The translations under genes were made by a program, and so were the position numbers. From Dyella tabacisoli (GTDB taxonomy: Bacteria > Pseudomonadota > Gammaproteobacteria > Xanthomonadales > Rhodanobacteraceae): a stretch of DNA of 64,000 nt. Under the pieces are notes generated by a model. The model worked only from the letters and a program-made list of their open reading frames with translations. It was not told the DNA's origin and made no database searches. Below are positions 1 to 64,000 of the stretch, in pieces (position 1 is the first letter of the stretch; each line of letters starts with the position of its first letter). Location: the NCBI RefSeq assembly GCF_003350925.1, contig NZ_KZ857175.1:555955-619954 (forward strand). The letters run 5' to 3'.

Positions 1-19
1 CACTCGGCGTCAAAGACAG

Positions 20-325
20 TTACTGAATCGAGCCGGGAAGCAAGGATTGCCAGCCCAGGCTGAGTCGGCGCCCGCTGGGGGTGGCCGGTGAATTGCTGTG
101 CGAGCCGCCATCGCTGTTGCCGGCCGAAGGCGGGCCGACCTGGGGCGCCACTTCGTGCCCGATATACGTGGCATCGCCACCGTTGCTGTTGTCTTTGGCC
201 GGGGTGCAATCAGTGCTTGAGTGCTGCGCAGCGGCCATATCCTGGGTGTCCGCTTCCATGGCCGTTGCGGCATGGATGCCGACGACGCAGAGAGCACATC
301 CGAGCAGTAACCGCTTGACACTCAT
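20..325 (-). CDS. Small secreted protein of unknown function
   Basis: A 101-residue protein. The N-terminus (MSVKRLLLGCALCVVGIHAATA) is a clear Sec signal peptide with basic residues, a hydrophobic core and an A-T-A cleavage region. The mature part is about 80 residues, polar, low in complexity (Gly, Ser, Asn, Pro) and probably disordered. I do not recognise a family. It ends just inside the window edge with a TAA stop. A GGGG tract about 10 bases upstream could be its ribosome binding site. It is transcribed away from birA. The signal peptide makes it more credible than an antisense artefact, but no function can be given. Confidence 0.55.
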   Translation of the reverse strand: MSVKRLLLGCALCVVGIHAATAMEADTQDMAAAQHSSTDCTPAKDNSNGGDATYIGHEVAPQVGPPSAGNSDGGSHSNSPATPSGRRLSLGWQSLLPGSIQ

Positions 326-613
326 GGCAAGCCAACCCCTGGACCCATAAGTCGAGCAAGAGATCCTGGCAGAAACGATGGCGGGATGCCAGTGCTCCCC
401 AGGGATGCTCTGATCTATGGGGCGTGGGCGGCATGAGGCCTATAAGGCTCGCAACCCGCTTCCCACAGGGACTTTCTTCGGTTGCTGTCCGGCGCCGGAA
501 TTAGGTGGCTCTCTTGGCAAGCCGGGCTAGAATCCGCCCATGTATAAGACTCATGATTTCCTCGGCGCAAGCCATCGCGCAGCTCTGTTTCTCCCCCCAG
601 GCACGGCACGCTG

Positions 614-1585
614 ATGCAGGCACGACAATTGCTTTCCACGCTGGCCGGCGGCGAGGCCATTTCGGGTGCGGCGTTGGCCGAGCGCGAAGGGGTGACGCGC
701 GCCGCGATCTGGAAACAGGTGGAGGCGCTGCGTACTCGCGGCGTGCCGATCGAAGCTCGCGGCACGGCCGGTTATCGCCTGCCTTGGTCGGTACAGATGC
801 TCGATGAACAGGCTATCCGGGCGGCTTTGCCAGCCACGGTAGGCAAGCGACTGGGCATGCTGGAGCTGCATTGGGAGCTGGACTCTACCTCCAGCGAGTT
901 ACAGCGCCGCATCGTGGAAATCACCGATTTGAGCATGGTGCTGGCCGAAACGCAGAGTGCCGGCCGTGGTCGCCGTGGCCGCCCGTGGTTGTCGCCGCCA
1001 GGGCTGAATCTTTATCTGTCTTGCCTCAAGCGGTTTGACTCCGGTTTCGCCTCTTTGTCTGGGCTATCACTGGCGATTGGGGTGATCGTGCTGCGCGCGC
1101 TCAATACATTAGGTGTCGCTGGCGCCGGGTTGAAGTGGCCCAACGATGTGCTCGCGGCCGATGGCAAGCTGGGCGGCATCCTGGTCGAGCTCAGCGGTGA
1201 ATACCAAGGCCCTTGTGCAGCAGTCATCGGCATTGGCCTCAATTTGCGCCTGACTGCGCAACTGCGCGAGCAAGCCGGGCAGCCGAGTACGGATCTCGCA
1301 AGCCTGTGTGGAGGTACGCCGCCGGACCGTAACCGCGCTGCGGCGGCCTTGATCGCGGCACTGGTCGAGGGCCTGAGCGAATTTGAACACAATGGCTTCG
1401 AGGGCTTCGTCGAGGAGTACGCCCAGCATGATTTGCTGCGCGGCAAATCGCTGCGTTTGCATGGTGCGCTGGGCGAACTTGACGGTACCGGTGCGGGGGT
1501 GGATGCACGTGGCGCCCTGCTGCTGCAAACGGAAACCGGGCTGCGCCAGATCGACAGTGCCGACGTTACGGTTCGACGCGTATGA
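614..1585 (+). CDS. birA: Bifunctional biotin-[acetyl-CoA-carboxylase] ligase / biotin operon repressor BirA
   Basis: A 323-residue cytoplasmic enzyme that activates biotin to biotinyl-AMP and attaches it to the AccB subunit of acetyl-CoA carboxylase. The first ~65 residues form a winged-helix region (AALAEREGVTRAAIWKQVEAL), so it is the bifunctional ligase/repressor type. The catalytic domain carries the biotin/ATP loop GRGRRGRPW (about residues 116-124) and the KWPNDV motif followed by GKLGGILVE. The C-terminal SH3-like domain is present, and the length matches E. coli BirA (321). Its TGA overlaps the coaX ATG (ATGA), so the two are translationally coupled, an arrangement common in this order. 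Confidence 0.96.
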   Translation: MQARQLLSTLAGGEAISGAALAEREGVTRAAIWKQVEALRTRGVPIEARGTAGYRLPWSVQMLDEQAIRAALPATVGKRLGMLELHWELDSTSSELQRRIVEITDLSMVLAETQSAGRGRRGRPWLSPPGLNLYLSCLKRFDSGFASLSGLSLAIGVIVLRALNTLGVAGAGLKWPNDVLAADGKLGGILVELSGEYQGPCAAVIGIGLNLRLTAQLREQAGQPSTDLASLCGGTPPDRNRAAAALIAALVEGLSEFEHNGFEGFVEEYAQHDLLRGKSLRLHGALGELDGTGAGVDARGALLLQTETGLRQIDSADVTVRRV

Positions 1586-2349
1586 GTCCGTCGAGATTGC
1601 TCCTGGATCTGGGCAATACGCGATTGAAGTGGGTGCTGCAAAGCGCCTCGGTTGAGGTGGCACGCGGCGCGGTGGCCTGGAGTGACGATGTCGGCACCAT
1701 TCTGGCTGATGACTGGCGCGGCTTACCCGCGCCGCAGCAGGTATGGGGTGCTTCGGTCGTCGATGCGGCGCGAGAAGCGTTGGTCGCGTCCATCATCAGC
1801 ACCCGCTATGCGCAATCGGCTTACTGGCTGCGCACCCCTGCCGAAGCCTGTGGGGTGCGCAATGCTTACGCTGAGCCGGAGCGGCTGGGCGTCGATCGTT
1901 TTCTGGCGATGGTGGCTGCCTATGACCAGGGACGTGCGCCTTGTGTGCTGGTCGGGGTGGGTACCGCGTTGACCTTGGATGCGCTGGCCGCCGATGGTCG
2001 TCATCTGGGCGGCTTGATCGCGCCAGGCCCGCAGTTGATGCAGCAGTCGCTGCTGGGCGCCACCGCTCGCGTGCGGCCGGAGCGACCTGGGCTGGTGCTG
2101 GATGCGGCCGATAACACGGCCGATGCCGTGGCTTCCGGCTGCTGGCAGGCCGCCGCGGCGCTGGTCGAGCGCTTTATGGCGCGAATGACGCCCAAACTCG
2201 GTGGTGCCATGGCTATTAACCTCGGCGGCGGCGATGCGGAGCAATTGCTGCCCTTGTTGACGCAGCCCGCGCAGTTGCTGCCAGATGGGGTGTTGCGTGG
2301 CTTGGCGGTGTGGGCAAATGCACATACATCGGCGATGTCATCTCCTTAG
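1582..2349 (+). CDS. coaX: Type III pantothenate kinase CoaX
   Basis: A 255-residue kinase catalysing the first step of coenzyme A synthesis (pantothenate to 4'-phosphopantothenate). It belongs to the ASKHA fold: phosphate-1 motif LLLDLGNTRLKW at the N-terminus, GVDRFLAMVAA in the middle, and the GVGTALTLDAL/GGLIAPG segment of the type III family. The type III enzyme is feedback-insensitive and needs a monovalent cation (family knowledge). It starts inside the birA stop codon and is followed 53 bp later by a SPOR-domain gene, giving a probable three-gene operon. Confidence 0.96.
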   Translation: MSPSRLLLDLGNTRLKWVLQSASVEVARGAVAWSDDVGTILADDWRGLPAPQQVWGASVVDAAREALVASIISTRYAQSAYWLRTPAEACGVRNAYAEPERLGVDRFLAMVAAYDQGRAPCVLVGVGTALTLDALAADGRHLGGLIAPGPQLMQQSLLGATARVRPERPGLVLDAADNTADAVASGCWQAAAALVERFMARMTPKLGGAMAINLGGGDAEQLLPLLTQPAQLLPDGVLRGLAVWANAHTSAMSSP

Positions 2350-2402
2350 ACTCCTACCTATAACTTCCGCCCCGGCTCAGGCTGGCTGCATGTGGATCGC
2401 CG

Positions 2403-3125
2403 ATGTTTCTGCGCCTGCTCTTCGTTCTATTGATTGCATTCAATATCGCCGTGGGCGCCTGGCTGTGGCTCGGACAGGACGATGCCCATGGCCGCAGCGC
2501 CACCGATCCTGACGTGCCTGCCTTGAAGCTGCTGTCGGAGCGTCCCGTGGCTCCGGCAGCGACGGTGGGGGCTGCCATGGCGTCTGGTACGAGTGCGCCA
2601 ACCTCGGCTCCAGCACCCGCGCAGGCGGTGGCCGCCCCCGTCGCCGCGCCGGTGCCGCCGTCCCGTCCCAACAGTTACACCTGCACGGCCTTGGGGCCGT
2701 TCGCTACGCAGGTGGATTTGCGCAATGCCCGCACTGCGCTGGGCGCGCAGGCGGTACGCATGCGTTCGCGCCAAGAGCAAACCACGCAGACGCGTGGTTG
2801 GTGGGTCCATTTGCCGTCCAGCGGCAGCCGCGACCGGGCGCTTGAGCAGGCCCGCAAACTCAGCGCCGCGAACATTGGCGACTATTTCGTGGTGAGTTCG
2901 GGCGATCAGTCGAACACGATTTCGCTTGGCCTGTTCAAGGATCCGGCCAATGCGCGCAAGCGCCGCGACGAAGTAGTCGCCAGCGGCTTCCCCGCGCAAA
3001 TGATCGAACGCACCGAGACCGTGCCCGAATATTGGCTGGATCTGGCGATTGCCGACAATGCGCATTTCGATTGGCGCACGCGTATCCGCAGCGGCGTGGG
3101 CTCGCACAGCACCGGGTGTTTTTGA
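2403..3125 (+). CDS. SPOR-domain membrane-anchored protein
   Basis: A 240-residue protein with one N-terminal transmembrane helix (FLRLLFVLLIAFNIAVGAWLWL), a Pro/Ala-rich linker at roughly residues 55-90, then a C-terminal SPOR-like domain (about 95-225). SPOR domains bind denuded peptidoglycan glycan strands at the septum, so a periplasmic, division-associated role is likely by family. The exact function is not known. It follows birA-coaX, as in related Xanthomonadales. Its stop lies about 30 bp before the tRNA-Thr gene. Confidence 0.82.
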   Translation: MFLRLLFVLLIAFNIAVGAWLWLGQDDAHGRSATDPDVPALKLLSERPVAPAATVGAAMASGTSAPTSAPAPAQAVAAPVAAPVPPSRPNSYTCTALGPFATQVDLRNARTALGAQAVRMRSRQEQTTQTRGWWVHLPSSGSRDRALEQARKLSAANIGDYFVVSSGDQSNTISLGLFKDPANARKRRDEVVASGFPAQMIERTETVPEYWLDLAIADNAHFDWRTRIRSGVGSHSTGCF

Positions 3126-3157
3126 ATGTCTTGCCTGCTAAACTGCGCGGCCCATGC

Positions 3158-3233
3158 GCCGGCATAGCTCAGTTGGTAGAGCAACCGCCTTGTAAGCGGT
3201 AGGTCCCCAGTTCGAATCCGGGTGCCGGCACCA
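3158..3233 (+). tRNA. tRNA-Thr (anticodon TGT)
   Basis: A 76-nt tRNA with encoded CCA. The acceptor stem is GCCGGCA/TGCCGGC, followed by the D-arm (AGCTCAGTTGGTAGAGC), the anticodon stem ACCGC/GCGGT enclosing the loop CTTGTAA with anticodon TGT at 3191-3193, and the T-arm with GTTCGAATC. TGT reads ACA/ACG threonine codons. It stands alone between the SPOR gene and a rhodanese gene. The cloverleaf pairing was checked by eye. Confidence 0.97.
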
Positions 3234-3384
3234 TGGATTTAGCGCGCAATGCGCAAGGGGCTGCGCCATGGCGCCTCCGAATGCCCTGTCCAGGCAGCAG
3301 CCGATGCGGTAACGGCTTAAACGGTTCCTGTAGACTTGGACTGATGAATAGCGAGCAATTCGGGGTCTCGTTGGCGTTTTTCGC

Positions 3385-3819
3385 ATGAGAAGCCCTCGAC
3401 AAACATGGCGTTCTATCGTGTTGACCGCGTTTGTATGCATGACCTGCGTGCAGATGGCGGTAGCCGCCGATGCGCCCGTGGCGATCACGACGCTGGTGCA
3501 AGCGCAGCGCGCCGGTGAGGCGCCGCTACTGCTGGACGTGCGCCACAGCGATGAATATCGCGATGGTCATATTGCCGATGCATTGAATATTCCGGTCGAG
3601 CAATTGGCCGAGCGTTATACGGCGCTGGGTGTGCCGCGTGATCGCGAGATCGTGGTCTATTGCGTATCCGGCCGTCGCGCTGCACATGCGCAGGAAATAC
3701 TGCAGGCACAGGGTTACAGCCATGTGCGACTGCTCGAAGGCAGCATGAATGCGTGGCGGCAGCAGCGGTTGCCGTTGGTACGCGAGAGCGCGGAGCCTTC
3801 CCCCCAAACCGTTCCCTGA
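3385..3819 (+). CDS. Exported rhodanese-like sulfurtransferase domain protein
   Basis: A 144-residue protein with a signal peptide (hydrophobic segment IVLTAFVCMTCVQMAVA ending A-A-D) and one rhodanese domain. The CH2A-like segment LLLDVRHSDEYRDGHI and the active-site loop YCVSGRR, with the persulfide-forming Cys, are both visible. A single-domain periplasmic rhodanese may handle sulfane sulfur or cyanide; the true substrate is unknown. It precedes arginase by 47 bp in the same direction, which may be only loose co-transcription. Confidence 0.88.
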   Translation: MRSPRQTWRSIVLTAFVCMTCVQMAVAADAPVAITTLVQAQRAGEAPLLLDVRHSDEYRDGHIADALNIPVEQLAERYTALGVPRDREIVVYCVSGRRAAHAQEILQAQGYSHVRLLEGSMNAWRQQRLPLVRESAEPSPQTVP

Positions 3820-3866
3820 AACCTCGTATTCCGAGGTACGCAGATATCCAGACAGACTGAGGAAGC

Positions 3867-4781
3867 ATGGGCAAGCAGGTTATTTCCCTGATTGGTGTCC
3901 CCACCGATATCGGTGCAGGCCATCGCGGCGCTTCGATGGGGCCGGAGGCTTTGCGCGTGGCAAAGTTGGCCGAGAAGTTGACGCGGCGTGGGCTGGAGGT
4001 GGTCGATCGCGGCAATCTGCAGGGGCCGATGAATCCGTGGCTGCCGCCAGAGAATGGTTATCGCCACTTGCCCGAGGTGGTTGCCTGGAATACGGCGGTT
4101 TATACGGCTATTTATGAAGAGCTCAATGCGGGCCGTCTGCCGATCATGCTGGGTGGCGATCATTGCCTGGCGATAGGTTCGATCACCGCCGTGGCGCGTT
4201 ACTGCCGTGAGCAGGGCAAAAAACTGCGCGTGCTGTGGCTGGACGCGCATGCCGACTTCAATACCGCCCAAGTTACGCCGTCGGGCAATATCCACGGCAT
4301 GCCGGTGGCTTGCCTGTGCGGGCAGGGGCCGCAGGCGTTGACCGAGCTGGGCGGCAGTTCACCTACGGTAACGCCCGATGTATTCCGTCAGATCGGTATT
4401 CGCTCGGTGGATGAGGGGGAGAAGCGTCTGGTGCGCGAAGCCAGAATTACCATTCACGATATGCGCCATATCGATGAGGCTGGCGTCAAACGGGTCATGG
4501 AGGAGGCGCTGGCGGGTATCGATGACGATACCCACGTGCATGTCAGCTTTGATGTCGATTTTCTCGATCCGAGCATTGCGCCAGGTGTGGGTACGACGGT
4601 GCGCGGCGGTCCCAACTACCGCGAGGCGCAGTTGTGCATGGAAATGATCGCCGATGCGGGTCGCGTCGCTTCGGTTGACATCGTTGAGCTGAATCCTGCG
4701 TTCGACAAGCGCAATCAGACGGCGCGTCTGGCGGTGGATCTCATCGAATCGTTGTTCGGCAAGTCCACCCTTATTCGTTAA
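3867..4781 (+). CDS. rocF: Arginase
   Basis: A 304-residue ureohydrolase that cleaves arginine to ornithine and urea with a binuclear Mn centre. All metal-ligand motifs are visible: GGDHCLA (about 92-98), DAHADFNT (about 126-133) and SFDVDFLDPSIAPGVGT (about 228-244). Length matches bacterial arginases (~300). The ATG follows GAGGAAGC with good spacing. trpS follows after only 24 bp, but the two have no obvious metabolic link. Confidence 0.96.
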   Translation: MGKQVISLIGVPTDIGAGHRGASMGPEALRVAKLAEKLTRRGLEVVDRGNLQGPMNPWLPPENGYRHLPEVVAWNTAVYTAIYEELNAGRLPIMLGGDHCLAIGSITAVARYCREQGKKLRVLWLDAHADFNTAQVTPSGNIHGMPVACLCGQGPQALTELGGSSPTVTPDVFRQIGIRSVDEGEKRLVREARITIHDMRHIDEAGVKRVMEEALAGIDDDTHVHVSFDVDFLDPSIAPGVGTTVRGGPNYREAQLCMEMIADAGRVASVDIVELNPAFDKRNQTARLAVDLIESLFGKSTLIR

Positions 4782-4805
4782 ACACCTAAGAATAAAGTCA
4801 ACGAT

Positions 4806-6164
4806 ATGCAGACTCGTGTACTAACCGGCATCACCACCACCGGCACCCCGCATCTTGGCAATTACGTGGGGGCGATTCGCCCGGCGGTTGCCGCCAGCCG
4901 TCGCGCCGATGTGGATGCGTTTTATTTCATGGCCGATTTCCACGCGCTAATCAAAAGCGATGATCCGGCGCGCATCGCGCGTTCTCGGCTGGAGATCGCC
5001 GCGACCTGGTTGGCCGCCGGCCTCGATCCGCAGCGCGTAACGTTTTACCGGCAGTCTGATATCCCGGAAATTCCCGAGCTGACCTGGTTTCTTACCTGTG
5101 TTACCGGCAAGGGTTTGCTCAACCGCGCGCATGCCTATAAAGCCGCCGTCGACAAAAACGTCGAAACGGGCGAGGACGCCGATGCCGGTGTTACCGCGGG
5201 CTTGTATATGTATCCCGTGTTGATGGCGGCCGACATTCTCGCGTTTAATGCAAACAAGGTGCCCGTGGGGCGCGATCAGATTCAGCACATCGAGATGGCG
5301 CGCGACATCGCGCAGCGTTTCAATCATATCTACGGTCGCGAGTTTCTGGTGCTGCCCGAAGCACTGATCGAGGAGCAGGTGGCGACCTTGCCCGGCCTGG
5401 ACGGACGCAAGATGTCCAAGAGCTACGACAACACCATTCCGTTGTTTGCCGGCGGGCAGAAGCATTTGCGTGAAACGATCATGCGTATCGTCACCGATTC
5501 GCGCCTGCCGGGTGAACCCAAAGACCCGGATAGCTCTGCTGTGTTCACTATCTTTCAAGCCTTCGCCAGCGAGGCGGAGACCGCGGCATTCCGTAAGGCG
5601 CTTGAGGACGGTATCGGCTGGGGCGAGGCCAAGCAGTTGTTGTTCGAGCGAATCGAAACTGATGTGGCGCCCATGCGCGAGCGCTATGAAGCGTTGATTG
5701 CCAAGCCGGCAGCCATTGATGAGATCTTGCGTGAAGGTGCGCGTAAAGCACGCATGATCTCGGCGCCTCATATTGCCGAATTGCGTCATGCGATCGGTAT
5801 GGGTTCGGGGGCTGCGCTCAGTGCGCCTGCCGCGAAAGCGGCCACGAAGACGGACAAAATGCCGCGCATCGCCAGTTTCCGCGATGACGATGGTAGCTTC
5901 CGTTTTCGCTTGTTCTCCGCGGAGGGCGAGGAGTTGCTGCTATCCAAATCGTTTGCCGATCCGAAAGCTGCCGGCGTCGTGCAAAAGCGTTTGAAGAGTC
6001 TCGGTGCCGTGGCTGCCGCGCTGTCTGTGCGAGCGCATGGCGTGGCGCTGGGCATCGACGGTGAAGAGATCGCCAGTACTCCCGATTACCGCGATGAGCC
6101 GGCACGTGACGAAGCCATCGCGCGATTGCGTGAGGCACTGGATCAGCTCGCCGCCCAGGATTAA
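4806..6164 (+). CDS. trpS: Tryptophanyl-tRNA synthetase
   Basis: A 452-residue class I synthetase charging tRNA-Trp. The HIGH-equivalent is TPHLGNY near the N-terminus and the KMSKS loop is GRKMSKSYDN at about residue 200. It is over 100 residues longer than the ~330-residue E. coli enzyme, because of a C-terminal region (about 345-450) with an Ala/Lys linker followed by a domain of unknown role (SFRDDDGSFRFRLFSAEGEE and after). Such extended TrpS proteins are known in Xanthomonadales and some other proteobacteria. No trp leader is visible upstream. Confidence 0.96.
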   Translation: MQTRVLTGITTTGTPHLGNYVGAIRPAVAASRRADVDAFYFMADFHALIKSDDPARIARSRLEIAATWLAAGLDPQRVTFYRQSDIPEIPELTWFLTCVTGKGLLNRAHAYKAAVDKNVETGEDADAGVTAGLYMYPVLMAADILAFNANKVPVGRDQIQHIEMARDIAQRFNHIYGREFLVLPEALIEEQVATLPGLDGRKMSKSYDNTIPLFAGGQKHLRETIMRIVTDSRLPGEPKDPDSSAVFTIFQAFASEAETAAFRKALEDGIGWGEAKQLLFERIETDVAPMRERYEALIAKPAAIDEILREGARKARMISAPHIAELRHAIGMGSGAALSAPAAKAATKTDKMPRIASFRDDDGSFRFRLFSAEGEELLLSKSFADPKAAGVVQKRLKSLGAVAAALSVRAHGVALGIDGEEIASTPDYRDEPARDEAIARLREALDQLAAQD

Positions 6165-6194
6165 ATGCGGCGAGCACCGACAGGCTCTTAAACC

Positions 6195-6524
6195 ATGCGT
6201 TATCTCGCCATCCTGTTGCTTGCACCTTGGTTGTTGATATTGGGGTGGGCCTATTGGGCTTATCCCAAAAGTTTGCCGCGCACATCCGCACGGCGGGTAT
6301 TTGATTTCGTGATGTTATTGCTCGCCGCATTGGCATCGGTACTTTGCGCCGTGATGGGGTACGAGGCGGCGACCGTGCCGGCCCCGGTGGGTGAGTTCGG
6401 CCCGTCGAGCGGTGCTATCTGGCAGCAGGTCTTGCCTGCGCTTTATGGCTACGGTGCTTGTATCGTCGTGTTGCTGGTGGCGATGATCGTTCGCCATATG
6501 ATCTGGCGTCGTAACAGGCTTTAA
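6195..6524 (+). CDS. Small integral membrane protein, unknown function
   Basis: A 109-residue protein with three predicted membrane segments: ILLLAPWLLILGWAYWAY, FVMLLLAALASVLCAVMGY and YGYGACIVVLLVAMIVRHM. No enzyme motif is present. It lies 30 bp after trpS and 40 bp before the next gene in the same direction, so it is probably co-transcribed. I do not recognise the family. Confidence 0.72.
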   Translation: MRYLAILLLAPWLLILGWAYWAYPKSLPRTSARRVFDFVMLLLAALASVLCAVMGYEAATVPAPVGEFGPSSGAIWQQVLPALYGYGACIVVLLVAMIVRHMIWRRNRL

Positions 6525-6564
6525 GTTCTTTTTGTATTCACCCGCACGAACGTTGGGATGTCCG

Positions 6565-7203
6565 ATGAACCATGCAGCGCTGCAGAATTTTCTGATTCGC
6601 TTGTTCGAGCGACATGACGTCGAGTTGCAGCCGGACGAAGACTGGCTGATAACCGATGACGATTTTCCGGCGATCCGCGCGTCCTGGCATGAAGGCAAGG
6701 CCGGCGAGCCCGGTCGGTTGGATATTGACGTGGCGCTCAGTGAAGAGCGCTGCATCGAGGAGAGTTTTGCCGGTTCCGGTGAAGGTGAGGCAGCCTGCCA
6801 GGACGCATTGAATCGTTTCGTGCAAAGCGATTTCTATGTCTTGCTCGCGGCGTGCTGGTACGTCACTGACGATCGCAAGATGCGGCTGGCGAGCTGGGAT
6901 ATCGGTGTGCGCAGTTGGGATGTTTTTATCGGGCCTGCCTCAGTGCAAGGTGCCGACATTGCAGCGCCGGAAATGGCCGGAGTGTTGGCCGATGCGATGA
7001 AGAACGAATCGCTGACCGCCGAAGCGCATTGGGTTCGCATCTTCTATCGCCGTGGCGACGATGGTGCGGTGGACGTAGAGACTTTACTCGACAACGCGCC
7101 CTGGCCCGCCGGCGATCGCGCCATGCTGTCGCTGACTTGGCCGGTGGCCGAGCAGGCCTATCGGGTAAGGGCTTTCGTCGTACTGGACATCCGCGATTAC
7201 TAA
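6565..7203 (+). CDS. Conserved hypothetical acidic cytoplasmic protein
   Basis: A 212-residue protein starting MNHAALQNFL. I preferred this ATG to an in-frame TTG at 6532 because GGGATG lies at ribosome-binding distance. No signal peptide or membrane segment is visible. It is rich in Asp/Glu and Trp, and the phrase LASWDIGVRSWDVFIGP in the middle may be a structural core. The general character resembles DUF6348-type proteins, but I cannot confirm that. It is the last gene of the plus-strand run and faces panE. Confidence 0.68.
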   Translation: MNHAALQNFLIRLFERHDVELQPDEDWLITDDDFPAIRASWHEGKAGEPGRLDIDVALSEERCIEESFAGSGEGEAACQDALNRFVQSDFYVLLAACWYVTDDRKMRLASWDIGVRSWDVFIGPASVQGADIAAPEMAGVLADAMKNESLTAEAHWVRIFYRRGDDGAVDVETLLDNAPWPAGDRAMLSLTWPVAEQAYRVRAFVVLDIRDY

Positions 7204-7237
7204 GCCGATGGCCAAGGCCGGTTACTAAGGTCAGTTA

Positions 7238-8167
7238 TTAAGGCAGTTTCAATGTGTGCGCACGCCTTGCCTCATAGGCTTTCAGGTGTGCGTAGACGAT
7301 ATGCAGCAGTGGTGTCTCGCCATGAGCACGTTCGATCAGGTCGCCAATCACATGATCGGCTTCCGTGACGCGTCCGCTCTCTAGGTCGCGCAACATCGAT
7401 GCGGTCAGCGTGGAGCCCGGCTCGGTGAGCATATGGCGTGCACGCTGCAAGACCCCCTCGTTGGGTCTATGGTCTGCTTGTTCGGCCACGCCGAGACAGT
7501 CTTCAAGCAAGCGCAGGGTGGTCGCGGTGCCGCCGGGTGCTGCGGCGATGTCGCCTACGCAGGCACGCATCAGGCAGGTGATGCCGGCGAGGGTGGCCAG
7601 GAACACCCATTTGTCCCACATGTCTTGCAAGATCGTGGTGCTGGCGCGTGGCGTGAAACGCGCATCCGCCATGGTTTGCGCGATGGTGCGAATGCGCTCG
7701 GAATCGGCGCCGTCGCGTTCGCCGAAACTCAGGCTATGCGAGGTGTTGAGGTGCTGAATAACGCCTGCGGCATCGAGGGTGGCGGCGATGATGCATTGCC
7801 CGCCAAGCACGCGCTGCGGCCCGAAGCGGGTATCGAGCAGATCGAGATGACGCATGCCGTTCAATAGGGGCAAGATCGTGCTGTGCGGACCAACGGCGGG
7901 CGCGATGTCCTCCATGACGCTTTGCAGGTCGTAGGCTTTGCAGCTCAACAAAACCAGATCGTAAGCGTCGTGCAGTTCAGTGGCGAGTACGGTGGGCGGT
8001 GCGGGCAGGGTCACATCACCGGTGCTGCTGCGTATCATCAATCCATCGCGCGCCAGCGATGCGGCACGGCCAGGGCGCACCAGGAACGTGACATCGCGGC
8101 CGCTTTCCAGCAAGCGCCCGCCGAAATAACCACCGGTGGCGCCGGCGCCGACGATAAGAATACGCAC
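7238..8167 (-). CDS. panE: 2-dehydropantoate 2-reductase (ketopantoate reductase)
   Basis: A 309-residue NADPH-dependent enzyme reducing ketopantoate to pantoate in pantothenate/CoA synthesis. The GTG start at 8167 is chosen because AAGGAG sits 9 bases upstream and the Rossmann motif RILIVGAGATGGYFGGRL follows at once; a longer frame upstream adds nothing homologous. The ApbA C-terminal domain contains the usual DKWVFLATLAGITCLMRA segment. ApbA-family paralogues of other specificity exist, so panE is likely but not certain. coaX in the same window acts one step later in the pathway. Confidence 0.85.
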   Translation of the reverse strand: MRILIVGAGATGGYFGGRLLESGRDVTFLVRPGRAASLARDGLMIRSSTGDVTLPAPPTVLATELHDAYDLVLLSCKAYDLQSVMEDIAPAVGPHSTILPLLNGMRHLDLLDTRFGPQRVLGGQCIIAATLDAAGVIQHLNTSHSLSFGERDGADSERIRTIAQTMADARFTPRASTTILQDMWDKWVFLATLAGITCLMRACVGDIAAAPGGTATTLRLLEDCLGVAEQADHRPNEGVLQRARHMLTEPGSTLTASMLRDLESGRVTEADHVIGDLIERAHGETPLLHIVYAHLKAYEARRAHTLKLP

Positions 8168-8225
8168 TTGTCCAATCTCCTTTTTTGCTACCCCACGCGG
8201 CCACGCCGTGATGAGTGGGGCGTGC

Positions 8226-8609
8226 TTATTTCCACTGGTTGAGATGCGGGCCAAATGTTTTGCGCTGCGACTTCACTACGCAGAAGCGATGGCCGCTCGG
8301 CGCTTCCATCACCCACCAACGTTCGCGCACGAAAGCGATGCGCTTGGCGCCGAGTTGTTCCAGTCGAGCGGCTTCGGCTTCGAGATCATCGGTTTCGATA
8401 TCCAGGTGCAGGCGGCTATCGTGCCCGACCTTTTGCAGCAGGATGATGGGCTCATCGGCGGCGGTTTCGAGTTCGGCGTATTTACCGTCGCCGTCCTGAT
8501 CGAGCGTGACGATCGGTTTGCCGAGTGCCTTGCTCCAGAACGTGGCCGCTTCGGCCAAGTCATCGGTATGGCAGTCGAGTACCAGGGTGCTTAGGCGGCT
8601 GTGATGCAT
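8226..8609 (-). CDS. VOC (glyoxalase/bleomycin-resistance) family protein
   Basis: A 127-residue single-domain protein with the beta-alpha-beta-beta-beta fold of the vicinal oxygen chelate superfamily. An N-terminal strand (STLVLDCHTDDLAEAATFWSKALG) is followed by RLHLDIETDDLEAEAARLEQLGA and the closing VMEAPSGHRFCVV. The start at 8609 (MHHSRLS) removes an improbable 25-residue extension. The substrate cannot be inferred. It lies 59 bp upstream of panE in the same direction. Confidence 0.82.
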   Translation of the reverse strand: MHHSRLSTLVLDCHTDDLAEAATFWSKALGKPIVTLDQDGDGKYAELETAADEPIILLQKVGHDSRLHLDIETDDLEAEAARLEQLGAKRIAFVRERWWVMEAPSGHRFCVVKSQRKTFGPHLNQWK

Positions 8610-8665
8610 GGCGCGATCCCGTCGATGGAGGATTGCAAGGAGCTGCCAATACCCCACTCCCAAAC

Positions 8666-8696
8666 CCCCAGCCCTGCATTGCATGCAGGGCTGGGG
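8666..8696. terminator. 14-bp perfect hairpin downstream of the E2 gene
   Basis: Arms CCCCAGCCCTGCAT and its exact complement at 8683-8696 with a 3-nt loop. It sits 10 bp beyond the E2 stop codon and before the VOC gene. There is no long T-run, so it could be a terminator, an mRNA-stabilising hairpin or a REP-like unit. Confidence 0.5.
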
Positions 8697-8706
8697 TCGG
8701 AGTGGA

Positions 8707-10050
8707 TCAGTTCGGCAGCGCCAAATCGTCGAGCAGCGCCTTGAGGAAGCGCGCAGCTTCGCCGCCGGTGGCGGCGCGGTGATCGAAGGTCAACGAGATG
8801 GGCATGCGGCGATGCACTTCGATGCCGCCCATGACGGCAACCACGTCGTGGCACAGTTTGCCGGCACCGACGATGGCGACGGTCGGCGGTACGACCACTG
8901 GTGTCGCATAGCGACCGGCGAACATGCCGAAGTTGGACAGGCTGATGGTGTAGCCGGACAGCTCCGAGGCGGGGATCGAGCGATCCTCCACCTGCGTGCG
9001 CAGACGCTTGATGGCGGCACGCACGCCAGCGGCGTCGAGTACGTCGGCATTGCGCAATGCGGGTACGAACAGGCCGTCGTCGGTGTCCACGGCGATGCCG
9101 ATGTCCACGTGCGGGTGCAGGGTACGGGTAAGGTTTTTGCCGTCGAACCATGCGTTCAAGGCCGGCACCGCTTTGCAGCCGGCGACGATCGAGCGGATCA
9201 AGCGCGCGGTGATGTCTTGCTTGCCGATCCATGCATGCAAGTCGGCGTCGTCGACCAGGGTGGTCGGTACGACGTTGGCATGGGCTTCAGCCATCACTCG
9301 CGCCATATTGCGGCGCACGCCTTTGAGCTGTTCCGGCTGACCGCTGGCCTGGACGCTGGGTGGTGCTGTGCGCACCGGTTTGCCGGCGAGCGACACTGGG
9401 GTGCGGGCTGCTTCGGGCTGCGGTAGTTCGGGCGCCAGATGACGACCCGCGGAGGCCGGCACGGCGCGAGCCGCGGCGACGCCGAGGGTGGCCGAACCGT
9501 TGGCGGCCGCGTCTTTCACGTCCTTCATGGTCACCACGCCGCCATCGCCGCTGGGGCGCACGCGGGCGAGATCGACCTTGAGCTTTTTCGCCAATGCGCG
9601 CACGGCCGGTACGGCCTTCACGCCGCCAACGCTGCTGGCTTGCTCGACGTGCACGTGATTGCCGCTGACCATCGCGCCGACCACGGTGCCCTCGTCTTCA
9701 CGATCGGCGGTGGCTTTGGCGGGTGCGGCAGCCTTTGGCTCTTCGGTCTTTTTCGGGCCGTGATGATGACCGGTGGATTCGGCCTCGGCGCGCTGTTTGG
9801 CGTTCGGGTCGGGTGCGAACTCGGCCAGTGCCGCGCCGGTTTCGATGATGTCGCCGGCGGCGCCATGCAGCTTGGTGACTTTGCCGGTGTACGGCGAGGG
9901 CACATCGACGACGGCCTTGGCCGTTTCCATCGATACGAGTGGGGCGTCGAGCTTGATGTCGTCACCCACTTTCACGTGCCACTCGACGACGGTCGCATCG
10001 GGCAGGCCTTCGCCGAGGTCGGGCAGGTAGAACGTTTTGATATCAGCCAT
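8707..10050 (-). CDS. Dihydrolipoamide acyltransferase (E2) of a 2-oxoacid dehydrogenase complex
   Basis: A 447-residue E2. The N-terminal lipoyl domain (1-78) carries the lipoyl lysine K45 in SMETAKAVVDV. A Lys/Glu/Ala-rich linker, a peripheral-subunit-binding domain (about 145-180, PAVRALAKKLKVDLARVRPS) and a C-terminal catalytic domain follow. The active-site signature reads DHRAATGGEAARF, so the usual Asp of HRxxDG is Thr while the catalytic His is kept. The two E1 genes lie directly upstream on the same strand, giving an alpha2beta2-type complex using pyruvate or branched-chain 2-oxoacids. E3 is not encoded nearby. Confidence 0.9.
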   Translation of the reverse strand: MADIKTFYLPDLGEGLPDATVVEWHVKVGDDIKLDAPLVSMETAKAVVDVPSPYTGKVTKLHGAAGDIIETGAALAEFAPDPNAKQRAEAESTGHHHGPKKTEEPKAAAPAKATADREDEGTVVGAMVSGNHVHVEQASSVGGVKAVPAVRALAKKLKVDLARVRPSGDGGVVTMKDVKDAAANGSATLGVAAARAVPASAGRHLAPELPQPEAARTPVSLAGKPVRTAPPSVQASGQPEQLKGVRRNMARVMAEAHANVVPTTLVDDADLHAWIGKQDITARLIRSIVAGCKAVPALNAWFDGKNLTRTLHPHVDIGIAVDTDDGLFVPALRNADVLDAAGVRAAIKRLRTQVEDRSIPASELSGYTISLSNFGMFAGRYATPVVVPPTVAIVGAGKLCHDVVAVMGGIEVHRRMPISLTFDHRAATGGEAARFLKALLDDLALPN

Positions 10051-10082
10051 GTTCGGATATCCGCAATGTGTGGTTAATCGTT

Positions 10083-10166
10083 GTCTCCCTCCCCTGCGTG
10101 CAGCAGGGGAGGGCTGGGGTGGGGGCTACCCCCTCCCGGCCTCCCCCTGCTAGGCAAGGGGAGGGG
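10083..10166. repeat. GC-rich palindromic repeat between E1beta and E2 genes
   Basis: The 125-bp gap between the E1beta and E2 genes holds nested inverted repeats (CTCCCCTGC with GCAGGGGAG; CCCCTCCC with GGGGAGGGG). They resemble interspersed palindromic units found elsewhere in this window, for example at 17,120. It probably forms an intercistronic mRNA hairpin tuning E2 levels, but that is inference. Confidence 0.5.
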
Positions 10167-10175
10167 AAAAGAGCA

Positions 10176-11156
10176 TCAGCTTGCCGCTAGCGTACGCTTG
10201 GCCGCGTCAACCACGCGCTCCACGCTCGGCATGTATTTCATTTCCAGGCGGAACAGCGGGATGTGCGTATCGAAGCCAGTCACCCGCTCGACCGGCGCAA
10301 GCAGGTCGTAGATGCATTCCTCGGCGAGGCGTGCGGCGATTTCGGCGCCGAAGCCGGCGGTCTTGGGGGCTTCGTGCACGATCACGCAGCGGCCGGTTTT
10401 CTGTACCGATTCGGCGATGGTGTCGAAATCCAGCGGCGTCAGCGTGGCGACGTCGATCACCTCGGCGCTGATGCCGTCTTTAGCCAGCTCGTCGGCCGCT
10501 TCCAGGGCCTCCTTTACCTGCGCGCCCCAGGTCACCAGGGTCACGTCGGTGCCGTCGCGCAGCACGAAGCACACGTCGAGCGGTAAGGCCTCGCCGTCAT
10601 CGGGCACTTCTTCTTTGTACTGGCGGTAGATGCGCTTGGGCTCGAAGAACATCACCGGATCGGGGTCGCGGATGGCCGCCAGCAGCAGGCCATAGGCACG
10701 GGCCGGCGAGGATGGCATCACCACGCGCAGGCCGGGGATGTTGGTGAACAGATGCTCGTTCGCCTCGGAGTGGTGCTCAGGAGCGCGGATACCGCCGCCC
10801 CAGGGGGCGCGGAATACGGCCGGCACGGTGATGCGGCCGCGGGTGCGGTTGCGCAGGCGCGCGGCGTGGCAGGCGATCTGCTCCATCATCGGATAGATGA
10901 AGCCTTCGAACTGTGCTTCGGCGACCGGCTTCATGCCCTGCGCGGCCATGCCGACGGTGACACCGGCGATGGTGGTTTCATCCAACGGCGTGTCGAGCAC
11001 GCGCAGTTCGCCGAACTGCTCTTGCAGGCCCTGGGTGGCGCGGAACACGCCGCCGTTGACGCCAACGTCTTCACCCAGCACCACGACGCTGTCGTCGTGC
11101 TTCATTTCGTAGGCAAGCGCCTGGGTAACGGCTTCGATAAGTGTGATTTGTGCCAT
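10176..11156 (-). CDS. 2-oxoacid (pyruvate or branched-chain) dehydrogenase E1 component, beta subunit
   Basis: A 326-residue transketolase-like beta subunit. It opens MAQITLIEAVTQALAYEMKHD and has GEDVGVNGGVFRAT, the PVAEAQFEGFIYPMMEQI segment and the C-terminal VIVHEAPKTAGFGAEIAARL typical of PdhB/BkdA2. With the alpha subunit it forms the thiamine-diphosphate heterotetramer that decarboxylates the 2-oxoacid and acylates E2-lipoate. It begins 3 bp after the E1alpha stop, so the two are translationally coupled. PdhB and BkdA2 cannot be separated without a phylogeny. Confidence 0.92.
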   Translation of the reverse strand: MAQITLIEAVTQALAYEMKHDDSVVVLGEDVGVNGGVFRATQGLQEQFGELRVLDTPLDETTIAGVTVGMAAQGMKPVAEAQFEGFIYPMMEQIACHAARLRNRTRGRITVPAVFRAPWGGGIRAPEHHSEANEHLFTNIPGLRVVMPSSPARAYGLLLAAIRDPDPVMFFEPKRIYRQYKEEVPDDGEALPLDVCFVLRDGTDVTLVTWGAQVKEALEAADELAKDGISAEVIDVATLTPLDFDTIAESVQKTGRCVIVHEAPKTAGFGAEIAARLAEECIYDLLAPVERVTGFDTHIPLFRLEMKYMPSVERVVDAAKRTLAAS

Positions 11157-11159
11157 GGC

Positions 11160-12245
11160 TCAGTGCCCCTTGGATTCGAGCGAGAGGACGTAGTCGCGCT
11201 GTTTAGCGAGATCGGCGGGGACTTCGGCGAAGGTGTAGTCGAACATCGCCGTGACCGGCTGGGTCTTGGTTTCGAGGTAAGCGTTCACCTCGTTATCCAT
11301 CCACTCGTCGCACTCGGCCTTCCAGGTTTCTTCCTTGGCGTCGTCCCACACGCCCTTGGCGACCAGCCAGTTGCGCAGGCGCTTCATCGGCTCTCGGGCC
11401 CAAGCGTCTTTCACTTCTTGTTCGCCACGATAGCGGCGCGCATCGTCGGCGGTGGTGTGATCGCCAAGGCGGTAGGTCACCGCCTCGATCACGCTGCCGC
11501 CCTGGCCGCTGCGGGCGCGCTCAAGCGCGTCTTCCATCGCCTTGCGTACGGCGATGATGTCGTTGCCGTCCACCTGGATCGAAAACAGGCCGGCAGCGAT
11601 GCCCTTCTGTGCCAGGGTAGGGGCGCCGGTCTGGATCTTGCGCGGCACCGAGATCGCCCACTGGTTGTTGACGATCACGGCCACCATCGGCAGGTTCTGC
11701 GCGCCGACGATGTTGATGGCACCGTAGAAGTCGCCCTTGGACGAGCCGCCGTCACCGATGGTGCAAACCGCCACGCGCGGCTCTTTGCGGATCTTGAACG
11801 CCAGTGCGGAGCCAGCCGCATGCAAGCACTGCGTAGCGATCGGCACCGACCAGGCGAAGTCGTGGCGGGCCGGTTCGTTCTGGTAGTCGTTGCCGCGCTC
11901 GTCGCCGCCCCAGTACATATAGACCTCACGCGGCTGCACGCCGCGATACAACTGCGCGCCGTATTCGCGATAGCTCGGTGCCAGCACGTCTTCGGGCTTC
12001 ATGGCGCTGCCGATACCGATATGGGCCGCTTCATGGCCCAGGCAACTGGCATAGGTGCCGAGCTTGCCGGTGCGCTGCAAGGCGACCGACTTGGCATCGA
12101 ACACACGGGTGGACAGCATCAGTTTGTATAGCTCAACCATGTGGTTGAGATCGTTGGCGAAGGCTGGCAGGTCATCACGGACCTGGTTGCCCTCGGCATC
12201 GAGGTATTGCAGATATTCGATTTCGAATTTAGCTGCGATGGACAC
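11160..12245 (-). CDS. 2-oxoacid (pyruvate or branched-chain) dehydrogenase E1 component, alpha subunit
   Basis: A 361-residue thiamine-diphosphate-binding alpha subunit. The ThDP motif is GDGGSSKGDFYGAINI...NNQWAIS (about 170-200), and the regulatory-loop region YRLGDHTTADDARRYR matches BkdA1/PdhA. The GTG at 12245 (V-S-I-A-A-K-F-E) is preferred over a frame reaching 12707 because GGGAG lies 7 bases upstream and homology starts there. It is the first gene of the E1alpha-E1beta-E2 operon, divergent from kynA. The 243-bp divergent region should hold both promoters; I see no clear boxes. Confidence 0.92.
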   Translation of the reverse strand: MSIAAKFEIEYLQYLDAEGNQVRDDLPAFANDLNHMVELYKLMLSTRVFDAKSVALQRTGKLGTYASCLGHEAAHIGIGSAMKPEDVLAPSYREYGAQLYRGVQPREVYMYWGGDERGNDYQNEPARHDFAWSVPIATQCLHAAGSALAFKIRKEPRVAVCTIGDGGSSKGDFYGAINIVGAQNLPMVAVIVNNQWAISVPRKIQTGAPTLAQKGIAAGLFSIQVDGNDIIAVRKAMEDALERARSGQGGSVIEAVTYRLGDHTTADDARRYRGEQEVKDAWAREPMKRLRNWLVAKGVWDDAKEETWKAECDEWMDNEVNAYLETKTQPVTAMFDYTFAEVPADLAKQRDYVLSLESKGH

Positions 12246-12488
12246 GACTCGCTCCCGGAAAGGGTAAGGGGGGTAAACGGTGCGGGGGAGGCGCAGCCCA
12301 TCCAGTGGGGCCGAGCGCGCAGGAGACTCCCTGCCGGAACCTGTGCCGACATGCGAACAGGCTCCTACAAACCTTGCTTGATAACAGGCGTCTATGTTGC
12401 GCCGCAAGGTACGGTGCAGCATGCGCGGGTGTACGGAGCTACCTTTCACAACAGGTAACATGCGTTTTTTGTGGGTAGAAAAACCAGC

Positions 12489-13340
12489 ATGAGCGAGAAC
12501 CAGCGCGACCTTGAGGCCGGCATAGAACTCGACCTGAACGGGCGCCTGACCTATGGGGGCTACCTGCGCCTGGACGGGCTGCTTTCCGCGCAGCAGCCAC
12601 GGAGCCAGCCGCCGCATCACGACGAAATGCTGTTCATCGTGCAGCATCAGGTCGCCGAGCTGTGGATGAAGCTCATCATTCATGAGCTGAAAGCGGCGAT
12701 TGCGCATCTGCAGTGCGATGAGCTGGACCCATGCCTGAAAATCCTCGCCCGCGTGAAGCAGGTGCAGCGCCAGCTATTCGAGCAATGGGCGGTGCTGGAG
12801 ACCCTGACGCCGGCCGAATACCTGGAGTTTCGCGATGTGCTCGGGCCATCGTCAGGCTTTCAGTCGCTGCAGTACCGGCAGATCGAGTTTCTGCTGGGCA
12901 ATAAGAACGCCCAGATGCTGCAAGTTTTTGCGTACGACCCTGGCGCTCAGGAGGCGCTGCGGACCGTGCTGGAAGCGCCGAGCCTGTACGACGAATGCCT
13001 GCGCTATCTCGCCCGCCGCGGCCACGCCGTACCTGCGCAGTTGCTGGAACGCGACTGGACCAAGCCCTACCAGCGCAACGAGGGATTGCTGCCCGCGCTT
13101 AAGCGTATCTACGAGGATCGGGCGGGTTTCTGGCCGGAATATCACATGTGCGAGCAATTGGTCGACGTCGAAGAGAGTTTCCAGCTATGGCGTTTCCGCC
13201 ATATGAAAACCGTGGAACGGATCATCGGACATCGTCGTGGCACGGGCGGTTCCTCCGGCGTGGCGTTCTTGAAGAAGGCGCTCGACCTGGAGTTTTTCCC
13301 TGAGCTATTAGAAGTACGCACGGTGTTAGGGACGCTCTGA
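12489..13340 (+). CDS. kynA: Tryptophan 2,3-dioxygenase
   Basis: A 283-residue heme enzyme opening the tryptophan indole ring to N-formylkynurenine, the first step of the kynurenine pathway. Typical motifs are [16 protein letters not shown], the substrate/heme segment [19 protein letters not shown], and the C-terminal [22 protein letters not shown] with the proximal His and substrate loop. An in-frame GTG at 12471 is an alternative start. The last codons and stop overlap the left arm of the palindromic element at 13,326. Confidence 0.95.
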
Positions 13341-13619
13341 CCTATTGGACGCAGGCGTCACCGTAGCTGTCTGCTCGCAGATCACAGGTGCGTTGGTGAA
13401 GGCAGCCTGGCTGGCTGTCGAGCCAGCGCACCGAAGATATGTGGGCAGACAGCTACGGCCCCAACGTATTAAATCTCATGAGGGGGTGATGCCCAGAAGG
13501 CCCGCAGCCTGTGCCGCTCGGCTTGGCAAGAGAGCCACTCTTCCCTGCGCCGAACAGCCCAGCCTGCGGGCCTTCTGGACATCATGCCGCCTACGCCCAA
13601 TAGGTCAGAACGTCCCTAA
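13326..13619. repeat. 294-bp palindromic mosaic (MITE-like) after kynA
   Basis: Outer arms 13326-13355 and 13590-13619 match as inverted repeats at 27 of 30 positions. Inside are a perfect 14-bp inverted repeat (CCGTAGCTGTCTGC at 13361-13374 with 13445-13458) and a 20-bp inverted repeat (13488-13507 with 13564-13583, 19/20, core CCAGAAGGCCCGCAG). No gene is credible within it. The left outer arm contains the last codons and stop of kynA. It fills most of the 393-bp gap before the transporter gene. No obvious target duplication is seen. It may be a non-autonomous mobile element or a large structured 3' UTR. Confidence 0.7.
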
Positions 13620-13733
13620 GAACCTGACTGTGTGCTGCACCGCATTTGACGCCAACCGGGTTTGCCGGGTACATCTTGGGTTCACCATTTCTGGTCCGCA
13701 CTTGGACTGGCGGCCAATATTCCAAGGGAACGC

Positions 13734-15230
13734 ATGAGCGACAACACTATGACCGCGGCACCGCCGGTGCCGGATTACCCCGAGACATTAGGCCATCCAC
13801 GACCCTTGTGGATGCTGTTCATGACCGAGTTCTGGGAGCGTTTTGCGTTCTACGGCATCCGTTGGGCGCTGGTGCTCTACATCGTCTCGCAGTTCTATGG
13901 CGGCGATCCTTCGGGCCAGGCGTTTGCCAGCCGCACCTATGGCGCTTACCTGGCCCTGGTCTATGCGGCGGCGATTTTCGGCGGCTATATCGCCGATCGC
14001 GTGCTTGGCTACCAGCGTTCGATCCTGGTGGGCGCGGCGGTGATGACGATCGGCCTGTTCGCCATCGCGGTACCGAACAAGGAGGTGTTCGAATTCGGTC
14101 TGGCTACGATCATTGTCGGCAATGGCCTGTTCAAGCCGAACATTTCGACCATGGTGGGCAAGCTCTACGGGGTGGCCGATGGCCGTCGCGATAGTGGTTT
14201 CACCATCTTCTACATGGGCATCAATCTCGGTGCGATGATCTCGCCGGTGTTGACCGAATATCTGGCCAAGGTCATGTTCGGCACTGATGCCATGCCCAGC
14301 TACAAGTATGTGTTCATCGCCTCGGGCGTGGGCATGTTAATCAGTCTGTTCTGGTTCTGGTTTGGCCGTCGCGGTCTCAAGGACGTTGGCCTGCCGCCGG
14401 TGGGCGGCGAGAACCCGATGCGCGTGGTTTACGTTCTCGCCGGCATGCTGGTGGGCGTGCCAGTGATTTATCTGCTGCTCGCCGCGGGCGCCGGATTCCT
14501 GCAGGGGGTGCTGAGCATCCTGTTTGTCGCGTTGTCCACCCTGCTGCTGGTAGAGGGCATCCGCAACGGCCGCGTAGCCCGCGACCGGGTGATCGCGATG
14601 CTTATCATCTTTGTCTTCAACGTGATGTTCTGGATGTTCTTCGAGCAGGCAGGTAGCTCATTCACCTTCCTTGCCGACGAGATCGTCAATCGCCAGTTCG
14701 GCAGCTTCAATTTCCCGACTGCCTGGTTCCAGTCGGTGAACTCGATCGGAATCATCGTGATGGCGCCGATGATCGCGTGGATCTGGGTGCGCATGAAGAG
14801 CCGTAATCCATCGATTTCGCGCAAGTTCGGTCTTGGCCTCATCTTCAACGGGTTGGCTTTTCTGCTGCTGATGTTCGCACTGTCCAGCTTGGTCAGCGAT
14901 GCCGGCAAGATCCCGTTCTGGACCCTGTTCATGGTCTACGTCATCCAGTCTGTCGGTGAGCTGTGCCTGTCGCCTATCGGCTTGTCGATGGTGACTAAGC
15001 TGGCGCCGGTACGGCTGGTCGGCTTCGGCATGGGTGGCTGGTTTCTGTCCACCGGTATCGGCAACAACTTGTCCGGTATTTTTGCCGGCCACGTCAGTGG
15101 CGAAAGCGGCATGACGGTGAAGTCGGCGCTCAGTGGCTACACCTTTGGCTTCTGGGCGTTGATGGGCGCCGGCGTGTTGCTGTTTCTGATCGCTCCGCTC
15201 ATCAGCAAGCTGATGCATGGGGTGAAGTGA
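13734..15230 (+). CDS. POT/PTR family proton-dependent oligopeptide transporter
   Basis: A 498-residue inner-membrane MFS transporter importing di- and tripeptides with protons. The signature FWERFAFYGIRWALVLYI (POT E-x-F-x-x-Y-G motif) is near the N-terminus. GGYIADR is the MFS loop 2-3 motif, and 12-14 hydrophobic segments follow. The ATG at 13734 is preceded by AAGGGAA. Length fits DtpT-type proteins. It stands alone between the palindromic mosaic and a repeat-flanked marR gene. Confidence 0.93.
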   Translation: MSDNTMTAAPPVPDYPETLGHPRPLWMLFMTEFWERFAFYGIRWALVLYIVSQFYGGDPSGQAFASRTYGAYLALVYAAAIFGGYIADRVLGYQRSILVGAAVMTIGLFAIAVPNKEVFEFGLATIIVGNGLFKPNISTMVGKLYGVADGRRDSGFTIFYMGINLGAMISPVLTEYLAKVMFGTDAMPSYKYVFIASGVGMLISLFWFWFGRRGLKDVGLPPVGGENPMRVVYVLAGMLVGVPVIYLLLAAGAGFLQGVLSILFVALSTLLLVEGIRNGRVARDRVIAMLIIFVFNVMFWMFFEQAGSSFTFLADEIVNRQFGSFNFPTAWFQSVNSIGIIVMAPMIAWIWVRMKSRNPSISRKFGLGLIFNGLAFLLLMFALSSLVSDAGKIPFWTLFMVYVIQSVGELCLSPIGLSMVTKLAPVRLVGFGMGGWFLSTGIGNNLSGIFAGHVSGESGMTVKSALSGYTFGFWALMGAGVLLFLIAPLISKLMHGVK

Positions 15231-15240
15231 TTTAAGAGCG

Positions 15241-15440
15241 GGGAACGGGGGATAGGGAACGGGGAATGGTTGGGTGGCAGTAAGCTGTATTTGTCGCTTT
15301 GCCTCGTACTCTGTTCTCTGTTCCTTGGTGCTATGCGATTTACACCGTTTGCTTATCGGTGGTGTGAATCGTTGGGGAGGGCTTGATGGGGTGGGTGAGC
15401 GGGGTTTATCCGTTCCCCGTTCCCCGTTCCCTGTTCCCCC
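15241..15440. repeat. Inverted GGGAACGGGG repeat clusters flanking the marR 3' end
   Basis: GGGAACGGGG-type units at 15241-15267 face complementary CCGTTCCCCGTTCCCC units at 15410-15440. The 175-bp stretch between the transporter and the MarR gene holds these clusters and no gene. The second cluster is read through as the last ~10 codons of marR (G-N-R-E-R-G-T-G-N-G). Such low-complexity repeats are scattered intergenic features in Xanthomonadales genomes (inference from memory). Confidence 0.6.
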
Positions 15441-15918
15441 GATCCCGCAGCAGCTTGTCCAGAATCCGCTGCAGCCACATTTGTTCTTCCGGCTCCAGGC
15501 GCGCCAATAGCTCACGCTCGTGTGCCCGCGCCAATGGCGCCACCTCGTCATGAACCTTCCAGCCGGCTTCGGTGAGGCCCAGCACAGAGCGGCGCTTGTC
15601 GCCGTCGTGGGTGTCCCGGCTGACTCGCCCGGCTTCGACTAATCGCGCCAGGGCCCGGCTTACGGCCACCTTGTCCATCGCGGTGCGCTCGGCTACTTCA
15701 CGCGCAGACAGGCCCTCGAAGCGCGCCAGTACGGCCATGACTCGCCATTCGGTCACGCTCAGGTCGTGGCGTTGCTGGTAGTCGTTGGCAATGCCCTGGC
15801 TGACGGTGTTGGACAAGATCGACAGCCGGTAAGGCAGGAAATTTTCCAGCTCCAATGGGGCGTGATCGAGATGTTGGTGAGGGCTCACTGTTGCAACGCT
15901 CCTTGCAATTGGTTTCAC
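15406..15918 (-). CDS. MarR family transcriptional regulator, likely controlling tyrosine catabolism
   Basis: A 170-residue winged-helix regulator. The recognition region is LSVTEWRVMAVLARFEGLSAREVAERTAMDKVAVSRALARLVEAGRV, followed by the wing RDTHDGDKRRSVLGLTEAG. It is divergently transcribed from hpd-hmgA-fahA with only 84 bp between start codons, so it plausibly represses that operon, probably relieved by an aromatic intermediate. This is inferred from position. The C-terminal tail is encoded by an intergenic repeat, which may be a recent extension. Confidence 0.88.
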   Translation of the reverse strand: MKPIARSVATVSPHQHLDHAPLELENFLPYRLSILSNTVSQGIANDYQQRHDLSVTEWRVMAVLARFEGLSAREVAERTAMDKVAVSRALARLVEAGRVSRDTHDGDKRRSVLGLTEAGWKVHDEVAPLARAHERELLARLEPEEQMWLQRILDKLLRDRGNRERGTGNG

Positions 15919-16002
15919 ATGTAACTATAACGCGTACTTACCCCGGGTGGCCGCATGCTTATGCGTGCCAGTCATTGTGTACTGATCTTTAGGAGATCCC
16001 CT

Positions 16003-17097
16003 ATGAGCGCGCAGCCCAATCTTGGCATGCAGGTCACCACCTTTGAAAACCCTACGGGCATCGACGGCTTCGAATTTGTCGAGTTTGCCGCGCCCAAGGG
16101 CCATGCCGCCCAATTGCACACGCTGTTTGAGCGCATGGGATTCAGCGCCGTACTCAAGCACAAAACACGGCCGATTACGGTGTATCGCCAGGGTGGCGTC
16201 AACTTTCTTATCAACGAAGATCCGAACTCATTCGCAGCCGAATTCGCCCAGGCTCACGGCCCCTGCGCCTGCGGTTTCGCGATCCGTTTCAAAAAGCCTT
16301 CCGCCGAGGTGCTTGCCACCGTGATCGGCAATGGGGGCGAGGCGATCAGCCAACTGGAGTCCAGCAAGGCGGTGAACGCACCGGTGGTGAAAGGCATCGG
16401 CGATTGCATGCTGTATCTGATCGATCGCTATGGCAGCGCCGGCAGCATCTATGACGCTGACTATGAGCCGATCGCCGGCGCGGATCAGAACCCCAATGGT
16501 TTCGGTCTGACCTTCATCGACCATCTCACGCACAACCTCTACTTCGGCAATATGCAGAAGTGGTCGAATTATTACGAGCGCCTGTTCAACTTCCGCGAAA
16601 TTCGCTATTTCGACATCAAGGGCGCCAAGACTGGCCTGGTGTCCAAGGCCATGACCGCACCGGATGGCATCGTGCGCATTCCGTTGAACGAGTCGAGCGA
16701 TCCGAAGTCGCAGATCAACGAATACCTCGATGCCTACCATGGCGAAGGCATTCAGCACATCGCCTGCTTCACCGACGACATCTACGAGACCGTGGAAGCG
16801 ATGCGTGCCAAGGGCGTGGAATTTCTCGATACGCCCGACAGCTATTTCGAAGTGATCGACATGCGCGTGCCCAATCACGGCGAGGACGTACCGCGTCTGG
16901 CCAAGAATAAGATCCTGATCGATGCCGATCTGGAAACCAAGCAACGCAAGCTGTTGCAGATCTTCACCCAGAATGCGATTGGCCCGATCTTTTTCGAGAT
17001 CATCCAGCGCAAAGGCAACGAAGGATTCGGCGAAGGCAATTTCCAGGCCTTGTTCGAAAGCATCGAGCGCGACCAGATAAAGCGCGGCGTCCTATAA
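16003..17097 (+). CDS. hpd: 4-hydroxyphenylpyruvate dioxygenase
   Basis: A 364-residue non-heme Fe(II) enzyme turning 4-hydroxyphenylpyruvate into homogentisate. It has the two-domain VOC architecture. Iron ligands are visible as H in FIDHLTHNLYFGNM, H in GIQHIACFTDDIYE, and E in IGPIFFEIIQRKGNEGFGEGNFQALFESIE; the last segment is the family's C-terminal gate helix. The ATG at 16003 follows AGGAG by 7 bases. It heads the tyrosine-degradation operon hpd-hmgA-fahA. Confidence 0.96.
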   Translation: MSAQPNLGMQVTTFENPTGIDGFEFVEFAAPKGHAAQLHTLFERMGFSAVLKHKTRPITVYRQGGVNFLINEDPNSFAAEFAQAHGPCACGFAIRFKKPSAEVLATVIGNGGEAISQLESSKAVNAPVVKGIGDCMLYLIDRYGSAGSIYDADYEPIAGADQNPNGFGLTFIDHLTHNLYFGNMQKWSNYYERLFNFREIRYFDIKGAKTGLVSKAMTAPDGIVRIPLNESSDPKSQINEYLDAYHGEGIQHIACFTDDIYETVEAMRAKGVEFLDTPDSYFEVIDMRVPNHGEDVPRLAKNKILIDADLETKQRKLLQIFTQNAIGPIFFEIIQRKGNEGFGEGNFQALFESIERDQIKRGVL

Positions 17098-17163
17098 ATT
17101 TGGCATGTAAATTTGGCATCAGGGTCCCTCTCCCGCAGGGAGGGGGTTACGGAACGAAGAGCG

Positions 17164-18489
17164 ATGACTGCGATGCAATCTCTCCATGACTCATCCGGCA
17201 GGTATCAAACCGGCTTCGGCAACGAGTTCGCCAGCGAGGCGATTCCCGGTGTCTTGCCTACGGGACAGAACTCGCCACAGCAAGTGGCTCATGGTCTGTA
17301 CGCAGAGCAGTTGACCGGTACGGCATTCACCGCGCCGCGCCATTGCAATCAACGTAGCTGGCTGTATCGGATTCGCCCGGCCGCGATGCACAAACCGTTC
17401 GAGCCGCTAGCGCATGCGACGTTTCATAACCGCTTTGACGAAGCGCCGGCCACGCCGAACCAGTTGCGTTGGGATCCGTGGCCGCTGCCCAGCGCAGCCA
17501 CCGACTTCGTCGATGGCCTGGTGACGCTGGCCGGCAACGGCAGTGCGGCGGAGCAGGCAGGTTGCGGCATCCACATCTATGCCGCCAACCGCTCGATGCA
17601 GGGTCGTTTTTTCTACGATGCCGATGGCGAGTTGCTGATCGTGCCGCAGCAGGGCCGCTTGCGCCTGGCTACCGAACTTGGGGTGCTGGAGCTCAAGCCG
17701 CTGGACATCGCGGTGATTCCCCGTGGCGTGCGTTTCCGTGTCGAGTTGCTGGATGGCGAGGCACGCGGCTATGTCTGCGAAAACTTCGGGGCTCTATTGC
17801 GCCTGCCCGATCTGGGGCCGATCGGCGCAAACAGCATGGCGTTGCCGCGCGACTTCCTCACGCCGCAGGCCGCCTATGAAGATATCGAAGGCGAGTTCGA
17901 GCTGATCGCCAAATTCCAAGGTGCTTTGTGGAAGGCGCGTATCGGCCACTCGCCGTTGGATGTGGTCGCTTGGCACGGTAACTACGCGCCCTACAAATAC
18001 GACCTTACGCGATTCAACACGGTCGGCTCGATCAGCGTCGATCACCCCGATCCGTCGATCTTCACGGTGTTGAGTTCGCCCAGCGATACCCCAGGTACGG
18101 CGAATATCGATTTCGTGATTTTTCCGCCGCGCTGGCTGGTCGCCGAACACACCTTCCGGCCGCCGTACTTTCACCGTAACGTGGCGAGTGAGTTCATGGG
18201 CCTGATCGAGGGTGCCTATGACGCCAAGGCCGGTGGTTTCGTACCCGGTGGCGCCAGCCTGCACAACTGCATGAGCGGGCATGGCCCCGATGCCGGCACA
18301 TTCGAGAAGGCCAGCACGGCTGTATTGAATGATGCGGACCATTTGACCGGCACCATGGCTTTCATGTTCGAGACGCGTAAAGTGATCCGGCCAACCAGGC
18401 AGGCGCTCGATGCACCGCAGCTACAGCACAATTACTACGAATGCTGGCAAGGCATTCGTAAACATTTCGATTCGGAGCGAAGTGCATGA
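17164..18489 (+). CDS. hmgA: Homogentisate 1,2-dioxygenase
   Basis: A 441-residue iron dioxygenase cleaving homogentisate to maleylacetoacetate. It starts [22 protein letters not shown], typical of the family. The C-terminal iron site region [20 protein letters not shown] and [13 protein letters not shown] supplies the His/Glu ligands. It is 66 bp after hpd; that gap carries a GC-rich palindrome (CCCTCTCCCGCAGGGAGGGG) that may be an mRNA hairpin. Its stop overlaps the next start (ATGA). Confidence 0.96.
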
Positions 18490-19472
18490 AATTAGCAAGT
18501 CTCAAGGAAGGCGGCCGCGACGGCACGCTGATTGTCGTCAGCCGTGACCTCGCGCATGCGGTCCGCGCCAACGGTATTGCCGCGACTCTGCAGGCTGCGC
18601 TGGACGACTGGTCCAACATCGCGCCGCGGCTTAATGCGCTGTATGCCGAACTCAATGATGGCAAGGCAGCCGATGCGTTTGCCGTGGATTTCAACAAGTT
18701 TGCCGCACCGTTGCCGCGCGCCTTTGAGTTCGTCGATGGCAGCGCCTACTTGCCCCATGTTGAGCGTGTGCGCCGTGCGCGTGGCGCCGAGGTGCCGGAA
18801 AGCTTTTATACCGATCCCTTGATGTATCAGGCCGTGAGTGCCGGTTTCATCGGTCCGCGCGATCCGGTCGTCGTGGTCAGCGAGGACTACGGCATCGACC
18901 TGGAGGCCGAGGTGGTCGTGGTCACCGACGACGTGCCGATGGCGGTAACGCCGGTACAGGCGGCAGGGCATATCCAGTTGATCGGCTTGATTAACGATGT
19001 GTCGTTGCGTGGTTTGATCCCCGCCGAACTGCTTAAAGGTTTTGGTTTTCTGCAATCCAAGCCGCGCTCGGCCTTATCGCCGGTGCTGGTCACGCCCGAT
19101 GAATTGGGCGATAGCTGGCAGGGCGAGAAACTGCATCTGCCGATGCGTACCTGGATCAACGGCAAATGGTTTGGCGCGGCCGAGTGCGGCGTGGACATGC
19201 AATTCAGCTTTGCCGAGTTGGTCGCCCACGCAGCCAAGACCCGGCCACTGACGGCGGGCACCATTGTCGGCTCCGGCACCATTGCCAACGAAGATACCGG
19301 CACGGGTGCCTCCTGCCTGGCCGAGCAACGTGTGGTGGAGACATTGCGCGACGGTAAGCCGAGTACGCCTTTCCTCAAGTTTGGCGACAGTCTGCGTATC
19401 GAGATCACCGATCACGATGGGGCATCGATTTTCGGTGCGATCGAGCAAAGCATCACGCCGCTGGTCAAGTGA
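18486..19472 (+). CDS. fahA: Fumarylacetoacetate hydrolase family protein (fumarylacetoacetase)
   Basis: A 328-residue FAH-fold hydrolase cleaving fumarylacetoacetate to fumarate and acetoacetate, the last step of tyrosine catabolism. Metal-site segments include [17 protein letters not shown] and the [12 protein letters not shown] stretch, with the C-terminal [25 protein letters not shown]. Its overlap with hmgA and the pathway context support FAH rather than another FAH-superfamily hydrolase. maiA, needed between hmgA and this step, lies at 37.2 kb. Confidence 0.93.
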
Positions 19473-19493
19473 CTCGTTAGCAGCCCGCTTCGT

Positions 19494-19540
19494 GGGGCGA
19501 AAAGCCGGCGTAGAAGTGACGCCAGTACGCTTTTCGCCCC
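19494..19540 (+). terminator. Hairpin after the tyrosine-degradation operon
   Basis: A 12-bp perfect inverted repeat (GGGGCGAAAAGC / GCTTTTCGCCCC) encloses an inner GGCGT/ACGCC stem. It starts 22 bp after the fahA stop. A T-tract is present only inside the arm, so termination efficiency is uncertain. Confidence 0.5.
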
Positions 19541-19614
19541 CGCGTGGGCCGGCGCCTGCGTGGTAACCCCGAACCCATGCCACACTACGCGGCGGTTAGC
19601 TGCGGAAAGTCGGA

Positions 19615-20898
19615 ATGCAGAATCGGGACAGGGTAAACGCCAAAATCGCCATCATCGGCCTCGGCTATGTCGGGCTGCCGCTGGCGGTGGAGTTCGGCAA
19701 GTATTACGACACCATGGGTTTCGATATTCGTGCCGCGCGAGTGGATGAGTTGCGCGCCGGCCACGACAGCACGCTTGAGGTCGAGCCGGCTGAGCTGATG
19801 GCAGCGCAGCGCCTGCACTACAGCGCAACCCTTGAAGATATTCGCGATTGCAACGTCTACATCGTCACGGTGCCGACGCCGATCGATGCCGCCAAACGAC
19901 CGGATCTGAAGCCCTTGATCGGGGCCAGCGAAAGTCTGGGCAGGGTGCTCAAGCCAGGCGACATCGTGGTGTACGAATCCACCGTATATCCCGGCTGTAC
20001 CGAAGAGGTTTGCGTGCCGGTATTGGAGCGGGTTTCCGGCTTGCGCTTCAATCAGGATTTCTTCGTGGGCTATAGCCCCGAGCGCATTAATCCCGGCGAC
20101 AAGTTGCACCGGGTCACCGCGATCCTCAAGGTCACCTCAGGCTCCACGCCCCAGACGGCCGACTTTGTCGACGCGTTGTATTCCAGCATCATCCACGCCG
20201 GTACGCACAAGGCCAGCAGCATCAAAGTGGCCGAAGCGGCCAAGGTGATCGAAAACACCCAGCGCGATCTCAATATCGCCCTGGTGAACGACTTGGCGAT
20301 CCTGTTCAACAAGCTCGGCATCGATACGCTTGAAGTGCTGCAGGCCGCGGGGACCAAGTGGAATTTCCTGCCGTTTCGCCCCGGTCTGGTCGGTGGCCAT
20401 TGCATCAGCGTGGACCCGTACTACCTCACCTATAAAGCGCAGGAAGTCGGCCACCACCCCGATGTGATTCTTGCCGGTCGGCGTACCAATGACAGCATGG
20501 GCGCGTATATCGCCAACGAAGTCGTGCGCTTGATGGTACGCAAGGACATCAACCCGGTGCGTGCGCGCATCCTGGTCTTGGGGCTGGCGTTCAAGGAGAA
20601 CTGCCCGGACCTGCGCAACACGCGCGTCGTGGACATCGTGCATGCCCTGCAGGGCTACAACGCCGCCGTCGATGTATATGACCCCTGGGTGGATGCCGCC
20701 GAGGCTGCGCACGAGTACTCGTTGCAGCCGGTCGCCGAGCCAAGGCATGGCGATTACGACGCCATTATCGTCGCTGTCGCGCACCGGGAATTCGCCGCCA
20801 TGGGCGCCGAAGGCATTCGTGCTTTCGGCAAGCCGACCTCGGTGCTTTATGACGTGAAATACGTGCTGCCGCGAGAAGCGGTGGACGGGAGACTGTGA
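19615..20898 (+). CDS. Nucleotide-sugar (UDP-HexNAc type) 6-dehydrogenase, TviB/WbpA-like
   Basis: A 427-residue UDP-glucose/GDP-mannose dehydrogenase family enzyme oxidising a UDP-sugar C6 alcohol to a uronic acid. The Rossmann motif is [18 protein letters not shown], and [11 protein letters not shown] and [15 protein letters not shown] follow. The catalytic Cys lies in [19 protein letters not shown] and the C-terminal part begins [17 protein letters not shown]. These phrases fit the TviB/WbpA (UDP-GlcNAc dehydrogenase) branch better than Ugd. It is coupled to an epimerase 1 bp downstream, so the pair makes an epimerised uronate for surface polysaccharide. Confidence 0.88.
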
Positions 20899-20899
20899 A

Positions 20900-21910
20900 A
20901 TGAAAGTGTTGGTTACCGGTACCGCGGGATTCATCGGCTCACATGTGGCGATGAAGCTGCTCGAACGCGGCGACGAAGTGATTGGTCTGGATAATCTCAG
21001 CGATTACTACGACGTCAATCTCAAGCATGCGCGCCTTGCCCGCTTCAAGGATCACCCTGGTTATACCCATATCCAGGCCGATCTGGCCGATCGCGCCGCC
21101 GTGGAGGCGGCTTTTGCCGAGCATCGGCCGCAACGAGTCGTTCATCTGGCGGCGCAGGCTGGCGTGCGTTATGCCGCGCAGAATCCGCATGTGTATGTCA
21201 GCAGCAACGTGACCGGTTTTCTGCATGTGCTGGAGGGCTGCCGCCATCATGCCGTGGAGCACCTGGTATTCGCCTCGACCAGCTCGGTGTACGGCGCGAA
21301 CACGGCCATGCCGTTTTCGGAGCATCAGCCCACCGAGCACCCGTTGACGCTGTACGCCGCGACCAAGAAAGCGAACGAGCAGATGGCGCATAGCTACGCG
21401 CATCTGTATCGAATCCCATGCACCGGGCTGCGTTTCTTCACTGTTTACGGACCTTGGGGACGGCCGGACATGGCGCTGTTTCTGTTCACCAAGGCGATCC
21501 TCGCCGGTGAGCCGATCAAGGTGTTCAATCACGGCCGGCATAAACGCAGCTTTACCTATATCGACGATATCGTCGAAGGCGTTCTGCGTACGCTGGACAA
21601 CGTGCCGGGCCCGAATCCCGATTGGCGTGGCGATGCTCCCGACCCGGCCAGCAGCCAGGCGCCGTACCGCATCTACAACATCGGCAACGAACAATCGGTG
21701 GAATTGCTGCGCTACATCGAGGTGCTGGAGCAGTGCCTGGGGCGCAAAGCCAAGATGGAGATGCTGCCGTTACAGGCGGGCGATGTGCCCGATACCGAGG
21801 CTGATGTATCCAACCTCATCGAAGCCGTAGGCTATCGGCCGAAAGTATCGGTGGAGGAGGGCGTGCGCCAGTTCGTCGAGTGGTATCTGAGTTATCCAGC
21901 GCATAGATGA
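20900..21910 (+). CDS. NAD-dependent epimerase, UDP-glucuronate 4-epimerase-like
   Basis: A 336-residue extended short-chain dehydrogenase. The NAD site is [12 protein letters not shown], the SSVYG segment follows and the catalytic Tyr-x3-Lys is Y-A-A-T-K. The phrase [18 protein letters not shown] and [18 protein letters not shown] match the CapI/UDP-glucuronate 4-epimerase group. It follows the dehydrogenase immediately, so its product is probably a uronic or HexNAcA sugar nucleotide for capsule, EPS or O-antigen. No glycosyltransferases are adjacent. Confidence 0.88.
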
Positions 21911-22005
21911 CATTCAAAACATGGCGTACCAGGGTCGTGTGCCGTGTGATTTACTTATGAACCCCATGCTTACTAACTCCACGTCACAACTTCAGGAGGT
22001 GTTAC

Positions 22006-22506
22006 ATGTCCACGGTCACCCTTAAGGGCAACCCCGTTCAAGTCGAAGGAACGTTTCTCGCCGCCGGTGCGCCGGCGCCGGCCTTCTCGCTGGTCGGCAA
22101 AGATCTGGCCGATGTGTCGTTGTCCCGCTACGCCGGCAAGCGCAAAGTGCTGAATATTTTCCCCAGCATCGACACGCCGACCTGCGCTACCTCGGTGCGC
22201 CATTTCAACGAAGCGGCGAGCAAGCTGGATAACGCGGTGGTGTTGTGCATTTCGGCGGATCTGCCGTTTGCGCAGGCGCGTTTCTGCGGTGCGGAAGGGC
22301 TCAGCCAGGTCGCCACCCTATCGACGATGCGTGGTGCCGCCTTCCTCAAGAATTACGGCGTAGCGATCGCCGATGGCCCGTTGGCGGGTCTTGCCGCTCG
22401 TGCGGTGGTGGTGCTGGACGAGCACGATAAAGTTCTGCATAGCGAGTTGGTAGGTGAAATTGCCCACGAGCCGAATTACGACGCCGCCCTGGCCGTGTTG
22501 GGCTAA
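22006..22506 (+). CDS. tpx: Thiol peroxidase Tpx
   Basis: A 166-residue atypical 2-Cys peroxiredoxin reducing hydroperoxides with thioredoxin. The peroxidatic Cys lies in [17 protein letters not shown] and the resolving Cys in [14 protein letters not shown]. Length equals E. coli Tpx (168). A strong ribosome site AGGAGG precedes the ATG by 7 bases. It converges on gapA with a shared hairpin terminator. Confidence 0.96.
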
Positions 22507-22553
22507 GGCGTATCGCGTATAGCTGCCTGATTTTCGGGTGGCGGCGGAAACAA

Positions 22554-22580
22554 CAAAGGCCGGGCAATGCCCGGCCTTTG
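22554..22580. terminator. Bidirectional terminator between tpx and gapA
   Basis: A 12-bp perfect stem (CAAAGGCCGGGC with GCCCGGCCTTTG) and a 3-nt loop lie between the convergent stops. TGTTTG follows on the plus strand and TTGTTTCC on the minus strand, consistent with intrinsic termination from both sides. Confidence 0.75.
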
Positions 22581-22606
22581 TGTTTGCAACGTAACGATGA
22601 AGCCGC

Positions 22607-23620
22607 TTACTTCGCCGCCATCAGCGCCGTGGTCATATCCAACATGCGGTTGGAGAAACCCCACTCGTTGTCGTACCAGCTAAGCACTTTCACCAGGGTG
22701 CCGCCCATGACGCGGGTCTGCGTGGCGTCATAAGTGGACGATGCCGGGTTGTGATTGAAATCAATCGACACCAGCGGCTTGGTGTTGACCGCCAGGATGC
22801 CCTTCAATGCGCCGTTGGCGGCTTCGTTGATGGCGGCGTCGATCTCTTCCTTGCTGGTTTCGCGCGAGGCGACGAACGACAGGTCAACCACCGAGACGTT
22901 GATAGTCGGCACGCGCATGGAGAAGCCGTCCAGCCTGCCGTTCAACTCCGGCAGCACCAGGCCAACGGCGGCGGCGGCGCCGGTCTTGGTCGGGATCTGG
23001 CTCATCGTGGCCGAGCGGGCGCGACGCAGGTCGGAGTGATACACATCCGTCAGCACCTGGTCATTGGTGTAGGCGTGAATGGTGGTCATCAAACCGTGCA
23101 CGATACCGATTTTCTCGTGCAGCGCCTTGGCCAGCGGGGCGACGCAGTTGGTGGTGCAAGAGGCGTTGGAGATCACCTGATGCTGCGCGGTGAGCTTGTC
23201 GTGGTTCACGCCGTAAACGAAGGTGCCGTCCACATCTTTGTCGCCCGGGGCGGAGATGATGACCTTCTTCGCGCCGGCGGCGATGTGCGCGCTGGCCTTG
23301 GCCTTGGAGGTGAAGAAGCCGGTGCACTCCAGCACGACATCTACGTTCAGCGCGGCCCAGGGCAGCTTGGACGGGTCGCGTTCGGCACAGACCTTGATGC
23401 GGTCGCCGTTGACGATCAGATCGCCGGCATCGACTTCAACGGTGCCGGGAAATTTGCCGTGTGCGGTGTCGTACTGCGTCAAATGCGCGTTGGTCTCGGC
23501 ATCGCCGAGGTCATTGATCGCGACAATCTGAATCTCATTGGTGCGGCCGGATTCGTACAGCGCGCGCAGAATATTGCGGCCGATGCGACCGTAACCATTG
23601 ATGGCGACCTTGATGGTCAT
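22607..23620 (-). CDS. gap: Glyceraldehyde-3-phosphate dehydrogenase (type I)
   Basis: A 337-residue NAD-dependent glycolytic enzyme. It starts [21 protein letters not shown] after GGAGGA. The catalytic Cys is in [15 protein letters not shown] and the C-terminal [16 protein letters not shown] is canonical. A longer frame upstream was rejected because the family N-terminus begins here. Other glycolytic/pentose-phosphate genes in this window are pyk, the class I aldolase, tkt and pgk, all in separate transcription units. Confidence 0.97.
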
Positions 23621-23784
23621 GGGACAGCGTCCTCCGAAGTGATGGCGAGCAGCAAAAAACGGCCGTATGAGGGCCGCCAAAACACGCATTTTAGCCTGAA
23701 CCCGCGATTGGGTGGTTTCGGCTTCGATGCGGCGGGAGGATGATGCTTGGCTTACCTTATTCCACCCTTTCGCGGAGTGACGAC

Positions 23785-24243
23785 GTGAGTGACGAAAAAA
23801 TCATCGAGTTGAGCCTGGAACAGACCGGCGACTACGAGTTCCGGGTGCGCTTTGACGGCAGCTTGATCCCCGACCTGGTAGTCGACGAAAGCTCGCCGCT
23901 AGGCGGTGATGCCGGGCCTGATCCGTCGCGGCTGCTGGCGGCAGCGGTGGCCAACTGTTTGTCCGCCAGCCTGTTGTTCGCGTTGCGCAAATTCAAAAAT
24001 GCCCCCAGCAAGCTGAGCGCCAAGGCACGGGCCACTCTGACGCGAAACGAGCATGGGCGTTGGCGGGTCCCCCGGATCGCCGTGGAGCTGCAGTTGGGTG
24101 ACGCCGCCGCGGCGCTGGAAAATCTGGACCGGGTATTGGCTCAGTTCGAGGATTTTTGCATCGTCACCGAAAGCGTGCGCCAAGGCGTGGCGGTGGAAGT
24201 GAGCGTGCGTGACGCTAGCGGGACGGTTCTGCACCAGAGTTGA
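23785..24243 (+). CDS. OsmC family protein
   Basis: A 152-residue protein of the OsmC/Ohr superfamily, usually thiol-dependent hydroperoxide reductases. The core helix is [24 protein letters not shown], with its Cys as the candidate peroxidatic residue; a second Cys is in [15 protein letters not shown]. The GTG at 23785 (V-S-D-E-K-I-I-E) follows GGAG by 8 bases and is preferred to the ATG at 23740. It lies near the peroxidase gene tpx but is not in its operon. Confidence 0.82.
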
Positions 24244-24316
24244 TACGCATGCCCACCGAGTCACGGCCTATCGGTTGTGGCAAGCTTCCTTGCTCCCAGG
24301 TCGAACCGTCTGAACC

Positions 24317-25135
24317 ATGCGCTCATCCCCCCGTCTCGCCGCCACCGTATTCGCGCTTTTCGCCGTGACACCCATGGCCCAGGCTTGGGGGCCGCTCGGT
24401 CACAGCATCGTCGCCGAACTGGCGCAGCGCCACCTTAGTCCAGCCGCGGAGGCTGAGGTCGAGCGCTTGCTGGCGCCGGAGCACACCGGCAGTTTGGCCG
24501 ACATCGCCAGTTGGGCCGACGAGGTGCGCAACGACCCTGCCCAGCAGGCTTTGTGGAACGACACCCGGAGCCTGCATTACATCAACTTCCGCGACCCTTC
24601 CTGCGACTACGTGCCGCCACGGGATTGCCCGGATGATCGCTGCGTGGTTGGCGGTGTGGCGCACTACGTTGCGGTGCTTGCCGACAAGACCCAGCCCGAT
24701 GCCAGTCGTCGCGATGCGCTGAAATTTGTCGTGCATTTCATTGGCGATATGCATCAGCCATTGCACGCAGGCTATCGCGACGACAAGGGCGGCAACGACT
24801 ATCAGGTGCAATTTGCCGGCAAGGGCAGCAACTTGCATAAAGTGTGGGATTCCGGCTTGTTGGGTACGCGCCAACTGGCCTGGAAGCCTTACGCGCAAGA
24901 GCTGGATGCTCGCGGCCCGATCGCGTTGCCGGCGCCGATCGCCCCGCTGGATAACAACTATGTGCAGTGGGCGGAGGAATCCTGCCGCGCTACCGGCGAG
25001 GCAGGTTTTTACCCCAGTGGTCACGTCATCGAGCAGGCCTATATCGATGCCGAGCTGCCGTTGGCCGAGCAACGCTTGCGCGAAGCCGGTCGACGTCTGG
25101 CCGAGGTGTTGAACCAGGCATTGACGGCACCGTAA
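24317..25135 (+). CDS. Secreted S1/P1-type nuclease
   Basis: A 272-residue zinc nuclease (3'-nucleotidase/single-strand nuclease family). A signal peptide (LAATVFALFAVTPMAQA) leaves mature Trp-1 in AWGPLGHSIVAELAQ, the hallmark first zinc ligand. Other ligands lie in IASWADEVRND, LHYINF, GDMHQPLHAGYRDDKGGNDY and NLHKVWDSGLL. Likely exported for nutrient phosphate or nucleotide scavenging. It is convergent with the S9 peptidase gene, the two stops directly abutting. Confidence 0.94.
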   Translation: MRSSPRLAATVFALFAVTPMAQAWGPLGHSIVAELAQRHLSPAAEAEVERLLAPEHTGSLADIASWADEVRNDPAQQALWNDTRSLHYINFRDPSCDYVPPRDCPDDRCVVGGVAHYVAVLADKTQPDASRRDALKFVVHFIGDMHQPLHAGYRDDKGGNDYQVQFAGKGSNLHKVWDSGLLGTRQLAWKPYAQELDARGPIALPAPIAPLDNNYVQWAEESCRATGEAGFYPSGHVIEQAYIDAELPLAEQRLREAGRRLAEVLNQALTAP

Positions 25136-27154
25136 TCAGTTTGTCGTGCCGGCCTGGGTGCTGGATGGGCCGATGTTCCGATCAAGAAAATTCAGCATTT
25201 TCTCGTAAGCCTGCTGCCGGTGTTTCTCAAGAAAGAAACCATGCCCTTCGTCAGGCTCCACCAGCGAATCGTAGGGTTTGTTCAACTTATCCAGTGCCTG
25301 GGTAAAGATGCGGAAATTCTTCAGCGGGACGCGTTGATCTTCGCCGCCATGGATCAGCAGCACATCGGCTTTCAGGCGCTCGACGCCGCCCAGCGGCGAG
25401 CGTCGTAATAGATCGTCGCGATCGTCGCCCATGGTCTGGCGGAGAAAGCCTTCGCCATTGTAAATGCGTTGGGTATCGCTGCTGTCCAGTTGCACACGCA
25501 TATCGTAGACACCGGCATAGCCGATCGCGCAACGGTATAGATCCGGTTCGCGCACGGCGCCCTGCAGCGCGGCGTAGCCGCCGTAACTGGCGCCATAGAT
25601 GCAAATGCGGCCGTTCTGGGTATAGCCCTGTTGCACCGCCCAGTGCGTGGCATCGGTGAGATCGTCCTGCATGGCCAGCCCCCATTGGCGGTAGCCGCGC
25701 TGCTCGAATCGCGCGCCGTAACCGCCGGAGCCGCGATAATTTACTTGCAGCACGGCATAGCCGCGGCTGGCGAACAGTTGCGCTTCGGGATCGAAATTCC
25801 AGTCGTCGGCGATGCCGAACGGACCGCCATGCGGCAGTACGATCAGCGGATAGGGCTTGTCGCCCGCCGGCAGGGTGAGAAAGCCGTGCAGGCTCAGTCC
25901 ATCGCGAGCTTGCAGTTCGATAAGTTGCTTGGGGCGCATTTGTTGTGGGTCGATCCAGCGCGATGCGCTTACCAGGTATCGAGCATTGCGAGTATCGAGG
26001 TCGAACACATAGTAATCACCGGGGTTGCGGTCGCTTAGCACGTGCACAATGGCGCGTTTGCCGTCCCGACTGAAGCTGGAGAAATAAGCCAGTTCGCCGG
26101 GAAAGTTTTTCGCCAGCGCCTGGGTGAGCTGGGCTTCGCGACTGTCTTCGTCGATGTAATGCAGGGCGCGCGGGCCGTCGGCGGTGATAACCGCGTAGTA
26201 GTCCTGTCGATCAGCGCTAGGCAATAGCAGCACCGGGTCGGCGAACTTGCCTTGGTAGATGCGCGCGCGCTTCCCGCTGGTCAGATCCATCAGCTCGATC
26301 GCATTCGGCGCAGCGCCTTGCGAGCTCTCCACATAGAGCTTGCTATTGTCGCGATTGAAGCCGACCGGCCGCAGCGTTATACCCGATTGAACGGGGTCAT
26401 TGGCCAGTTGCCACTCGGCCTCGTTGGATGCTCGCGTCCACAGTTTGAGCCGGGTGAAGTTTTCACTCGCATAGGCCACGCGAACCTGGCCCTGGTGATC
26501 GGCGATGAAGGCAGCGTCGCGTGCCGGAGACGTGCCGATTCTCATCGTTCGCCCGGTCATGACGTTGAGTTTTTCGATGCCGGTGAAGTTGCCCTCGCGG
26601 TTATTGCTGAATTCGCGAGTGGCGATCAATACTTGATTGTCATTGATCGGCTCGTCGCTAATCAGGCTGGCGGCGGCGTAACGCAAGGTGTCTTGCTTGA
26701 TCCGGCTGCCGGTGTTGCCGCTACCGCGATAGCCGAACAGTATCGACATACGGCTGCCGTCGGCATTGCTGGCGTACAGCTCGCCGGTAGCCATCGGGGT
26801 ATCGAGGCCGCCCAAGCGTTGAGCGAGCGAAACCACCAGCCGCTGATCCGTTACCCAGGTGTAGCGGTGGATCATATGGTTGGGGCCGGCCGGCAGCTTC
26901 TGCAGCGGTTTAGCCGTCTTGCCATCCAATATCGCCAGGTAGTTTTCGTGATTCTTATCGGCGTTTGGAACCACGGCGGCAATGTACTGCCCATCCGGCG
27001 ACAGGGTTACCTGGCTGAATTCGGCGTGCCGCACAAAGTCGGCAATCGGGGGTGGGGCCTTGGCCGCGGGCGCTTGCTCGGCGCCGACGGGCAGGGCGAA
27101 GGTCAGCAGGGCAGCGACCGTGATGCAGGTTCGAAGAGGAGTCATGATGTCCAT
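25136..27154 (-). CDS. Exported S9 family prolyl oligopeptidase/dipeptidyl aminopeptidase
   Basis: A 672-residue serine peptidase. It starts MDIMTPLRTCITVAALLTFALPVGA, a signal peptide; an in-frame ATG at 27145 is equally possible. A beta-propeller region runs to about 400. The C-terminal alpha/beta hydrolase has the nucleophile in YGASYGGYAAL and the catalytic His in DEGHGFFLEKH. The open frame continues far upstream through the antisense of pyk, which is an artefact of GC-rich coding. Likely periplasmic peptide degradation. Confidence 0.92.
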   Translation of the reverse strand: MDIMTPLRTCITVAALLTFALPVGAEQAPAAKAPPPIADFVRHAEFSQVTLSPDGQYIAAVVPNADKNHENYLAILDGKTAKPLQKLPAGPNHMIHRYTWVTDQRLVVSLAQRLGGLDTPMATGELYASNADGSRMSILFGYRGSGNTGSRIKQDTLRYAAASLISDEPINDNQVLIATREFSNNREGNFTGIEKLNVMTGRTMRIGTSPARDAAFIADHQGQVRVAYASENFTRLKLWTRASNEAEWQLANDPVQSGITLRPVGFNRDNSKLYVESSQGAAPNAIELMDLTSGKRARIYQGKFADPVLLLPSADRQDYYAVITADGPRALHYIDEDSREAQLTQALAKNFPGELAYFSSFSRDGKRAIVHVLSDRNPGDYYVFDLDTRNARYLVSASRWIDPQQMRPKQLIELQARDGLSLHGFLTLPAGDKPYPLIVLPHGGPFGIADDWNFDPEAQLFASRGYAVLQVNYRGSGGYGARFEQRGYRQWGLAMQDDLTDATHWAVQQGYTQNGRICIYGASYGGYAALQGAVREPDLYRCAIGYAGVYDMRVQLDSSDTQRIYNGEGFLRQTMGDDRDDLLRRSPLGGVERLKADVLLIHGGEDQRVPLKNFRIFTQALDKLNKPYDSLVEPDEGHGFFLEKHRQQAYEKMLNFLDRNIGPSSTQAGTTN

Positions 27155-27268
27155 ATCTCGTGCGGTCCAGCGCGTATACGGATCAGAGCATGGCCGATTT
27201 ATCGGTGTATCGACAAGCAGGCGACGTGACCCTCTAGCGCATAAACACAATTCTGCTAGCCTCGGGGG

Positions 27269-28741
27269 ATGACTACCGATACCCACTCTCGCCGTACCAA
27301 GATCGTCGCCACCCTGGGCCCTGCAACCGACGCGCCGGGCATGCTCGAACGCATCATCGCCGAAGGCGTGAACGTGGCTCGTCTTAACCTGTCGCATGGT
27401 CAGCCGGACGACCATCGCGCTCGCGCTGTCGCGGTGCGTGCGGCGGCGGCCAAAGTGGGTTGTGAGGTGGGCATCCTGGCCGATTTGCAGGGGCCGAAGA
27501 TTCGTATCGAACGATTCGCCCATGGGCCGGTAGAGCTGCATGTGGGCGATACCTTTGTGCTGGAGTGCCGGCCCGACGCCGCCCCTGGCGACGCGGCCCG
27601 CATTGGCGTGAGCTATTACGGCCTGCCGCGCGATGTCCATGCCGGCGACGTGCTGTTGCTCGATGACGGCCTGATCGCGCTCACGGTCGAAGACGTGGTG
27701 GAGGCCGAAGTGCGCTGCCGTGTGCTCATTGGCGGCAAGCTGTCGGATCGCAAAGGGCTTAATCGCCAGGGCGGCGGTTTGTCGGTCGAGGCGTTGTCGG
27801 ATAAGGACCGCGCCGACATCAAGCTCGCCGCCGAGATCGGCGCCGACTTTCTCGCGGTGTCGTTCGTGCGCTCGGCTGCCGATATGCAGCAAGCGCGCCG
27901 TTTGTTGCACGAGGCCGGTGGCAACGCCGCGCTGGTGGCCAAGATCGAGCGAGCCGATGCGATACCTGTATTGGGCGAAATCATCGATGCATCCGACGTC
28001 GTGATGGTGGCGCGCGGCGATCTCGGCGTGGAAATCGGCGACGCCGAACTGCCTGGGCTGCAGAAAAAAATCATTCGCGAGTCCGTCCAGCGCAATCGCG
28101 CGGTGATTACGGCGACGCAGATGCTGCAATCGATGGTGCGCTCGCCCATCCCGACCCGTGCCGAAGTACTCGACGTGGCCAATGCGGTGATCGATGGTAC
28201 CGATGCGGTGATGCTGTCGGAAGAAACCGCCGCGGGCGCCCATCCCGATGTGGTAGTGGCGGCGATGCGGCGTATTTGCCTGGGTGCCGAACGCCAGTTT
28301 GAGCCGAAAGAAGATCTGAACACGGCCGACCACCGATTGGATCGTACCGATCAGGCGATTGCCCTGGCTGCCATGTTGTTGGCGAACCAGTTGCGCGTGC
28401 GCGCCATCATCGCGCTGACCGAATCGGGCGCTACCGCACAATGGCTGTCGCGTTATCGCAGTGCCGTGCCGATCTATGCTTTGTCGCCCTTCGACGACGC
28501 TCGCCGCCGCATGCTGATGCTGCGCGACGTGCAGCCTGTGGCGTTCAACCATGCCGGTCAGACCATGGCCTCGTCCGCGCGCCAGGCGGTGCAACAGCTA
28601 TTTGCCGCGGGCAAGCTGAGCGAGGGCGACCGGGTGGTGCTTACCCATGGCGATCACGTGGGTCGCGGCGGCGGCACCAACACCTTGAAACTGCTTTCGG
28701 TCGGTGCCGACGGCGAGGTAGAAAGCCTGCGCGAGCTGTAA
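27269..28741 (+). CDS. pyk: Pyruvate kinase
   Basis: A 490-residue glycolytic kinase making pyruvate and ATP from phosphoenolpyruvate and ADP. It opens RRTKIVATLGPATDAPGMLERII and has VNVARLNLSHG. The active-site block MVARGDLGVEIGDAELPGLQKKII and the ATQMLQSM/PTRAEVLDVANAVIDGTDAVMLSEETAAG signature are complete. The C-terminal regulatory domain is present. It is divergent from the S9 peptidase gene. Confidence 0.97.
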   Translation: MTTDTHSRRTKIVATLGPATDAPGMLERIIAEGVNVARLNLSHGQPDDHRARAVAVRAAAAKVGCEVGILADLQGPKIRIERFAHGPVELHVGDTFVLECRPDAAPGDAARIGVSYYGLPRDVHAGDVLLLDDGLIALTVEDVVEAEVRCRVLIGGKLSDRKGLNRQGGGLSVEALSDKDRADIKLAAEIGADFLAVSFVRSAADMQQARRLLHEAGGNAALVAKIERADAIPVLGEIIDASDVVMVARGDLGVEIGDAELPGLQKKIIRESVQRNRAVITATQMLQSMVRSPIPTRAEVLDVANAVIDGTDAVMLSEETAAGAHPDVVVAAMRRICLGAERQFEPKEDLNTADHRLDRTDQAIALAAMLLANQLRVRAIIALTESGATAQWLSRYRSAVPIYALSPFDDARRRMLMLRDVQPVAFNHAGQTMASSARQAVQQLFAAGKLSEGDRVVLTHGDHVGRGGGTNTLKLLSVGADGEVESLREL

Positions 28742-28828
28742 TTTGCCCGTGCCGGGCTTTAGTCATATGTTGTCGGCCAACGGCACTACACTGCCATTCC
28801 GTTCCCCGACGTTGCGCAGGAGGCACCT

Positions 28829-29284
28829 ATGAACACCATGTCGAACCGTATTGGCCAGAGTCTGGCGCTAGTTTTGGCCTTGGCTTGTACGGTGCCCGCG
28901 CTGGCGCAATCACAGCCAAGAACGCTCAACCCGCAGCAACTGCAGAGCTACTGGATTCTGCTCAATACCCAGGTCAGCGCCGATATTCCCAACAGCGGCC
29001 GCAATATGGACAAGCCTGGCTGCGCTGCTGTGAGCTACACGATCAACTCCGATGGCGTGCCCGGAAACATTCAAATAGCCAAGGTCGTACCGGACAGCGA
29101 CCTGGGCGTGGTGGCCAAAAGCGTCATCAGCAACTTCAGCTATGGCCCATCGCTAGCCAATGCGACAAAGAAAGAGCCGGTCGCCACGTATTACATCGTG
29201 CCGTTCAACCTGCCCAGCGATAAGGGCCAGCGCCAGCAGATCATCGACGCCTGCAAGTTGCCCGGTTACGACAAGAAGGATTGA
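28829..29284 (+). CDS. Exported TonB C-terminal-domain-like protein
   Basis: A 151-residue protein with a signal peptide (SLALVLALACTVPALA) and a mature domain resembling the TonB C-terminal fold: CAAVSYTINSDGVPGNIQIAKVVPDSDLGVVAKSVISNFSYGPS. There is no membrane anchor or Pro-rich spacer as in true TonB, so it is more likely a stand-alone periplasmic protein. Its role is unknown. It lies 87 bp after pyk, behind GGAGGC at ribosome-binding distance. Confidence 0.7.
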   Translation: MNTMSNRIGQSLALVLALACTVPALAQSQPRTLNPQQLQSYWILLNTQVSADIPNSGRNMDKPGCAAVSYTINSDGVPGNIQIAKVVPDSDLGVVAKSVISNFSYGPSLANATKKEPVATYYIVPFNLPSDKGQRQQIIDACKLPGYDKKD

Positions 29285-29325
29285 CCCCCCCGTGCCGGGC
29301 AGAGCGTCCCTAGAGCGGTTCGGGC

Positions 29326-29331
29326 TATAAT
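29326..29331 (+). promoter_or_regulatory. Probable -10 element (TATAAT) for the aldolase gene
   Basis: A perfect TATAAT lies about 80 bp upstream of the aldolase ATG. The -35 position at 29303-29308 is poor (AGCGTC), so the assignment rests on the -10 alone. Confidence 0.4.
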
Positions 29332-29411
29332 CGCGCACTTTGAACCTTGCTGCCCGGTCACGGCGGCATTCACTATTGCGCGGTTTAACCGCCTTGTTTC
29401 ACGGAGTCGTC

Positions 29412-30416
29412 ATGAGCATCGAAGATCTCGAAAGCATCGCCCTGGCGATGGTCGCGCCTGGCAAGGGCATCATCGCCATCGACGAATCGACCAACACCAT
29501 CAAGAAGCGTTTCGAGGCCGTCGGCATCGAGAACACCGAGGAAAACCGCCGCGCCTACCGTGAGCTGCTGCTTACGGCACCGGGTGTCAGCGAACATATT
29601 TCCGGTGCGATCCTGTATGACGAAACGATCCGCCAGTCCACCAAAGACGGCGTGCCGTTCACCCAGCTCATGAAGAAGAACGGGATTATCCCGGGCATCA
29701 AAGTGGACAAGGGTCCGGTAGCGCTGGCCGGCTTTCCGGGCGACGTAGTCACCGAAGGCCTCGATGGCTTGCGCGAACGCCTGCAGGAATACGCCAAGCT
29801 CGGTGCACAGTTCGCCAAATGGCGCGCCGTCATCAACATCACCGAAGACAACCCCAGCTCCACCGCCATTGAAGCCAATTGCCATGCATTGGCTCGCTAC
29901 GCCGCGCTGTGCCAGGAAGCGGGCCTGGTGCCCATGGTCGAGCCGGAGGTCATCATGGACGGCGACCACAGCATCGATGTGAGCTACGAAGTGCACGAGG
30001 CCGTGCTGCGCAGCCTGTTCAATGCGCTGTACGAGCAGAATGTGATGCTGGAAGGCACGATTCTGAAAGTCAGCATGGTCATCCCGGGTAAAGATGCCGA
30101 CGAGCAGGCCGAGGTCGAAGAAGTGGCCGATGCCACCGTGCGTGTGCTCAAGACCACCGTGCCGGCCACCTTGCCGGGCATTGTGTTCCTCTCCGGCGGT
30201 CAGACCGATGAGCAGTCCACTGCCCATCTGAACGCCATGAACCGCATGGGTCCGCACCCGTGGCCGCTGAGCTTCTCTTACGGCCGCGCCATGCAACAGG
30301 CCGCGTTGAAGCTGTGGGCCAAAGACATGAAGGCCAATTACGCCGCCGCCCAGAAAACCGTCGCCGCCCGTGCCAAGGACAATGGCCTGGCCGCACTGGG
30401 TCAGTGGAAAGGCTAA
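29412..30416 (+). CDS. Class I fructose-bisphosphate aldolase
   Basis: A 334-residue Schiff-base aldolase of the eukaryote-like class I family. KGIIAIDESTNTIKKRF is the N-terminal signature. The Schiff-base Lys lies in MLEGTILKVSMVIPGK and VFLSGGQTDEQ is the phosphate loop. It interconverts fructose-1,6-bisphosphate with the two triose phosphates. The ATG at 29412 follows CGGAG; an upstream in-frame start at 29340 lacks support. A strong intrinsic terminator follows. Confidence 0.95.
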   Translation: MSIEDLESIALAMVAPGKGIIAIDESTNTIKKRFEAVGIENTEENRRAYRELLLTAPGVSEHISGAILYDETIRQSTKDGVPFTQLMKKNGIIPGIKVDKGPVALAGFPGDVVTEGLDGLRERLQEYAKLGAQFAKWRAVINITEDNPSSTAIEANCHALARYAALCQEAGLVPMVEPEVIMDGDHSIDVSYEVHEAVLRSLFNALYEQNVMLEGTILKVSMVIPGKDADEQAEVEEVADATVRVLKTTVPATLPGIVFLSGGQTDEQSTAHLNAMNRMGPHPWPLSFSYGRAMQQAALKLWAKDMKANYAAAQKTVAARAKDNGLAALGQWKG

Positions 30417-30449
30417 GAGCGGCAAGTCGCAAAGTTAAGGGTTAAGAGC

Positions 30450-30478
30450 AAAAAGGGCGCCTCCGGGGCGCCCTTTTT
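30450..30478. terminator. Intrinsic terminator between aldolase and omp genes
   Basis: A 12-bp perfect stem (AAAAAGGGCGCC / GGCGCCCTTTTT) with a 5-nt loop lies between convergent genes. It ends in T-runs in both directions and so acts as a bidirectional Rho-independent terminator. Confidence 0.88.
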
Positions 30479-30499
30479 GTTTCGTGCTTTTCGCCGTTC

Positions 30500-31093
30500 T
30501 TAGAATCTGTATTCCGCGCCGACCGAGACCATGTCGGTGCTCAGGTCGGTATGGTTCTTCTTGGCATCGAAATAGTCGTAGTTAAGGCCGACACTGACAT
30601 TGCTGTTGAGGTTGTAGCCAAAGCCTGCGCCGGCGTACCAACTGGTGTTGTCCAGGCCCTTGCGGATCGGGTTGGCATCGTTGCTCAGGCCATGGCCTTT
30701 CCAGCCATAGATACCGCCGCGAGCGCTGACGTACCAGTTCTGATCGATGTTGAAGCGAGCATTGGCGCCGGCGGTCCAACCATGTAACTGGGATTTGCCC
30801 TTATCGATCACGTTGTTGCTGTTGAAGATGTTCTTGACGTGGATATTGCCCAGGTCGTTGTAGCCTACCTCGGCACCCAGCGCGAAGTTCGGCGCCAGCG
30901 ACCAGCGATAGCCACCGTTGAGGGCGTAACCGGTGTCATGGCCGTCATACGGGCCGTTGTTGATCGAAGTACGGCCCACATTGCCGTTGATGAACCAGCC
31001 GCCATTGTCCGATGGGGCGTTCTGCGCGAAAGCGGCCGGGACGGTCAGCAGGGCGGCGGTGGCAAGGGCGAGGGCAAGCAGCGTCTTTTTCAT
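30500..31093 (-). CDS. OmpX/Ail-like outer-membrane beta-barrel protein (paralogue 1)
   Basis: A 197-residue protein: signal peptide MKKTLLALALATAALLTVPAAFA, then an 8-strand barrel with alternating strands such as GWFINGNVGRTSI, TGYALNGGYRWSL and ALGAEVGYNDLG. It ends MVSVGAEYRF, with the terminal Phe typical of BAM-recognised barrels. The ATG at 31093 follows AGGAGA. It is the downstream member of three tandem paralogues on the minus strand (next 31338-31937 and 32150-32878), each with its own hairpin and upstream box. Function is unknown; adhesion, stress or envelope stability are usual for the family. Confidence 0.87.
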   Translation of the reverse strand: MKKTLLALALATAALLTVPAAFAQNAPSDNGGWFINGNVGRTSINNGPYDGHDTGYALNGGYRWSLAPNFALGAEVGYNDLGNIHVKNIFNSNNVIDKGKSQLHGWTAGANARFNIDQNWYVSARGGIYGWKGHGLSNDANPIRKGLDNTSWYAGAGFGYNLNSNVSVGLNYDYFDAKKNHTDLSTDMVSVGAEYRF

Positions 31094-31239
31094 GGAGAGT
31101 CTCCTGTTATGACAAAGGACGGTCGCCGGCCGGATGGGGAAATAGGCTCGACGCCGGGTGCTGCCGAACACGTGGTTTGGCGGGCACGGAGACTGAGATA
31201 GGGCGGCTCGGAAAAGATTCAATACTGATTAGTACATTA

Positions 31240-31255
31240 TTAAGTCAAAGTTAAG
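31240..31255 (-). promoter_or_regulatory. 11-bp-phased TTAA direct repeat upstream of omp paralogue 1
   Basis: On the minus strand CTTAA occurs twice exactly 11 bp apart, followed by AATG[A/T]ACT and, at fixed spacing, GTATTGAA, which may be the -10 region. The same arrangement precedes paralogue 2. Eleven-bp phasing is typical of OmpR/PhoB-family response-regulator boxes; the regulator is not known. Confidence 0.5.
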
Positions 31256-31285
31256 TTTTGTGGCAAATCAGTGGCTTATTCGTGA

Positions 31286-31309
31286 AAACGGGCGCCGAAG
31301 CGCCCGTTT
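31286..31309 (-). terminator. Hairpin after omp paralogue 2
   Basis: A perfect 10-bp stem (AAACGGGCGC / GCGCCCGTTT) lies 28 bp beyond the stop of the 31338-31937 gene. On the minus strand it is followed by a T-poor stretch, so it is a moderate terminator candidate. Confidence 0.6.
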
Positions 31310-31337
31310 GATTGCCCGCAAGTAACAGGGCCAACTA

Positions 31338-31937
31338 TCAGAAGCGATATTCCGCACTGACGTTGTAGGAGTTGGTGTCCAGGTGAACGCCGTTGCCGCT
31401 GCCCTGGTAACGGTCGTAGTTCAGGCCCAGGCTCCACTGCTGGTTGATGTTGTAGCCGACACCGGCACCGGCGTAGTAGTTGGTGCTGTTAAAGCGACGG
31501 AAGCTCGGGGTGGCTTCATCGGTCAGGCCCTGGCCCTTGGCGAAGAAAGCGCCGCCACGGAGTTCGCCATACCAGCTCTGGCTGAAGTTGTAGCGCAAGC
31601 TCAGGCCGGCGGTAGCGCCCTGGAGCTTGGATTTGCCGTTGCTGGGGTACAGGCCTGCAAAGGCATTGGCGTGGCTCATATCCACACGACCCAGGTACTG
31701 ATAGCCGACTTCGGCGGCCAGCGAGGTTTCAGGATTGATCGCGAAACGGTAACCGCCCTTGATGCCACCGGCAAAATCACCGTCGTCATAGGGACCCTTG
31801 CTCACTTCACCGTAGCCGGCGTTAGCTCCGACATACCAGCCCTGCTGTGCCGTGCGGCCGGCATCCTGGGCAAAGGCAGCGGGGATGGCCAGCAGGCCGG
31901 CGGTTGCGAAGGCGATAGCAAAAAGTGTCTTTTTCAT
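31338..31937 (-). CDS. OmpX/Ail-like outer-membrane beta-barrel protein (paralogue 2)
   Basis: A 199-residue barrel with signal peptide MKKTLFAIAFATAGLLAIPAAFA and strands WYVGANAGYGEVSKGPY, GGIKGGYRFAI, SLAAEVGYQYLG and the C-terminal YNVSAEYRF. It is similar throughout to the genes on either side, so it arose by tandem duplication. It is probably monocistronic, with its own hairpin downstream and a regulatory box at 32081-32096. Confidence 0.87.
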   Translation of the reverse strand: MKKTLFAIAFATAGLLAIPAAFAQDAGRTAQQGWYVGANAGYGEVSKGPYDDGDFAGGIKGGYRFAINPETSLAAEVGYQYLGRVDMSHANAFAGLYPSNGKSKLQGATAGLSLRYNFSQSWYGELRGGAFFAKGQGLTDEATPSFRRFNSTNYYAGAGVGYNINQQWSLGLNYDRYQGSGNGVHLDTNSYNVSAEYRF

Positions 31938-32080
31938 GGGGGATTCCTCTTTAATCTTTTTAGGTCCAGACCGCGGATCACCGGGGGTTCGGTTGGTTCG
32001 TGGCTGTGCATCTGCTCGATGTCAGTGCTGGATCTAATTTATGGCGCCTTTGCCTGGTTTCAATACCGGTGAGTTCATTA

Positions 32081-32096
32081 TTAAGAATCTATTAAG
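32081..32096 (-). promoter_or_regulatory. 11-bp-phased TTAA direct repeat upstream of omp paralogue 2
   Basis: On the minus strand CTTAA-N6-CTTAA is followed by AATGAACT and GTATTGAA at the same spacing as in front of paralogue 1, which marks a shared activator box plus -10. Confidence 0.5.
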
Positions 32097-32101
32097 AAAA
32101 A

Positions 32102-32125
32102 AAGCGGCCCCCGCAGGGGCCGCTT
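32102..32125 (-). terminator. Intrinsic terminator after omp paralogue 3
   Basis: A perfect 10-bp stem (AAGCGGCCCC / GGGGCCGCTT) with a 4-nt loop is followed on the minus strand by a run of seven T. It lies 25 bp past the stop of the 32150-32878 gene and immediately abuts the regulatory box of paralogue 2. Confidence 0.82.
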
Positions 32126-32149
32126 GTCTTTCAACGAATCGCATGTGGC

Positions 32150-32878
32150 TTAGAAGCGGTATTCGCCAGTCAGCGAGACGAGGCCAGTACTGCGCTTCAG
32201 GTCAGGCGACTCCGTGCCGGTCGCCGTGTTTTTGATGGTGCCGGTGCTGGCATGGAAGTAGTCGTAATGCAGGCCGACACCAAAGTGCTGGTTGATGTCC
32301 CAGCCGCTGCCGATGCCGGCATACCAGCCGCCACGGCCTGAATTGCCGCCGCTGGACAGGCCAAGATCCTGGCCCAGGCTGTTGTTGTAGTTATGGTTGT
32401 TGTCATTGGCGTGGAAGTAGCCGCCGCGCGCGCCGACATACCACTGTGGGGCCAGGTTGATGCGGCCATTCACGCCGACCAGCCAGCCGCGCAAAGCGTC
32501 GGTAGTCTCGCGCTGATTGACGTTGCCGGAGTTGAAGACGTTTTTGATGCGGAAGTTGCCCAGATCGGTATAGCCCGCTTCCAGGCCCAGACCGAGGTCT
32601 TGGCCGACTTTCCAGCGATAGCCGCCGACCAGGCCGTAACCGGTGCGGCGACCGCGATCGCCATGCAGGGGATTGAAGCTGCCGGCATTGCTGCCAAAAC
32701 CGCCAGTCCCGCTGCCATTGGTACGGCCGACATTCGCATCGATGAACCAGTTGCCGCTACCTACCGGCTGGCCGGCCTGATAGTTGCCGTCTGAAGCGGT
32801 GGGGGCGCTTTGCGCGAAGGCCGGTATCGCGACGAAGCCAGTGGTGGCGAACGCCAAGGCGAACAAGGTCTTATTCAT
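32150..32878 (-). CDS. OmpX/Ail-like outer-membrane beta-barrel protein (paralogue 3)
   Basis: A 242-residue member of the tandem family. The signal peptide is MNKTLFALAFATTGFVAIPAFA. Extended loops rich in Gly, Asn and Ser (for example GRTNGSGTGGFGSNAGSF) make it longer than its neighbours. Barrel strands and the C-terminal SLTGEYRF are conserved. Longer surface loops suggest a different ligand or exposure. It is the most upstream of the three, with a weaker version of the TTAA box at 33022-33036. Confidence 0.87.
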   Translation of the reverse strand: MNKTLFALAFATTGFVAIPAFAQSAPTASDGNYQAGQPVGSGNWFIDANVGRTNGSGTGGFGSNAGSFNPLHGDRGRRTGYGLVGGYRWKVGQDLGLGLEAGYTDLGNFRIKNVFNSGNVNQRETTDALRGWLVGVNGRINLAPQWYVGARGGYFHANDNNHNYNNSLGQDLGLSSGGNSGRGGWYAGIGSGWDINQHFGVGLHYDYFHASTGTIKNTATGTESPDLKRSTGLVSLTGEYRF

Positions 32879-33021
32879 TGGGAAACTCCTCTTTATCTTT
32901 CTAAGTCCAGTCCGTGGCAGTCAGGGGAAATGGCCACGGACTTCGTGCCTGCAGGGGTTTGCAGCACCGGGTCATTAAAGGGGGCTATGCCTGAAGGGTT
33001 TCGGAGTCGGCTGCTTAAAAA

Positions 33022-33036
33022 TTAAGCAGTTGTTAA
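33022..33036 (-). promoter_or_regulatory. 11-bp-phased TTAA repeat upstream of omp paralogue 3
   Basis: TTAA occurs twice 11 bp apart on the minus strand (ATTAACAACTGCTTAA). The downstream TATTGA element of the other two promoters is not well conserved, so this copy is less certain. Confidence 0.35.
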
Positions 33037-33122
33037 TGCATAGGTAGATTGCACGGGCGACAGATAACGAGCGATCGGCGACAATGCCGGTTTTTCGCCG
33101 CTACCATCCCCGGAGAAGCCCT

Positions 33123-35135
33123 TTGAAGACCACTCGCCGCGAACTCGCCAACGCCGTCCGCGCCCTCGCCATGGATGCCGTTGAAGCGGCTAAGTCTGGA
33201 CACCCGGGCATGCCCATGGGCATGGCCGATATTGCCGAGGTGTTGTGGAACGATTTCCTCAGCCACAACCCGACTAACCCGAAGTGGTTCAATCGCGATC
33301 GTTTCGTGCTGTCCAACGGCCACGGCTCGATGCTGCAGTACGCGTTGCTGCATCTGGCAGGTTATGACTTGCCGATGGACCAGCTCAAACGCTTCCGCCA
33401 GTTGCATTCCAAGACGGCCGGCCACCCGGAAGCCAGCGAAACCCCAGGCGTGGAGACCACTACCGGTCCGCTCGGGCAAGGCTTGGCCAACGCCGTCGGT
33501 TTTGCGCTGGCCGAGAAGGTATTGGCGGCGCACTTCAATCGGCCGGGGCATGACGTCGTCGGTCATCACACCTATGTTTTTCTCGGCGATGGCTGCCTGA
33601 TGGAAGGCATCTCGCACGAAGTCGCTTCGCTGGCCGGTACTTGGCAGCTCGGCAAACTGATCGCGATCTATGACGACAACGGCATCTCGATCGACGGCGA
33701 AGTGCATGGCTGGTTCACCGACAACACGCCTGCCCGCTTTGAGGCCTATGGCTGGAACGTGATTCGCGATGTCGACGGCCATGATGCCGAGGCGGTCAAG
33801 AAGGCGCTGACTCAAGCCACCGTACAGAGCGATAAGCCGACCCTTATTTGCGCCAAGACCATCATCGGTTTTGGTGCGCCACATAAGCAGGGCAAGGAAG
33901 AAAGCCACGGTGCGCCGCTGGGCAAAGACGAGATTGCCGCAGCGCGTGCGCAGCTCGGCTGGTCCTATGCACCGTTTGAGATTCCTGCCGAGATTTATAC
34001 CGGTTGGGACGCAAAGCAGGCTGGCGCCGCTCGCGAGCAGGCATGGAACGAGGCGTTTACGGCGTACGCGGCGGCTCATCCCGAGCTGGCCGCCGAGTTC
34101 AAACGCCGTCTCGCCGGCCAGCTACCAGCCGATTGGGCTGAGAAGTCGATGGCCTATGTCGCCAAAATGCAGGCTGACGGCCCTGAAGTGGCTTCGCGTA
34201 AAGCTTCGCAAATGGCACTGGATGCATTTGGTCCGCTATTGCCGGAGTTGATCGGTGGCTCGGCTGACCTGGCCGGTTCTAACCTGACCAAATGGAAGGG
34301 CAGCCTTGATGCCGCGGTGGGCAATAGCAGTGACGGCAAAGGCAACTACATCTATTACGGTGTGCGCGAATTCGGCATGACGGCCATTGCCAATGGCCTG
34401 GCTTTGCATGGTGGTTTCATTCCCTACGACGCCACCTTTCTGGTGTTTTCCGATTACGCCCGCAATGCGGTGCGCATGAGTGCGTTGATTCCAGCGCACG
34501 CGATTCACGTCTATACCCATGACTCGATTGGTCTGGGCGAAGACGGCCCGACCCATCAGCCGGTCGAGCATCTGGCTTCACTGCGTTACATCACCAATAA
34601 CTGGGTGTGGCGCCCCTGCGATGCGGTGGAGTCGGCGATGTCGTGGAAGCTGGCGATCGAGCGCAAAGGCGCCCCGGCCTGCCTGGTGTTTTCGCGCCAA
34701 AACCTCAAGCACCAGCAGCGTAGTGAGCAGCAGGTAGCCGACATCGCGCGTGGCGCCTATGTGTTGTCTGATCCGCTGGACATGCAGTTCAAAGCCATCC
34801 TGATCGCCACGGGCTCAGAAGTGGAGCTGGCGATGGAGGCCTCGCGTGCTTTGGCACAGCAGGGCGTGCAAGTGCGCGTGGTGTCGATGCCTTGCACCGA
34901 GGTGTTCGATGCGCAGCCGTTGGAGTATCGCGAGGCGGTGCTGCCCGGTTGGTGCCGTGCGCGTGTCGCGGTGGAAGCCGCAACAGAGGATTTCTGGCGC
35001 AAATACGTCGGCCTGGACGGCGAAGTGGTCGGCATGACGACGTTCGGTGCATCCGCACCGGCACCGCAGTTGTACGAGCACTTCGGTATCACGGTGGCTC
35101 ATGTGATCGACGCCGCGAAACGCGTCATCGGCTAA
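33123..35135 (+). CDS. tkt: Transketolase
   Basis: A 670-residue thiamine-diphosphate enzyme of the pentose-phosphate pathway. Signatures are [48 protein letters not shown], and later [16 protein letters not shown] and [20 protein letters not shown]. The start is probably the TTG at 33123 (L/M-K-T-T-R-R-E-L), since GGAG lies about 7 bases upstream; the ORF's first codon at 33084 has no ribosome site. It is divergent from the omp cluster. Confidence 0.96.
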
Positions 35136-35152
35136 TCACCGGCTCATGCACT

Positions 35153-35183
35153 TACGCCCTTTCCCCTTGCGGGAGAGGGCGTA
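35153..35183. terminator. Hairpin between tkt and gph
   Basis: Inverted repeat TACGCCCT / AGGGCGTA with an inner TTCCC/GGGAG stem, in the short gap between convergent genes. It resembles interspersed palindromic units and probably terminates both. Confidence 0.5.
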
Positions 35184-35190
35184 GGCGCCG

Positions 35191-35856
35191 CTACAAAGCG
35201 TCGTCAGCGGTCAATCGCGCAGCCAGCTCATCGGGCGTGGCTACGATCGCCGCCGCGCCGGCCTGCTGCAACTCTTCACGGCTACCGAAGCCCCACAACA
35301 CACCGATGCCATCCACACGATTGGCTACCGCGCCCTCGATATCGAAGCAGCGGTCGCCAATCATCACGGCCTGCGTCGGGCTGACATCAAAGTCGGTCAA
35401 TGCACAGGCAATCATGCTGGCCTTCTCGCTATGCGCACTGTCCGGGTGGGGCCCGTACATGCGCGTGAAAGCGCGGCCGAACGGTAGCGCACCGATAATG
35501 GGCGCGGCATGTCGCTGCGGCTTACTGGTCACGATGGCGAGTTGATGGCCTGCGCTAAGCAGCCGCTCGATCATCGCTTCAATACCTGGGTAGACAGTGT
35601 GCTCGCGCCAGCCATCCGTGTGGAAGCGCTCGTGATAGTGATGCACAGCAGCTTCGATCCGCGCTGGATCGTGATCCAGTAACGGCGCGAAGCTGTGCCG
35701 CAGCGGCGGGCCGATCCAGCTCCGTAGTGATGCATGCTCCGGTACCGGCGTTTGCAATTGCACCAGAGCATGTTTGATACAGGCGAGGATGCCGTGTTCG
35801 GAATCGATCAAGGTTCCGTCGAGATCGAACAGGCACAGCATCGACGTCCGACTCAC
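35191..35856 (-). CDS. HAD-family phosphoglycolate phosphatase-like hydrolase
   Basis: A 221-residue haloacid-dehalogenase phosphatase. Motif I is [12 protein letters not shown], motif II VTSKP, and motif [17 protein letters not shown]. The cap domain (about 20-90) places it in the Gph/PGP group, but the substrate (2-phosphoglycolate or another small phosphate ester) is not fixed. Its ATG (35856-35854) overlaps the pgk stop, so it is translationally coupled to pgk. Confidence 0.85.
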
Positions 35857-37031
35857 TTTGCGGCGCGAGCCTTGAGCGCGGCCACCGCGGGCAGCTCCTT
35901 GCCTTCGAGAAATTCGAGGAAGGCACCACCGCCGGTGGAGATATAGGAGATCTGTTCGGCAATGCCGTATTTATCCACGGCGGCGAGGGTGTCGCCACCG
36001 CCGGCGATGGAGAACGCTTTGGATGTGGCGACCGCATGGGCAAGCAGCTCAGTGCCCTTGCCGAAGGCGTCGAACTCGAACACGCCGACCGGGCCGTTCC
36101 ACACCACCGTGCCGGCCTTGGCGATCAGCTCGGCATAAAGCCTGGCGGTCTCCGGTCCGATATCGAGGATAAGCTCGCCATCTTTGACTTGATCCACCGG
36201 TTTTACCGTAGCGGGCGCATGTGCGGAGAACTCCGGCGCCACCACCACATCGACCGGCATCGGTACTTCGGCGCCACGGCGCTTGGCGTCGGCGAGTACT
36301 TTCTTCGCCGCATCGATCAGGTCCGGCTCGTACAGCGAATTGCCGACCGAGTGACCGGCGGCGGCAATAAAGGTGTTGGCGATACCGCCGCCGACGATTA
36401 GCTGATCGACCTTGCCGATCAGATTGTCCAGCAGGGTCAACTTGGTCGAGACCTTGGAGCCGGCGACGATCGCCAGCAACGGATGCGCCGGCTGCTCCAG
36501 CGCTTTGCCCAGCGCGTCCAGTTCGGCCGATAACAGGGGGCCGGCGGCGGCGATGGGCGCAAACTTGATGACGCCATGGGTGGAGGCCTGCGCACGGTGC
36601 GCGGTGCCGAAGGCGTCCATCACGAAGACGTCGCACAGTGCGGCATACTTCTTCGCCAGTACTTCGTTGTCCTTGCCCTCGCCGACATTCATGCGGCAGT
36701 TTTCCAACACCACCACTTCGCCTTCGGCGACTTCAATGCCATCGAGATAATCGGCGACCAGCCGTACCGGCTTGCCGAGTTTTTCGCCGAGCCAATGGGC
36801 TACCGGCGCCAGCGAAGATTCGGCGTCGAATACACCTTCCTTGGGCCGGCCCAGATGCGATAGCACCATCACCTTGGCGCCGGCATCACGCGCAGCCTTA
36901 ATGGTGGGCAGGGCGGCATCGAGGCGTTGTGTGGAAGTGATCCGGCCGTTCTCGATCGGTACGTTCAAGTCTTCGCGAATCAGTACGCGCTTGCTGCGCA
37001 GATCCAGATCGTTCATGCGGATGACGGACAC
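35853..37031 (-). CDS. pgk: Phosphoglycerate kinase
   Basis: A 392-residue glycolytic kinase transferring phosphate from 1,3-bisphosphoglycerate to ADP. Signature [50 protein letters not shown], and the C-terminal nucleotide loop [14 protein letters not shown] chose the GTG at 37031 (giving M-S-V-I-R-M-N-D-L) because AGGGAG lies 8 bases upstream and this matches the N-terminus I recall for Xanthomonadales; the ATG at 37016 is the alternative. It is coupled to the HAD phosphatase gene. Confidence 0.95.
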
Positions 37032-37203
37032 GAAAGGCACTCCCTGGGCCATACGGCCACGAATAGCAGACAGGCCGCCAAGGCGTGGCGGCAATCGACT
37101 ATTGTCCTGCCCGTCGGACGGCGATGCAAACCGCCCGCCGCTTCTTTATTCTGGTCCGATCTTTCAGGTTTGAATCCTGGTATCACGGCAAAGGACTTAA
37201 GTC

Positions 37204-37875
37204 ATGGCAGCGGATCTGGCGTTATATGGCTATTGGCGTTCAAGCGCCGCTTATCGCGTTCGTATCGCATTGAATCTCAAGGGCTTGGCCTACGAAACGC
37301 GACCGGTGCACCTGCTGCGCGACGGCGGCGAGCAACACGCCCCCGCCTATCGGGCGCTGAGCCCGCTGGAGCTGATTCCTTGCCTGATCGATGGCGAGCA
37401 AACCGTTACCCAGTCGGTGGCGATCATGGAGTACCTCGAAGAGACGCGGCCGTTGCCGGCTCTTTTGCCGAGCGATGCGGCCGGTCGCGCCCGCGTGCGC
37501 GCACTGGCGCTGACCCTGGCTTGCGACGTGCATCCGTTGGGCAACCTGCGTGTGCTGCAATATCTGGAGTCGCAGCTCGGTGCCGACGAAACCGCCCGCG
37601 GCAAATGGTCGCGGCATTGGATGGGGGTTGGCTTCAACGCGCTTGAGACGATGCTGGCCGGCAGCACGGCAACCGGACGCTTCTGTCATGGCGACACACC
37701 GGGCCTGGCCGATGCCTGCTTGGTGCCGCAGTTTTACAACGCATTGCGCTGGAAGCTGCCGCTGGATGCTTACCCGACGATTCGCCGTATCTACGAGGCC
37801 TGCCAGGGGCTCGATGCCTTTCAGCAAGCTGCGCCGGAGGCGCAGCCGGATGCCCCGGCAGCCACGCCCACATAA
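37204..37875 (+). CDS. maiA: Maleylacetoacetate isomerase (zeta-class GST)
   Basis: A 223-residue glutathione-dependent isomerase converting maleylacetoacetate to fumarylacetoacetate. The N-terminal thioredoxin-like domain has the zeta GST active-site phrase YWRSSAAYRVRIALNLKG, followed by LIPCLIDGEQTVTQSVAIMEYLEETRP; the helical domain contains GDTPGLADACLVPQ. It completes the tyrosine-degradation route of hpd-hmgA-fahA at 16-19.5 kb but sits in its own unit here. Confidence 0.93.
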   Translation: MAADLALYGYWRSSAAYRVRIALNLKGLAYETRPVHLLRDGGEQHAPAYRALSPLELIPCLIDGEQTVTQSVAIMEYLEETRPLPALLPSDAAGRARVRALALTLACDVHPLGNLRVLQYLESQLGADETARGKWSRHWMGVGFNALETMLAGSTATGRFCHGDTPGLADACLVPQFYNALRWKLPLDAYPTIRRIYEACQGLDAFQQAAPEAQPDAPAATPT

Positions 37876-37876
37876 A

Positions 37877-37904
37877 AACGCCCTCCGTGTGCGGGGAGGG
37901 CGTT
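37877..37904. terminator. Terminator between maiA and pilU
   Basis: A perfect 10-bp stem (AACGCCCTCC / GGAGGGCGTT) directly follows the maiA stop, with an A-rich left flank giving a T-run on the minus strand. It serves the convergent maiA and pilU genes. Confidence 0.68.
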
Positions 37905-37954
37905 GAAGGGTGCTGCTTGGACGTTCTTAAGGAGATCGTCTCAGAACCCCGGCT

Positions 37955-39070
37955 TCAGAACCCCAGCCCATACGGGTCGTTGCCAACCAGCTCACGGCTG
38001 TCGCTACCGCCGCCTTCGGACAAGCGCACCTTAAGCGCCAGCCCGTCGCGCGAGTCGGCCTTGTTGAGCGCTTCGTCCAATTCGACACGGCCTTCCTTGT
38101 ACAGCCGATACAGCGACTGATCGAAGGTCTGCATGCCTTCCTGCAGGCTGCGGTCCATGGCTTCTTTCACCTCGTGGATCTGGCCGCGACGGATCATGTC
38201 GCGGATCAGCGGGGTGTTCAGCAGTACTTCGGCGGCCGGAATGCGGCGACCGTCCTTGCCGCTGACCAGGCGCTGGCTGATGACTGCGCGCAAATTGAGC
38301 GCCAGATTCATCAGCACGTTCTTGTGCGCCGATTCGGGGAAGAAATTGAGAATGCGCTCCAAGGTCTGGTCGGCGTTGTTCGAGTGCAGGGTGGCCAGGC
38401 AAAGATGGCCGGTTTCGGAGAACGAGATCGCCGCTTCCATGGTGTCGGTGTCGCGGATCTCGCCGATCATGATGACGTCCGGCGCTTCGCGCATCGCGTT
38501 CTTCAGCGCCTCATGATAGGTGTGCGTGTCCAGGCCGACCTCGCGCTGGTTCACGATCGATTTCTTGTGCCGGTGCAGGTATTCGATGGGGTCCTCGATG
38601 GTGAGGATGTGCCCGGAGGAGTTCTGATTGCGATAATCGATCATCGCCGCCAGCGTGGTCGACTTACCCGAGCCGGTCGCGCCGACGACCAGGATCAGCC
38701 CGCGCGGCTCCATGATAAGGTCGCGAAAGATTCCGGGCAGTTGCAATTGGTCGATGCTGGGGATTTCGCTCTTGATCGCGCGAATCACCATGCCTACTTC
38801 ACCGCGCTGCTTGAAGACATTGATGCGAAAACGGCCGGCTTCCTTGACGGCCAGCGCCATGTTCAGCTCCAAATCGCGCTCGAACTGCGGCACCTGGCCC
38901 TCGTCCATCAGCGAATAGGCGATTTTCTTGACCATGCCGCTGGGCAGGCCGGTGTTACCTAACGGATAAAGCTTGCCCTCCACCTTGATGTTTACGGGAG
39001 CGCCGGTCGTCAGGAACATATCTGACGCACCCTTGTCCACCATAAGCTTGAGGAAATAACCAATGTCCAC
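37955..39070 (-). CDS. pilU: Type IV pilus retraction ATPase PilU
   Basis: A 371-residue hexameric secretion-type ATPase. The GTG at 39070 (V-D-I-G-Y-F-L-K) follows GGGGGA by 6 bases. Walker A is VGATGSGKSTT; the Asp box, Walker B and His box appear as TIEDPIEYLH, EIRDTDTMEAAI and HLCLATLHSNNA. DIGYFLKLMVDKGASDMFLTTGAP favours PilU over PilT, which is normally encoded next to it but is not here. It powers or assists pilus retraction for twitching and DNA uptake. Confidence 0.93.
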   Translation of the reverse strand: MDIGYFLKLMVDKGASDMFLTTGAPVNIKVEGKLYPLGNTGLPSGMVKKIAYSLMDEGQVPQFERDLELNMALAVKEAGRFRINVFKQRGEVGMVIRAIKSEIPSIDQLQLPGIFRDLIMEPRGLILVVGATGSGKSTTLAAMIDYRNQNSSGHILTIEDPIEYLHRHKKSIVNQREVGLDTHTYHEALKNAMREAPDVIMIGEIRDTDTMEAAISFSETGHLCLATLHSNNADQTLERILNFFPESAHKNVLMNLALNLRAVISQRLVSGKDGRRIPAAEVLLNTPLIRDMIRRGQIHEVKEAMDRSLQEGMQTFDQSLYRLYKEGRVELDEALNKADSRDGLALKVRLSEGGGSDSRELVGNDPYGLGF

Positions 39071-39160
39071 TCGTGTCCCCCTGAAATTATTTTGGCGCGC
39101 GTTACAATCGTGGATTATGCCCGCCCACCATACGCCGCGACACTCCGAGAGGAATGAGTG

Positions 39161-39772
39161 ATGATCCACATCTTTTCCCCGTTGAAGGGGCGCGTTAAGC
39201 GCGTCCGATCGACGGTTTTGACTTTGGCGCTCGTTTCGGTCCTGGCCACACTCAGTGGCTGTGCCAGTGTGCCGCCGCCGGATGGGGCCATGAATCAAGC
39301 CCAGATGCAGTTGCGGGCTGCGCGCGATGCCGGTGCCGCCGACTACGCCCCGGTCGATCTAGGCCTTGCGCAGAACCGTTTCCAGCAAGCACAGGCCGCC
39401 ATGGCCAGCCGCAAGTACGAAGATGCGGCCAATCTGGCCGACGAAGCCCGTGCCGACGCGGAACTGGCTCGCGCCAAAGCTCGTCTAGGCGCTGCCCGCG
39501 CTCAGATCCAGGCGAAAACCGAAGACAACAACCGTTTGCGCGAGCAGTTGGAGCGCGTTCATAACAACGACGACAACCAGGGCTTCGCGCCGGTGGCTCC
39601 CAGCGCAGCGCCAGTGCAGACCCAGGACATGCCGGCGCCGCCGGCCTCGGATCTGTCTGCCCCGATCCAGCAAGGCCAGGGTTTCCAGACGATGCCAGAC
39701 CCCAGCCAGCAAAATTCCGATCAACAGAATTCCGATCAAAAGCAGCCGACGCACCAGGGGGGCCAGCCATGA
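39161..39772 (+). CDS. DUF4398-type lipoprotein with coiled coil
   Basis: A 203-residue envelope lipoprotein. The signal sequence ends in lipobox L-S-G-C. A DUF4398-like helical region follows (MNQAQMQLRAARDAGAADYAPVDLGLAQNRFQQAQAAMASRKYEDAANLADEARADAELARAKARL), then a disordered Pro/Gln-rich tail with two near-identical QQNSDQ units. The family is usually found with OmpA-like proteins and may help anchor the outer membrane. It overlaps the next gene by ATGA. Confidence 0.8.
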   Translation: MIHIFSPLKGRVKRVRSTVLTLALVSVLATLSGCASVPPPDGAMNQAQMQLRAARDAGAADYAPVDLGLAQNRFQQAQAAMASRKYEDAANLADEARADAELARAKARLGAARAQIQAKTEDNNRLREQLERVHNNDDNQGFAPVAPSAAPVQTQDMPAPPASDLSAPIQQGQGFQTMPDPSQQNSDQQNSDQKQPTHQGGQP

Positions 39773-40431
39773 ACCACCGACTTGCCACCACGCTTTGCGC
39801 ACTCGTACTGGCTTTTGCAGCTAGTGGCGCCGTGCACGCCGCCAAAGACGATCTGGATGTCAGCCGTTTGAGCCGTAATCTGGATCAGCTCGCCAACGAT
39901 CCCAGCCTTGGCGCCTATGCTCAAGCCGAGCAGGCGCGTGCACGCGACGCCATCAATCGCTTGGTTCAGGCACGTTCGCGCGACCGTGCGCATGCGTTGT
40001 ATCTGGCTGAGCGGCAGGTCGATCTGGCCAGGGCCTCGGCCCAGTTCCAGGTGACCCAGATCAAGCTGACCCAGCTTGAGCGCGAGCACGATCAAATCGT
40101 GCTCGAAGGCAGCCAGCGCGATGCCGAAGCGGCCCGCCGTGAGTTGGAGCGCCAGCGCATGCAATACCAACTGATGCAGGAGGAGGCCGCTCGCTTGCAG
40201 CAGCAGGGACAGGAGGCATCGCAGGCCGCCGACCAGGCCCGTAACGAGGCCGATCAGGCACGTAAGCTGGCTGCCGCGCAGAGCAAGGTGGCCAACGCTG
40301 CCAAACGCGAGGCGGAGCTGGCTGCACAGGCGGCCAGGGCGTTGCGTTCGCAGGTGCAGGGCGATAGCGGCAGCAGCAGCGACGACAGTACGCCGCCACC
40401 GAAAAAGAAGAAAACCAACAAGGGCGGATAG
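39769..40431 (+). CDS. Periplasmic coiled-coil DUF4398-like protein lacking an OmpA domain
   Basis: A 220-residue protein with a signal peptide (TTLCALVLAFAASGAVHA), a long Ala/Gln/Arg-rich helix (about 30-195) and a short charged tail PPPKKKKTNKGG. It is co-translated with the preceding lipoprotein. In relatives I recall, the corresponding partner carries a C-terminal OmpA peptidoglycan-binding domain; none is present here before the stop. The 377-bp gap after it holds only hairpins. Confidence 0.75.
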   Translation: MNHRLATTLCALVLAFAASGAVHAAKDDLDVSRLSRNLDQLANDPSLGAYAQAEQARARDAINRLVQARSRDRAHALYLAERQVDLARASAQFQVTQIKLTQLEREHDQIVLEGSQRDAEAARRELERQRMQYQLMQEEAARLQQQGQEASQAADQARNEADQARKLAAAQSKVANAAKREAELAAQAARALRSQVQGDSGSSSDDSTPPPKKKKTNKGG

Positions 40432-40451
40432 TCGCCAGCACGCCAATCCAG

Positions 40452-40537
40452 CCTAGGCCAGACCTTGATATTCGGGTCTGGGTCTAGGCCGGCCTGTTGT
40501 TTTTTTGTTACGCAAAAGCCTGTTTCGACAGGCTTTT
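40452..40537 (+). terminator. Double terminator after the DUF4398 pair
   Basis: Two hairpins. The first is an imperfect GC-rich stem around CCAGACC/GGTCTGG followed by a T-run; the second is perfect (AAAAGCCTGT / ACAGGCTTTT, 40514-40537, tetraloop TTCG) with a following T-run. The rest of the 377-bp gap up to 40808 shows no gene or further structure. Confidence 0.8.
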
Positions 40538-40808
40538 TTGTGTTTGAGCGGCAGTCCGGTTTTTTTGCGTTTCGCGCTTGCATGCCCTCGATACGGGGAG
40601 TAGGGTCGAAGTCCCATGGGGCATCTCAGCGCCATGGGTCACTGACCTGAAGCATGCGCCTAACCATCCCCTATCCCTCCAGCCACGCCCATGACATGCA
40701 TCGCCTGCATGTGGCGTTGATTACCCTCAGAGAGCCGGGTGCATGCTTCCTGCCGTTCGCGAGCGCACCGATCCCGCGCTCGCCTTCTATTTACGAGGAG
40801 GTCGGATC

Positions 40809-41036
40809 ATGTTCGAAAACCAGCAGCGTGATGATGTCGAAGCCTTGATGAAGGCCGATGCCGAGTTTCGTCGGCTGTACCAACATCACAGGGAGCTCGA
40901 CAGTAAGGTGCACGACGCCGAAATTGGTGTACTACCCATTGATGATGTCACCTTGGTCGGCATGAAAAAGGAGAAGCTCCACGCCAAGGAGCGATTACAA
41001 CGGATGTGGGAAGGTCGCAAGCACCGTACCAACTGA
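40809..41036 (+). CDS. YdcH family (DUF465) small protein
   Basis: A 75-residue helical hairpin protein: LMKADAEFRRLYQHHRELDSKVHDAE, then VTLVGMKKEKLHAKERLQRM, the characteristic DUF465 pattern. The ATG at 40809 follows GAGGAGG, a near-ideal ribosome site; a 22-residue upstream extension is unlikely. Function unknown in general. A hairpin terminator follows. Confidence 0.85.
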   Translation: MFENQQRDDVEALMKADAEFRRLYQHHRELDSKVHDAEIGVLPIDDVTLVGMKKEKLHAKERLQRMWEGRKHRTN

Positions 41037-41062
41037 AAACCTGCCCGTTTTCACATGAGCAT

Positions 41063-41100
41063 CGGCCCCGGAGCCTCCCCATGGAGTGCTGCCGGGGCCG
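41063..41100 (+). terminator. Terminator after the YdcH gene
   Basis: Perfect 9-bp stem CGGCCCCGG / CCGGGGCCG followed by TTTCGTTTTG on the plus strand. Confidence 0.75.
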
Positions 41101-41229
41101 TTTCGTTTTGAGTGTTGGCTAGCGGGGAATCGTCGCCGGGGAAATCCTGCAACAGAGCCTCGGTTATCATGGCGGCTTTAACGCCGGCGTGCAGTGCGAA
41201 TGCCGGAACCTGTTTGCCATGGAGTTCTC

Positions 41230-42600
41230 ATGACGGTCCACCAGAGTGTTCTTGAACTGATCGGTCGTACCCCGATAGTGCGTGCGCAACGCCTGGATGC
41301 GGGAAAGTGCGAACTGTTTCTCAAGCTGGAAAGCGCCAATCCGGGCGGCTCGATCAAAGACCGCATCGGTCTGTCGATGATCGAAGGTGCCGAACGGGCC
41401 GGCAAGATAAAGCCTGGCGCCACCCTGGTCGAGGGTACCGCCGGCAATACCGGTCTAGGCCTCGCGCTGGTCGCGCAGCAGAAGGGATATCGGCTGATTC
41501 TGGTCGTGCCAGACAAAATGAGCCGCGAGAAGATTTTCAATCTCAAAGCTATGGGTGCCGAGGTCGTGCTGACCCGTTCAGATGTCGCCAAAGGCCACCC
41601 CGAGTACTACCAGGACATGGCCGAGAGGCTTGCGCGCGAAACGCCCGGTGCGTACTTCATCAACCAATTCGGCAATCCAGATAACCCCGCCGCGCATATC
41701 GCCAGTACCGGCCCGGAAATCCTCGAACAGATGGATGGCAAGGTCGATGCGATCGTGGTCGGCTGCGGCTCCTCCGGCACCATGACCGGGTTATCCCAGT
41801 ATTTCGCCGAGGCTTCGCCGCACACCGAAATCGTGCTGGCCGATCCGGTCGGCTCCATCCTCACTCAATACATCAATGAAGGCGTGCTTTCGACTAAGTC
41901 GGGTAGCTGGATGGTCGAAGGTATCGGCGAGGATTTCCTGCCGACCATCAGCGACTTCAGCCGAGTAAAAAAGGCTTACGCGATCTCCGATAAAGAGAGC
42001 TTCCTGGCCGGCCGCGAATTGCTGGCCAAAGAAGGCATTCTCGGCGGTTCGTCCACCGGCACCTTGTTGGCCGCCACGCTGAAATATTGCCGCGAGCAGA
42101 CTAGCGCCAAGCGAGTGGTGACCTTGGTTTGCGATACCGGTAACAAATACCTTTCCAAGATGTACAACGACTACTGGATGCTCGACAACGGGTTTATCGA
42201 GCGCGACCAGCACGGCGATCTGCGCGATCTGCTGTTACGTCCGTTCGCTCAGCGCGACACCGTCGTGATTGGCCCGAATGAGCTCTTGATGACCGCTTAT
42301 ACGCGGATGAAGCTGTACGACGTATCCCAATTGCCGGTGATGGACGGCAGCCGCCTGGTCGGCATCCTGGACGAGTCGGATGTGCTGATGCACGTGCATA
42401 CCGACGAAGCCCGTTTTCGCGACAATGTCGCTATTGCCATGATTAGTAACCTGCAGATGCTCGATATGCGCTCGCCGATCGAGTCGCTATTGCCGGTGTT
42501 CGAGCAGGGCCATGTAGCCATCGTGGTCGATGGCGAGCAGTTCCTGGGGCTGATTACTCGAATCGACTTGCTGAACTATCTACGCCGCAAGGTGCACTAA
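41230..42600 (+). CDS. Cystathionine beta-synthase
   Basis: A 456-residue PLP enzyme condensing serine and homocysteine to cystathionine (reverse transsulfuration). The Schiff-base Lys is in NPGGSIKDRIGLSMIE, the PLP-phosphate loop is EGTAGNTGLGLA, and GCGSSGTMTGLSQYF follows. The C-terminal ~120 residues form two CBS domains (RDTVVIGPNELLMTAYTRMK; IESLLPVFEQGHVAIVVDGE), as in regulated CBS proteins. This architecture favours CBS over cysteine synthase. The ATG follows GGAGTTCTC. Confidence 0.93.
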   Translation: MTVHQSVLELIGRTPIVRAQRLDAGKCELFLKLESANPGGSIKDRIGLSMIEGAERAGKIKPGATLVEGTAGNTGLGLALVAQQKGYRLILVVPDKMSREKIFNLKAMGAEVVLTRSDVAKGHPEYYQDMAERLARETPGAYFINQFGNPDNPAAHIASTGPEILEQMDGKVDAIVVGCGSSGTMTGLSQYFAEASPHTEIVLADPVGSILTQYINEGVLSTKSGSWMVEGIGEDFLPTISDFSRVKKAYAISDKESFLAGRELLAKEGILGGSSTGTLLAATLKYCREQTSAKRVVTLVCDTGNKYLSKMYNDYWMLDNGFIERDQHGDLRDLLLRPFAQRDTVVIGPNELLMTAYTRMKLYDVSQLPVMDGSRLVGILDESDVLMHVHTDEARFRDNVAIAMISNLQMLDMRSPIESLLPVFEQGHVAIVVDGEQFLGLITRIDLLNYLRRKVH

Positions 42601-42725
42601 GCGCCTGTGCTTGGGCTTTAGCGCAGGTATCTGGCGCATGAAAGTCTATTGAAATGGACCGCCACGAAAGTGGCGGCTTCGTTCTGGAGCCTGTCGCTCC
42701 ATCGCTGTCGAAGAGAAAACTGCCG

Positions 42726-44555
42726 ATGTGTGGAATTGTCGCCGCCGCCGCTCAACGTGATGTGGCCCCGTTGTTGATCGCGGGACTCAAAGCTCTTGAA
42801 TATCGTGGCTACGATTCGGCCGGCCTGGCGGTACTGGAGGCCGGAGCGATTCGCCGCGTGCGCGCCAAGGGCAAAGTGCGCGAAATGGAGTCGCTCTATC
42901 TCGCCCAGCCGTTCCCTGGTGGCACCGGTATCGCGCATACCCGTTGGGCCACCCATGGCGCACCCAGCGAAGCGAATGCCCACCCACATATCGCCGGCCG
43001 CGTCGCGCTGGTTCACAACGGCATTATCGAAAACTACGCCAGCCTCCGCAGTGATCTGCAGACACGTGGCCACGTATTCACTTCTGAAACCGACACTGAA
43101 GTGATGGCCGCGTTGATCGAAGAGCAAATCCAAAAAGGGCAGAGTCTTCGCGAAGCCGTGCTGGCCACCGTGCGCTCGTTGGAGGGCGCCTATGCAATCG
43201 CCGTCATCAGCCGTGACGAGCCCGGCCGAGTGGTCGGTGCGCGTCGCGGTGCACCGTTATTGATTGGCGTGGGCATCGGCGAGCATTTTCTCGGCTCCGA
43301 TGCGCAGGCATTGATTCAGATCACCAATAAAATCGTTTATCTCGACGAGGACGATGTCGCCGACATCACTCGCGATTCGATGCAAATCTTCGGCCTCGAC
43401 GGACAACCCGTCGTGCGCGCGGTGCACGAAAGCGAACTATCCGCCGACGCGGTAGAGCGCGGCGAATATCGCCATTACATGCAGAAAGAAATCTTCGAGC
43501 AGCCCCGCGCCGTCGCCGACACGCTGGAGGCACGAATCGGCCCGCATGGCGTGCTGCCCAATATCTTCGGCGTCGATGGCGAAGCGTTGCTGCAACGTGT
43601 GCGTGGCCTCCATATCATCGCCTGCGGCACCAGCTACCACGCCGGCCTGGTCGCCAAATACTGGATCGAAGAATACGCACGCCTGCCGGTAAGCGTCGAG
43701 GTCGCCAGCGAATACCGTTACCGCGAAGCGGTGGTGCCGGACGACACGCTGTTCATCGCGATCTCGCAATCGGGTGAAACCGCCGATACGCTTGCCGCGA
43801 TGCGCGAATCACGCCGTCGTGGCTATCTTGGAACGTTGGCGATTTGCAACGTGCCCGAGTCCTCGGTGGTGCGCGAGGCCGACCTCAAACTGATGACGCG
43901 CGCCGGCCCTGAAATCGGTGTCGCCTCGACCAAGGCATTTACCACACAGCTCACGGCACTGGCCTTGCTGGCCTTGCAGCTCGCTCACCAGCGTGGCTTG
44001 GACCATGCTCGCTATATCGAACTTTGCACTCAGCTACAGCACCTGCCGCGGGCGATCGAGAACGCGCTCAAGCTAGAGCCGCAAATCATCGAGTTGGCCG
44101 CCCATCTGATCCATCGCCAACATGCTTTGTTTCTTGGTCGCGGCGCGCAGTACCCAGTAGCGCTGGAAGGCTCGCTCAAGCTCAAGGAAATCTCCTATAT
44201 CCACGCCGAAGCCTATCCGGCAGGCGAGCTTAAACACGGCCCGCTGGCCCTGGTCGATGAAGATATGCCGGTGATCGCGGTAGCGCCCAACGGTCCGTTG
44301 CTGGACAAGCTCAAATCCAATCTGCAGGAAGTCCGCGCGCGCGGCGGCGAGTTGCTGGTATTTGCCGACAGCGCCGCCCACCTTGAAGACAACATCGCGC
44401 ATGGCGCCATCCTGCGCATTGACGGCGGCGGCGACTTTATCGCGCCGGCCGTGTTCACCGTGCCATTGCAATTGCTCGCCTATCACGTCGCCGTGTTGCG
44501 CGGCACCGATGTGGATCAGCCGCGCAACCTGGCCAAATCAGTCACGGTGGAATAA
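42726..44555 (+). CDS. glmS: Glutamine-fructose-6-phosphate aminotransferase GlmS (attTn7 host gene)
   Basis: A 609-residue enzyme making glucosamine-6-phosphate for peptidoglycan and LPS. The catalytic Cys follows the initiator Met (MCGIVAAAAQ). The glutaminase half includes HTRWATHGAPSEANAHPH; two SIS domains follow, with ACGTSYHAG and ISQSGETADTLAAMR. It ends NLAKSVTVE, the strongly conserved C-terminus whose codons form the TnsD recognition site in Tn7. The start at MCGI is obligatory for activity. A Tn7-like element lies 24 bp beyond the stop. Confidence 0.98.
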   Translation: MCGIVAAAAQRDVAPLLIAGLKALEYRGYDSAGLAVLEAGAIRRVRAKGKVREMESLYLAQPFPGGTGIAHTRWATHGAPSEANAHPHIAGRVALVHNGIIENYASLRSDLQTRGHVFTSETDTEVMAALIEEQIQKGQSLREAVLATVRSLEGAYAIAVISRDEPGRVVGARRGAPLLIGVGIGEHFLGSDAQALIQITNKIVYLDEDDVADITRDSMQIFGLDGQPVVRAVHESELSADAVERGEYRHYMQKEIFEQPRAVADTLEARIGPHGVLPNIFGVDGEALLQRVRGLHIIACGTSYHAGLVAKYWIEEYARLPVSVEVASEYRYREAVVPDDTLFIAISQSGETADTLAAMRESRRRGYLGTLAICNVPESSVVREADLKLMTRAGPEIGVASTKAFTTQLTALALLALQLAHQRGLDHARYIELCTQLQHLPRAIENALKLEPQIIELAAHLIHRQHALFLGRGAQYPVALEGSLKLKEISYIHAEAYPAGELKHGPLALVDEDMPVIAVAPNGPLLDKLKSNLQEVRARGGELLVFADSAAHLEDNIAHGAILRIDGGGDFIAPAVFTVPLQLLAYHVAVLRGTDVDQPRNLAKSVTVE

Positions 44556-44574
44556 TCGCTCGATCCGTTTTTAG

Positions 44575-44579
44575 CGGCG
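44575..44579. repeat. Target-site duplication, left copy (CGGCG)
   Basis: CGGCG at 44575-44579 is repeated exactly at 62496-62500, flanking the terminal inverted repeats symmetrically. Its centre is 22 bp after the glmS stop, the position used by Tn7. Part of a longer 7-bp match (AGCGGCG). Confidence 0.85.
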
Positions 44580-44607
44580 CTTTGAGTGACTAATGTTGTG
44601 GATACTT
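44580..44607 (+). repeat. Left terminal inverted repeat
   Basis: Starts CTTTGAGTGAC and ends TGGATACTT. It matches the complement of 62468-62495 at 22 of 28 positions. It does not begin with the TGT usual in Tn7-like ends; a TGT occurs 14 bp further in, but that boundary gives no target duplication. Confidence 0.82.
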
Positions 44608-44668
44608 AGGTGGCCTATTTCCCGCCGTTGGCAATTTTCGATTCTTAGGGATATTTTTTCGAAAATTG
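44601..44668 (+). repeat. Left-end internal repeats, candidate TnsB binding sites
   Basis: Two 20-bp direct repeats, 44601-44620 and 44640-44659, share GAT[A/T]CTTAGG and a T-rich tail (13/20). The first overlaps the terminal repeat. A 9-bp inverted repeat (CAATTTTCG 44632-44640, CGAAAATTG 44660-44668) spans the second. Tn7-like ends carry several ~20-bp TnsB sites, which these may be. The remainder of 44669-44865 shows no gene. Confidence 0.45.
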
Positions 44669-44839
44669 AGCCCTGCTCTTGGCGTGCTCACTACGATTGG
44701 ATTTGAAAGCCGACGAACTTCCCTGATGACTGTCCTGGCTTCAGGATCGAGGCAACGTCTATCACACGTGAATCATGGTTGGTCGGCGTAGGGGCGTTGC
44801 ATACGTCTTATGGGAAGCCCTGAGCGATTGAAGCGAAAT

Positions 44840-44858
44840 GCCCGGCTCATCACCGGGC
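44840..44858. terminator. Hairpin inside the left end
   Basis: Stem GCCCGG / CCGGGC with TTTTG following on the plus strand, 8 bp beyond the stop of the minus-strand gene at 44866. It would block glmS read-through into the cargo and may also end the cargo operon. Confidence 0.55.
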
Positions 44859-44865
44859 TTTTGTA

Positions 44866-45303
44866 CTAGCCAGGATCGATCGCATCCAGCACGTCGTTGC
44901 TCCACTGACCATCCCAGATCAAGTGCTGGAGCCACGACTTGAACCACTGGGTCGCCCAGATCTCATGGGTCAGACGCTTCTGAACGAAGATGTTGAGGCG
45001 CCCCCCACCATGAGGATGATCATGCTCATTGAGCAGCGCCTCGATCTCAGTGTTGAGTTCGTGGAGATAGGCGCCGCGCTGCGACTGACTGAAGGTCATC
45101 CACTGTGCGATGCCAAACTCGCTGTCAAAGCTAGCCTTTAGCGCCAAGAACTTCTGTCGGAACACCTCAGCACCGTCCTGCTTGTGCGCAAGGTAATGGA
45201 CGTAGTTCATACGGTGAGTGTGTTCGGAATCGGTGTGCGTAAACTGCATGCCCACTTTGAGGCGATGCAAGTGATGTTTGTAGATCTGTTCAATGGTGTA
45301 CAT
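44866..45303 (-). CDS. Transposon cargo: unknown 145-aa protein
   Basis: Starts MYTIEQIYKHHLHRLKVGM at 45303, chosen over 45321 because TAGG lies just upstream. It is rich in His, Gln and Trp and predicted helical. No signal peptide or known motif; the phrase HTDSEHTHRMNYVHYLAHKQ is distinctive. It follows the endonuclease gene by 27 bp on the same strand and is the last gene of the Vsr-methyltransferase-endonuclease operon, so a role with that system is possible. I do not recognise the family. Confidence 0.68.
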   Translation of the reverse strand: MYTIEQIYKHHLHRLKVGMQFTHTDSEHTHRMNYVHYLAHKQDGAEVFRQKFLALKASFDSEFGIAQWMTFSQSQRGAYLHELNTEIEALLNEHDHPHGGGRLNIFVQKRLTHEIWATQWFKSWLQHLIWDGQWSNDVLDAIDPG

Positions 45304-45330
45304 ATGGGAGCCTAGAGACATTACTTGGGT

Positions 45331-46506
45331 TCACAAAGTCGTCGCGAAAGATCTATCCAGCCAAGACCTAACGGCTTCGGGTGATGAATATCCTCTGTCC
45401 TTTAGCAGGCTGACGATGTCAGCACCCGAGATAATGACAATGGGGTGCTCGTCCGCCTTGATCTCCTTGTATGCCTGCTGATCAACGTAACTAGTCGTGA
45501 CTAAGATTCCAAATTGCCTATGGCGAAGGCGAGAGATTAGGCGGGATATGTCTCTTACGCCAACTGCATTGCCTAGTGCATAGCATTTTGCTTCCAAAGC
45601 GAAATCTACAAGGATGGAACTCGGTCCTAGGCCAATTCGGAGCTGTCCGATCCCATCACGTCCTCCATCTCGCGACCGGCGCGTTAAGTCAAGCGCCGCG
45701 ATAGAAGGAATCATCGATCTTGCTAACTCCGCGGCACAGGCCTCAAAGCTGTGAGGGTCGTTTGAGAAAAAGGAGCGGACCAACTCAAGAAGCTCGGAAT
45801 CTTTGGCTGTGGAGGGAAGTTGTTCGTCGCGAGTCCGGTGCTGGATCGTTCTTGGTGCGAGTAAGGGGATTGCGCGGCCTGTCTTGATCCAAGTAAGCCA
45901 TTCCTTTGGCGCTAGATTTGCATTTGGTCTGCCAGCGATGATGCTATCAATCCAGTTGCGGGTGACTTTTTCAGATCGAAGGATGGTGAAGTGCGCCCTA
46001 TAGTTTAGGAACCGCTCGCCCCTGGAAGTCCGCCATATAGCAACCAGATCTTCAGAATGCCCCTGCCCGTTGACCCCCGGCACGGCTATCCCTCTAAAGG
46101 TGACATCGCGACGTTTCCCGGCTTTTGAGAACACTAAGATGGGAGGGATTCGTTTCCGCCCCTGAAGGCCACTTTCGGCATCCTCAAAAATGCGTTTAAG
46201 GATTTCGTTGCCGAAGCGAGGCGTTTTATCAAGCGATCGGCCCGATACTTTGTTGTCACCGTAGTACGTGTAGATACCTGATTCGGCGTCGAGGGTATCA
46301 GGCCAATCAGGGTCGCTCTTACTCGATGTAAGAACCAGCAGCTCAAGCTGATCGACAGAGCCTCGATAGCGGAATCCTCCTCCGGAACTAACACCCGTGA
46401 GCTTGGGAAGCGGGTCGTCCCCGGCACCCCCTTGGCGCGGGCCTTCGTAGACGGCGTCCACAATGAGATCGGCACCTGAGATTTCGTTGACGCCAAAGGT
46501 TCGCAT
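45331..46506 (-). CDS. Transposon cargo: AspBHI-like restriction endonuclease with Mrr-type nuclease core
   Basis: A 391-residue protein. The N-terminal ~170 residues resemble the AspBHI N-terminal (SRA-like, base-reading) domain: ADLIVDAVYEGPRQGG, DDPLPKL, SGGGFRY, DPDWPDTLDAESGIYTYYGDN. The C-terminal ~150 residues are an Mrr_cat-like PD-(D/E)XK nuclease with SRDGGRDGIGQ (D284) and LEAKC (E305, K307). AspBHI relatives (MspJI family) cut DNA containing 5-methylcytosine. It lies downstream of the C5 methyltransferase on the same strand (77-bp gap), so it is either the cognate nuclease or a modification-dependent partner with a different sequence context. Confidence 0.82.
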   Translation of the reverse strand: MRTFGVNEISGADLIVDAVYEGPRQGGAGDDPLPKLTGVSSGGGFRYRGSVDQLELLVLTSSKSDPDWPDTLDAESGIYTYYGDNKVSGRSLDKTPRFGNEILKRIFEDAESGLQGRKRIPPILVFSKAGKRRDVTFRGIAVPGVNGQGHSEDLVAIWRTSRGERFLNYRAHFTILRSEKVTRNWIDSIIAGRPNANLAPKEWLTWIKTGRAIPLLAPRTIQHRTRDEQLPSTAKDSELLELVRSFFSNDPHSFEACAAELARSMIPSIAALDLTRRSRDGGRDGIGQLRIGLGPSSILVDFALEAKCYALGNAVGVRDISRLISRLRHRQFGILVTTSYVDQQAYKEIKADEHPIVIISGADIVSLLKDRGYSSPEAVRSWLDRSFATTL

Positions 46507-46583
46507 GCCCAGTCCTAGTGGCTATTAGATGTTCTCCAAGGGGTTTGCTGGAGAACAATCTCACACCATTTTGCTGTCACTTC

Positions 46584-47528
46584 TCAGGTTGTAAGTGAGC
46601 GGACTACGGCTTCCATCACGGGAGGGCAAACTCCATTACCCAAGAGTTTGACCTTGTCGCGCCTGCTACCGCGAATTAGTTTTGCCGCGTCAGGGTAGCC
46701 CATGGCCTTCCGGAGCTCAGAAACTTGCAACATGCGAAATGTTGGAGTGCCTTCGACCCAGCGAACGAGCCCAAATCTGTCGACCGTGGTCAAGGTTCTG
46801 ATCGGCCGGTCGAGTGGCTGCCATCCACCGGCGCGATCCGAGCTGTAGTACACAACCAGAAAATCATGGCGCTCGCCGAGCTCCGACATGCCACGCTCTA
46901 TGCGCTCCAGCGTATTGGGAGACAGATGCCCTTCGAAAGCGGGTCGCGCGGTCCACGAGTCAGGGGCGTCAAGAATAGTCCTGGCGTTCACTGTGCTCAT
47001 CTCTCCCACGACCTTTGTGGGCTTCTTAAGTCTGTCGCCGATGATGAAAAGGCGCTTTCGACTCTGAGGAACGCCAAAATCTGAAGCGTCTAGTAGCTGA
47101 GTGCGAAGGTGATAGTGCTCGGAAAGCTCTTCCATTAACTCCGGAAATCCGTGCCATCGCCTCATGCCAGATACGTTCTCGAGGATGATCCATCTCGGTT
47201 CATAGGCGCGTACGAACGGCATCACATACCAACCTGATCGTCGACTGTCTTCGTTCCTCGGCTTTGCGCCTCTTGCAATCGAGTGATGCGTGCACTCCGG
47301 CGAAGCGATGATGAGATCGACTGAATCTACGTTCGAGAATATCGAGGCCTTACTTCTTTCATGCAGTCGCGCATTTACGACCTCTGCACGAGGGAAGTTG
47401 TCCTTGTAGGTTTCGGTGGCAATGTCCCAGGCGTCCACGGCGCCGACCATCTGCGCGCCAGCCGCTCGGGCACCCAGGCTGCTCCCGCCGGCCCCACAGA
47501 AGAGGTCTATTCCTTTGATTTTTCTCAC
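46584..47528 (-). CDS. Transposon cargo: C5-cytosine DNA methyltransferase (Dcm-like)
   Basis: A 314-residue enzyme transferring methyl from SAM to cytosine C5. Motif I is DLFCGAGGSSLGARAAG (8-24). Motif IV reads IASPECTHHS with catalytic C79, the variant SPEC in place of PPC. Motif VI is ENVSG (117-121), motif VIII QSRKRLF (155-161) and motif X GNGVCPPV near the end. The GTG at 47528 is preceded by GGAAGAAG inside the vsr 3' end. It lies directly downstream of vsr, the classic pairing for repair of deaminated 5-methylcytosine. Target sequence unknown. Confidence 0.92.
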   Translation of the reverse strand: MRKIKGIDLFCGAGGSSLGARAAGAQMVGAVDAWDIATETYKDNFPRAEVVNARLHERSKASIFSNVDSVDLIIASPECTHHSIARGAKPRNEDSRRSGWYVMPFVRAYEPRWIILENVSGMRRWHGFPELMEELSEHYHLRTQLLDASDFGVPQSRKRLFIIGDRLKKPTKVVGEMSTVNARTILDAPDSWTARPAFEGHLSPNTLERIERGMSELGERHDFLVVYYSSDRAGGWQPLDRPIRTLTTVDRFGLVRWVEGTPTFRMLQVSELRKAMGYPDAAKLIRGSRRDKVKLLGNGVCPPVMEAVVRSLTT

Positions 47529-47537
47529 AAACTTGCG

Positions 47538-47996
47538 TCACTTCTTCCGTTGCGGCCCCTTGCCGCTCGACGCAACGTTGCCAGGCTTCTCGATGAAGGG
47601 CAAGCCCGCGGCTATCGCTTCAATAATCCTTTGCCGGCAAAGATCTGGCGCATCCCGCACTTGGTGCTCCCAAAGGCGCAAAACCCTCCACCCCATGCGA
47701 CGAAGCTTTCCATGATTTCGCCGATCCCGTTCACGATTCTTCGCAATTTTCTCTTCCCACTGGGCTGACAGCTTCAATCGCCAAACGTTGAACCTCCAGC
47801 CGTGCCAAAAGTCGCCATCAACGAATATGCACAGCGAATAGGCCCGGATAACAAAGTCGGGGCGCCCTGCCAGAGATCGATCGTGGGTGTCAAAATGCAG
47901 CCCTAGGTCTACCAGAATAGATTGCACGGCCAGCTCCGGACCCGTGCCCTTCCCACGAATCCGGCTCATGACCTGACTTCGCTTCTCGGGGCTCAT
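47538..47996 (-). CDS. vsr: Transposon cargo: very short patch repair (Vsr) endonuclease
   Basis: A 152-residue PD-(D/E)XK-like endonuclease nicking 5' of T in T:G mismatches that arise by 5-methylcytosine deamination. MSPEKRSQVMSRIRGKGTGPEL is the family start, so the 20-residue upstream extension is dropped. GRPDFVIRAYSLCIFVDGDFWHGW carries the catalytic Asp/His set. It is first in the minus-strand operon with the methyltransferase, and 118 bp from the divergent nurA start, so promoters for both arms lie there. Confidence 0.93.
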   Translation of the reverse strand: MSPEKRSQVMSRIRGKGTGPELAVQSILVDLGLHFDTHDRSLAGRPDFVIRAYSLCIFVDGDFWHGWRFNVWRLKLSAQWEEKIAKNRERDRRNHGKLRRMGWRVLRLWEHQVRDAPDLCRQRIIEAIAAGLPFIEKPGNVASSGKGPQRKK

Positions 47997-48114
47997 AATG
48001 TCCCCGCGATGCAATCTCTGGGTTTCGGGCAGCTTTGTCACACCTTTCCTCACCATCTTGCCGTGCGGGCGGGGGCGTCTTCCGCATATACAAAAGGATA
48101 GCGTAGAGTTAGGG

Positions 48115-49443
48115 GTGGCCTACCCACTCATCTATACGGAAGCTGATGCGTTGACTCAGGTGGACATCAAGCATCGAATCGAAGCACGTATTAGTCAGGG
48201 GGAGTTCCTGGCAAACATGCTTCATGTGGTTGGCCAGCAATCAGACCAGGCGCAGTCTGACTTCGTTAGTCAACTATCTAAGATTGCAGCCGTAGTACGC
48301 GATTTGCTTGAGAGTAACGGCTTTCTGCGTAAGGTTGCTTACGATCCGCAGCGCTACTGGCCCGGTGTGCGGGGCAAGACCTTCGCTTTTGTAGACGGCG
48401 GCGTTGCAAACATAGACCTGCCTTCGGCTGCTCCGATTGGAATTCGAGTGGGTTCTTACGTCGTGAGACCGGGCGATGAAAGTGAGCATCGCGAGCGCTT
48501 CAATATTGAATTGTCGCTTGTTGATGATCTCTATAGCGCGTCTGGAGCGCTATATGACGATGACTTCCTGGACATCGCAAAGCTCCGAGATGCGGCCCGC
48601 ATCATTAGTGAGTTGGCTGCTGCCTATCGCATCGCGAGGGATGCGAAGGCTGAGGGGGTCGATGCAATCGTCTTGCATGGCCCGTTGATTAACCCGGTTT
48701 CCCCGTATGCGCTTGACGACTTTCCATCTTTTGGTGAAGGGGCAAGCAGGACTTTTCTGTGTAACGAGGAATGGGCCGGGCCAGAAGACGAACGTCAGTT
48801 CGCCTCTCTCTATCTACTTTTGCTCGAAAGCCTTCGGGACACTGGCGTTCCAGTAGTAGGCGCTGTGGAGCGTTCGATTGGGCGCGATCCTGTGTTCATC
48901 AGGAGGTTGCTGCAGACCTTGGTTGACCGAAAGGATCTGAAGGAGAAGGACGCCCAGTCAGTTGAATCGAAGCTCCGCACTTACGGGCTGAACGACTCTT
49001 CTTTGCTTGATGTTGTGCTCGGCGAAGGCGAATACGTCACGCCGACTCCAGTTAACCGGCAGGGGCCGGAGAACAAGTGGCCGGAGATTTGGAAATGGAA
49101 GATCAGGGGTTACCCAAGTGCGCTTACGACCTATATCAAGCCCTCGGACCTAGTCTTGCCCTTCAGAGTCGAGACTTTCGAGAATGCTGCCAATTTTGAC
49201 GAGGTCCTGTCGTTAATTTTGCACACGAGCCGGTTGTTGCCGTCGTACGGATTTCCGGTGGGGCTCGATGTTGTAGATCGTTTCGCAAAGGTGCCAGCCT
49301 GGTTGAGCAATCGCGTCAAGGGGCAGCACCAAGTTGTTTTGCTTCGTCGTGCGATAGAGACCGGCGATCCGCGCACGGTGGCATTTGCAAAACGAGTATT
49401 GGCGGCGAAAGGACGAGACTGGTTGTTTCGCCCGGAAGCCTAA
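48115..49443 (+). CDS. Transposon cargo: NurA domain nuclease
   Basis: A 442-residue protein with a NurA-like nuclease domain: AFVDGGVANIDLPSAAPIGIRVGSY (D94 as likely first metal ligand) and a distal LDVVDRFAKVPAWLSNR segment carrying another Asp. NurA is a Mn-dependent 5'-3' exonuclease working with the HerA hexamer in archaeal end resection; bacterial HerA-nuclease pairs act in phage defence. I chose the GTG at 48115, where the frame becomes protein-like; the longer frame begins in the vsr antisense. It is 17 bp from herA, so one operon. Base composition is more AT-rich than the core genome. Confidence 0.82.
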   Translation: MAYPLIYTEADALTQVDIKHRIEARISQGEFLANMLHVVGQQSDQAQSDFVSQLSKIAAVVRDLLESNGFLRKVAYDPQRYWPGVRGKTFAFVDGGVANIDLPSAAPIGIRVGSYVVRPGDESEHRERFNIELSLVDDLYSASGALYDDDFLDIAKLRDAARIISELAAAYRIARDAKAEGVDAIVLHGPLINPVSPYALDDFPSFGEGASRTFLCNEEWAGPEDERQFASLYLLLLESLRDTGVPVVGAVERSIGRDPVFIRRLLQTLVDRKDLKEKDAQSVESKLRTYGLNDSSLLDVVLGEGEYVTPTPVNRQGPENKWPEIWKWKIRGYPSALTTYIKPSDLVLPFRVETFENAANFDEVLSLILHTSRLLPSYGFPVGLDVVDRFAKVPAWLSNRVKGQHQVVLLRRAIETGDPRTVAFAKRVLAAKGRDWLFRPEA

Positions 49444-49460
49444 AGAGGGACGCTTTATAC

Positions 49461-51299
49461 ATGTCAACCGAAGCAACGAGCTCTCGCGTGCAGGAATGGC
49501 CCCGAATTGGGACTGTGGTCGGTGAGGCATCGACCGGCCGTTACACGTTCATCTTACGAAATCTAGAGGCGAAGCTCGGCGACATCGTCGCCACGCGCGT
49601 CGAGGTTCCTGTGGCCTCTAGCTCTAAGAGGGAGCTCGCCACGGTGTGGGGGCGGATCATATCGATTGATCGATTCAATCCTTTTTTCCCTGCTGAGGCT
49701 GCGCAGGAACTTGCAAACGAGAATATTCGGTTTCTGGACACAGTTTTGTCCGGCAGTCGAGATCATCTGGAAGCAGAGGTGTTGATTCTCGGAACGACTT
49801 TTGGCGCCGATGTCAGCAATGCTCAGCTATCGCCACTCACCTATCCAGTAAAGCCTTCGGCTGAGGTGCTTTATCCCTCGGCTGACGCCATTCGCCAACT
49901 GTTGACCGGTGATGACGATCGTCGTGATCCACCGCCACCTAAGCTTTTGGTTGGAACCTTGATTGCGCGCAATGACGTTCAGGTCAGCCTATCTGCAAAG
50001 GACGTCGTGTCCCGTCATCTAGCCATTCTTGCGATGACTGGCGGTGGAAAAACAGTTGCAGCGCGCCGAATGATTCGGGAGTTGATAGAGCTTTCCTATC
50101 CTTTGGTGATCTTTGATCCCCATGGGGACTATCTTGGTTTCTACGAACAGAGAAAGCTCTTTCCAAAGGCGAAGATTCGAGTTCTATATCCTGTAATTCG
50201 AGTCCGCAAAGCGAATCTCGGGGTCATCTCTGATCTGATCGACAAGATGGGTCGGAAGCTGTCCGATCCTCAGCAACAGTTCTACCTTTATCTGTTGAAC
50301 AATACCGACGTTAAAGACGGCGAGAAGGCTTCCGAGTTCCTCGCCAAAATGATTACGTTTGCTGGAAATGTGGCGACAAAGAAACGGAAGCGTGCTGGTG
50401 AGGAGCACGAGGTGTCGGAAGATTTGGCCGACACCAGGAGTAGCACCATCAATGCGGTGAAGAGGTCTCTAGAGTTTGTTCTCGACAATCTGCATCAGAT
50501 GGAGTCAAACAATAAGCGGTTAAGAGAGCAATCTCGTTTCAAGCATTACGCGTTTGACGAGATGCCGGACCCTTGGGATGCGCCGGAAGAAATTGTCTAT
50601 CCAAATACAGTTTCCGTCTTCTACCTCGCTGGTTATGACCATCTCAATCAGTCTGCGATTGTGAGCATGGTCCTTGAGGCTCTATTCGCTCATCGTTCGA
50701 CTTTGTCCGACATCATCCCGCCCTTCCAGGCGGTGATTGAGGAAGCGCACAACTTTGTGCCGAGTCGGCAAGAAGGGACGGATGAAACTCCGTCACTGTC
50801 GACCATTAGAAAAGTCATTACTGAGGGGCGAAAGTTTGGAACTGGATTGATCTTGATTTCGCAGCGCCCGTCGCGACTTGACGAAACCACATTGGCCCAA
50901 TGCAACAGCTTTCTTGTCCTTCGCCTTGTAAATCCAAAAGACAAGAGCTTCGTGCGGTCGGTGATGGAAAATCTCTCGGAATCAGATGCGAACATTCTCC
51001 AGGCCTTTGGCCGGGGCCAAGGAATCGTTTCCGGGCAAGCTGTGCGCTTTCCACTGCTGGTCCAGGTCAAGTTCGATGATGATCTGGTCAGTGACGCAAT
51101 TGGTGACGAGGACTTCATCCAGGAAGCCCAAGATTGGACGCCTAAAGCCAATCGAACGGCAAATGGTGAGGTTATTCGGCAAAAGCTAGAGGAGCCTCAA
51201 TCTAGTGCGGTTGAGGCGGGCCAGGCGAAAGAACGCGGAGGTCGAAAGTCTCGAAAGACTAAGGCGACCCGCCGCGGTGGTATAAGCCCTCAGTTCTAG
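49461..51299 (+). CDS. Transposon cargo: HerA-like hexameric ATPase (DUF87)
   Basis: A 612-residue FtsK/HerA-type DNA translocase. The N-terminal ~110 residues are a HAS-barrel-like domain (EWPRIGTVVGEASTGRYTF). Walker A is AMTGGGKTVAARRM (193-198 core) and Walker B VIEEAHNF (about 424-431). LISQRPSRLDETTLAQCNSFLVLRLVNPKD is a typical HerA sensor/Arg-finger region. The C-terminal tail is basic (KSRKTKATRRGG). It follows nurA closely, so the two are expected to form a HerA-NurA complex. It converges with the AIPR gene, stops 6 bp apart. Confidence 0.9.
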   Translation: MSTEATSSRVQEWPRIGTVVGEASTGRYTFILRNLEAKLGDIVATRVEVPVASSSKRELATVWGRIISIDRFNPFFPAEAAQELANENIRFLDTVLSGSRDHLEAEVLILGTTFGADVSNAQLSPLTYPVKPSAEVLYPSADAIRQLLTGDDDRRDPPPPKLLVGTLIARNDVQVSLSAKDVVSRHLAILAMTGGGKTVAARRMIRELIELSYPLVIFDPHGDYLGFYEQRKLFPKAKIRVLYPVIRVRKANLGVISDLIDKMGRKLSDPQQQFYLYLLNNTDVKDGEKASEFLAKMITFAGNVATKKRKRAGEEHEVSEDLADTRSSTINAVKRSLEFVLDNLHQMESNNKRLREQSRFKHYAFDEMPDPWDAPEEIVYPNTVSVFYLAGYDHLNQSAIVSMVLEALFAHRSTLSDIIPPFQAVIEEAHNFVPSRQEGTDETPSLSTIRKVITEGRKFGTGLILISQRPSRLDETTLAQCNSFLVLRLVNPKDKSFVRSVMENLSESDANILQAFGRGQGIVSGQAVRFPLLVQVKFDDDLVSDAIGDEDFIQEAQDWTPKANRTANGEVIRQKLEEPQSSAVEAGQAKERGGRKSRKTKATRRGGISPQF

Positions 51300-51305
51300 A
51301 AGGTG

Positions 51306-53351
51306 TTAGGTGGAAAGTATTCCTGCTGCTCTGGCGGCTGCTAGAACCCGTGCGCCACGAACGGCTTGCTTGAGCGACGGCTGCTTTGTCCAGCCGTCCA
51401 TTGCATAGCCGCTCAGTGTGTGCGCGACCTTCTTGTCAAAAGGCTCAATGTCGGGCGTCGATGTAACCCACGCCATCACGTTTGCCCAGGCGGCGGCACC
51501 GACTGCAGTGCACTCATATATCGGTGTGGCGTCATCATCGTTGATCGGCTGCGCGCCATTGACGTGCTGATCGACTGAATCAGTAGCCTGAAGTTCAGGT
51601 GGGAGCGGTGTCTGCAGCGGAAGTTCAAGCTGCTGTAGCTCAGTCCAGCAGTCGTCCTTCTTACACCATTCTGTGACGTTCCGGTTGCCGGCACTTGCCA
51701 CAATCTCGCTATGGATTATCGGAGCCCACAGAGCAAAAAGCGCTTCCATTTCTGGCGAAACTTCCTGTGTTTCCCACAGTTCTTCGAAATTGAGCGAGGC
51801 GCCGTAACGAGCGGAAAGGATGGCAACCATGTAGGTGACCACGTTTGCCCCATAAGACTGCAGGCGCGCTTTTCGCGTCACCGATTGTGCAGCCTTGAAA
51901 AGAAGCGCTTGCGCGATTGTCTCTTTGAAGAAGTCTTTGTCCGGCACCCATTCGTCTCCCATGCGTTCGCGGAGACCGAACATGAATGCTGCATAGTTCT
52001 TTTGTGCGCCTCGGCTGACGACTTGAGGGCGGCCCCACCACGTCATGAGGTATTTCGCAAGATCCGTCTTTCCGAAATGCTGGCTCCGCGGGCACGCGCG
52101 ATCGAAGTCCTTCCTGTTCTTAGGAGTCGAGCCGAACCTATTTCGAGCCATCTGATAGGAGCCGCGCGCGCGCTCATAGAACCATCGCGACTCCTCGCCT
52201 GGAGGCCAGACACTTTCCGACAGGGTTTCGAATTGCTGATGAAACTGATCGCTTGCAGAAAGATCGGCCACTTGAATCGGGTTTTGCGTATTCGCAAACC
52301 GAGCAATAAGCGGAACAAATTCTCCGAGCTTGTCCGGTGGCACCAGCGTGAGTTTCATCGATACGGCTACTTCATCGACAGAGAGCTTGTCCTGCTTCAC
52401 CGCGCGGTGAATGGACGCCGTCGTTTGCGCCCCATTGACGATTTGAAGGCCACGAATTCGTTTGATGACGGTTTCGCCCTGAAGGGTTGCAACCTCGATC
52501 TCATCTGCGGTGGCCGTCAGCCCGTTGTTGTAGGCAAGGAATCTGCCTGGCTCATCCTTAATCGTTCGCTGGATTCCTCGGTTTACTGCTCCTTTGGCTT
52601 GGAGAAAGGAGCGAACGTTGAACTCAAATAGGCGTGGACCGTAGGTATCGAACAACTGATAGATCAGCTTCCCAGGCAGAATGGTCAAGTACGTTTCATA
52701 TTCTGCCGGCCTAGGCTTCATTTCGAGGCACGAGAGTGGGCGACCAGTCACCTGGGTTAGGTCGATATCGATAACCTCGCGTGTGACATCTTCACCGGCA
52801 GCCCTGTAAAGCCTTTCAAGATCCCATATCTCGGTCGAAACCGGGCGGCCATCAACAACGATGTCAGTCACGGTTTTGTCGCGCACACGCGCGTTCGTCA
52901 GAATGTGGATGCGAATTTCTTCGATTCGGTAGGATTCCCGCTGGATATACTCCGCGGCTTGTAGGGTTAGGGAGTTATCTTGAAAACGTTTGTGGTCGCC
53001 TTTGACCGAGTAGTCAAAGAAGCGGGCGGCCCATCCGGAAAGTTTTCCGATCGCCTTAGGCGGGAGATAGGTCTCCTCAGTGATGCCTTGACTTGTGAAC
53101 AGCTCGAGGCGGCTCGAATCGTCCGGAAGGTGATAACCGACGATGCGGCACGGGCGCGAGGAGTTCTGATCTTCGTGCGGACACAACTCGTGGCCTGTGA
53201 CCACTCCAGCCTCTTCCAAATATCCGAGGATTGCCTCTGTAAGGGCTGAGGCGTATCCAAGCGGCTGATCAGCCAGCATTTCTGCAAGCTTCTCTTCCGC
53301 CTCCGCTCTCAAGGTCTCCCCAAATTCTTCGATCAGCCGTTCCTCAAGCAC
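51306..53351 (-). CDS. Transposon cargo: AIPR family (abortive infection phage resistance) protein
   Basis: A 681-residue protein with the AIPR core at about residues 240-330: RLFEFNVRSFLQAKGAVNRGI, RFLAYNNGLTATADEI and GLQIVNGAQTTASIH, which are its best conserved phrases. Flanking N- and C-terminal regions are predicted helical; C-terminal Cys residues (WCKKDDC) are unusual. The start is GTG at 53351 behind GGGAG. AIPR proteins occur in phage-defence clusters, including those with Vsr/Dcm and MORC/Z1 helicase modules (family knowledge); the biochemical activity is not established. It has its own promoter and faces herA. Confidence 0.9.
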   Translation of the reverse strand: MLEERLIEEFGETLRAEAEEKLAEMLADQPLGYASALTEAILGYLEEAGVVTGHELCPHEDQNSSRPCRIVGYHLPDDSSRLELFTSQGITEETYLPPKAIGKLSGWAARFFDYSVKGDHKRFQDNSLTLQAAEYIQRESYRIEEIRIHILTNARVRDKTVTDIVVDGRPVSTEIWDLERLYRAAGEDVTREVIDIDLTQVTGRPLSCLEMKPRPAEYETYLTILPGKLIYQLFDTYGPRLFEFNVRSFLQAKGAVNRGIQRTIKDEPGRFLAYNNGLTATADEIEVATLQGETVIKRIRGLQIVNGAQTTASIHRAVKQDKLSVDEVAVSMKLTLVPPDKLGEFVPLIARFANTQNPIQVADLSASDQFHQQFETLSESVWPPGEESRWFYERARGSYQMARNRFGSTPKNRKDFDRACPRSQHFGKTDLAKYLMTWWGRPQVVSRGAQKNYAAFMFGLRERMGDEWVPDKDFFKETIAQALLFKAAQSVTRKARLQSYGANVVTYMVAILSARYGASLNFEELWETQEVSPEMEALFALWAPIIHSEIVASAGNRNVTEWCKKDDCWTELQQLELPLQTPLPPELQATDSVDQHVNGAQPINDDDATPIYECTAVGAAAWANVMAWVTSTPDIEPFDKKVAHTLSGYAMDGWTKQPSLKQAVRGARVLAAARAAGILST

Positions 53352-53861
53352 CTATGAAACTCCCATGTTTTCGCTGATTTGGTCACGATAAACGGCATCG
53401 GGACAACGCTACAAGGGGCGGCGCCGACTGGTTCCTGCAGCGCGCGGGCGGGTCAAATAGAGAGGCCCGAACGGTGCTGGGACTTTGCTGCACACGGGTG
53501 TTTCATTGAGGTGCTGCATCGCTCAGGAAGGGTTTCGTCCTAAGTCTTTGATTTATCGTTGCTTGTGTTCTTTCGATGTAGCTGCCGGAGTCGCGCCGGG
53601 CTAAGTCATTGATCCTGTGTGCGTCGGTTGTGGGTTGGAATTCCGCCGTCCCGACAATTCCACAATGGGTATCAGTCGCTCGCTCTGTGCATGCTGCGAC
53701 CGTTCTGTGGGTGCCCATTGAGATCTCGCTAAGCGGCCACAATGAGCTAGGCCTCGCACAGTGGGTCGCCGCGCCATCGATGCTCAATCCTTGAGAATGG
53801 CAAGGATTATGTTCTGGTCGTCACACGACGGGGAATATCGGGATGCCCGCAGGAGACGACC
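53352..53861. other. 510-bp non-coding stretch between AIPR and the tniQ side
   Basis: No convincing gene. Small open frames on both strands lack ribosome sites and sensible composition. It must contain the divergent promoters of the AIPR gene and of the 53862 gene. I see no clear -10/-35, repeat or hairpin of note. Confidence 0.5.
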
Positions 53862-54221
53862 ATGGCTGATAAAGATATCTACGAGGTTCTGGTTTCCTGG
53901 CAGTTCATGCCACCCATGGAGCAATCTGTCTGGGCGACGACATATGTATTGCATGCGGAAGAGAGCGATGGTGGCGTCGGCGCCGCGGATGCGGCGGTGC
54001 TGCGATTACGCTCCGTGAACATGACGCGATCGTTTCGGCCGGAGCCTGAATATGAGGCAGCTCGGGCCAACCTGCATATGGAGGCCGAGGAGTTCGCCGG
54101 CTGGTACCCCATCGCCTATCGTATGCGGCATGGGCGAGAGCCGAGCTATAGGGAACCCAGCGGGCAGCAGATCTCTGAGGCCTACGAACGCTATGGTCGC
54201 GGTCTTTGCGACTATTATTAA
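53862..54221 (+). CDS. Transposon-borne unknown 119-aa protein upstream of tniQ
   Basis: Starts MADKDIYEVLVSWQFMPPMEQ after AGGAGACGACC, a strong ribosome site. It is an acidic, soluble protein rich in Tyr, Glu and Arg and has no recognised motif. It is 104 bp ahead of the first tniQ gene on the same strand, so it could belong with the transposition genes or be cargo. I cannot assign a function. Confidence 0.65.
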   Translation: MADKDIYEVLVSWQFMPPMEQSVWATTYVLHAEESDGGVGAADAAVLRLRSVNMTRSFRPEPEYEAARANLHMEAEEFAGWYPIAYRMRHGREPSYREPSGQQISEAYERYGRGLCDYY

Positions 54222-54325
54222 TGTCGAAGTCACGGAGCGTTGCCTGTGATGGTACTTTCGAGAAGCGGAAGACGCTTGGCAGTCTCAGTCATCCGTAGAC
54301 GCGGTAAGCGTACGGTGGCTTCGCT

Positions 54326-56221
54326 ATGGCCGATCAGTGGCCTAACCGACGATTGCCGACCATCCCTGACCTGCTTCCGGATGAGTTGCTGTACTCGTGG
54401 ATCGGCCGCTTGGTCACAGCCAATGCGCTACATGCACGGAAGGACACCATCGAGTGGTTGTTCGGGGATCGGTATGCCATTCCTTGCATTGATCTGCAAG
54501 GGCACCTTACCCACCTCTGCCAGGTATTGGGGACGGATGCACCATTACGGTCCCCGAACGCTTTTATCGAGACTTCCACGCTCTACCCATACCACCGCCC
54601 CTTCCTGAGCCCGTCACGCGACGAGGCGGTGGTGCGTATCCTCAAGGAGGGCGGTGCGAAAGGTTTGAAGACAATCATGGGGCGAGTAGCCAATCGCTTT
54701 GGCGCAACCCCGCCGCTGCAGATTTGTGCCCGATGCGCCGTAGAAGATATGGCGAGTCTTGGGGAGACCTATTGGCGTCGAACGCATCATTTGCCGGGGG
54801 TGTCCTGCTGCGCGAAGCACGGTATCGCGCTCACGATTCAAGCACGGCAGGCGCTGGTGACGGATCGTCAGAAGTTCATCCTTCCTGTCGGCGGGGTGGC
54901 ACCGGTGCAACGAGACGTGGGGCAGCTCGAGCGACGATTCGCCCGGCTAGCGAATGAGGTGCTGCTGGCTAAGTTGCCGCCAGTGGACCCTTGGCAGCGT
55001 CGATCTGCCTATTTTCATGCATTGGAGGCCCGAGGATGGTGTCGCGCCCGGGGAGGTCGTATCGACTTTCCCGCACTCTCCCGCGAGCTAAAGCAGCACT
55101 ATGAAGACTTTCAGTGGACCGTCCACCGGGAGCGGCTACTTGCTGGCGATTCGTCAACGATGGCCTGGCTCAGGACACTTCTCAGCCGACCGCGTGTGTC
55201 AGTCCATCCCATCTGTCACTTGTTGCTCATCGGATACCTTTTCAATTCGATAGCGGCGTTTGCTTTGGCGATCCGTGATGATAGTGACGAGTTCAGTGAT
55301 CGCTCGGTCGTGGCCATTTATCCCAACGCCGATGACGCCAAGAAAGGGTTTGGGTCAGATCCCGGCCTAGCGATTCGTGATGTCTCACTATCGTGTCGCG
55401 CGCTAGCGACGATGCTCCATCGGTCGGTCACAACGATCGTGACATGGCGTCGTGCAGCCGGTGTGCCTATCGCCGAACGACGAAAGTGGCTCACTCCGGA
55501 AAAAGTACGGGCCGTTGTGCGCGCCTTGGTGGCTGGAAAGCGGCACAAGAGCATCGCTCAATCGCACCATGTGTCGATAAGTACGGTCAGTCGGATTCAC
55601 AAAGCATATTTCAACCAAGCCAAGCATGAACCGATGTTGTTGGAGAAAGAACGAGTTCGCCGAAGGAGGCACTGGATGAATGTGACTTCCAGGATGTCGA
55701 AGGGAGGCGTCAACGCCGTGCGTAATCGAGCAGGGGCGACATACGCGTGGCTCTATCGCCATGATCGCGAGTGGCTTCGATCACAGACTCAGGTGCTCCG
55801 CTGTGTGCCCAAGCGAAGACCGCGGGTCGATTGGGCGACGAGGGAGGCGGGGTTGCTTGTCCGTCTCGAGATCGAGTTCAAACATCTGGCAACCGCATCT
55901 TCGCGGCGCCGAATCACGACAACGAGGCTTGTGGCGGGCCTGGGTGGGGACAACGTGCGCGTCCACTTGAGGCAAATGCCCAGGCTGAAGGCGCGGCTAG
56001 CCGAGATGTCCGAATCGGTGGAAGCATTTCAACAGTACCGTATAGACAACGCGGTGGATCGGTTAACGTACCAGGGGAAATCCTGCGATCTATGGCGGGT
56101 GCAACGCGCTGCTGGTATCAAGGTCTGGACGGCCATGTTACGACGCTACGCGCAGGAGGTCATCGAACATCGGCCACCGAGCCAAGCCCGGATGAATCAC
56201 AGGCGTTGTAGATATCATTGA
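54326..56221 (+). CDS. TniQ/TnsD-like target-selection protein 1
   Basis: A 631-residue TniQ-domain protein. The N-terminal TniQ region (IPDLLPDELLYSWIGRLVTANALHARKDTIEWLFG) is followed by a zinc-binding C134-x2-C137 ... C162-x2-H165 set (CARC...CAKH), typical of TnsD/TniQ. The C-terminal ~450 residues include helix-turn-helix-like stretches (HKSIAQSHHVSISTVSRIHKAYF), consistent with sequence-specific DNA binding. TnsD of Tn7 (508 aa) binds the glmS 3' end and recruits TnsC; one of the two TniQs here should do so. It is followed 43 bp later by the second copy. Sequence similarity between the two is low outside the zinc region. Confidence 0.88.
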   Translation: MADQWPNRRLPTIPDLLPDELLYSWIGRLVTANALHARKDTIEWLFGDRYAIPCIDLQGHLTHLCQVLGTDAPLRSPNAFIETSTLYPYHRPFLSPSRDEAVVRILKEGGAKGLKTIMGRVANRFGATPPLQICARCAVEDMASLGETYWRRTHHLPGVSCCAKHGIALTIQARQALVTDRQKFILPVGGVAPVQRDVGQLERRFARLANEVLLAKLPPVDPWQRRSAYFHALEARGWCRARGGRIDFPALSRELKQHYEDFQWTVHRERLLAGDSSTMAWLRTLLSRPRVSVHPICHLLLIGYLFNSIAAFALAIRDDSDEFSDRSVVAIYPNADDAKKGFGSDPGLAIRDVSLSCRALATMLHRSVTTIVTWRRAAGVPIAERRKWLTPEKVRAVVRALVAGKRHKSIAQSHHVSISTVSRIHKAYFNQAKHEPMLLEKERVRRRRHWMNVTSRMSKGGVNAVRNRAGATYAWLYRHDREWLRSQTQVLRCVPKRRPRVDWATREAGLLVRLEIEFKHLATASSRRRITTTRLVAGLGGDNVRVHLRQMPRLKARLAEMSESVEAFQQYRIDNAVDRLTYQGKSCDLWRVQRAAGIKVWTAMLRRYAQEVIEHRPPSQARMNHRRCRYH

Positions 56222-56264
56222 CGAGTCGCGCTTCGTCACGGCGGAAGGCTAGGAGTGGAGTGAC

Positions 56265-58004
56265 ATGGAGCTTTGTCTACCGTTTGTGCCATGCCCTTAT
56301 CCTGGGGAAATACTGGGATCGTGGTTAGCCCGCGTGTCCTTGCAAAATTGCCGGGGAGCGTGGCGTGTCCTGTTGGAGTCGGCGGGGCTGGGGCGGCGCA
56401 TCGAAAAACCTACCTTCGACATGGTGACCTATTCGGATGCAATCCAGTCGTTGCTCGGCGCGCTGGGATTCAGCTACGAACGGGCCATGTTGGAATTGAC
56501 GACGCTTCCGTACTGGCTAGCCTTCGAAGCGGATTCATCCGAAGGAAGGACCTTGCTAGGCATGACCACTACGCCAGCGCTTGTACGCTTGGGTCGCGTG
56601 GTGCCCTGTGCCCTGGAACCGTTGGGTATGCGGCGACCAGGTAGGCATGCCCGTCGGATGCGATATTGTCCGAGGTGTGTCGGGGAAGATTACCAGCGAT
56701 ACGGTGAACCCTATTGGCATCGTGAACATCAGCTTCCCCATGTATTCGTGTGTCATAAGCATCGTGATGCGCTGCGGATTGCCTGTTGGCAGTGTGGACG
56801 CGTGCCAGCTATCAGCGCCAAGCGCTTGGTTGATTTGCCGAGGTTACAATGTGCCTGCGGGCAACCTCTATGGAGGGCACCGAGATCCAAGTCGCTTGCA
56901 CCCGCGTTTCTGGACTTGGCTACATTGAGTGCTGATGCACTTTCCTCGGGGTGTCCCCACTGGCATGGGGGACAAGTCAGGGCTTATATCGAATCTCGAC
57001 TTGATGCCACGGTGAAGGGGAGTAGGCTTGGTGCGTACCGCCGTGTTCTCGAAAGCGCGTTCGGTAAGTTGCATCGCGAGGGCGACAGCTTCCAGTGGCG
57101 TGATGCGAATGCGGTTGATGAGAGTTGCAGCCAATTGAGGCTAAGCCGCTATATCAGTAAGGCAGGGCCTGCTGAGTATTGTGCGCTGCTGGTGGCGATG
57201 GGACTTGATTGGTCCGCTGTGGTGGAAGGTTTTAAAGCAGCGATACCTTGGGTTCCGAAGCAAGAAAAGTGCGGTCAGTTAGGCCGTAATGTGGGTATTG
57301 AACGTGCTCGCTCGGCCCTGCTTGATTGGGTAAGGCGGTATCCGAAGATGTCCCCAGCGGCCCACCGGTCATGCTACTGGTATCTCCGCCTTGTCGATGC
57401 ATGTTGGTTCGACCAACACTTTCCTGATCATGCCGAGTCAGCCATCCCTTCGGTAGAGGCTGATCGCGCGCATATCGACGCATTGGTCGACAAAGAGGCG
57501 TTGCCCCTCGCCATTCGCAGCAGGAAAGTGCGCGCAAGTGCGGCCGCTATCAGGGCTTACCACCGGGATCGAATCTGGCTCCAGGGCGCGCTCGACAAGT
57601 TGTCGGGTCTTGCTGATCGCGATGTGGCCGCGCGGCGGCACAAAGTGCTCCAATCCAGGGTCCTGGCGTTGCAGCACGCCTTGGCGGAGGTGCTTCGCGA
57701 GGAAGATCGCCCCGCCAGGATATTTACGCAGACGCTGGGGATTCGTGCTGGGCTCTCCTTATCACAGGCCGAAAATACCATTCGCTCCCACCCGCCGCTC
57801 CGGGAGGCCATCGACGCGGCCAATCGCGATAAGGAGCGGCGGCAGTTGGCGTGGGCAGCACGACAGCTGATGGCAGAGGGCAAGCCGCTGATCAAACGGC
57901 GAATCTTGGCCCGGGCGGGTTTGCCGCGGATTGGGCGCTTTAATGTCCTAGCGGAGCAACTGGTGGTAGAGCTCAAGCATGAGCTGCTCGGCGATGTCGA
58001 CTGA
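56265..58004 (+). CDS. TniQ/TnsD-like target-selection protein 2
   Basis: A 579-residue TniQ-domain protein. N-terminal PCPYPGEILGSWLARVSLQNCRGAWRVLLE, then zinc motif C135-x2-C138 ... C163-x2-H166 and a second Cys pair set (ACWQCG; CACG). The remaining ~370 residues are basic and helical, as expected for a TnsD-type DNA-binding region (RSRKVRASAAAIRAYHRDR and after). It ends 45 bp before the convergent tnsC stop. Two long TniQs suggest two target pathways, or a heteromeric selector. Which one reads attTn7 cannot be told from sequence. Confidence 0.88.
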   Translation: MELCLPFVPCPYPGEILGSWLARVSLQNCRGAWRVLLESAGLGRRIEKPTFDMVTYSDAIQSLLGALGFSYERAMLELTTLPYWLAFEADSSEGRTLLGMTTTPALVRLGRVVPCALEPLGMRRPGRHARRMRYCPRCVGEDYQRYGEPYWHREHQLPHVFVCHKHRDALRIACWQCGRVPAISAKRLVDLPRLQCACGQPLWRAPRSKSLAPAFLDLATLSADALSSGCPHWHGGQVRAYIESRLDATVKGSRLGAYRRVLESAFGKLHREGDSFQWRDANAVDESCSQLRLSRYISKAGPAEYCALLVAMGLDWSAVVEGFKAAIPWVPKQEKCGQLGRNVGIERARSALLDWVRRYPKMSPAAHRSCYWYLRLVDACWFDQHFPDHAESAIPSVEADRAHIDALVDKEALPLAIRSRKVRASAAAIRAYHRDRIWLQGALDKLSGLADRDVAARRHKVLQSRVLALQHALAEVLREEDRPARIFTQTLGIRAGLSLSQAENTIRSHPPLREAIDAANRDKERRQLAWAARQLMAEGKPLIKRRILARAGLPRIGRFNVLAEQLVVELKHELLGDVD

Positions 58005-58049
58005 CATGGGAGCGCGGTGCTCCCCTCTCTCGACGGTACGCCATTGCGC

Positions 58050-59453
58050 TTAGATCGACAGAGGGTCCTCCATCGGGGGTTCAAAGGCTTGGCTTGGGGC
58101 AGTAAGCGATGGCTTTCGCGATGCTTTTGCGCGAGCGTGTAGCTTAGTTACCGGAATGTCATCCGAGTTGTCGAATTCCTCATAAGAAGAGGCATCCGGC
58201 AAGTGGTCGTGGGCGCCAAGCAGTGTTCGCAGTGCGCGATACCGGGGACTGAAAATCAGGTCATCGAACAGGCGGAGCTTATCGGGATTTCCGCTGCGAA
58301 GTGCCTGAATGGCCGGCTGAAGGAAGGCCATGTCGGTCGCCATCGTGCGCTCGAAGGCCGCGACATCAATCATTTCGCGACCGCCGATCTCATTGCGCTG
58401 CGAAAGCATGAAGGCCAGCACCGCAAATGCTGTATTGCCGGCTGACGCTTTGTGCCAAGCGTCTCGTACCGCCTTGTCAAGCCGTCCCTTCTTTTTGACG
58501 TAGGTGTAGTCCCAATACACATCGCAGAAGTTCTCCCACTGGGGATCGTCCTTGGCCATCGGGCGAAGCACAGTTTCTCCATAGGAAGCCAATTTTCGCG
58601 CGTTGCGCACGCTACCTTCCAGGACCGACTGGACGGCCGGCGTGGCCAGGAGGAGCAAGCTGATCCCGAGTCGCTCAATGATTTCACTGAACAGGTTGAG
58701 CATAAGCTCCGCGTAGCCACTGCGGGCTCCGCGCAAGTTCTGCACCTCGTCCACCACGAGAAAGCCGAGGGAGCACGCTGTGGCCACCTGATTCATGAGT
58801 TGCACCATTGGCGCAATTTGGCGCAGGGATCTCGCCTGTCGGATGTAGTTGGTTCCAAGGAGTCGATCAATTTCCTCGAAGAACTGGATGCACAGACTCC
58901 TGAGCGTGGCATCGTGAGGGACGCGCAGCACAAGGTAGAGGATCTGATGGCACGTCAAGTGGTGACCTTGATAGCCTTCGTGACGGATGACTTGGGGATA
59001 ACGCAGCAAAAACGACAGCGCGAATGTTGTTTTTCCCATTCCGCTGACGGCCATCATGAAGTGCCCTTTGGCGGAGGACCGCCAGTCCTTCGGGAACGGC
59101 AGGCCGTCCTCGCCCTGTGTGGCAATCGCATGACGTCGCTGACGGTCGAGAATCGTAAGTGGATTACGGGCGACATAGGACTCACGCATGATGGTGGCGA
59201 GTGCCAGCCCGGCCTTTTGATACTCAGGGAACGGTATGACGATATCCCCGACCGTTGATAGCTCCATCATGCGAACAACCTCGCCTGCCCGGCGAACGGG
59301 AGCCGTTGGCGAGGGAGGGTAGTGTGCAAGGTTCGTCAAGAAGTCCTGCTTGGTCTTCTCGAGTGGCGGCATAGCTTCGATGAAGGGATTACCCTCGAAT
59401 CGATGCACACCGGTGGGAATGTAGCGTGCGGGAATAATGCTGGTGGAGTTCAA
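58050..59453 (-). CDS. tnsC: TnsC/TniB-like transposition AAA+ ATPase
   Basis: A 467-residue AAA+ regulator linking target selection (TniQ) to the TnsAB transposase. Walker A is AVSGMGKTTFALSFL (GMGKTT at 138-143) and Walker B FLVVDEVQNLRG (232-238). ISLLLLATPAVQSVLEGSVRNARKL is the sensor-1 region. Length lies between TniB (~300) and Tn7 TnsC (555), as in many Tn7-like elements. Its ATG overlaps the tnsB stop by 4 bp (ATGA), so TnsC is translationally coupled to the transposase. Confidence 0.93.
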   Translation of the reverse strand: MNSTSIIPARYIPTGVHRFEGNPFIEAMPPLEKTKQDFLTNLAHYPPSPTAPVRRAGEVVRMMELSTVGDIVIPFPEYQKAGLALATIMRESYVARNPLTILDRQRRHAIATQGEDGLPFPKDWRSSAKGHFMMAVSGMGKTTFALSFLLRYPQVIRHEGYQGHHLTCHQILYLVLRVPHDATLRSLCIQFFEEIDRLLGTNYIRQARSLRQIAPMVQLMNQVATACSLGFLVVDEVQNLRGARSGYAELMLNLFSEIIERLGISLLLLATPAVQSVLEGSVRNARKLASYGETVLRPMAKDDPQWENFCDVYWDYTYVKKKGRLDKAVRDAWHKASAGNTAFAVLAFMLSQRNEIGGREMIDVAAFERTMATDMAFLQPAIQALRSGNPDKLRLFDDLIFSPRYRALRTLLGAHDHLPDASSYEEFDNSDDIPVTKLHARAKASRKPSLTAPSQAFEPPMEDPLSI

Positions 59454-61642
59454 CGGGACGTCCTCTGTTTCCTAATCAGGTCCAGGCTGCGGCGCCGCTC
59501 CTCCTCTTCGATCTTCTTCCAGTCGGGATTGCTACCTGGTTTTCTAGCGGGCGCCGATGGATTCGGCGACGTTTTTCCAACCAAGGCACGCTTGAGGTTG
59601 CGTGTTTCTTCCTGACGCGCCTTTTGCTGGACGGCTCTGGCGACCTTGGTTGCGGCAGGCTGCTTGGGTCCGGCAGGACGAGATGTCGGTGCCTTGGATG
59701 CGAGGCGTTCAATACGGCTGTCGTTATCGGCACGAGCCCAAAGCAAGTTGGCATGGGAGGTAAAGGCCTCCTCTTCGTCCAAAGTAAAACCTGCCAAATC
59801 GTTGGCGGCACCCGCGGTCATGTGAAACTCCGCCCACTCGCGCCTTGCCGTCGGAATGAAGATCACCTCGGGGTCCATCTTGTCCAGTCGAATATCGACA
59901 GGCCGGGAGCGCACCGACGATCTTGCGGCCATCTCTGTGGCGATTTCGTTAGCGGGACGATAAGAGCGTGACTTGTAGCGCACAATACCGCTCCCCAGGC
60001 TCGCCTTATCGCTACTCAGGAGGAGCCGTTGGTAGTCCCGGTCGCTAAGAGGCGCGGTACGCAAACCGGTGATGTGCTCTAGCCCCCAGAGGTAGGCATC
60101 TCGTGGGATCGGGGCGACACCTGCACGCGTCAAAATGCGTCGCCGCTTCAGCGCGCTATGGGGGCGGTTGTTATGGGCGATGGCGTATTCGATGGCTACG
60201 CGGTAGCCATCGGTCAGGGAATGGATGGCCACCGCTTCGGCGAGACGTGCGGCTCGCGCGGTTTGGGGATCCAGGGGACGCTCTGCGTAGGTTCCCTTCA
60301 TGCGGGAGCCGGCCATCCGTCGCTTCAGTTCGCGAATGGTGCGTTCGACGATGGCCTTCCCATCCGGGCAAAAGGGCGGCAGTGGCGTTAGCTCCATGCG
60401 GAGGTCGTGGACCACCGCCTGCTCCATCGAGCCGCTGGTGAATTCCGAGCCGCGATCTGGGCAGAGGACGGCGGGCACGCGCGCCATGGGCCAGCGCTTG
60501 TCATCGACATCGATACCCAGCGTCTGGAATCGCCGCTTCCTGGAAGTGAAAGCGATCAGCAGGGCGTGGCGCACTTCCTCGTAGGAGGCGGGTTGCAAGG
60601 AGAGATAGATCGCCACAACGAAGCGGCTCCATCGGTCCATGATCAGGTAAATGGTGGGTTTACCGACAATGATCGGGTTCGCGTCATTCGTGACCAGATG
60701 CAAACGGCCGCCGGTGGCATCGATTTCGTAGACTTCACCGGGTCCGGCCGCATATAGCGATCCAAGGCGACCAGGACGGTGTTCTTGCGTCCGCAAATTG
60801 GCAGCGAGGTCATTCTCCAGGCGGGCAAACCGGTCGATGTAGTAGCGAAATTGTCGGACACTGACGGGCTCGGGCCGCTGCTTCGCTATGTACTCGGCGT
60901 AGAGGGACGGATGGCGGCGGCGAAATGGTCCGCCCAGGTATTCCTCATGGGCATGGGTGAGGAAGGTCACCCCATGGCGCAAGCGGGACTTGAGAAACGC
61001 CACCATGTCGGCGATATCGTCTTCGCTGACGACGAAGTCGTTTTTGCCAAGATCCTGGGTCAGGATCGACTGCCGCCCTCGGCGCTTGGGTGAATAGTCG
61101 TTGCTTCCAAGGGCACTCCTGATTCGCGATGCCGGAGCGTTGGTCGGAGTGACGCCCGTGGGAAGAGGAAGAAGACCGAGCCTCGTCTGACCGAAATAGT
61201 AATACCGAAGCAGCATCCGGCGGAGGGTGATGAAACTTGTATCCGTGGCCTTGGCCCGTTCCTGGATGAGCGTCGTGAACATGGATCGAGATAGGTTCGA
61301 TTCGCGCTCAAGGCTCTGAGCAAGGGGCTCAACGAGGTTCCAGGCAGCATCCAGATCGAGTGCGCGTTCGGAGTCTTTAGGTGGAGATACCGTGAGCGCA
61401 TCAGGCAACGCTAATCGACCCCAGGTCGCCCCAGGTGTTTGGACGAGCGTCTTAAGCGCTTTACGCGAAAGGCGCACGGGACGGCGCGCGTAACGCGCCT
61501 TCTCCGGCTCGCCGACCCACATGGCATAGACGCATTGGTAAAACAGGTGGGTGATCCGCAGATAACGCGGGTCGGTCTCGCCGAGACGAAGCACCATGCC
61601 CCGCGCCGGGCTTGCCTGCGCCACAGGATCAAAGATCAGCAT
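59450..61642 (-). CDS. tnsB: TnsB-like DDE transposase
   Basis: A 730-residue retroviral-integrase-fold transposase that joins transposon 3' ends to target DNA. Catalytic residues are D308 (VYEIDATGG), D396 (CPDRGSEF) and E433 (GKAIVERTIRELKRR). The D-to-D spacing of 88 equals that recalled for Tn7 TnsB (D273/D361). The ATG at 61642 follows GAAAGG and is preferred to a TTG at 61678; it overlaps tnsA by 14 bp. The N-terminal ~280 residues should bind end repeats; the basic C-terminal tail (SNPDWKKIEEEERRRSL) probably contacts TnsC. Confidence 0.94.
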   Translation of the reverse strand: MLIFDPVAQASPARGMVLRLGETDPRYLRITHLFYQCVYAMWVGEPEKARYARRPVRLSRKALKTLVQTPGATWGRLALPDALTVSPPKDSERALDLDAAWNLVEPLAQSLERESNLSRSMFTTLIQERAKATDTSFITLRRMLLRYYYFGQTRLGLLPLPTGVTPTNAPASRIRSALGSNDYSPKRRGRQSILTQDLGKNDFVVSEDDIADMVAFLKSRLRHGVTFLTHAHEEYLGGPFRRRHPSLYAEYIAKQRPEPVSVRQFRYYIDRFARLENDLAANLRTQEHRPGRLGSLYAAGPGEVYEIDATGGRLHLVTNDANPIIVGKPTIYLIMDRWSRFVVAIYLSLQPASYEEVRHALLIAFTSRKRRFQTLGIDVDDKRWPMARVPAVLCPDRGSEFTSGSMEQAVVHDLRMELTPLPPFCPDGKAIVERTIRELKRRMAGSRMKGTYAERPLDPQTARAARLAEAVAIHSLTDGYRVAIEYAIAHNNRPHSALKRRRILTRAGVAPIPRDAYLWGLEHITGLRTAPLSDRDYQRLLLSSDKASLGSGIVRYKSRSYRPANEIATEMAARSSVRSRPVDIRLDKMDPEVIFIPTARREWAEFHMTAGAANDLAGFTLDEEEAFTSHANLLWARADNDSRIERLASKAPTSRPAGPKQPAATKVARAVQQKARQEETRNLKRALVGKTSPNPSAPARKPGSNPDWKKIEEEERRRSLDLIRKQRTSR

Positions 61643-62453
61643 GGGGCACCTTTCGGCGAAGTACGAGTGGGCGATCAAGGGTTATCTGGTCAGTCAGCGA
61701 GACGGCAACGCGCTCGGTCCATCCGCAATAGCGAAAGAGGTCTTGGGCGCTCCCGACATTCATGCGTAGCCGTACGGCGGTGCGCGAAATCAGATCGACG
61801 AGCGGAACGTTGGTTTCATAACCCTTCGAGAAGGCATGGGCGAATTGAGTCGCCCGACCTGCACTGGGGGTAAATCTGTGCCGATACCAACCACGAAGGA
61901 AGCGAAGATTGGCGAGGAGCACCCGATTGAATTGGCGAGTGTCAACGAGAGTCCAAGGAATACCGCGTGCCTTGCACCATGCATGTTCGATGGCCAAGCG
62001 CTGCCTGATAGCTGGATTGTTGGCGTCGTCGGGAGTCTTGATGCTTGCGGCCCGAAAACGGGGGCCTGCCGTGGTTTGCTCGGCGATCAGCAGATCAACG
62101 GTGAAGGGCTCGGGGTATGGCCCCTTGAAAGGATGCCGGACTCCCCATTGCCGCGAGAGCTGCATGGTTCCATCGATGTCCAGTATCGGCCACTGTTCGA
62201 GGATATCGACGGTTTGGGCGCGGCGCTCGATCAGATAGAAGTAGGTGGCCTCTAACTCAGACAGCAGGTGGTGTGTGCGGTCCACCACGATGCCCTTCAC
62301 GACGGAGCTCGTGCCTCGGGAGGGGACGTCGCGTACCTTCAGCCAGGGGATGTACGACGCACCCTCGCGAACGCCTCGGCCTCGGGCAATGCGTCTTCGA
62401 AGATACGGCGGATATAGACCGGGGTCCGGCTTCCAGTGCATGAAGCCGATCAT
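61629..62453 (-). CDS. tnsA: TnsA-like endonuclease
   Basis: A 274-residue restriction-enzyme-fold nuclease cutting the 5' ends of the transposon, enabling cut-and-paste. E68 (SELEATYF), D120 (FTVDLLI) and K139 (AASIK) match the E63/D114/K132 pattern and spacing recalled for Tn7 TnsA. The second half carries the winged-helix/TnsC-binding-like region. Length equals Tn7 TnsA (273). It is first in the tnsABC operon, its ATG only 42 bp inside the right terminus, so its promoter overlaps the right end. Confidence 0.92.
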   Translation of the reverse strand: MIGFMHWKPDPGLYPPYLRRRIARGRGVREGASYIPWLKVRDVPSRGTSSVVKGIVVDRTHHLLSELEATYFYLIERRAQTVDILEQWPILDIDGTMQLSRQWGVRHPFKGPYPEPFTVDLLIAEQTTAGPRFRAASIKTPDDANNPAIRQRLAIEHAWCKARGIPWTLVDTRQFNRVLLANLRFLRGWYRHRFTPSAGRATQFAHAFSKGYETNVPLVDLISRTAVRLRMNVGSAQDLFRYCGWTERVAVSLTDQITLDRPLVLRRKVPHADL

Positions 62454-62460
62454 AGTCTAT

Positions 62461-62476
62461 TGGATAGAACTATCCA
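62461..62476. promoter_or_regulatory. 16-bp palindrome between tnsA start and right terminal repeat
   Basis: TGGATAGAACTATCCA: 7-bp arms around AA, 8 bp upstream of the tnsA ATG and overlapping the inner part of the right terminal repeat. Its position suits an operator for the tns promoter or a protein site at the end. TnsB autoregulation is known for Tn7; here it is inference. Confidence 0.45.
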
Positions 62477-62495
62477 TAATATTTGTCACTTCAAG
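62468..62495 (-). repeat. Right terminal inverted repeat
   Basis: Reading inward on the minus strand it starts CTTGAAGTGAC and ends TGGATAGTT; it pairs with the left repeat at 22 of 28 positions. Confidence 0.82.
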
Positions 62496-62500
62496 CGGCG
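62496..62500. repeat. Target-site duplication, right copy (CGGCG)
   Basis: Exact copy of 44575-44579 immediately outside the right terminal repeat. Joining the outer flanks here restores a single uninterrupted glmS downstream region. Confidence 0.85.
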
Positions 62501-62715
62501 TGTCGAGCGGATCGGTGTGTTGGGAAGTGGTCAAAGAGATGGATGTCGCGTGCTTCAAGGGAAAAGCCCCAGGCTTCGCGGAGCACCCGGATGCGATTGT
62601 CCGCGCTTAAAGAGCGTCCTGATGACAAGAATTGACGACCATGGAAAGCGCCTGCGTGTGCTTACGCAGTTGCGTCGTATTGGGCGACGACTGATGGTCG
62701 GCAGTTCGACACACC

Positions 62716-62746
62716 GTGTTCGGCATCCGCATGGGATGCCGAACAC
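62716..62746. terminator. 13-bp perfect hairpin downstream of the effector gene
   Basis: Arms GTGTTCGGCATCC / GGATGCCGAACAC with a 5-nt loop, 37 bp past the stop of the minus-strand effector gene. No clear T-run, so it may instead be a REP-like unit. The remaining 62501-62782 stretch holds no gene. Confidence 0.5.
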
Positions 62747-62782
62747 AATGATGAAACAAAAGGCTCTTCGAGGACGCCCGCG

Positions 62783-64000
62783 CTAGTGGGCTGTCGGTGC
62801 GTGCTTCTGGGTCTGTGATGGGTCTTGTTGCAGTGGCATCGCCTGTGCTTGCGGTTTTTCCTGTGCCGCCTGCTGCTGCCAGGCCTGGCTGCTTTGAGCC
62901 ACCGACGCCTGGGTCGCTTGCGCGGTTTGCACTTGCGCCATCTGCTTGAATGGCGAGCTCAGATCGCCTTGCACGGCGAACGCCCGCGACTTGTCGTCAC
63001 TCAATACCACATGGTTGACCTGACTGAGCCCATCACGACGCGCGGCCACCACCAACGCGGCGGCGAGGTTATCGCTGCTTTGATCCGGCGTACGGTGATG
63101 TTGTGCATCGACCTTATGCACCGCATCGAGCGTTTGCCGATAAAGCGCGTTATCGGGATGCGTCGATTGATCGAGGCTGGGCGTATGCGGCACCGGCGGC
63201 GTGGTGGGGGAATAGGTATGCGTCACCGAACTGTCGCGGAAATTCGCCGGCGTCGATGGTGTCGTGCTTTTGTCCAGATACGGCATGACATCTTTATTCG
63301 GGCCCAAATTCAGCCCGTTTTCCGCCACCTGCTTGGCGGAAAGATGCAGGGAGGCCATATTTATGCTGAATTCCGGCGCTGTCTTGCCAGGTGTCGCCGG
63401 ATTGTAGAAGCGCTCGAATTTAACCGCGCTACCGATCGCCGAGGCTCCGTAGTAATTGGGGTAATCCGAATTACCCGAAGGCCCCAGGCCGCTGGGTGCG
63501 CCGCGCGGCTTGTCGAAGAAATTCTTTCCCATACCCTCGAGGTTCTTCGCCGAGGCTTCCATCGAAAGATCCGGTTTGACCTCCAGATTGGGCTTCAACG
63601 TGTATTTGGGCGGAAAGCTGCTGCTGTCCACGTCGACAAAATTACTCATGCGACCCGGATTCTTCTTGTAGACGTCTTCGATCGTCGCGGTTTTTCCATG
63701 CGCGGCGGCCTCCTGACTCACCGCGCCCGCCACCGCATTCCAGCCGGAAATTTCGGCACCGGCTTCATCCCGGCGATAGTTGGCGATGAATTTGCCGACA
63801 GGCACGGTGTAGTCGTGATCGTGTTGCGGTGACTTGGCGATAGCGGTCAGTTCATTGCTGAAGTCGACGATTCCCTGCGCTGTCGTCGTTCGATTCAAGC
63901 CATGCTGCAACTCATGGCCCAATACATACGTGGCCTCACCAGTGTTATAGCTGCCACTGGCAGGGTTATCTAGCATCTTCAACGGTAAATGCATCGATTG
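62783..64000 (-). CDS. Predicted type IV secretion effector (XVIPCD) with HExxH metallopeptidase motif, partial
   Basis: At least 405 residues; the frame is still open at the window edge, so the true N-terminus is probably missing. Near the visible N-terminus EATYVLGHELQHGLN contains a zinc-metallopeptidase HExxH (H-E-L-Q-H). The C-terminal region (about 271-375 from the first visible Met) is a typical XVIPCD: HPDNALYRQTLDAVHKVD, LAAALVVAARRDGL, NHVVLSDDKSRAFAVQGDLSSPFKQ, then a Gln/Ala-rich tail. In Xanthomonadales this domain directs toxins into rival bacteria through the X-T4SS. An immunity gene would be expected nearby; none is visible downstream. Confidence 0.82.
   Translation of the reverse strand, partial: QSMHLPLKMLDNPASGSYNTGEATYVLGHELQHGLNRTTTAQGIVDFSNELTAIAKSPQHDHDYTVPVGKFIANYRRDEAGAEISGWNAVAGAVSQEAAAHGKTATIEDVYKKNPGRMSNFVDVDSSSFPPKYTLKPNLEVKPDLSMEASAKNLEGMGKNFFDKPRGAPSGLGPSGNSDYPNYYGASAIGSAVKFERFYNPATPGKTAPEFSINMASLHLSAKQVAENGLNLGPNKDVMPYLDKSTTPSTPANFRDSSVTHTYSPTTPPVPHTPSLDQSTHPDNALYRQTLDAVHKVDAQHHRTPDQSSDNLAAALVVAARRDGLSQVNHVVLSDDKSRAFAVQGDLSSPFKQMAQVQTAQATQASVAQSSQAWQQQAAQEKPQAQAMPLQQDPSQTQKHAPTAH

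Follow-up and report, generated by a model that had tools for sequence, protein, structure and literature searches.

A HerA–NurA gene cluster on a Tn7-like element of Dyella tabacisoli looks like a known AIPR–methyltransferase defence layout with its DNA motor swapped

Overview

The main cargo of a 17.9 kb Tn7-like element in Dyella tabacisoli is a set of Vsr, methyltransferase, nuclease, NurA-HerA and AIPR genes that appears to be a new form of an established defence layout, with the DNA motor swapped. Judged from their sequences, these mobile-element genes probably mark the DNA of their host cell by methylation and shred unmarked invading DNA. Our preferred reading, which we put at a probability of about 60%, is a composite restriction-modification system with HerA-NurA as motor and nuclease, the counterpart, with HerA-NurA, of the MORC-Z1-DUF4420-AIPR-C5 methyltransferase-Vsr layout. 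The defence function and every biochemical step, including 5-methylcytosine (5mC) as the self mark, are what we infer from the observations below. No description of the gene set as a whole was found in the open-licence PMC literature, as far as its accessible text extends. Coordinates are positions in the window, by which we mean the whole 64,000 nt stretch of contig NZ_KZ857175.1 that was analyzed.

The Tn7-like element

The element spans positions 44580–62495 (17,916 bp), has imperfect terminal inverted repeats and adjoins glmS. It is flanked by a 5 bp target duplication, CGGCG, at 44575–44579 and 62496–62500, and the first copy begins 20 nt after glmS, whose stop codon ends at 44555. To the right of the cargo are genes on the forward strand for the target selector TnsD (54326–56221, with TniQ and TnsD domains) and a second TniQ-family protein (56265–58004), followed on the reverse strand by those for a TnsC-like AAA/TniB ATPase (58050–59453), a TnsB-like transposase (59450–61678) and a TnsA-like endonuclease (61629–62453). 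The Tns genes, the 5 bp duplication and the insertion directly past glmS are those of a Tn7-like element at this site, with TnsB recognized by a sub-threshold rve match only (20.9 bits, cut-off 32.6) and named by its position as well. A 119-aa forward-strand ORF (53862–54221) between the cargo and tnsD has no Pfam match and may not be a gene.

Gene content of the two arms

The cargo is arranged in two divergent arms, and ORF coordinates and Pfam matches bear out the gene identities and positions given in the earlier note. All four genes of the left arm are on the reverse strand. The first encodes a Vsr-family endonuclease (47538–48056, Pfam match; the start is at 48056 or at an ATG at 47996), which departs from E. 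coli Vsr at several positions, so that its role in mismatch repair is uncertain; the differing residues are ones we take to be zinc ligands, and the copy in locus L010 differs likewise. The second encodes a C5 cytosine DNA methyltransferase (46584–47528, Pfam match) with a retained cysteine in an SPEC sequence that presumably occupies the place of motif IV. The best PADLOC model for this protein is a DrmMII, a likeness to class 2 DISARM; no DrmA, DrmB or DrmC was found among the seven window ORFs scanned, and we do not class the locus as DISARM. The third gene (45331–46506) encodes an AspBHI-type methyl-directed restriction endonuclease with Pfam AspBHI-N and Mrr_cat domains, which aligns with AspBHI (PDB 4oc8) over nearly its full length at 424 bits and has an EAK region identical to that of AspBHI; both domains and the catalytic region thus place it with the AspBHI/MspJI enzymes. 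The last is a 151-aa ORF of unassigned function (44866–45321), which has no family match, was not found in the other eight NurA loci described below, and has a terminator-like stem (44840–44858) directly 3′ of it. It corresponds to the 'unknown' left-arm gene of the earlier note and lies just beyond the range (45331–53351) covered there.

The right arm begins with a NurA nuclease gene on the forward strand (48151–49443, Pfam match above cut-off). Its longest ORF runs from 47998 and overlaps that of vsr; alignment with a Dyella protein favors the TTG at 48151 as the start, and the GTG at 48115 is also possible. With the latter and the vsr ATG at 47996 the divergent gap is 118 bp, the length first reported for it, and with the TTG it is longer. 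A consensus scan for sigma-70-like promoters from 44500 to 54400 gave two matches, neither in the gap, against 5.5 in shuffles, and is uninformative about the gap. Next is the gene for a HerA-family DNA translocase (49461–51299, forward strand, Pfam match above cut-off) with the motifs TGGGKT and IEEAH, which we take to be in the Walker A and Walker B regions; by Pfam these neighbors constitute a HerA-NurA pair. The AIPR gene (51306–53351, reverse strand; Pfam AIPR_N and AIPR) converges on herA with 6 bp between them, as had been claimed. Its product is related to MzaE and scores far below the threshold of that model (NF041935; 411 bits, cut-off 1050). Profiles of NurA and AIPR gave no match to PDB sequences (for AIPR at E≤1).

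Distribution of NurA and HerA

Clear NurA matches are present in only two of 398 genomes of the window's order, its own genome included; a weak, partial match over 63 residues in G208 (L007, E=9e-4) was left out of the counts. No new members were found in a draw from the class (1 of 369, the own genome), in the order of G722 (1 of 247) or in the class of G495 (1 of 48), where only the central genomes matched, and a second draw from the phylum gave two of 398, both already known; the draws overlap. NurA had no match in plasmids and phages, and HerA matched 617 plasmid records, all at below 60% identity, with one extending over 80% of the query. A scan of contigs yielded three loci from 99 matched stretches and under-counts, as both of its search patterns came from the NurA N-terminus.

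This patchy spread bears on another account of the cluster, that NurA-HerA and Vsr serve the host genome in DNA repair with no role in defence. In other organisms NurA and HerA form a repair complex (PMC9960219), and Vsr is a mismatch endonuclease. Besides the spread, however, the setting on a mobile element, the neighboring restriction nuclease and AIPR genes, and the lack of Mre11 and Rad50 among the ten window ORFs scanned all count against a repair cluster, which we regard as highly improbable.

Conservation of the gene set

Nine loci were assembled with NurA as the seed, the window included; in the other eight, the stretch covered has none of the window's tns genes. All nine have a C5 methyltransferase nearby, although of differing types, HerA is in eight (the ninth, L022, is at a contig end), AIPR in seven, Vsr in six, and an AspBHI-type nuclease in two (the window and L020); the set is small and, being seeded, is not a random sample, matches lie anywhere within stretches of ~11–22 kb, and some of those to methyltransferase and Vsr are weak (46–86 bits). 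A neighborhood search for HerA, NurA, AIPR, Vsr and C5 methyltransferase, the check proposed in the earlier note, is thus positive away from Tn7-like genes too. The conserved core is NurA-HerA-AIPR plus some C5 methyltransferase and usually Vsr. Of the single composite system suggested before, this core stands, and the AspBHI-like nuclease (two of nine) and the 151-aa ORF (none of the eight others) fall outside it, and the seven genes therefore do not form a fixed system. Nor is AIPR always needed, since L018 has none in the locus; none was found in its genome either, which carries further C5 methyltransferases and copies of Vsr.

Pairwise identities across seven loci show that three of these proteins have diverged together, with r=0.98 for NurA and HerA (68 of 5040 permutations as high), for NurA and AIPR (1 of 5040) and for HerA and AIPR (6 of 5040). 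The C5 methyltransferase does not co-diverge with any of the three (r=0.20–0.27, seven loci), and methyltransferases are exchanged between loci. Two of four genomes tested (the window's own, G000, and another Dyella, G252) yielded a single C5 methyltransferase, a single AIPR and a single Vsr, each no more than a few kb from nurA-herA, and in a third (G722) the sole AIPR found is beside nurA-herA. Among 14 control genomes, C5 methyltransferase is present in ten, Vsr in five and AIPR in one.

These data speak to whether a C5 restriction-modification set, a HerA-NurA pair and AIPR are together merely because mobile elements gather such genes into defence islands. Variation of the methyltransferase, Vsr and nuclease from locus to locus fits that account, as do the Tn7-like element carrying the window copy, an HNH protein near L016 and the commonness of C5 methyltransferases in the control genomes. 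It does not, however, predict the co-divergence of NurA, HerA and AIPR, a methyltransferase near every NurA locus despite the differing types, the co-located sole copies in two genomes, or the separation of HerA-NurA and Z1 in the loci described below. Clustering of nurA-herA with methyltransferase, AIPR and Vsr is more than chance or an island effect, and we consider simple gathering unlikely as an explanation for the locus.

A proposed exchange of motors in one layout

Clusters of MORC and Z1 with AIPR, C5 methyltransferase and Vsr, including MZA, are described in PMC2292703 and PMC9523054. The MORC-Z1-DUF4420 clusters and MZA (mzaABCDE) are like the window in having an AIPR homologue, a C5 methyltransferase and often Vsr, and differ in that they carry a MORC ATPase, Z1 and DUF4420 where the window has HerA-NurA, with an AIPR below the MzaE cut-off. 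No MORC or DUF4420 was detected in any of the nine NurA loci by tblastn with R. etli and Hymenobacter proteins, and there is no Z1 (PF10593) match in the window's own genome or, for the other eight loci, in their genomes or records.

The reciprocal comparison used 24 AIPR-seeded loci, all 12 from viral contigs and 12 of 61 plasmid records, chosen among the better matches; seven plasmid records of like quality (H43, H45, H47, H51, H53, H56 and H57) and weaker ones were left out. Z1 and MORC are together in 19 of the 24, HerA-NurA is in two, and no locus has both motors, the sample again being set by its AIPR seed; the two HerA-NurA cases lie on the L020 and L021 contigs, already among the nine NurA loci. 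Most AIPR-seeded loci thus carry a motor other than HerA-NurA. The proposal that HerA-NurA fills the motor-nuclease place of MORC-Z1 gains from the observation that the two never co-occur in the loci examined, and occupation of the place of MORC-Z1-DUF4420 in the known clusters is supported.

An AIPR tree requires at least two changes of the HerA-NurA label. A single clade of the seven HerA-NurA AIPRs is rejected by the AU test (p-AU 0.00018), which was run after inspection of the tree on a group set by gene content, and is subject to the odd letter composition flagged for L016, L021, L031, L034 and L037 and to the long branch of L042. The tree omits L026 and L033 (the same contigs as L020 and L021), and L029 is labelled Z1 in it although, beside MORC, it has no more than a 54-bit fragment of Z1 and its record has no PF10593 match. 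A hypergeometric figure for the loci is set aside, since it takes L029 as Z1 and handles seeded loci as if drawn at random.

Other HerA systems also bear comparison. TdpAB, which senses phosphorothioate, pairs a HerA-like hexamer with a NurA-like nuclease, and a self mark on the DNA holds the pair in check. That mark is phosphorothioate, whereas the one in the window is predicted to be 5mC, and AIPR, Vsr and a methyl-directed nuclease are additional here. The predicted model of the NurA relative in L022 has a NurA fold and matches TdpAB (8wfd) by Foldseek at E=0.02. In DUF4297-HerA and SIR2-HerA defence a HerA hexamer is coupled to an effector enzyme (PMC11291478), but the partner here is NurA, no SIR2 or DUF4297 partner was seen among the window ORFs scanned, a DNA methyltransferase is near in nine of nine NurA loci, and the window HerA is far below the cut-offs of antiphage HerA models. 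HerA also acts as a DNA-capturing motor in HerA/FtsK and BREX-related capture defence (PMC10853773, PMC12839542); neither paper names NurA or AIPR in its main text. The archaeal and bacterial HerA-NurA complexes are the same protein pair; that of the window differs in being linked to restriction-modification genes and AIPR. For Thermococcus kodakarensis, PMC12977600 reports that HerA-NurA degrades both strands of dsDNA exonucleolytically, with antiviral action suggested, and that its NurA does not act as an endonuclease on dsDNA circles.

Proposed mechanism

In the restriction-modification system that we favor, the C5 methyltransferase would mark self DNA, Vsr may repair the T:G mismatches that arise from 5mC deamination at methyltransferase sites, and AIPR could be a sensor or licensing factor acting with HerA-NurA. 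The hexameric HerA ring would pull in DNA lacking the mark and NurA would degrade it. The AspBHI-type nuclease is a candidate for an optional second barrier, cutting DNA with foreign 5mC patterns, and its cuts might supply the free ends that HerA-NurA needs. If the methyltransferase and the 5mC-dependent nuclease had overlapping sites, the cell would damage its own DNA. No reader of the 5mC mark was recognized in the window.

The lack of endonuclease activity of T. kodakarensis NurA on dsDNA circles, which makes a first cut useful, and two dissimilar methyl-directed nucleases adjoining the methyltransferase (in the window and L008) suit a Type IV-like arrangement, in which the nuclease cuts foreign-5mC DNA, HerA-NurA clears the ends in the manner of RecBCD and the methyltransferase serves otherwise. 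A methyl-directed nuclease is recognized in only three of the nine loci, however, against nine for the C5 methyltransferase, and we doubt this arrangement. Somewhat less doubtful, though still improbable, is that AIPR is an abortive-infection effector, triggered by HerA-NurA on unmarked DNA, so that growth stops and the phage is not cleared. The family name stands for abortive infection phage resistance (PMC2292703), and AIPR co-diverges with NurA-HerA. Against this, L018 lacks AIPR, and no toxin fold was recognized in an AIPR model (pLDDT 73.5, pTM 0.39) that had no fold matches at E≤0.001 (best E=0.23), weak evidence as the model is poor. Such an effector role is compatible with most of the explanation preferred here.

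If the restriction-modification reading is correct, bacteria use HerA-NurA as a further motor to enforce methylation-based immunity, AIPR-methyltransferase systems swap motors as whole modules, and the same chassis with two motors offers a clean comparison for the role of AIPR.

Accessory genes shared by both motors

Vsr and two dissimilar methyl-directed nucleases are found alongside either motor. The AspBHI-type nuclease is in the window, L020 and four Z1 loci (L030, L039, L044 and L048), and the 169-aa methyl-directed nuclease of L008, which has no match in the PDB, is also in the Z1 loci L040 and L041; some MORC-Z1 clusters thus carry one or other of these enzymes. If the proposal holds, a puzzle is that two such dissimilar nucleases recur beside a C5 methyltransferase, with the host apparently not killed. 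A broader scheme, which we offer tentatively, has one 5mC-gated chassis of C5 methyltransferase, Vsr, AIPR and an exchangeable methyl-directed nuclease, in which the motor has changed two or more times between MORC-Z1-DUF4420 and HerA-NurA, the nuclease is a second trap for 5mC-carrying phages, and a new domain, NurA-fused or free, reads the mark.

That domain is an extension fused to NurA in L018 and L022, with a distant copy in L021. It has no Pfam or PADLOC match other than DUF4745 in L021, far below cut-off and disregarded, and its structure model is of low confidence. In the Z1 loci L040 and L041 it is a separate gene between the methyltransferase and Vsr, with 52–54% identity to the L018 copy, and a NurA match at these two loci is to the extension domain only, not to the nuclease.

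Organization of the locus

The left arm of the locus (44866–53351) encodes, on the minus strand, Vsr, a C5 methyltransferase, an AspBHI-type nuclease and a 151-aa ORF; the plus strand carries nurA and herA. The aipr gene is opposed to these and runs toward herA with a gap of 6 bp, so the gene coordinates bear out the convergence claimed in the earlier note. The 118-bp divergent gap also claimed there is obtained with a vsr ATG at 47996 and a nurA GTG at 48115, and depends on this choice, the start codons of both genes being uncertain.

Nearly the full length of the AspBHI-type protein aligns with AspBHI (424 bits), including the EAK region, and HerA has both TGGGKT and IEEAH. The methyltransferase retains its cysteine within SPEC, which we take to be the place of motif IV. 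NurA has no match in PADLOC, and the AIPR, for which the structure model was weak, is MzaE-like by PADLOC but scores 411 bits against the NCBIfam MzaE equivalog, for which the cut-off is 1050.

Recurrence of the gene set

As the most distinctive member of the set, NurA was chosen as the search seed. It is present in three of 398 genomes of the order (one a doubtful fragment) and three of 398 of the phylum, the window's own genome being counted in both, and further, partly overlapping genome draws added no new NurA genomes. Together with a scan of genome contigs (three loci) and viral contigs this yielded nine loci, few in number and each recovered through homology to the seed: the window, L008 of Dyella lutea (L011 is the same place), L010 from an Acetobacteraceae MAG, L012 from Microvirga sp. 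3-52, L016 and L018 (one genome from the same class and one from another), and three IMG/VR contigs (L020, L021 and L022).

Gene content was scored by tblastn, using queries taken both from the window and from relatives. A C5 methyltransferase is present in all nine loci, HerA in eight (the L022 contig stops at nurA), AIPR in seven and Vsr in six; the AspBHI-type nuclease is in two and a 169-aa methyl-directed nuclease in one. Z1, MORC and DUF4420 gave no tblastn match in any of the nine. AIPR is absent from L018 and L022, and none was found anywhere in the genome of L018. It is convergent with herA in five of the seven AIPR-bearing loci (window, L008, L010, L012 and L020); the L016 copy is located past nurA, and the L021 copy comes after herA on the same strand. 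Vsr departs in the window (47538–48056) and L010 (9378–9881), where DGDFWHGW replaces the HGCFWH of the other four and WEH replaces WEC near the end, at residues that presumably correspond to those serving E. coli Vsr as zinc ligands or in its active site.

We note two further proteins in these loci. A 568-aa protein downstream of AIPR (L016:17916–19619) combines methyltransferase and HNH_4 domains, and part of its length is similar to mad2 of MADS. A 274-aa ORF upstream of vsr (L012:6023–6847) has no family match, and by eye its ECKDK stretch resembles a PD-(D/E)XK nuclease.

A NurA-HerA-AIPR core

Co-divergence was assessed from pairwise identities in the seven loci that have NurA, HerA, AIPR and the methyltransferase together, using 5040 permutations. 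All three pairings of NurA, HerA and AIPR identities correlate at r=0.98 (equalled or exceeded by 68, 1 and 6 of the permutations), showing that the three travel as a core. Methyltransferase identities do not follow them (r=0.20 to 0.27; 381 to 662 permutations), which argues that this gene has been exchanged for others, yet one is present in each of the seven loci. NurA, HerA and AIPR are thus the core, and the C5 methyltransferase is a replaceable partner present in all nine loci. The proposal that the whole set forms one unit stands for this core with some C5 methyltransferase, but not for the AspBHI-type nuclease (2 of 9 loci) or the 151-aa ORF, which is in none of the other eight.

No C5 methyltransferase, AIPR or Vsr was found outside this locus in the window's genome or in a second Dyella genome (G252). 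Another NurA-bearing genome, G722, has its only AIPR in the locus, two further C5 methyltransferases elsewhere and no Vsr that we could find in the genome; G495 contains additional methyltransferases and further copies of Vsr. Among 14 control genomes, a C5 methyltransferase is present in ten, Vsr in five and AIPR in one.

Apparent exchange of the motor

Iyer and others reported MORC operons in which helicases, C5 methylases and Vsr-type endonucleases also occur, and described AIPR as frequent among R-M operons (PMC2292703). In a later paper, Z1, a PD-(D/E)XK protein and a C5 methyltransferase form systems, some of them with AIPR and MORC, that are reminiscent of mzaABCDE (PMC9523054). A literature search limited to open-licence papers, in the portions available, gave no description of HerA-NurA in the place of MORC-Z1. 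Whereas MZA has a Z1 and MORC motor, the window locus has HerA-NurA; because it lacks Z1 and MORC and its AIPR falls below the MzaE cut-off, MZA membership is ruled out and the locus is best read as a variant of the MORC-Z1 layout.

The AIPR-seeded set comprises 24 loci, 12 from viral contigs and 12 fetched from 61 plasmid records, with a C5 methyltransferase in 22 and Vsr in 16. Z1 and MORC homologues are present in 19, and DUF4420 in 18 by tblastn; L047 has a PD-(D/E)XK motif protein annotated in the place of DUF4420, and L029 has MORC and only a fragment of Z1. The Pfam Z1 model matches seven of the 12 viral records. HerA-NurA is present in two of the 24 (the contigs of L020 and L021), and in none together with Z1. 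L031 (6660–19559) combines AIPR and a C5 methyltransferase with a neighbouring large DEAD-type helicase and a protein with a MrfA Zn-binding domain, possibly a third motor on the same chassis. L036 has a SNF2 helicase and no methyltransferase match.

Methyl-directed nucleases accompany either motor. The AspBHI-type nuclease occurs with HerA-NurA (window and L020) and with Z1 (L030, L039, L044 and L048). The 169-aa nuclease of Dyella (L008:14169–14675), which is mREase_II by PADLOC (E=1e-62) and has no detectable similarity to AspBHI, is also in the Rhizobium Z1 loci L040 and L041 (near 1205–1711), with either motor in the arm of the C5 methyltransferase. No locus with one of these nucleases gave a tblastn match to the other (E≤1e-5). 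In the R. etli cluster, the genes of the minus arm are, in their order along the locus, those for the 169-aa-type nuclease, Vsr, the domain found at the start of some NurA proteins (see below), the C5 methyltransferase and a CopG regulator; the plus arm has an ATPase, Z1, a PD-(D/E)XK protein and AIPR.

An AIPR tree of 29 rows groups six HerA-NurA rows as a clade (100/99) next to Z1 rows and places L021 elsewhere; the HerA-NurA label must change at least twice on it, in one direction or the other. A single clade of all seven HerA-NurA rows is rejected (p-AU 0.00018), with L021 and L016 flagged for odd residue composition.

A domain fused to NurA and a proposed mechanism

NurA has approximately 200 extra residues at its start in L018 and L022, and a distant version in L021. 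In the two Rhizobium Z1 loci (L040:2179–2757 and L041:2183–2761) the same domain, of about 170–200 residues, is encoded separately, by a gene located between those for the methyltransferase and Vsr; the L018 and R. etli versions are 54% identical over 170 residues. The domain has no family match of weight and no match in the window, whose NurA is without it. Since it forms part of the nuclease polypeptide in one version and stands alone next to the methyltransferase in the other, we suggest that it is a candidate reader of the mark.

A Foldseek search with the model of the L022 NurA matched TdpAB (E=0.02), a HerA-like/NurA-like pair restrained by a self mark. For T. kodakarensis, one study reports exonucleolytic degradation of both dsDNA strands by the HerA-NurA complex and no cutting of dsDNA circles by NurA alone, and the authors suggest an antiviral role (PMC12977600); in DUF4297-HerA, HerA is a component of a defence complex (PMC11291478). 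By analogy with these three, the methyltransferase would mark self DNA, unmarked DNA would be destroyed by HerA-NurA together with AIPR, and Vsr would protect marked sites from deamination. The methyl-directed nuclease, where present, may cut DNA with foreign 5mC and thereby supply ends; a C5 methyltransferase and a 5mC-dependent nuclease that coexist are predicted to use different sites.

The Tn7-like element

The locus is carried by a Tn7-like element of 17,916 bp directly beyond glmS (42654–44555). Its inverted ends are imperfect, lie at 44580 and 62495 and are flanked by a 5-bp duplication, CGGCG (44575–62500 with the duplications), with 19 nt between the glmS stop and the first copy. The element carries TnsA- and TnsC-like genes, a TnsB-like gene named on a sub-threshold rve match, and two TniQ-family proteins, TnsD and a second. 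The cargo is the gene set described above, besides one 151-aa and one 119-aa ORF. The neighbourhood check outside Tn7-like elements proposed in the earlier note comes out in favor of the set, members of which recur in eight loci where the window's tns proteins, GlmS and the two small ORFs have no match (E≤1e-3); the gene set is therefore not a property of this transposon. The tnsABC genes are at the end distal to glmS, with the cargo at the glmS-proximal end. A gene adjoining the element (62783–64000) encodes an X-Tfes XVIPCD domain, which marks proteins as effectors of the type IV killing system of the Xanthomonadales.
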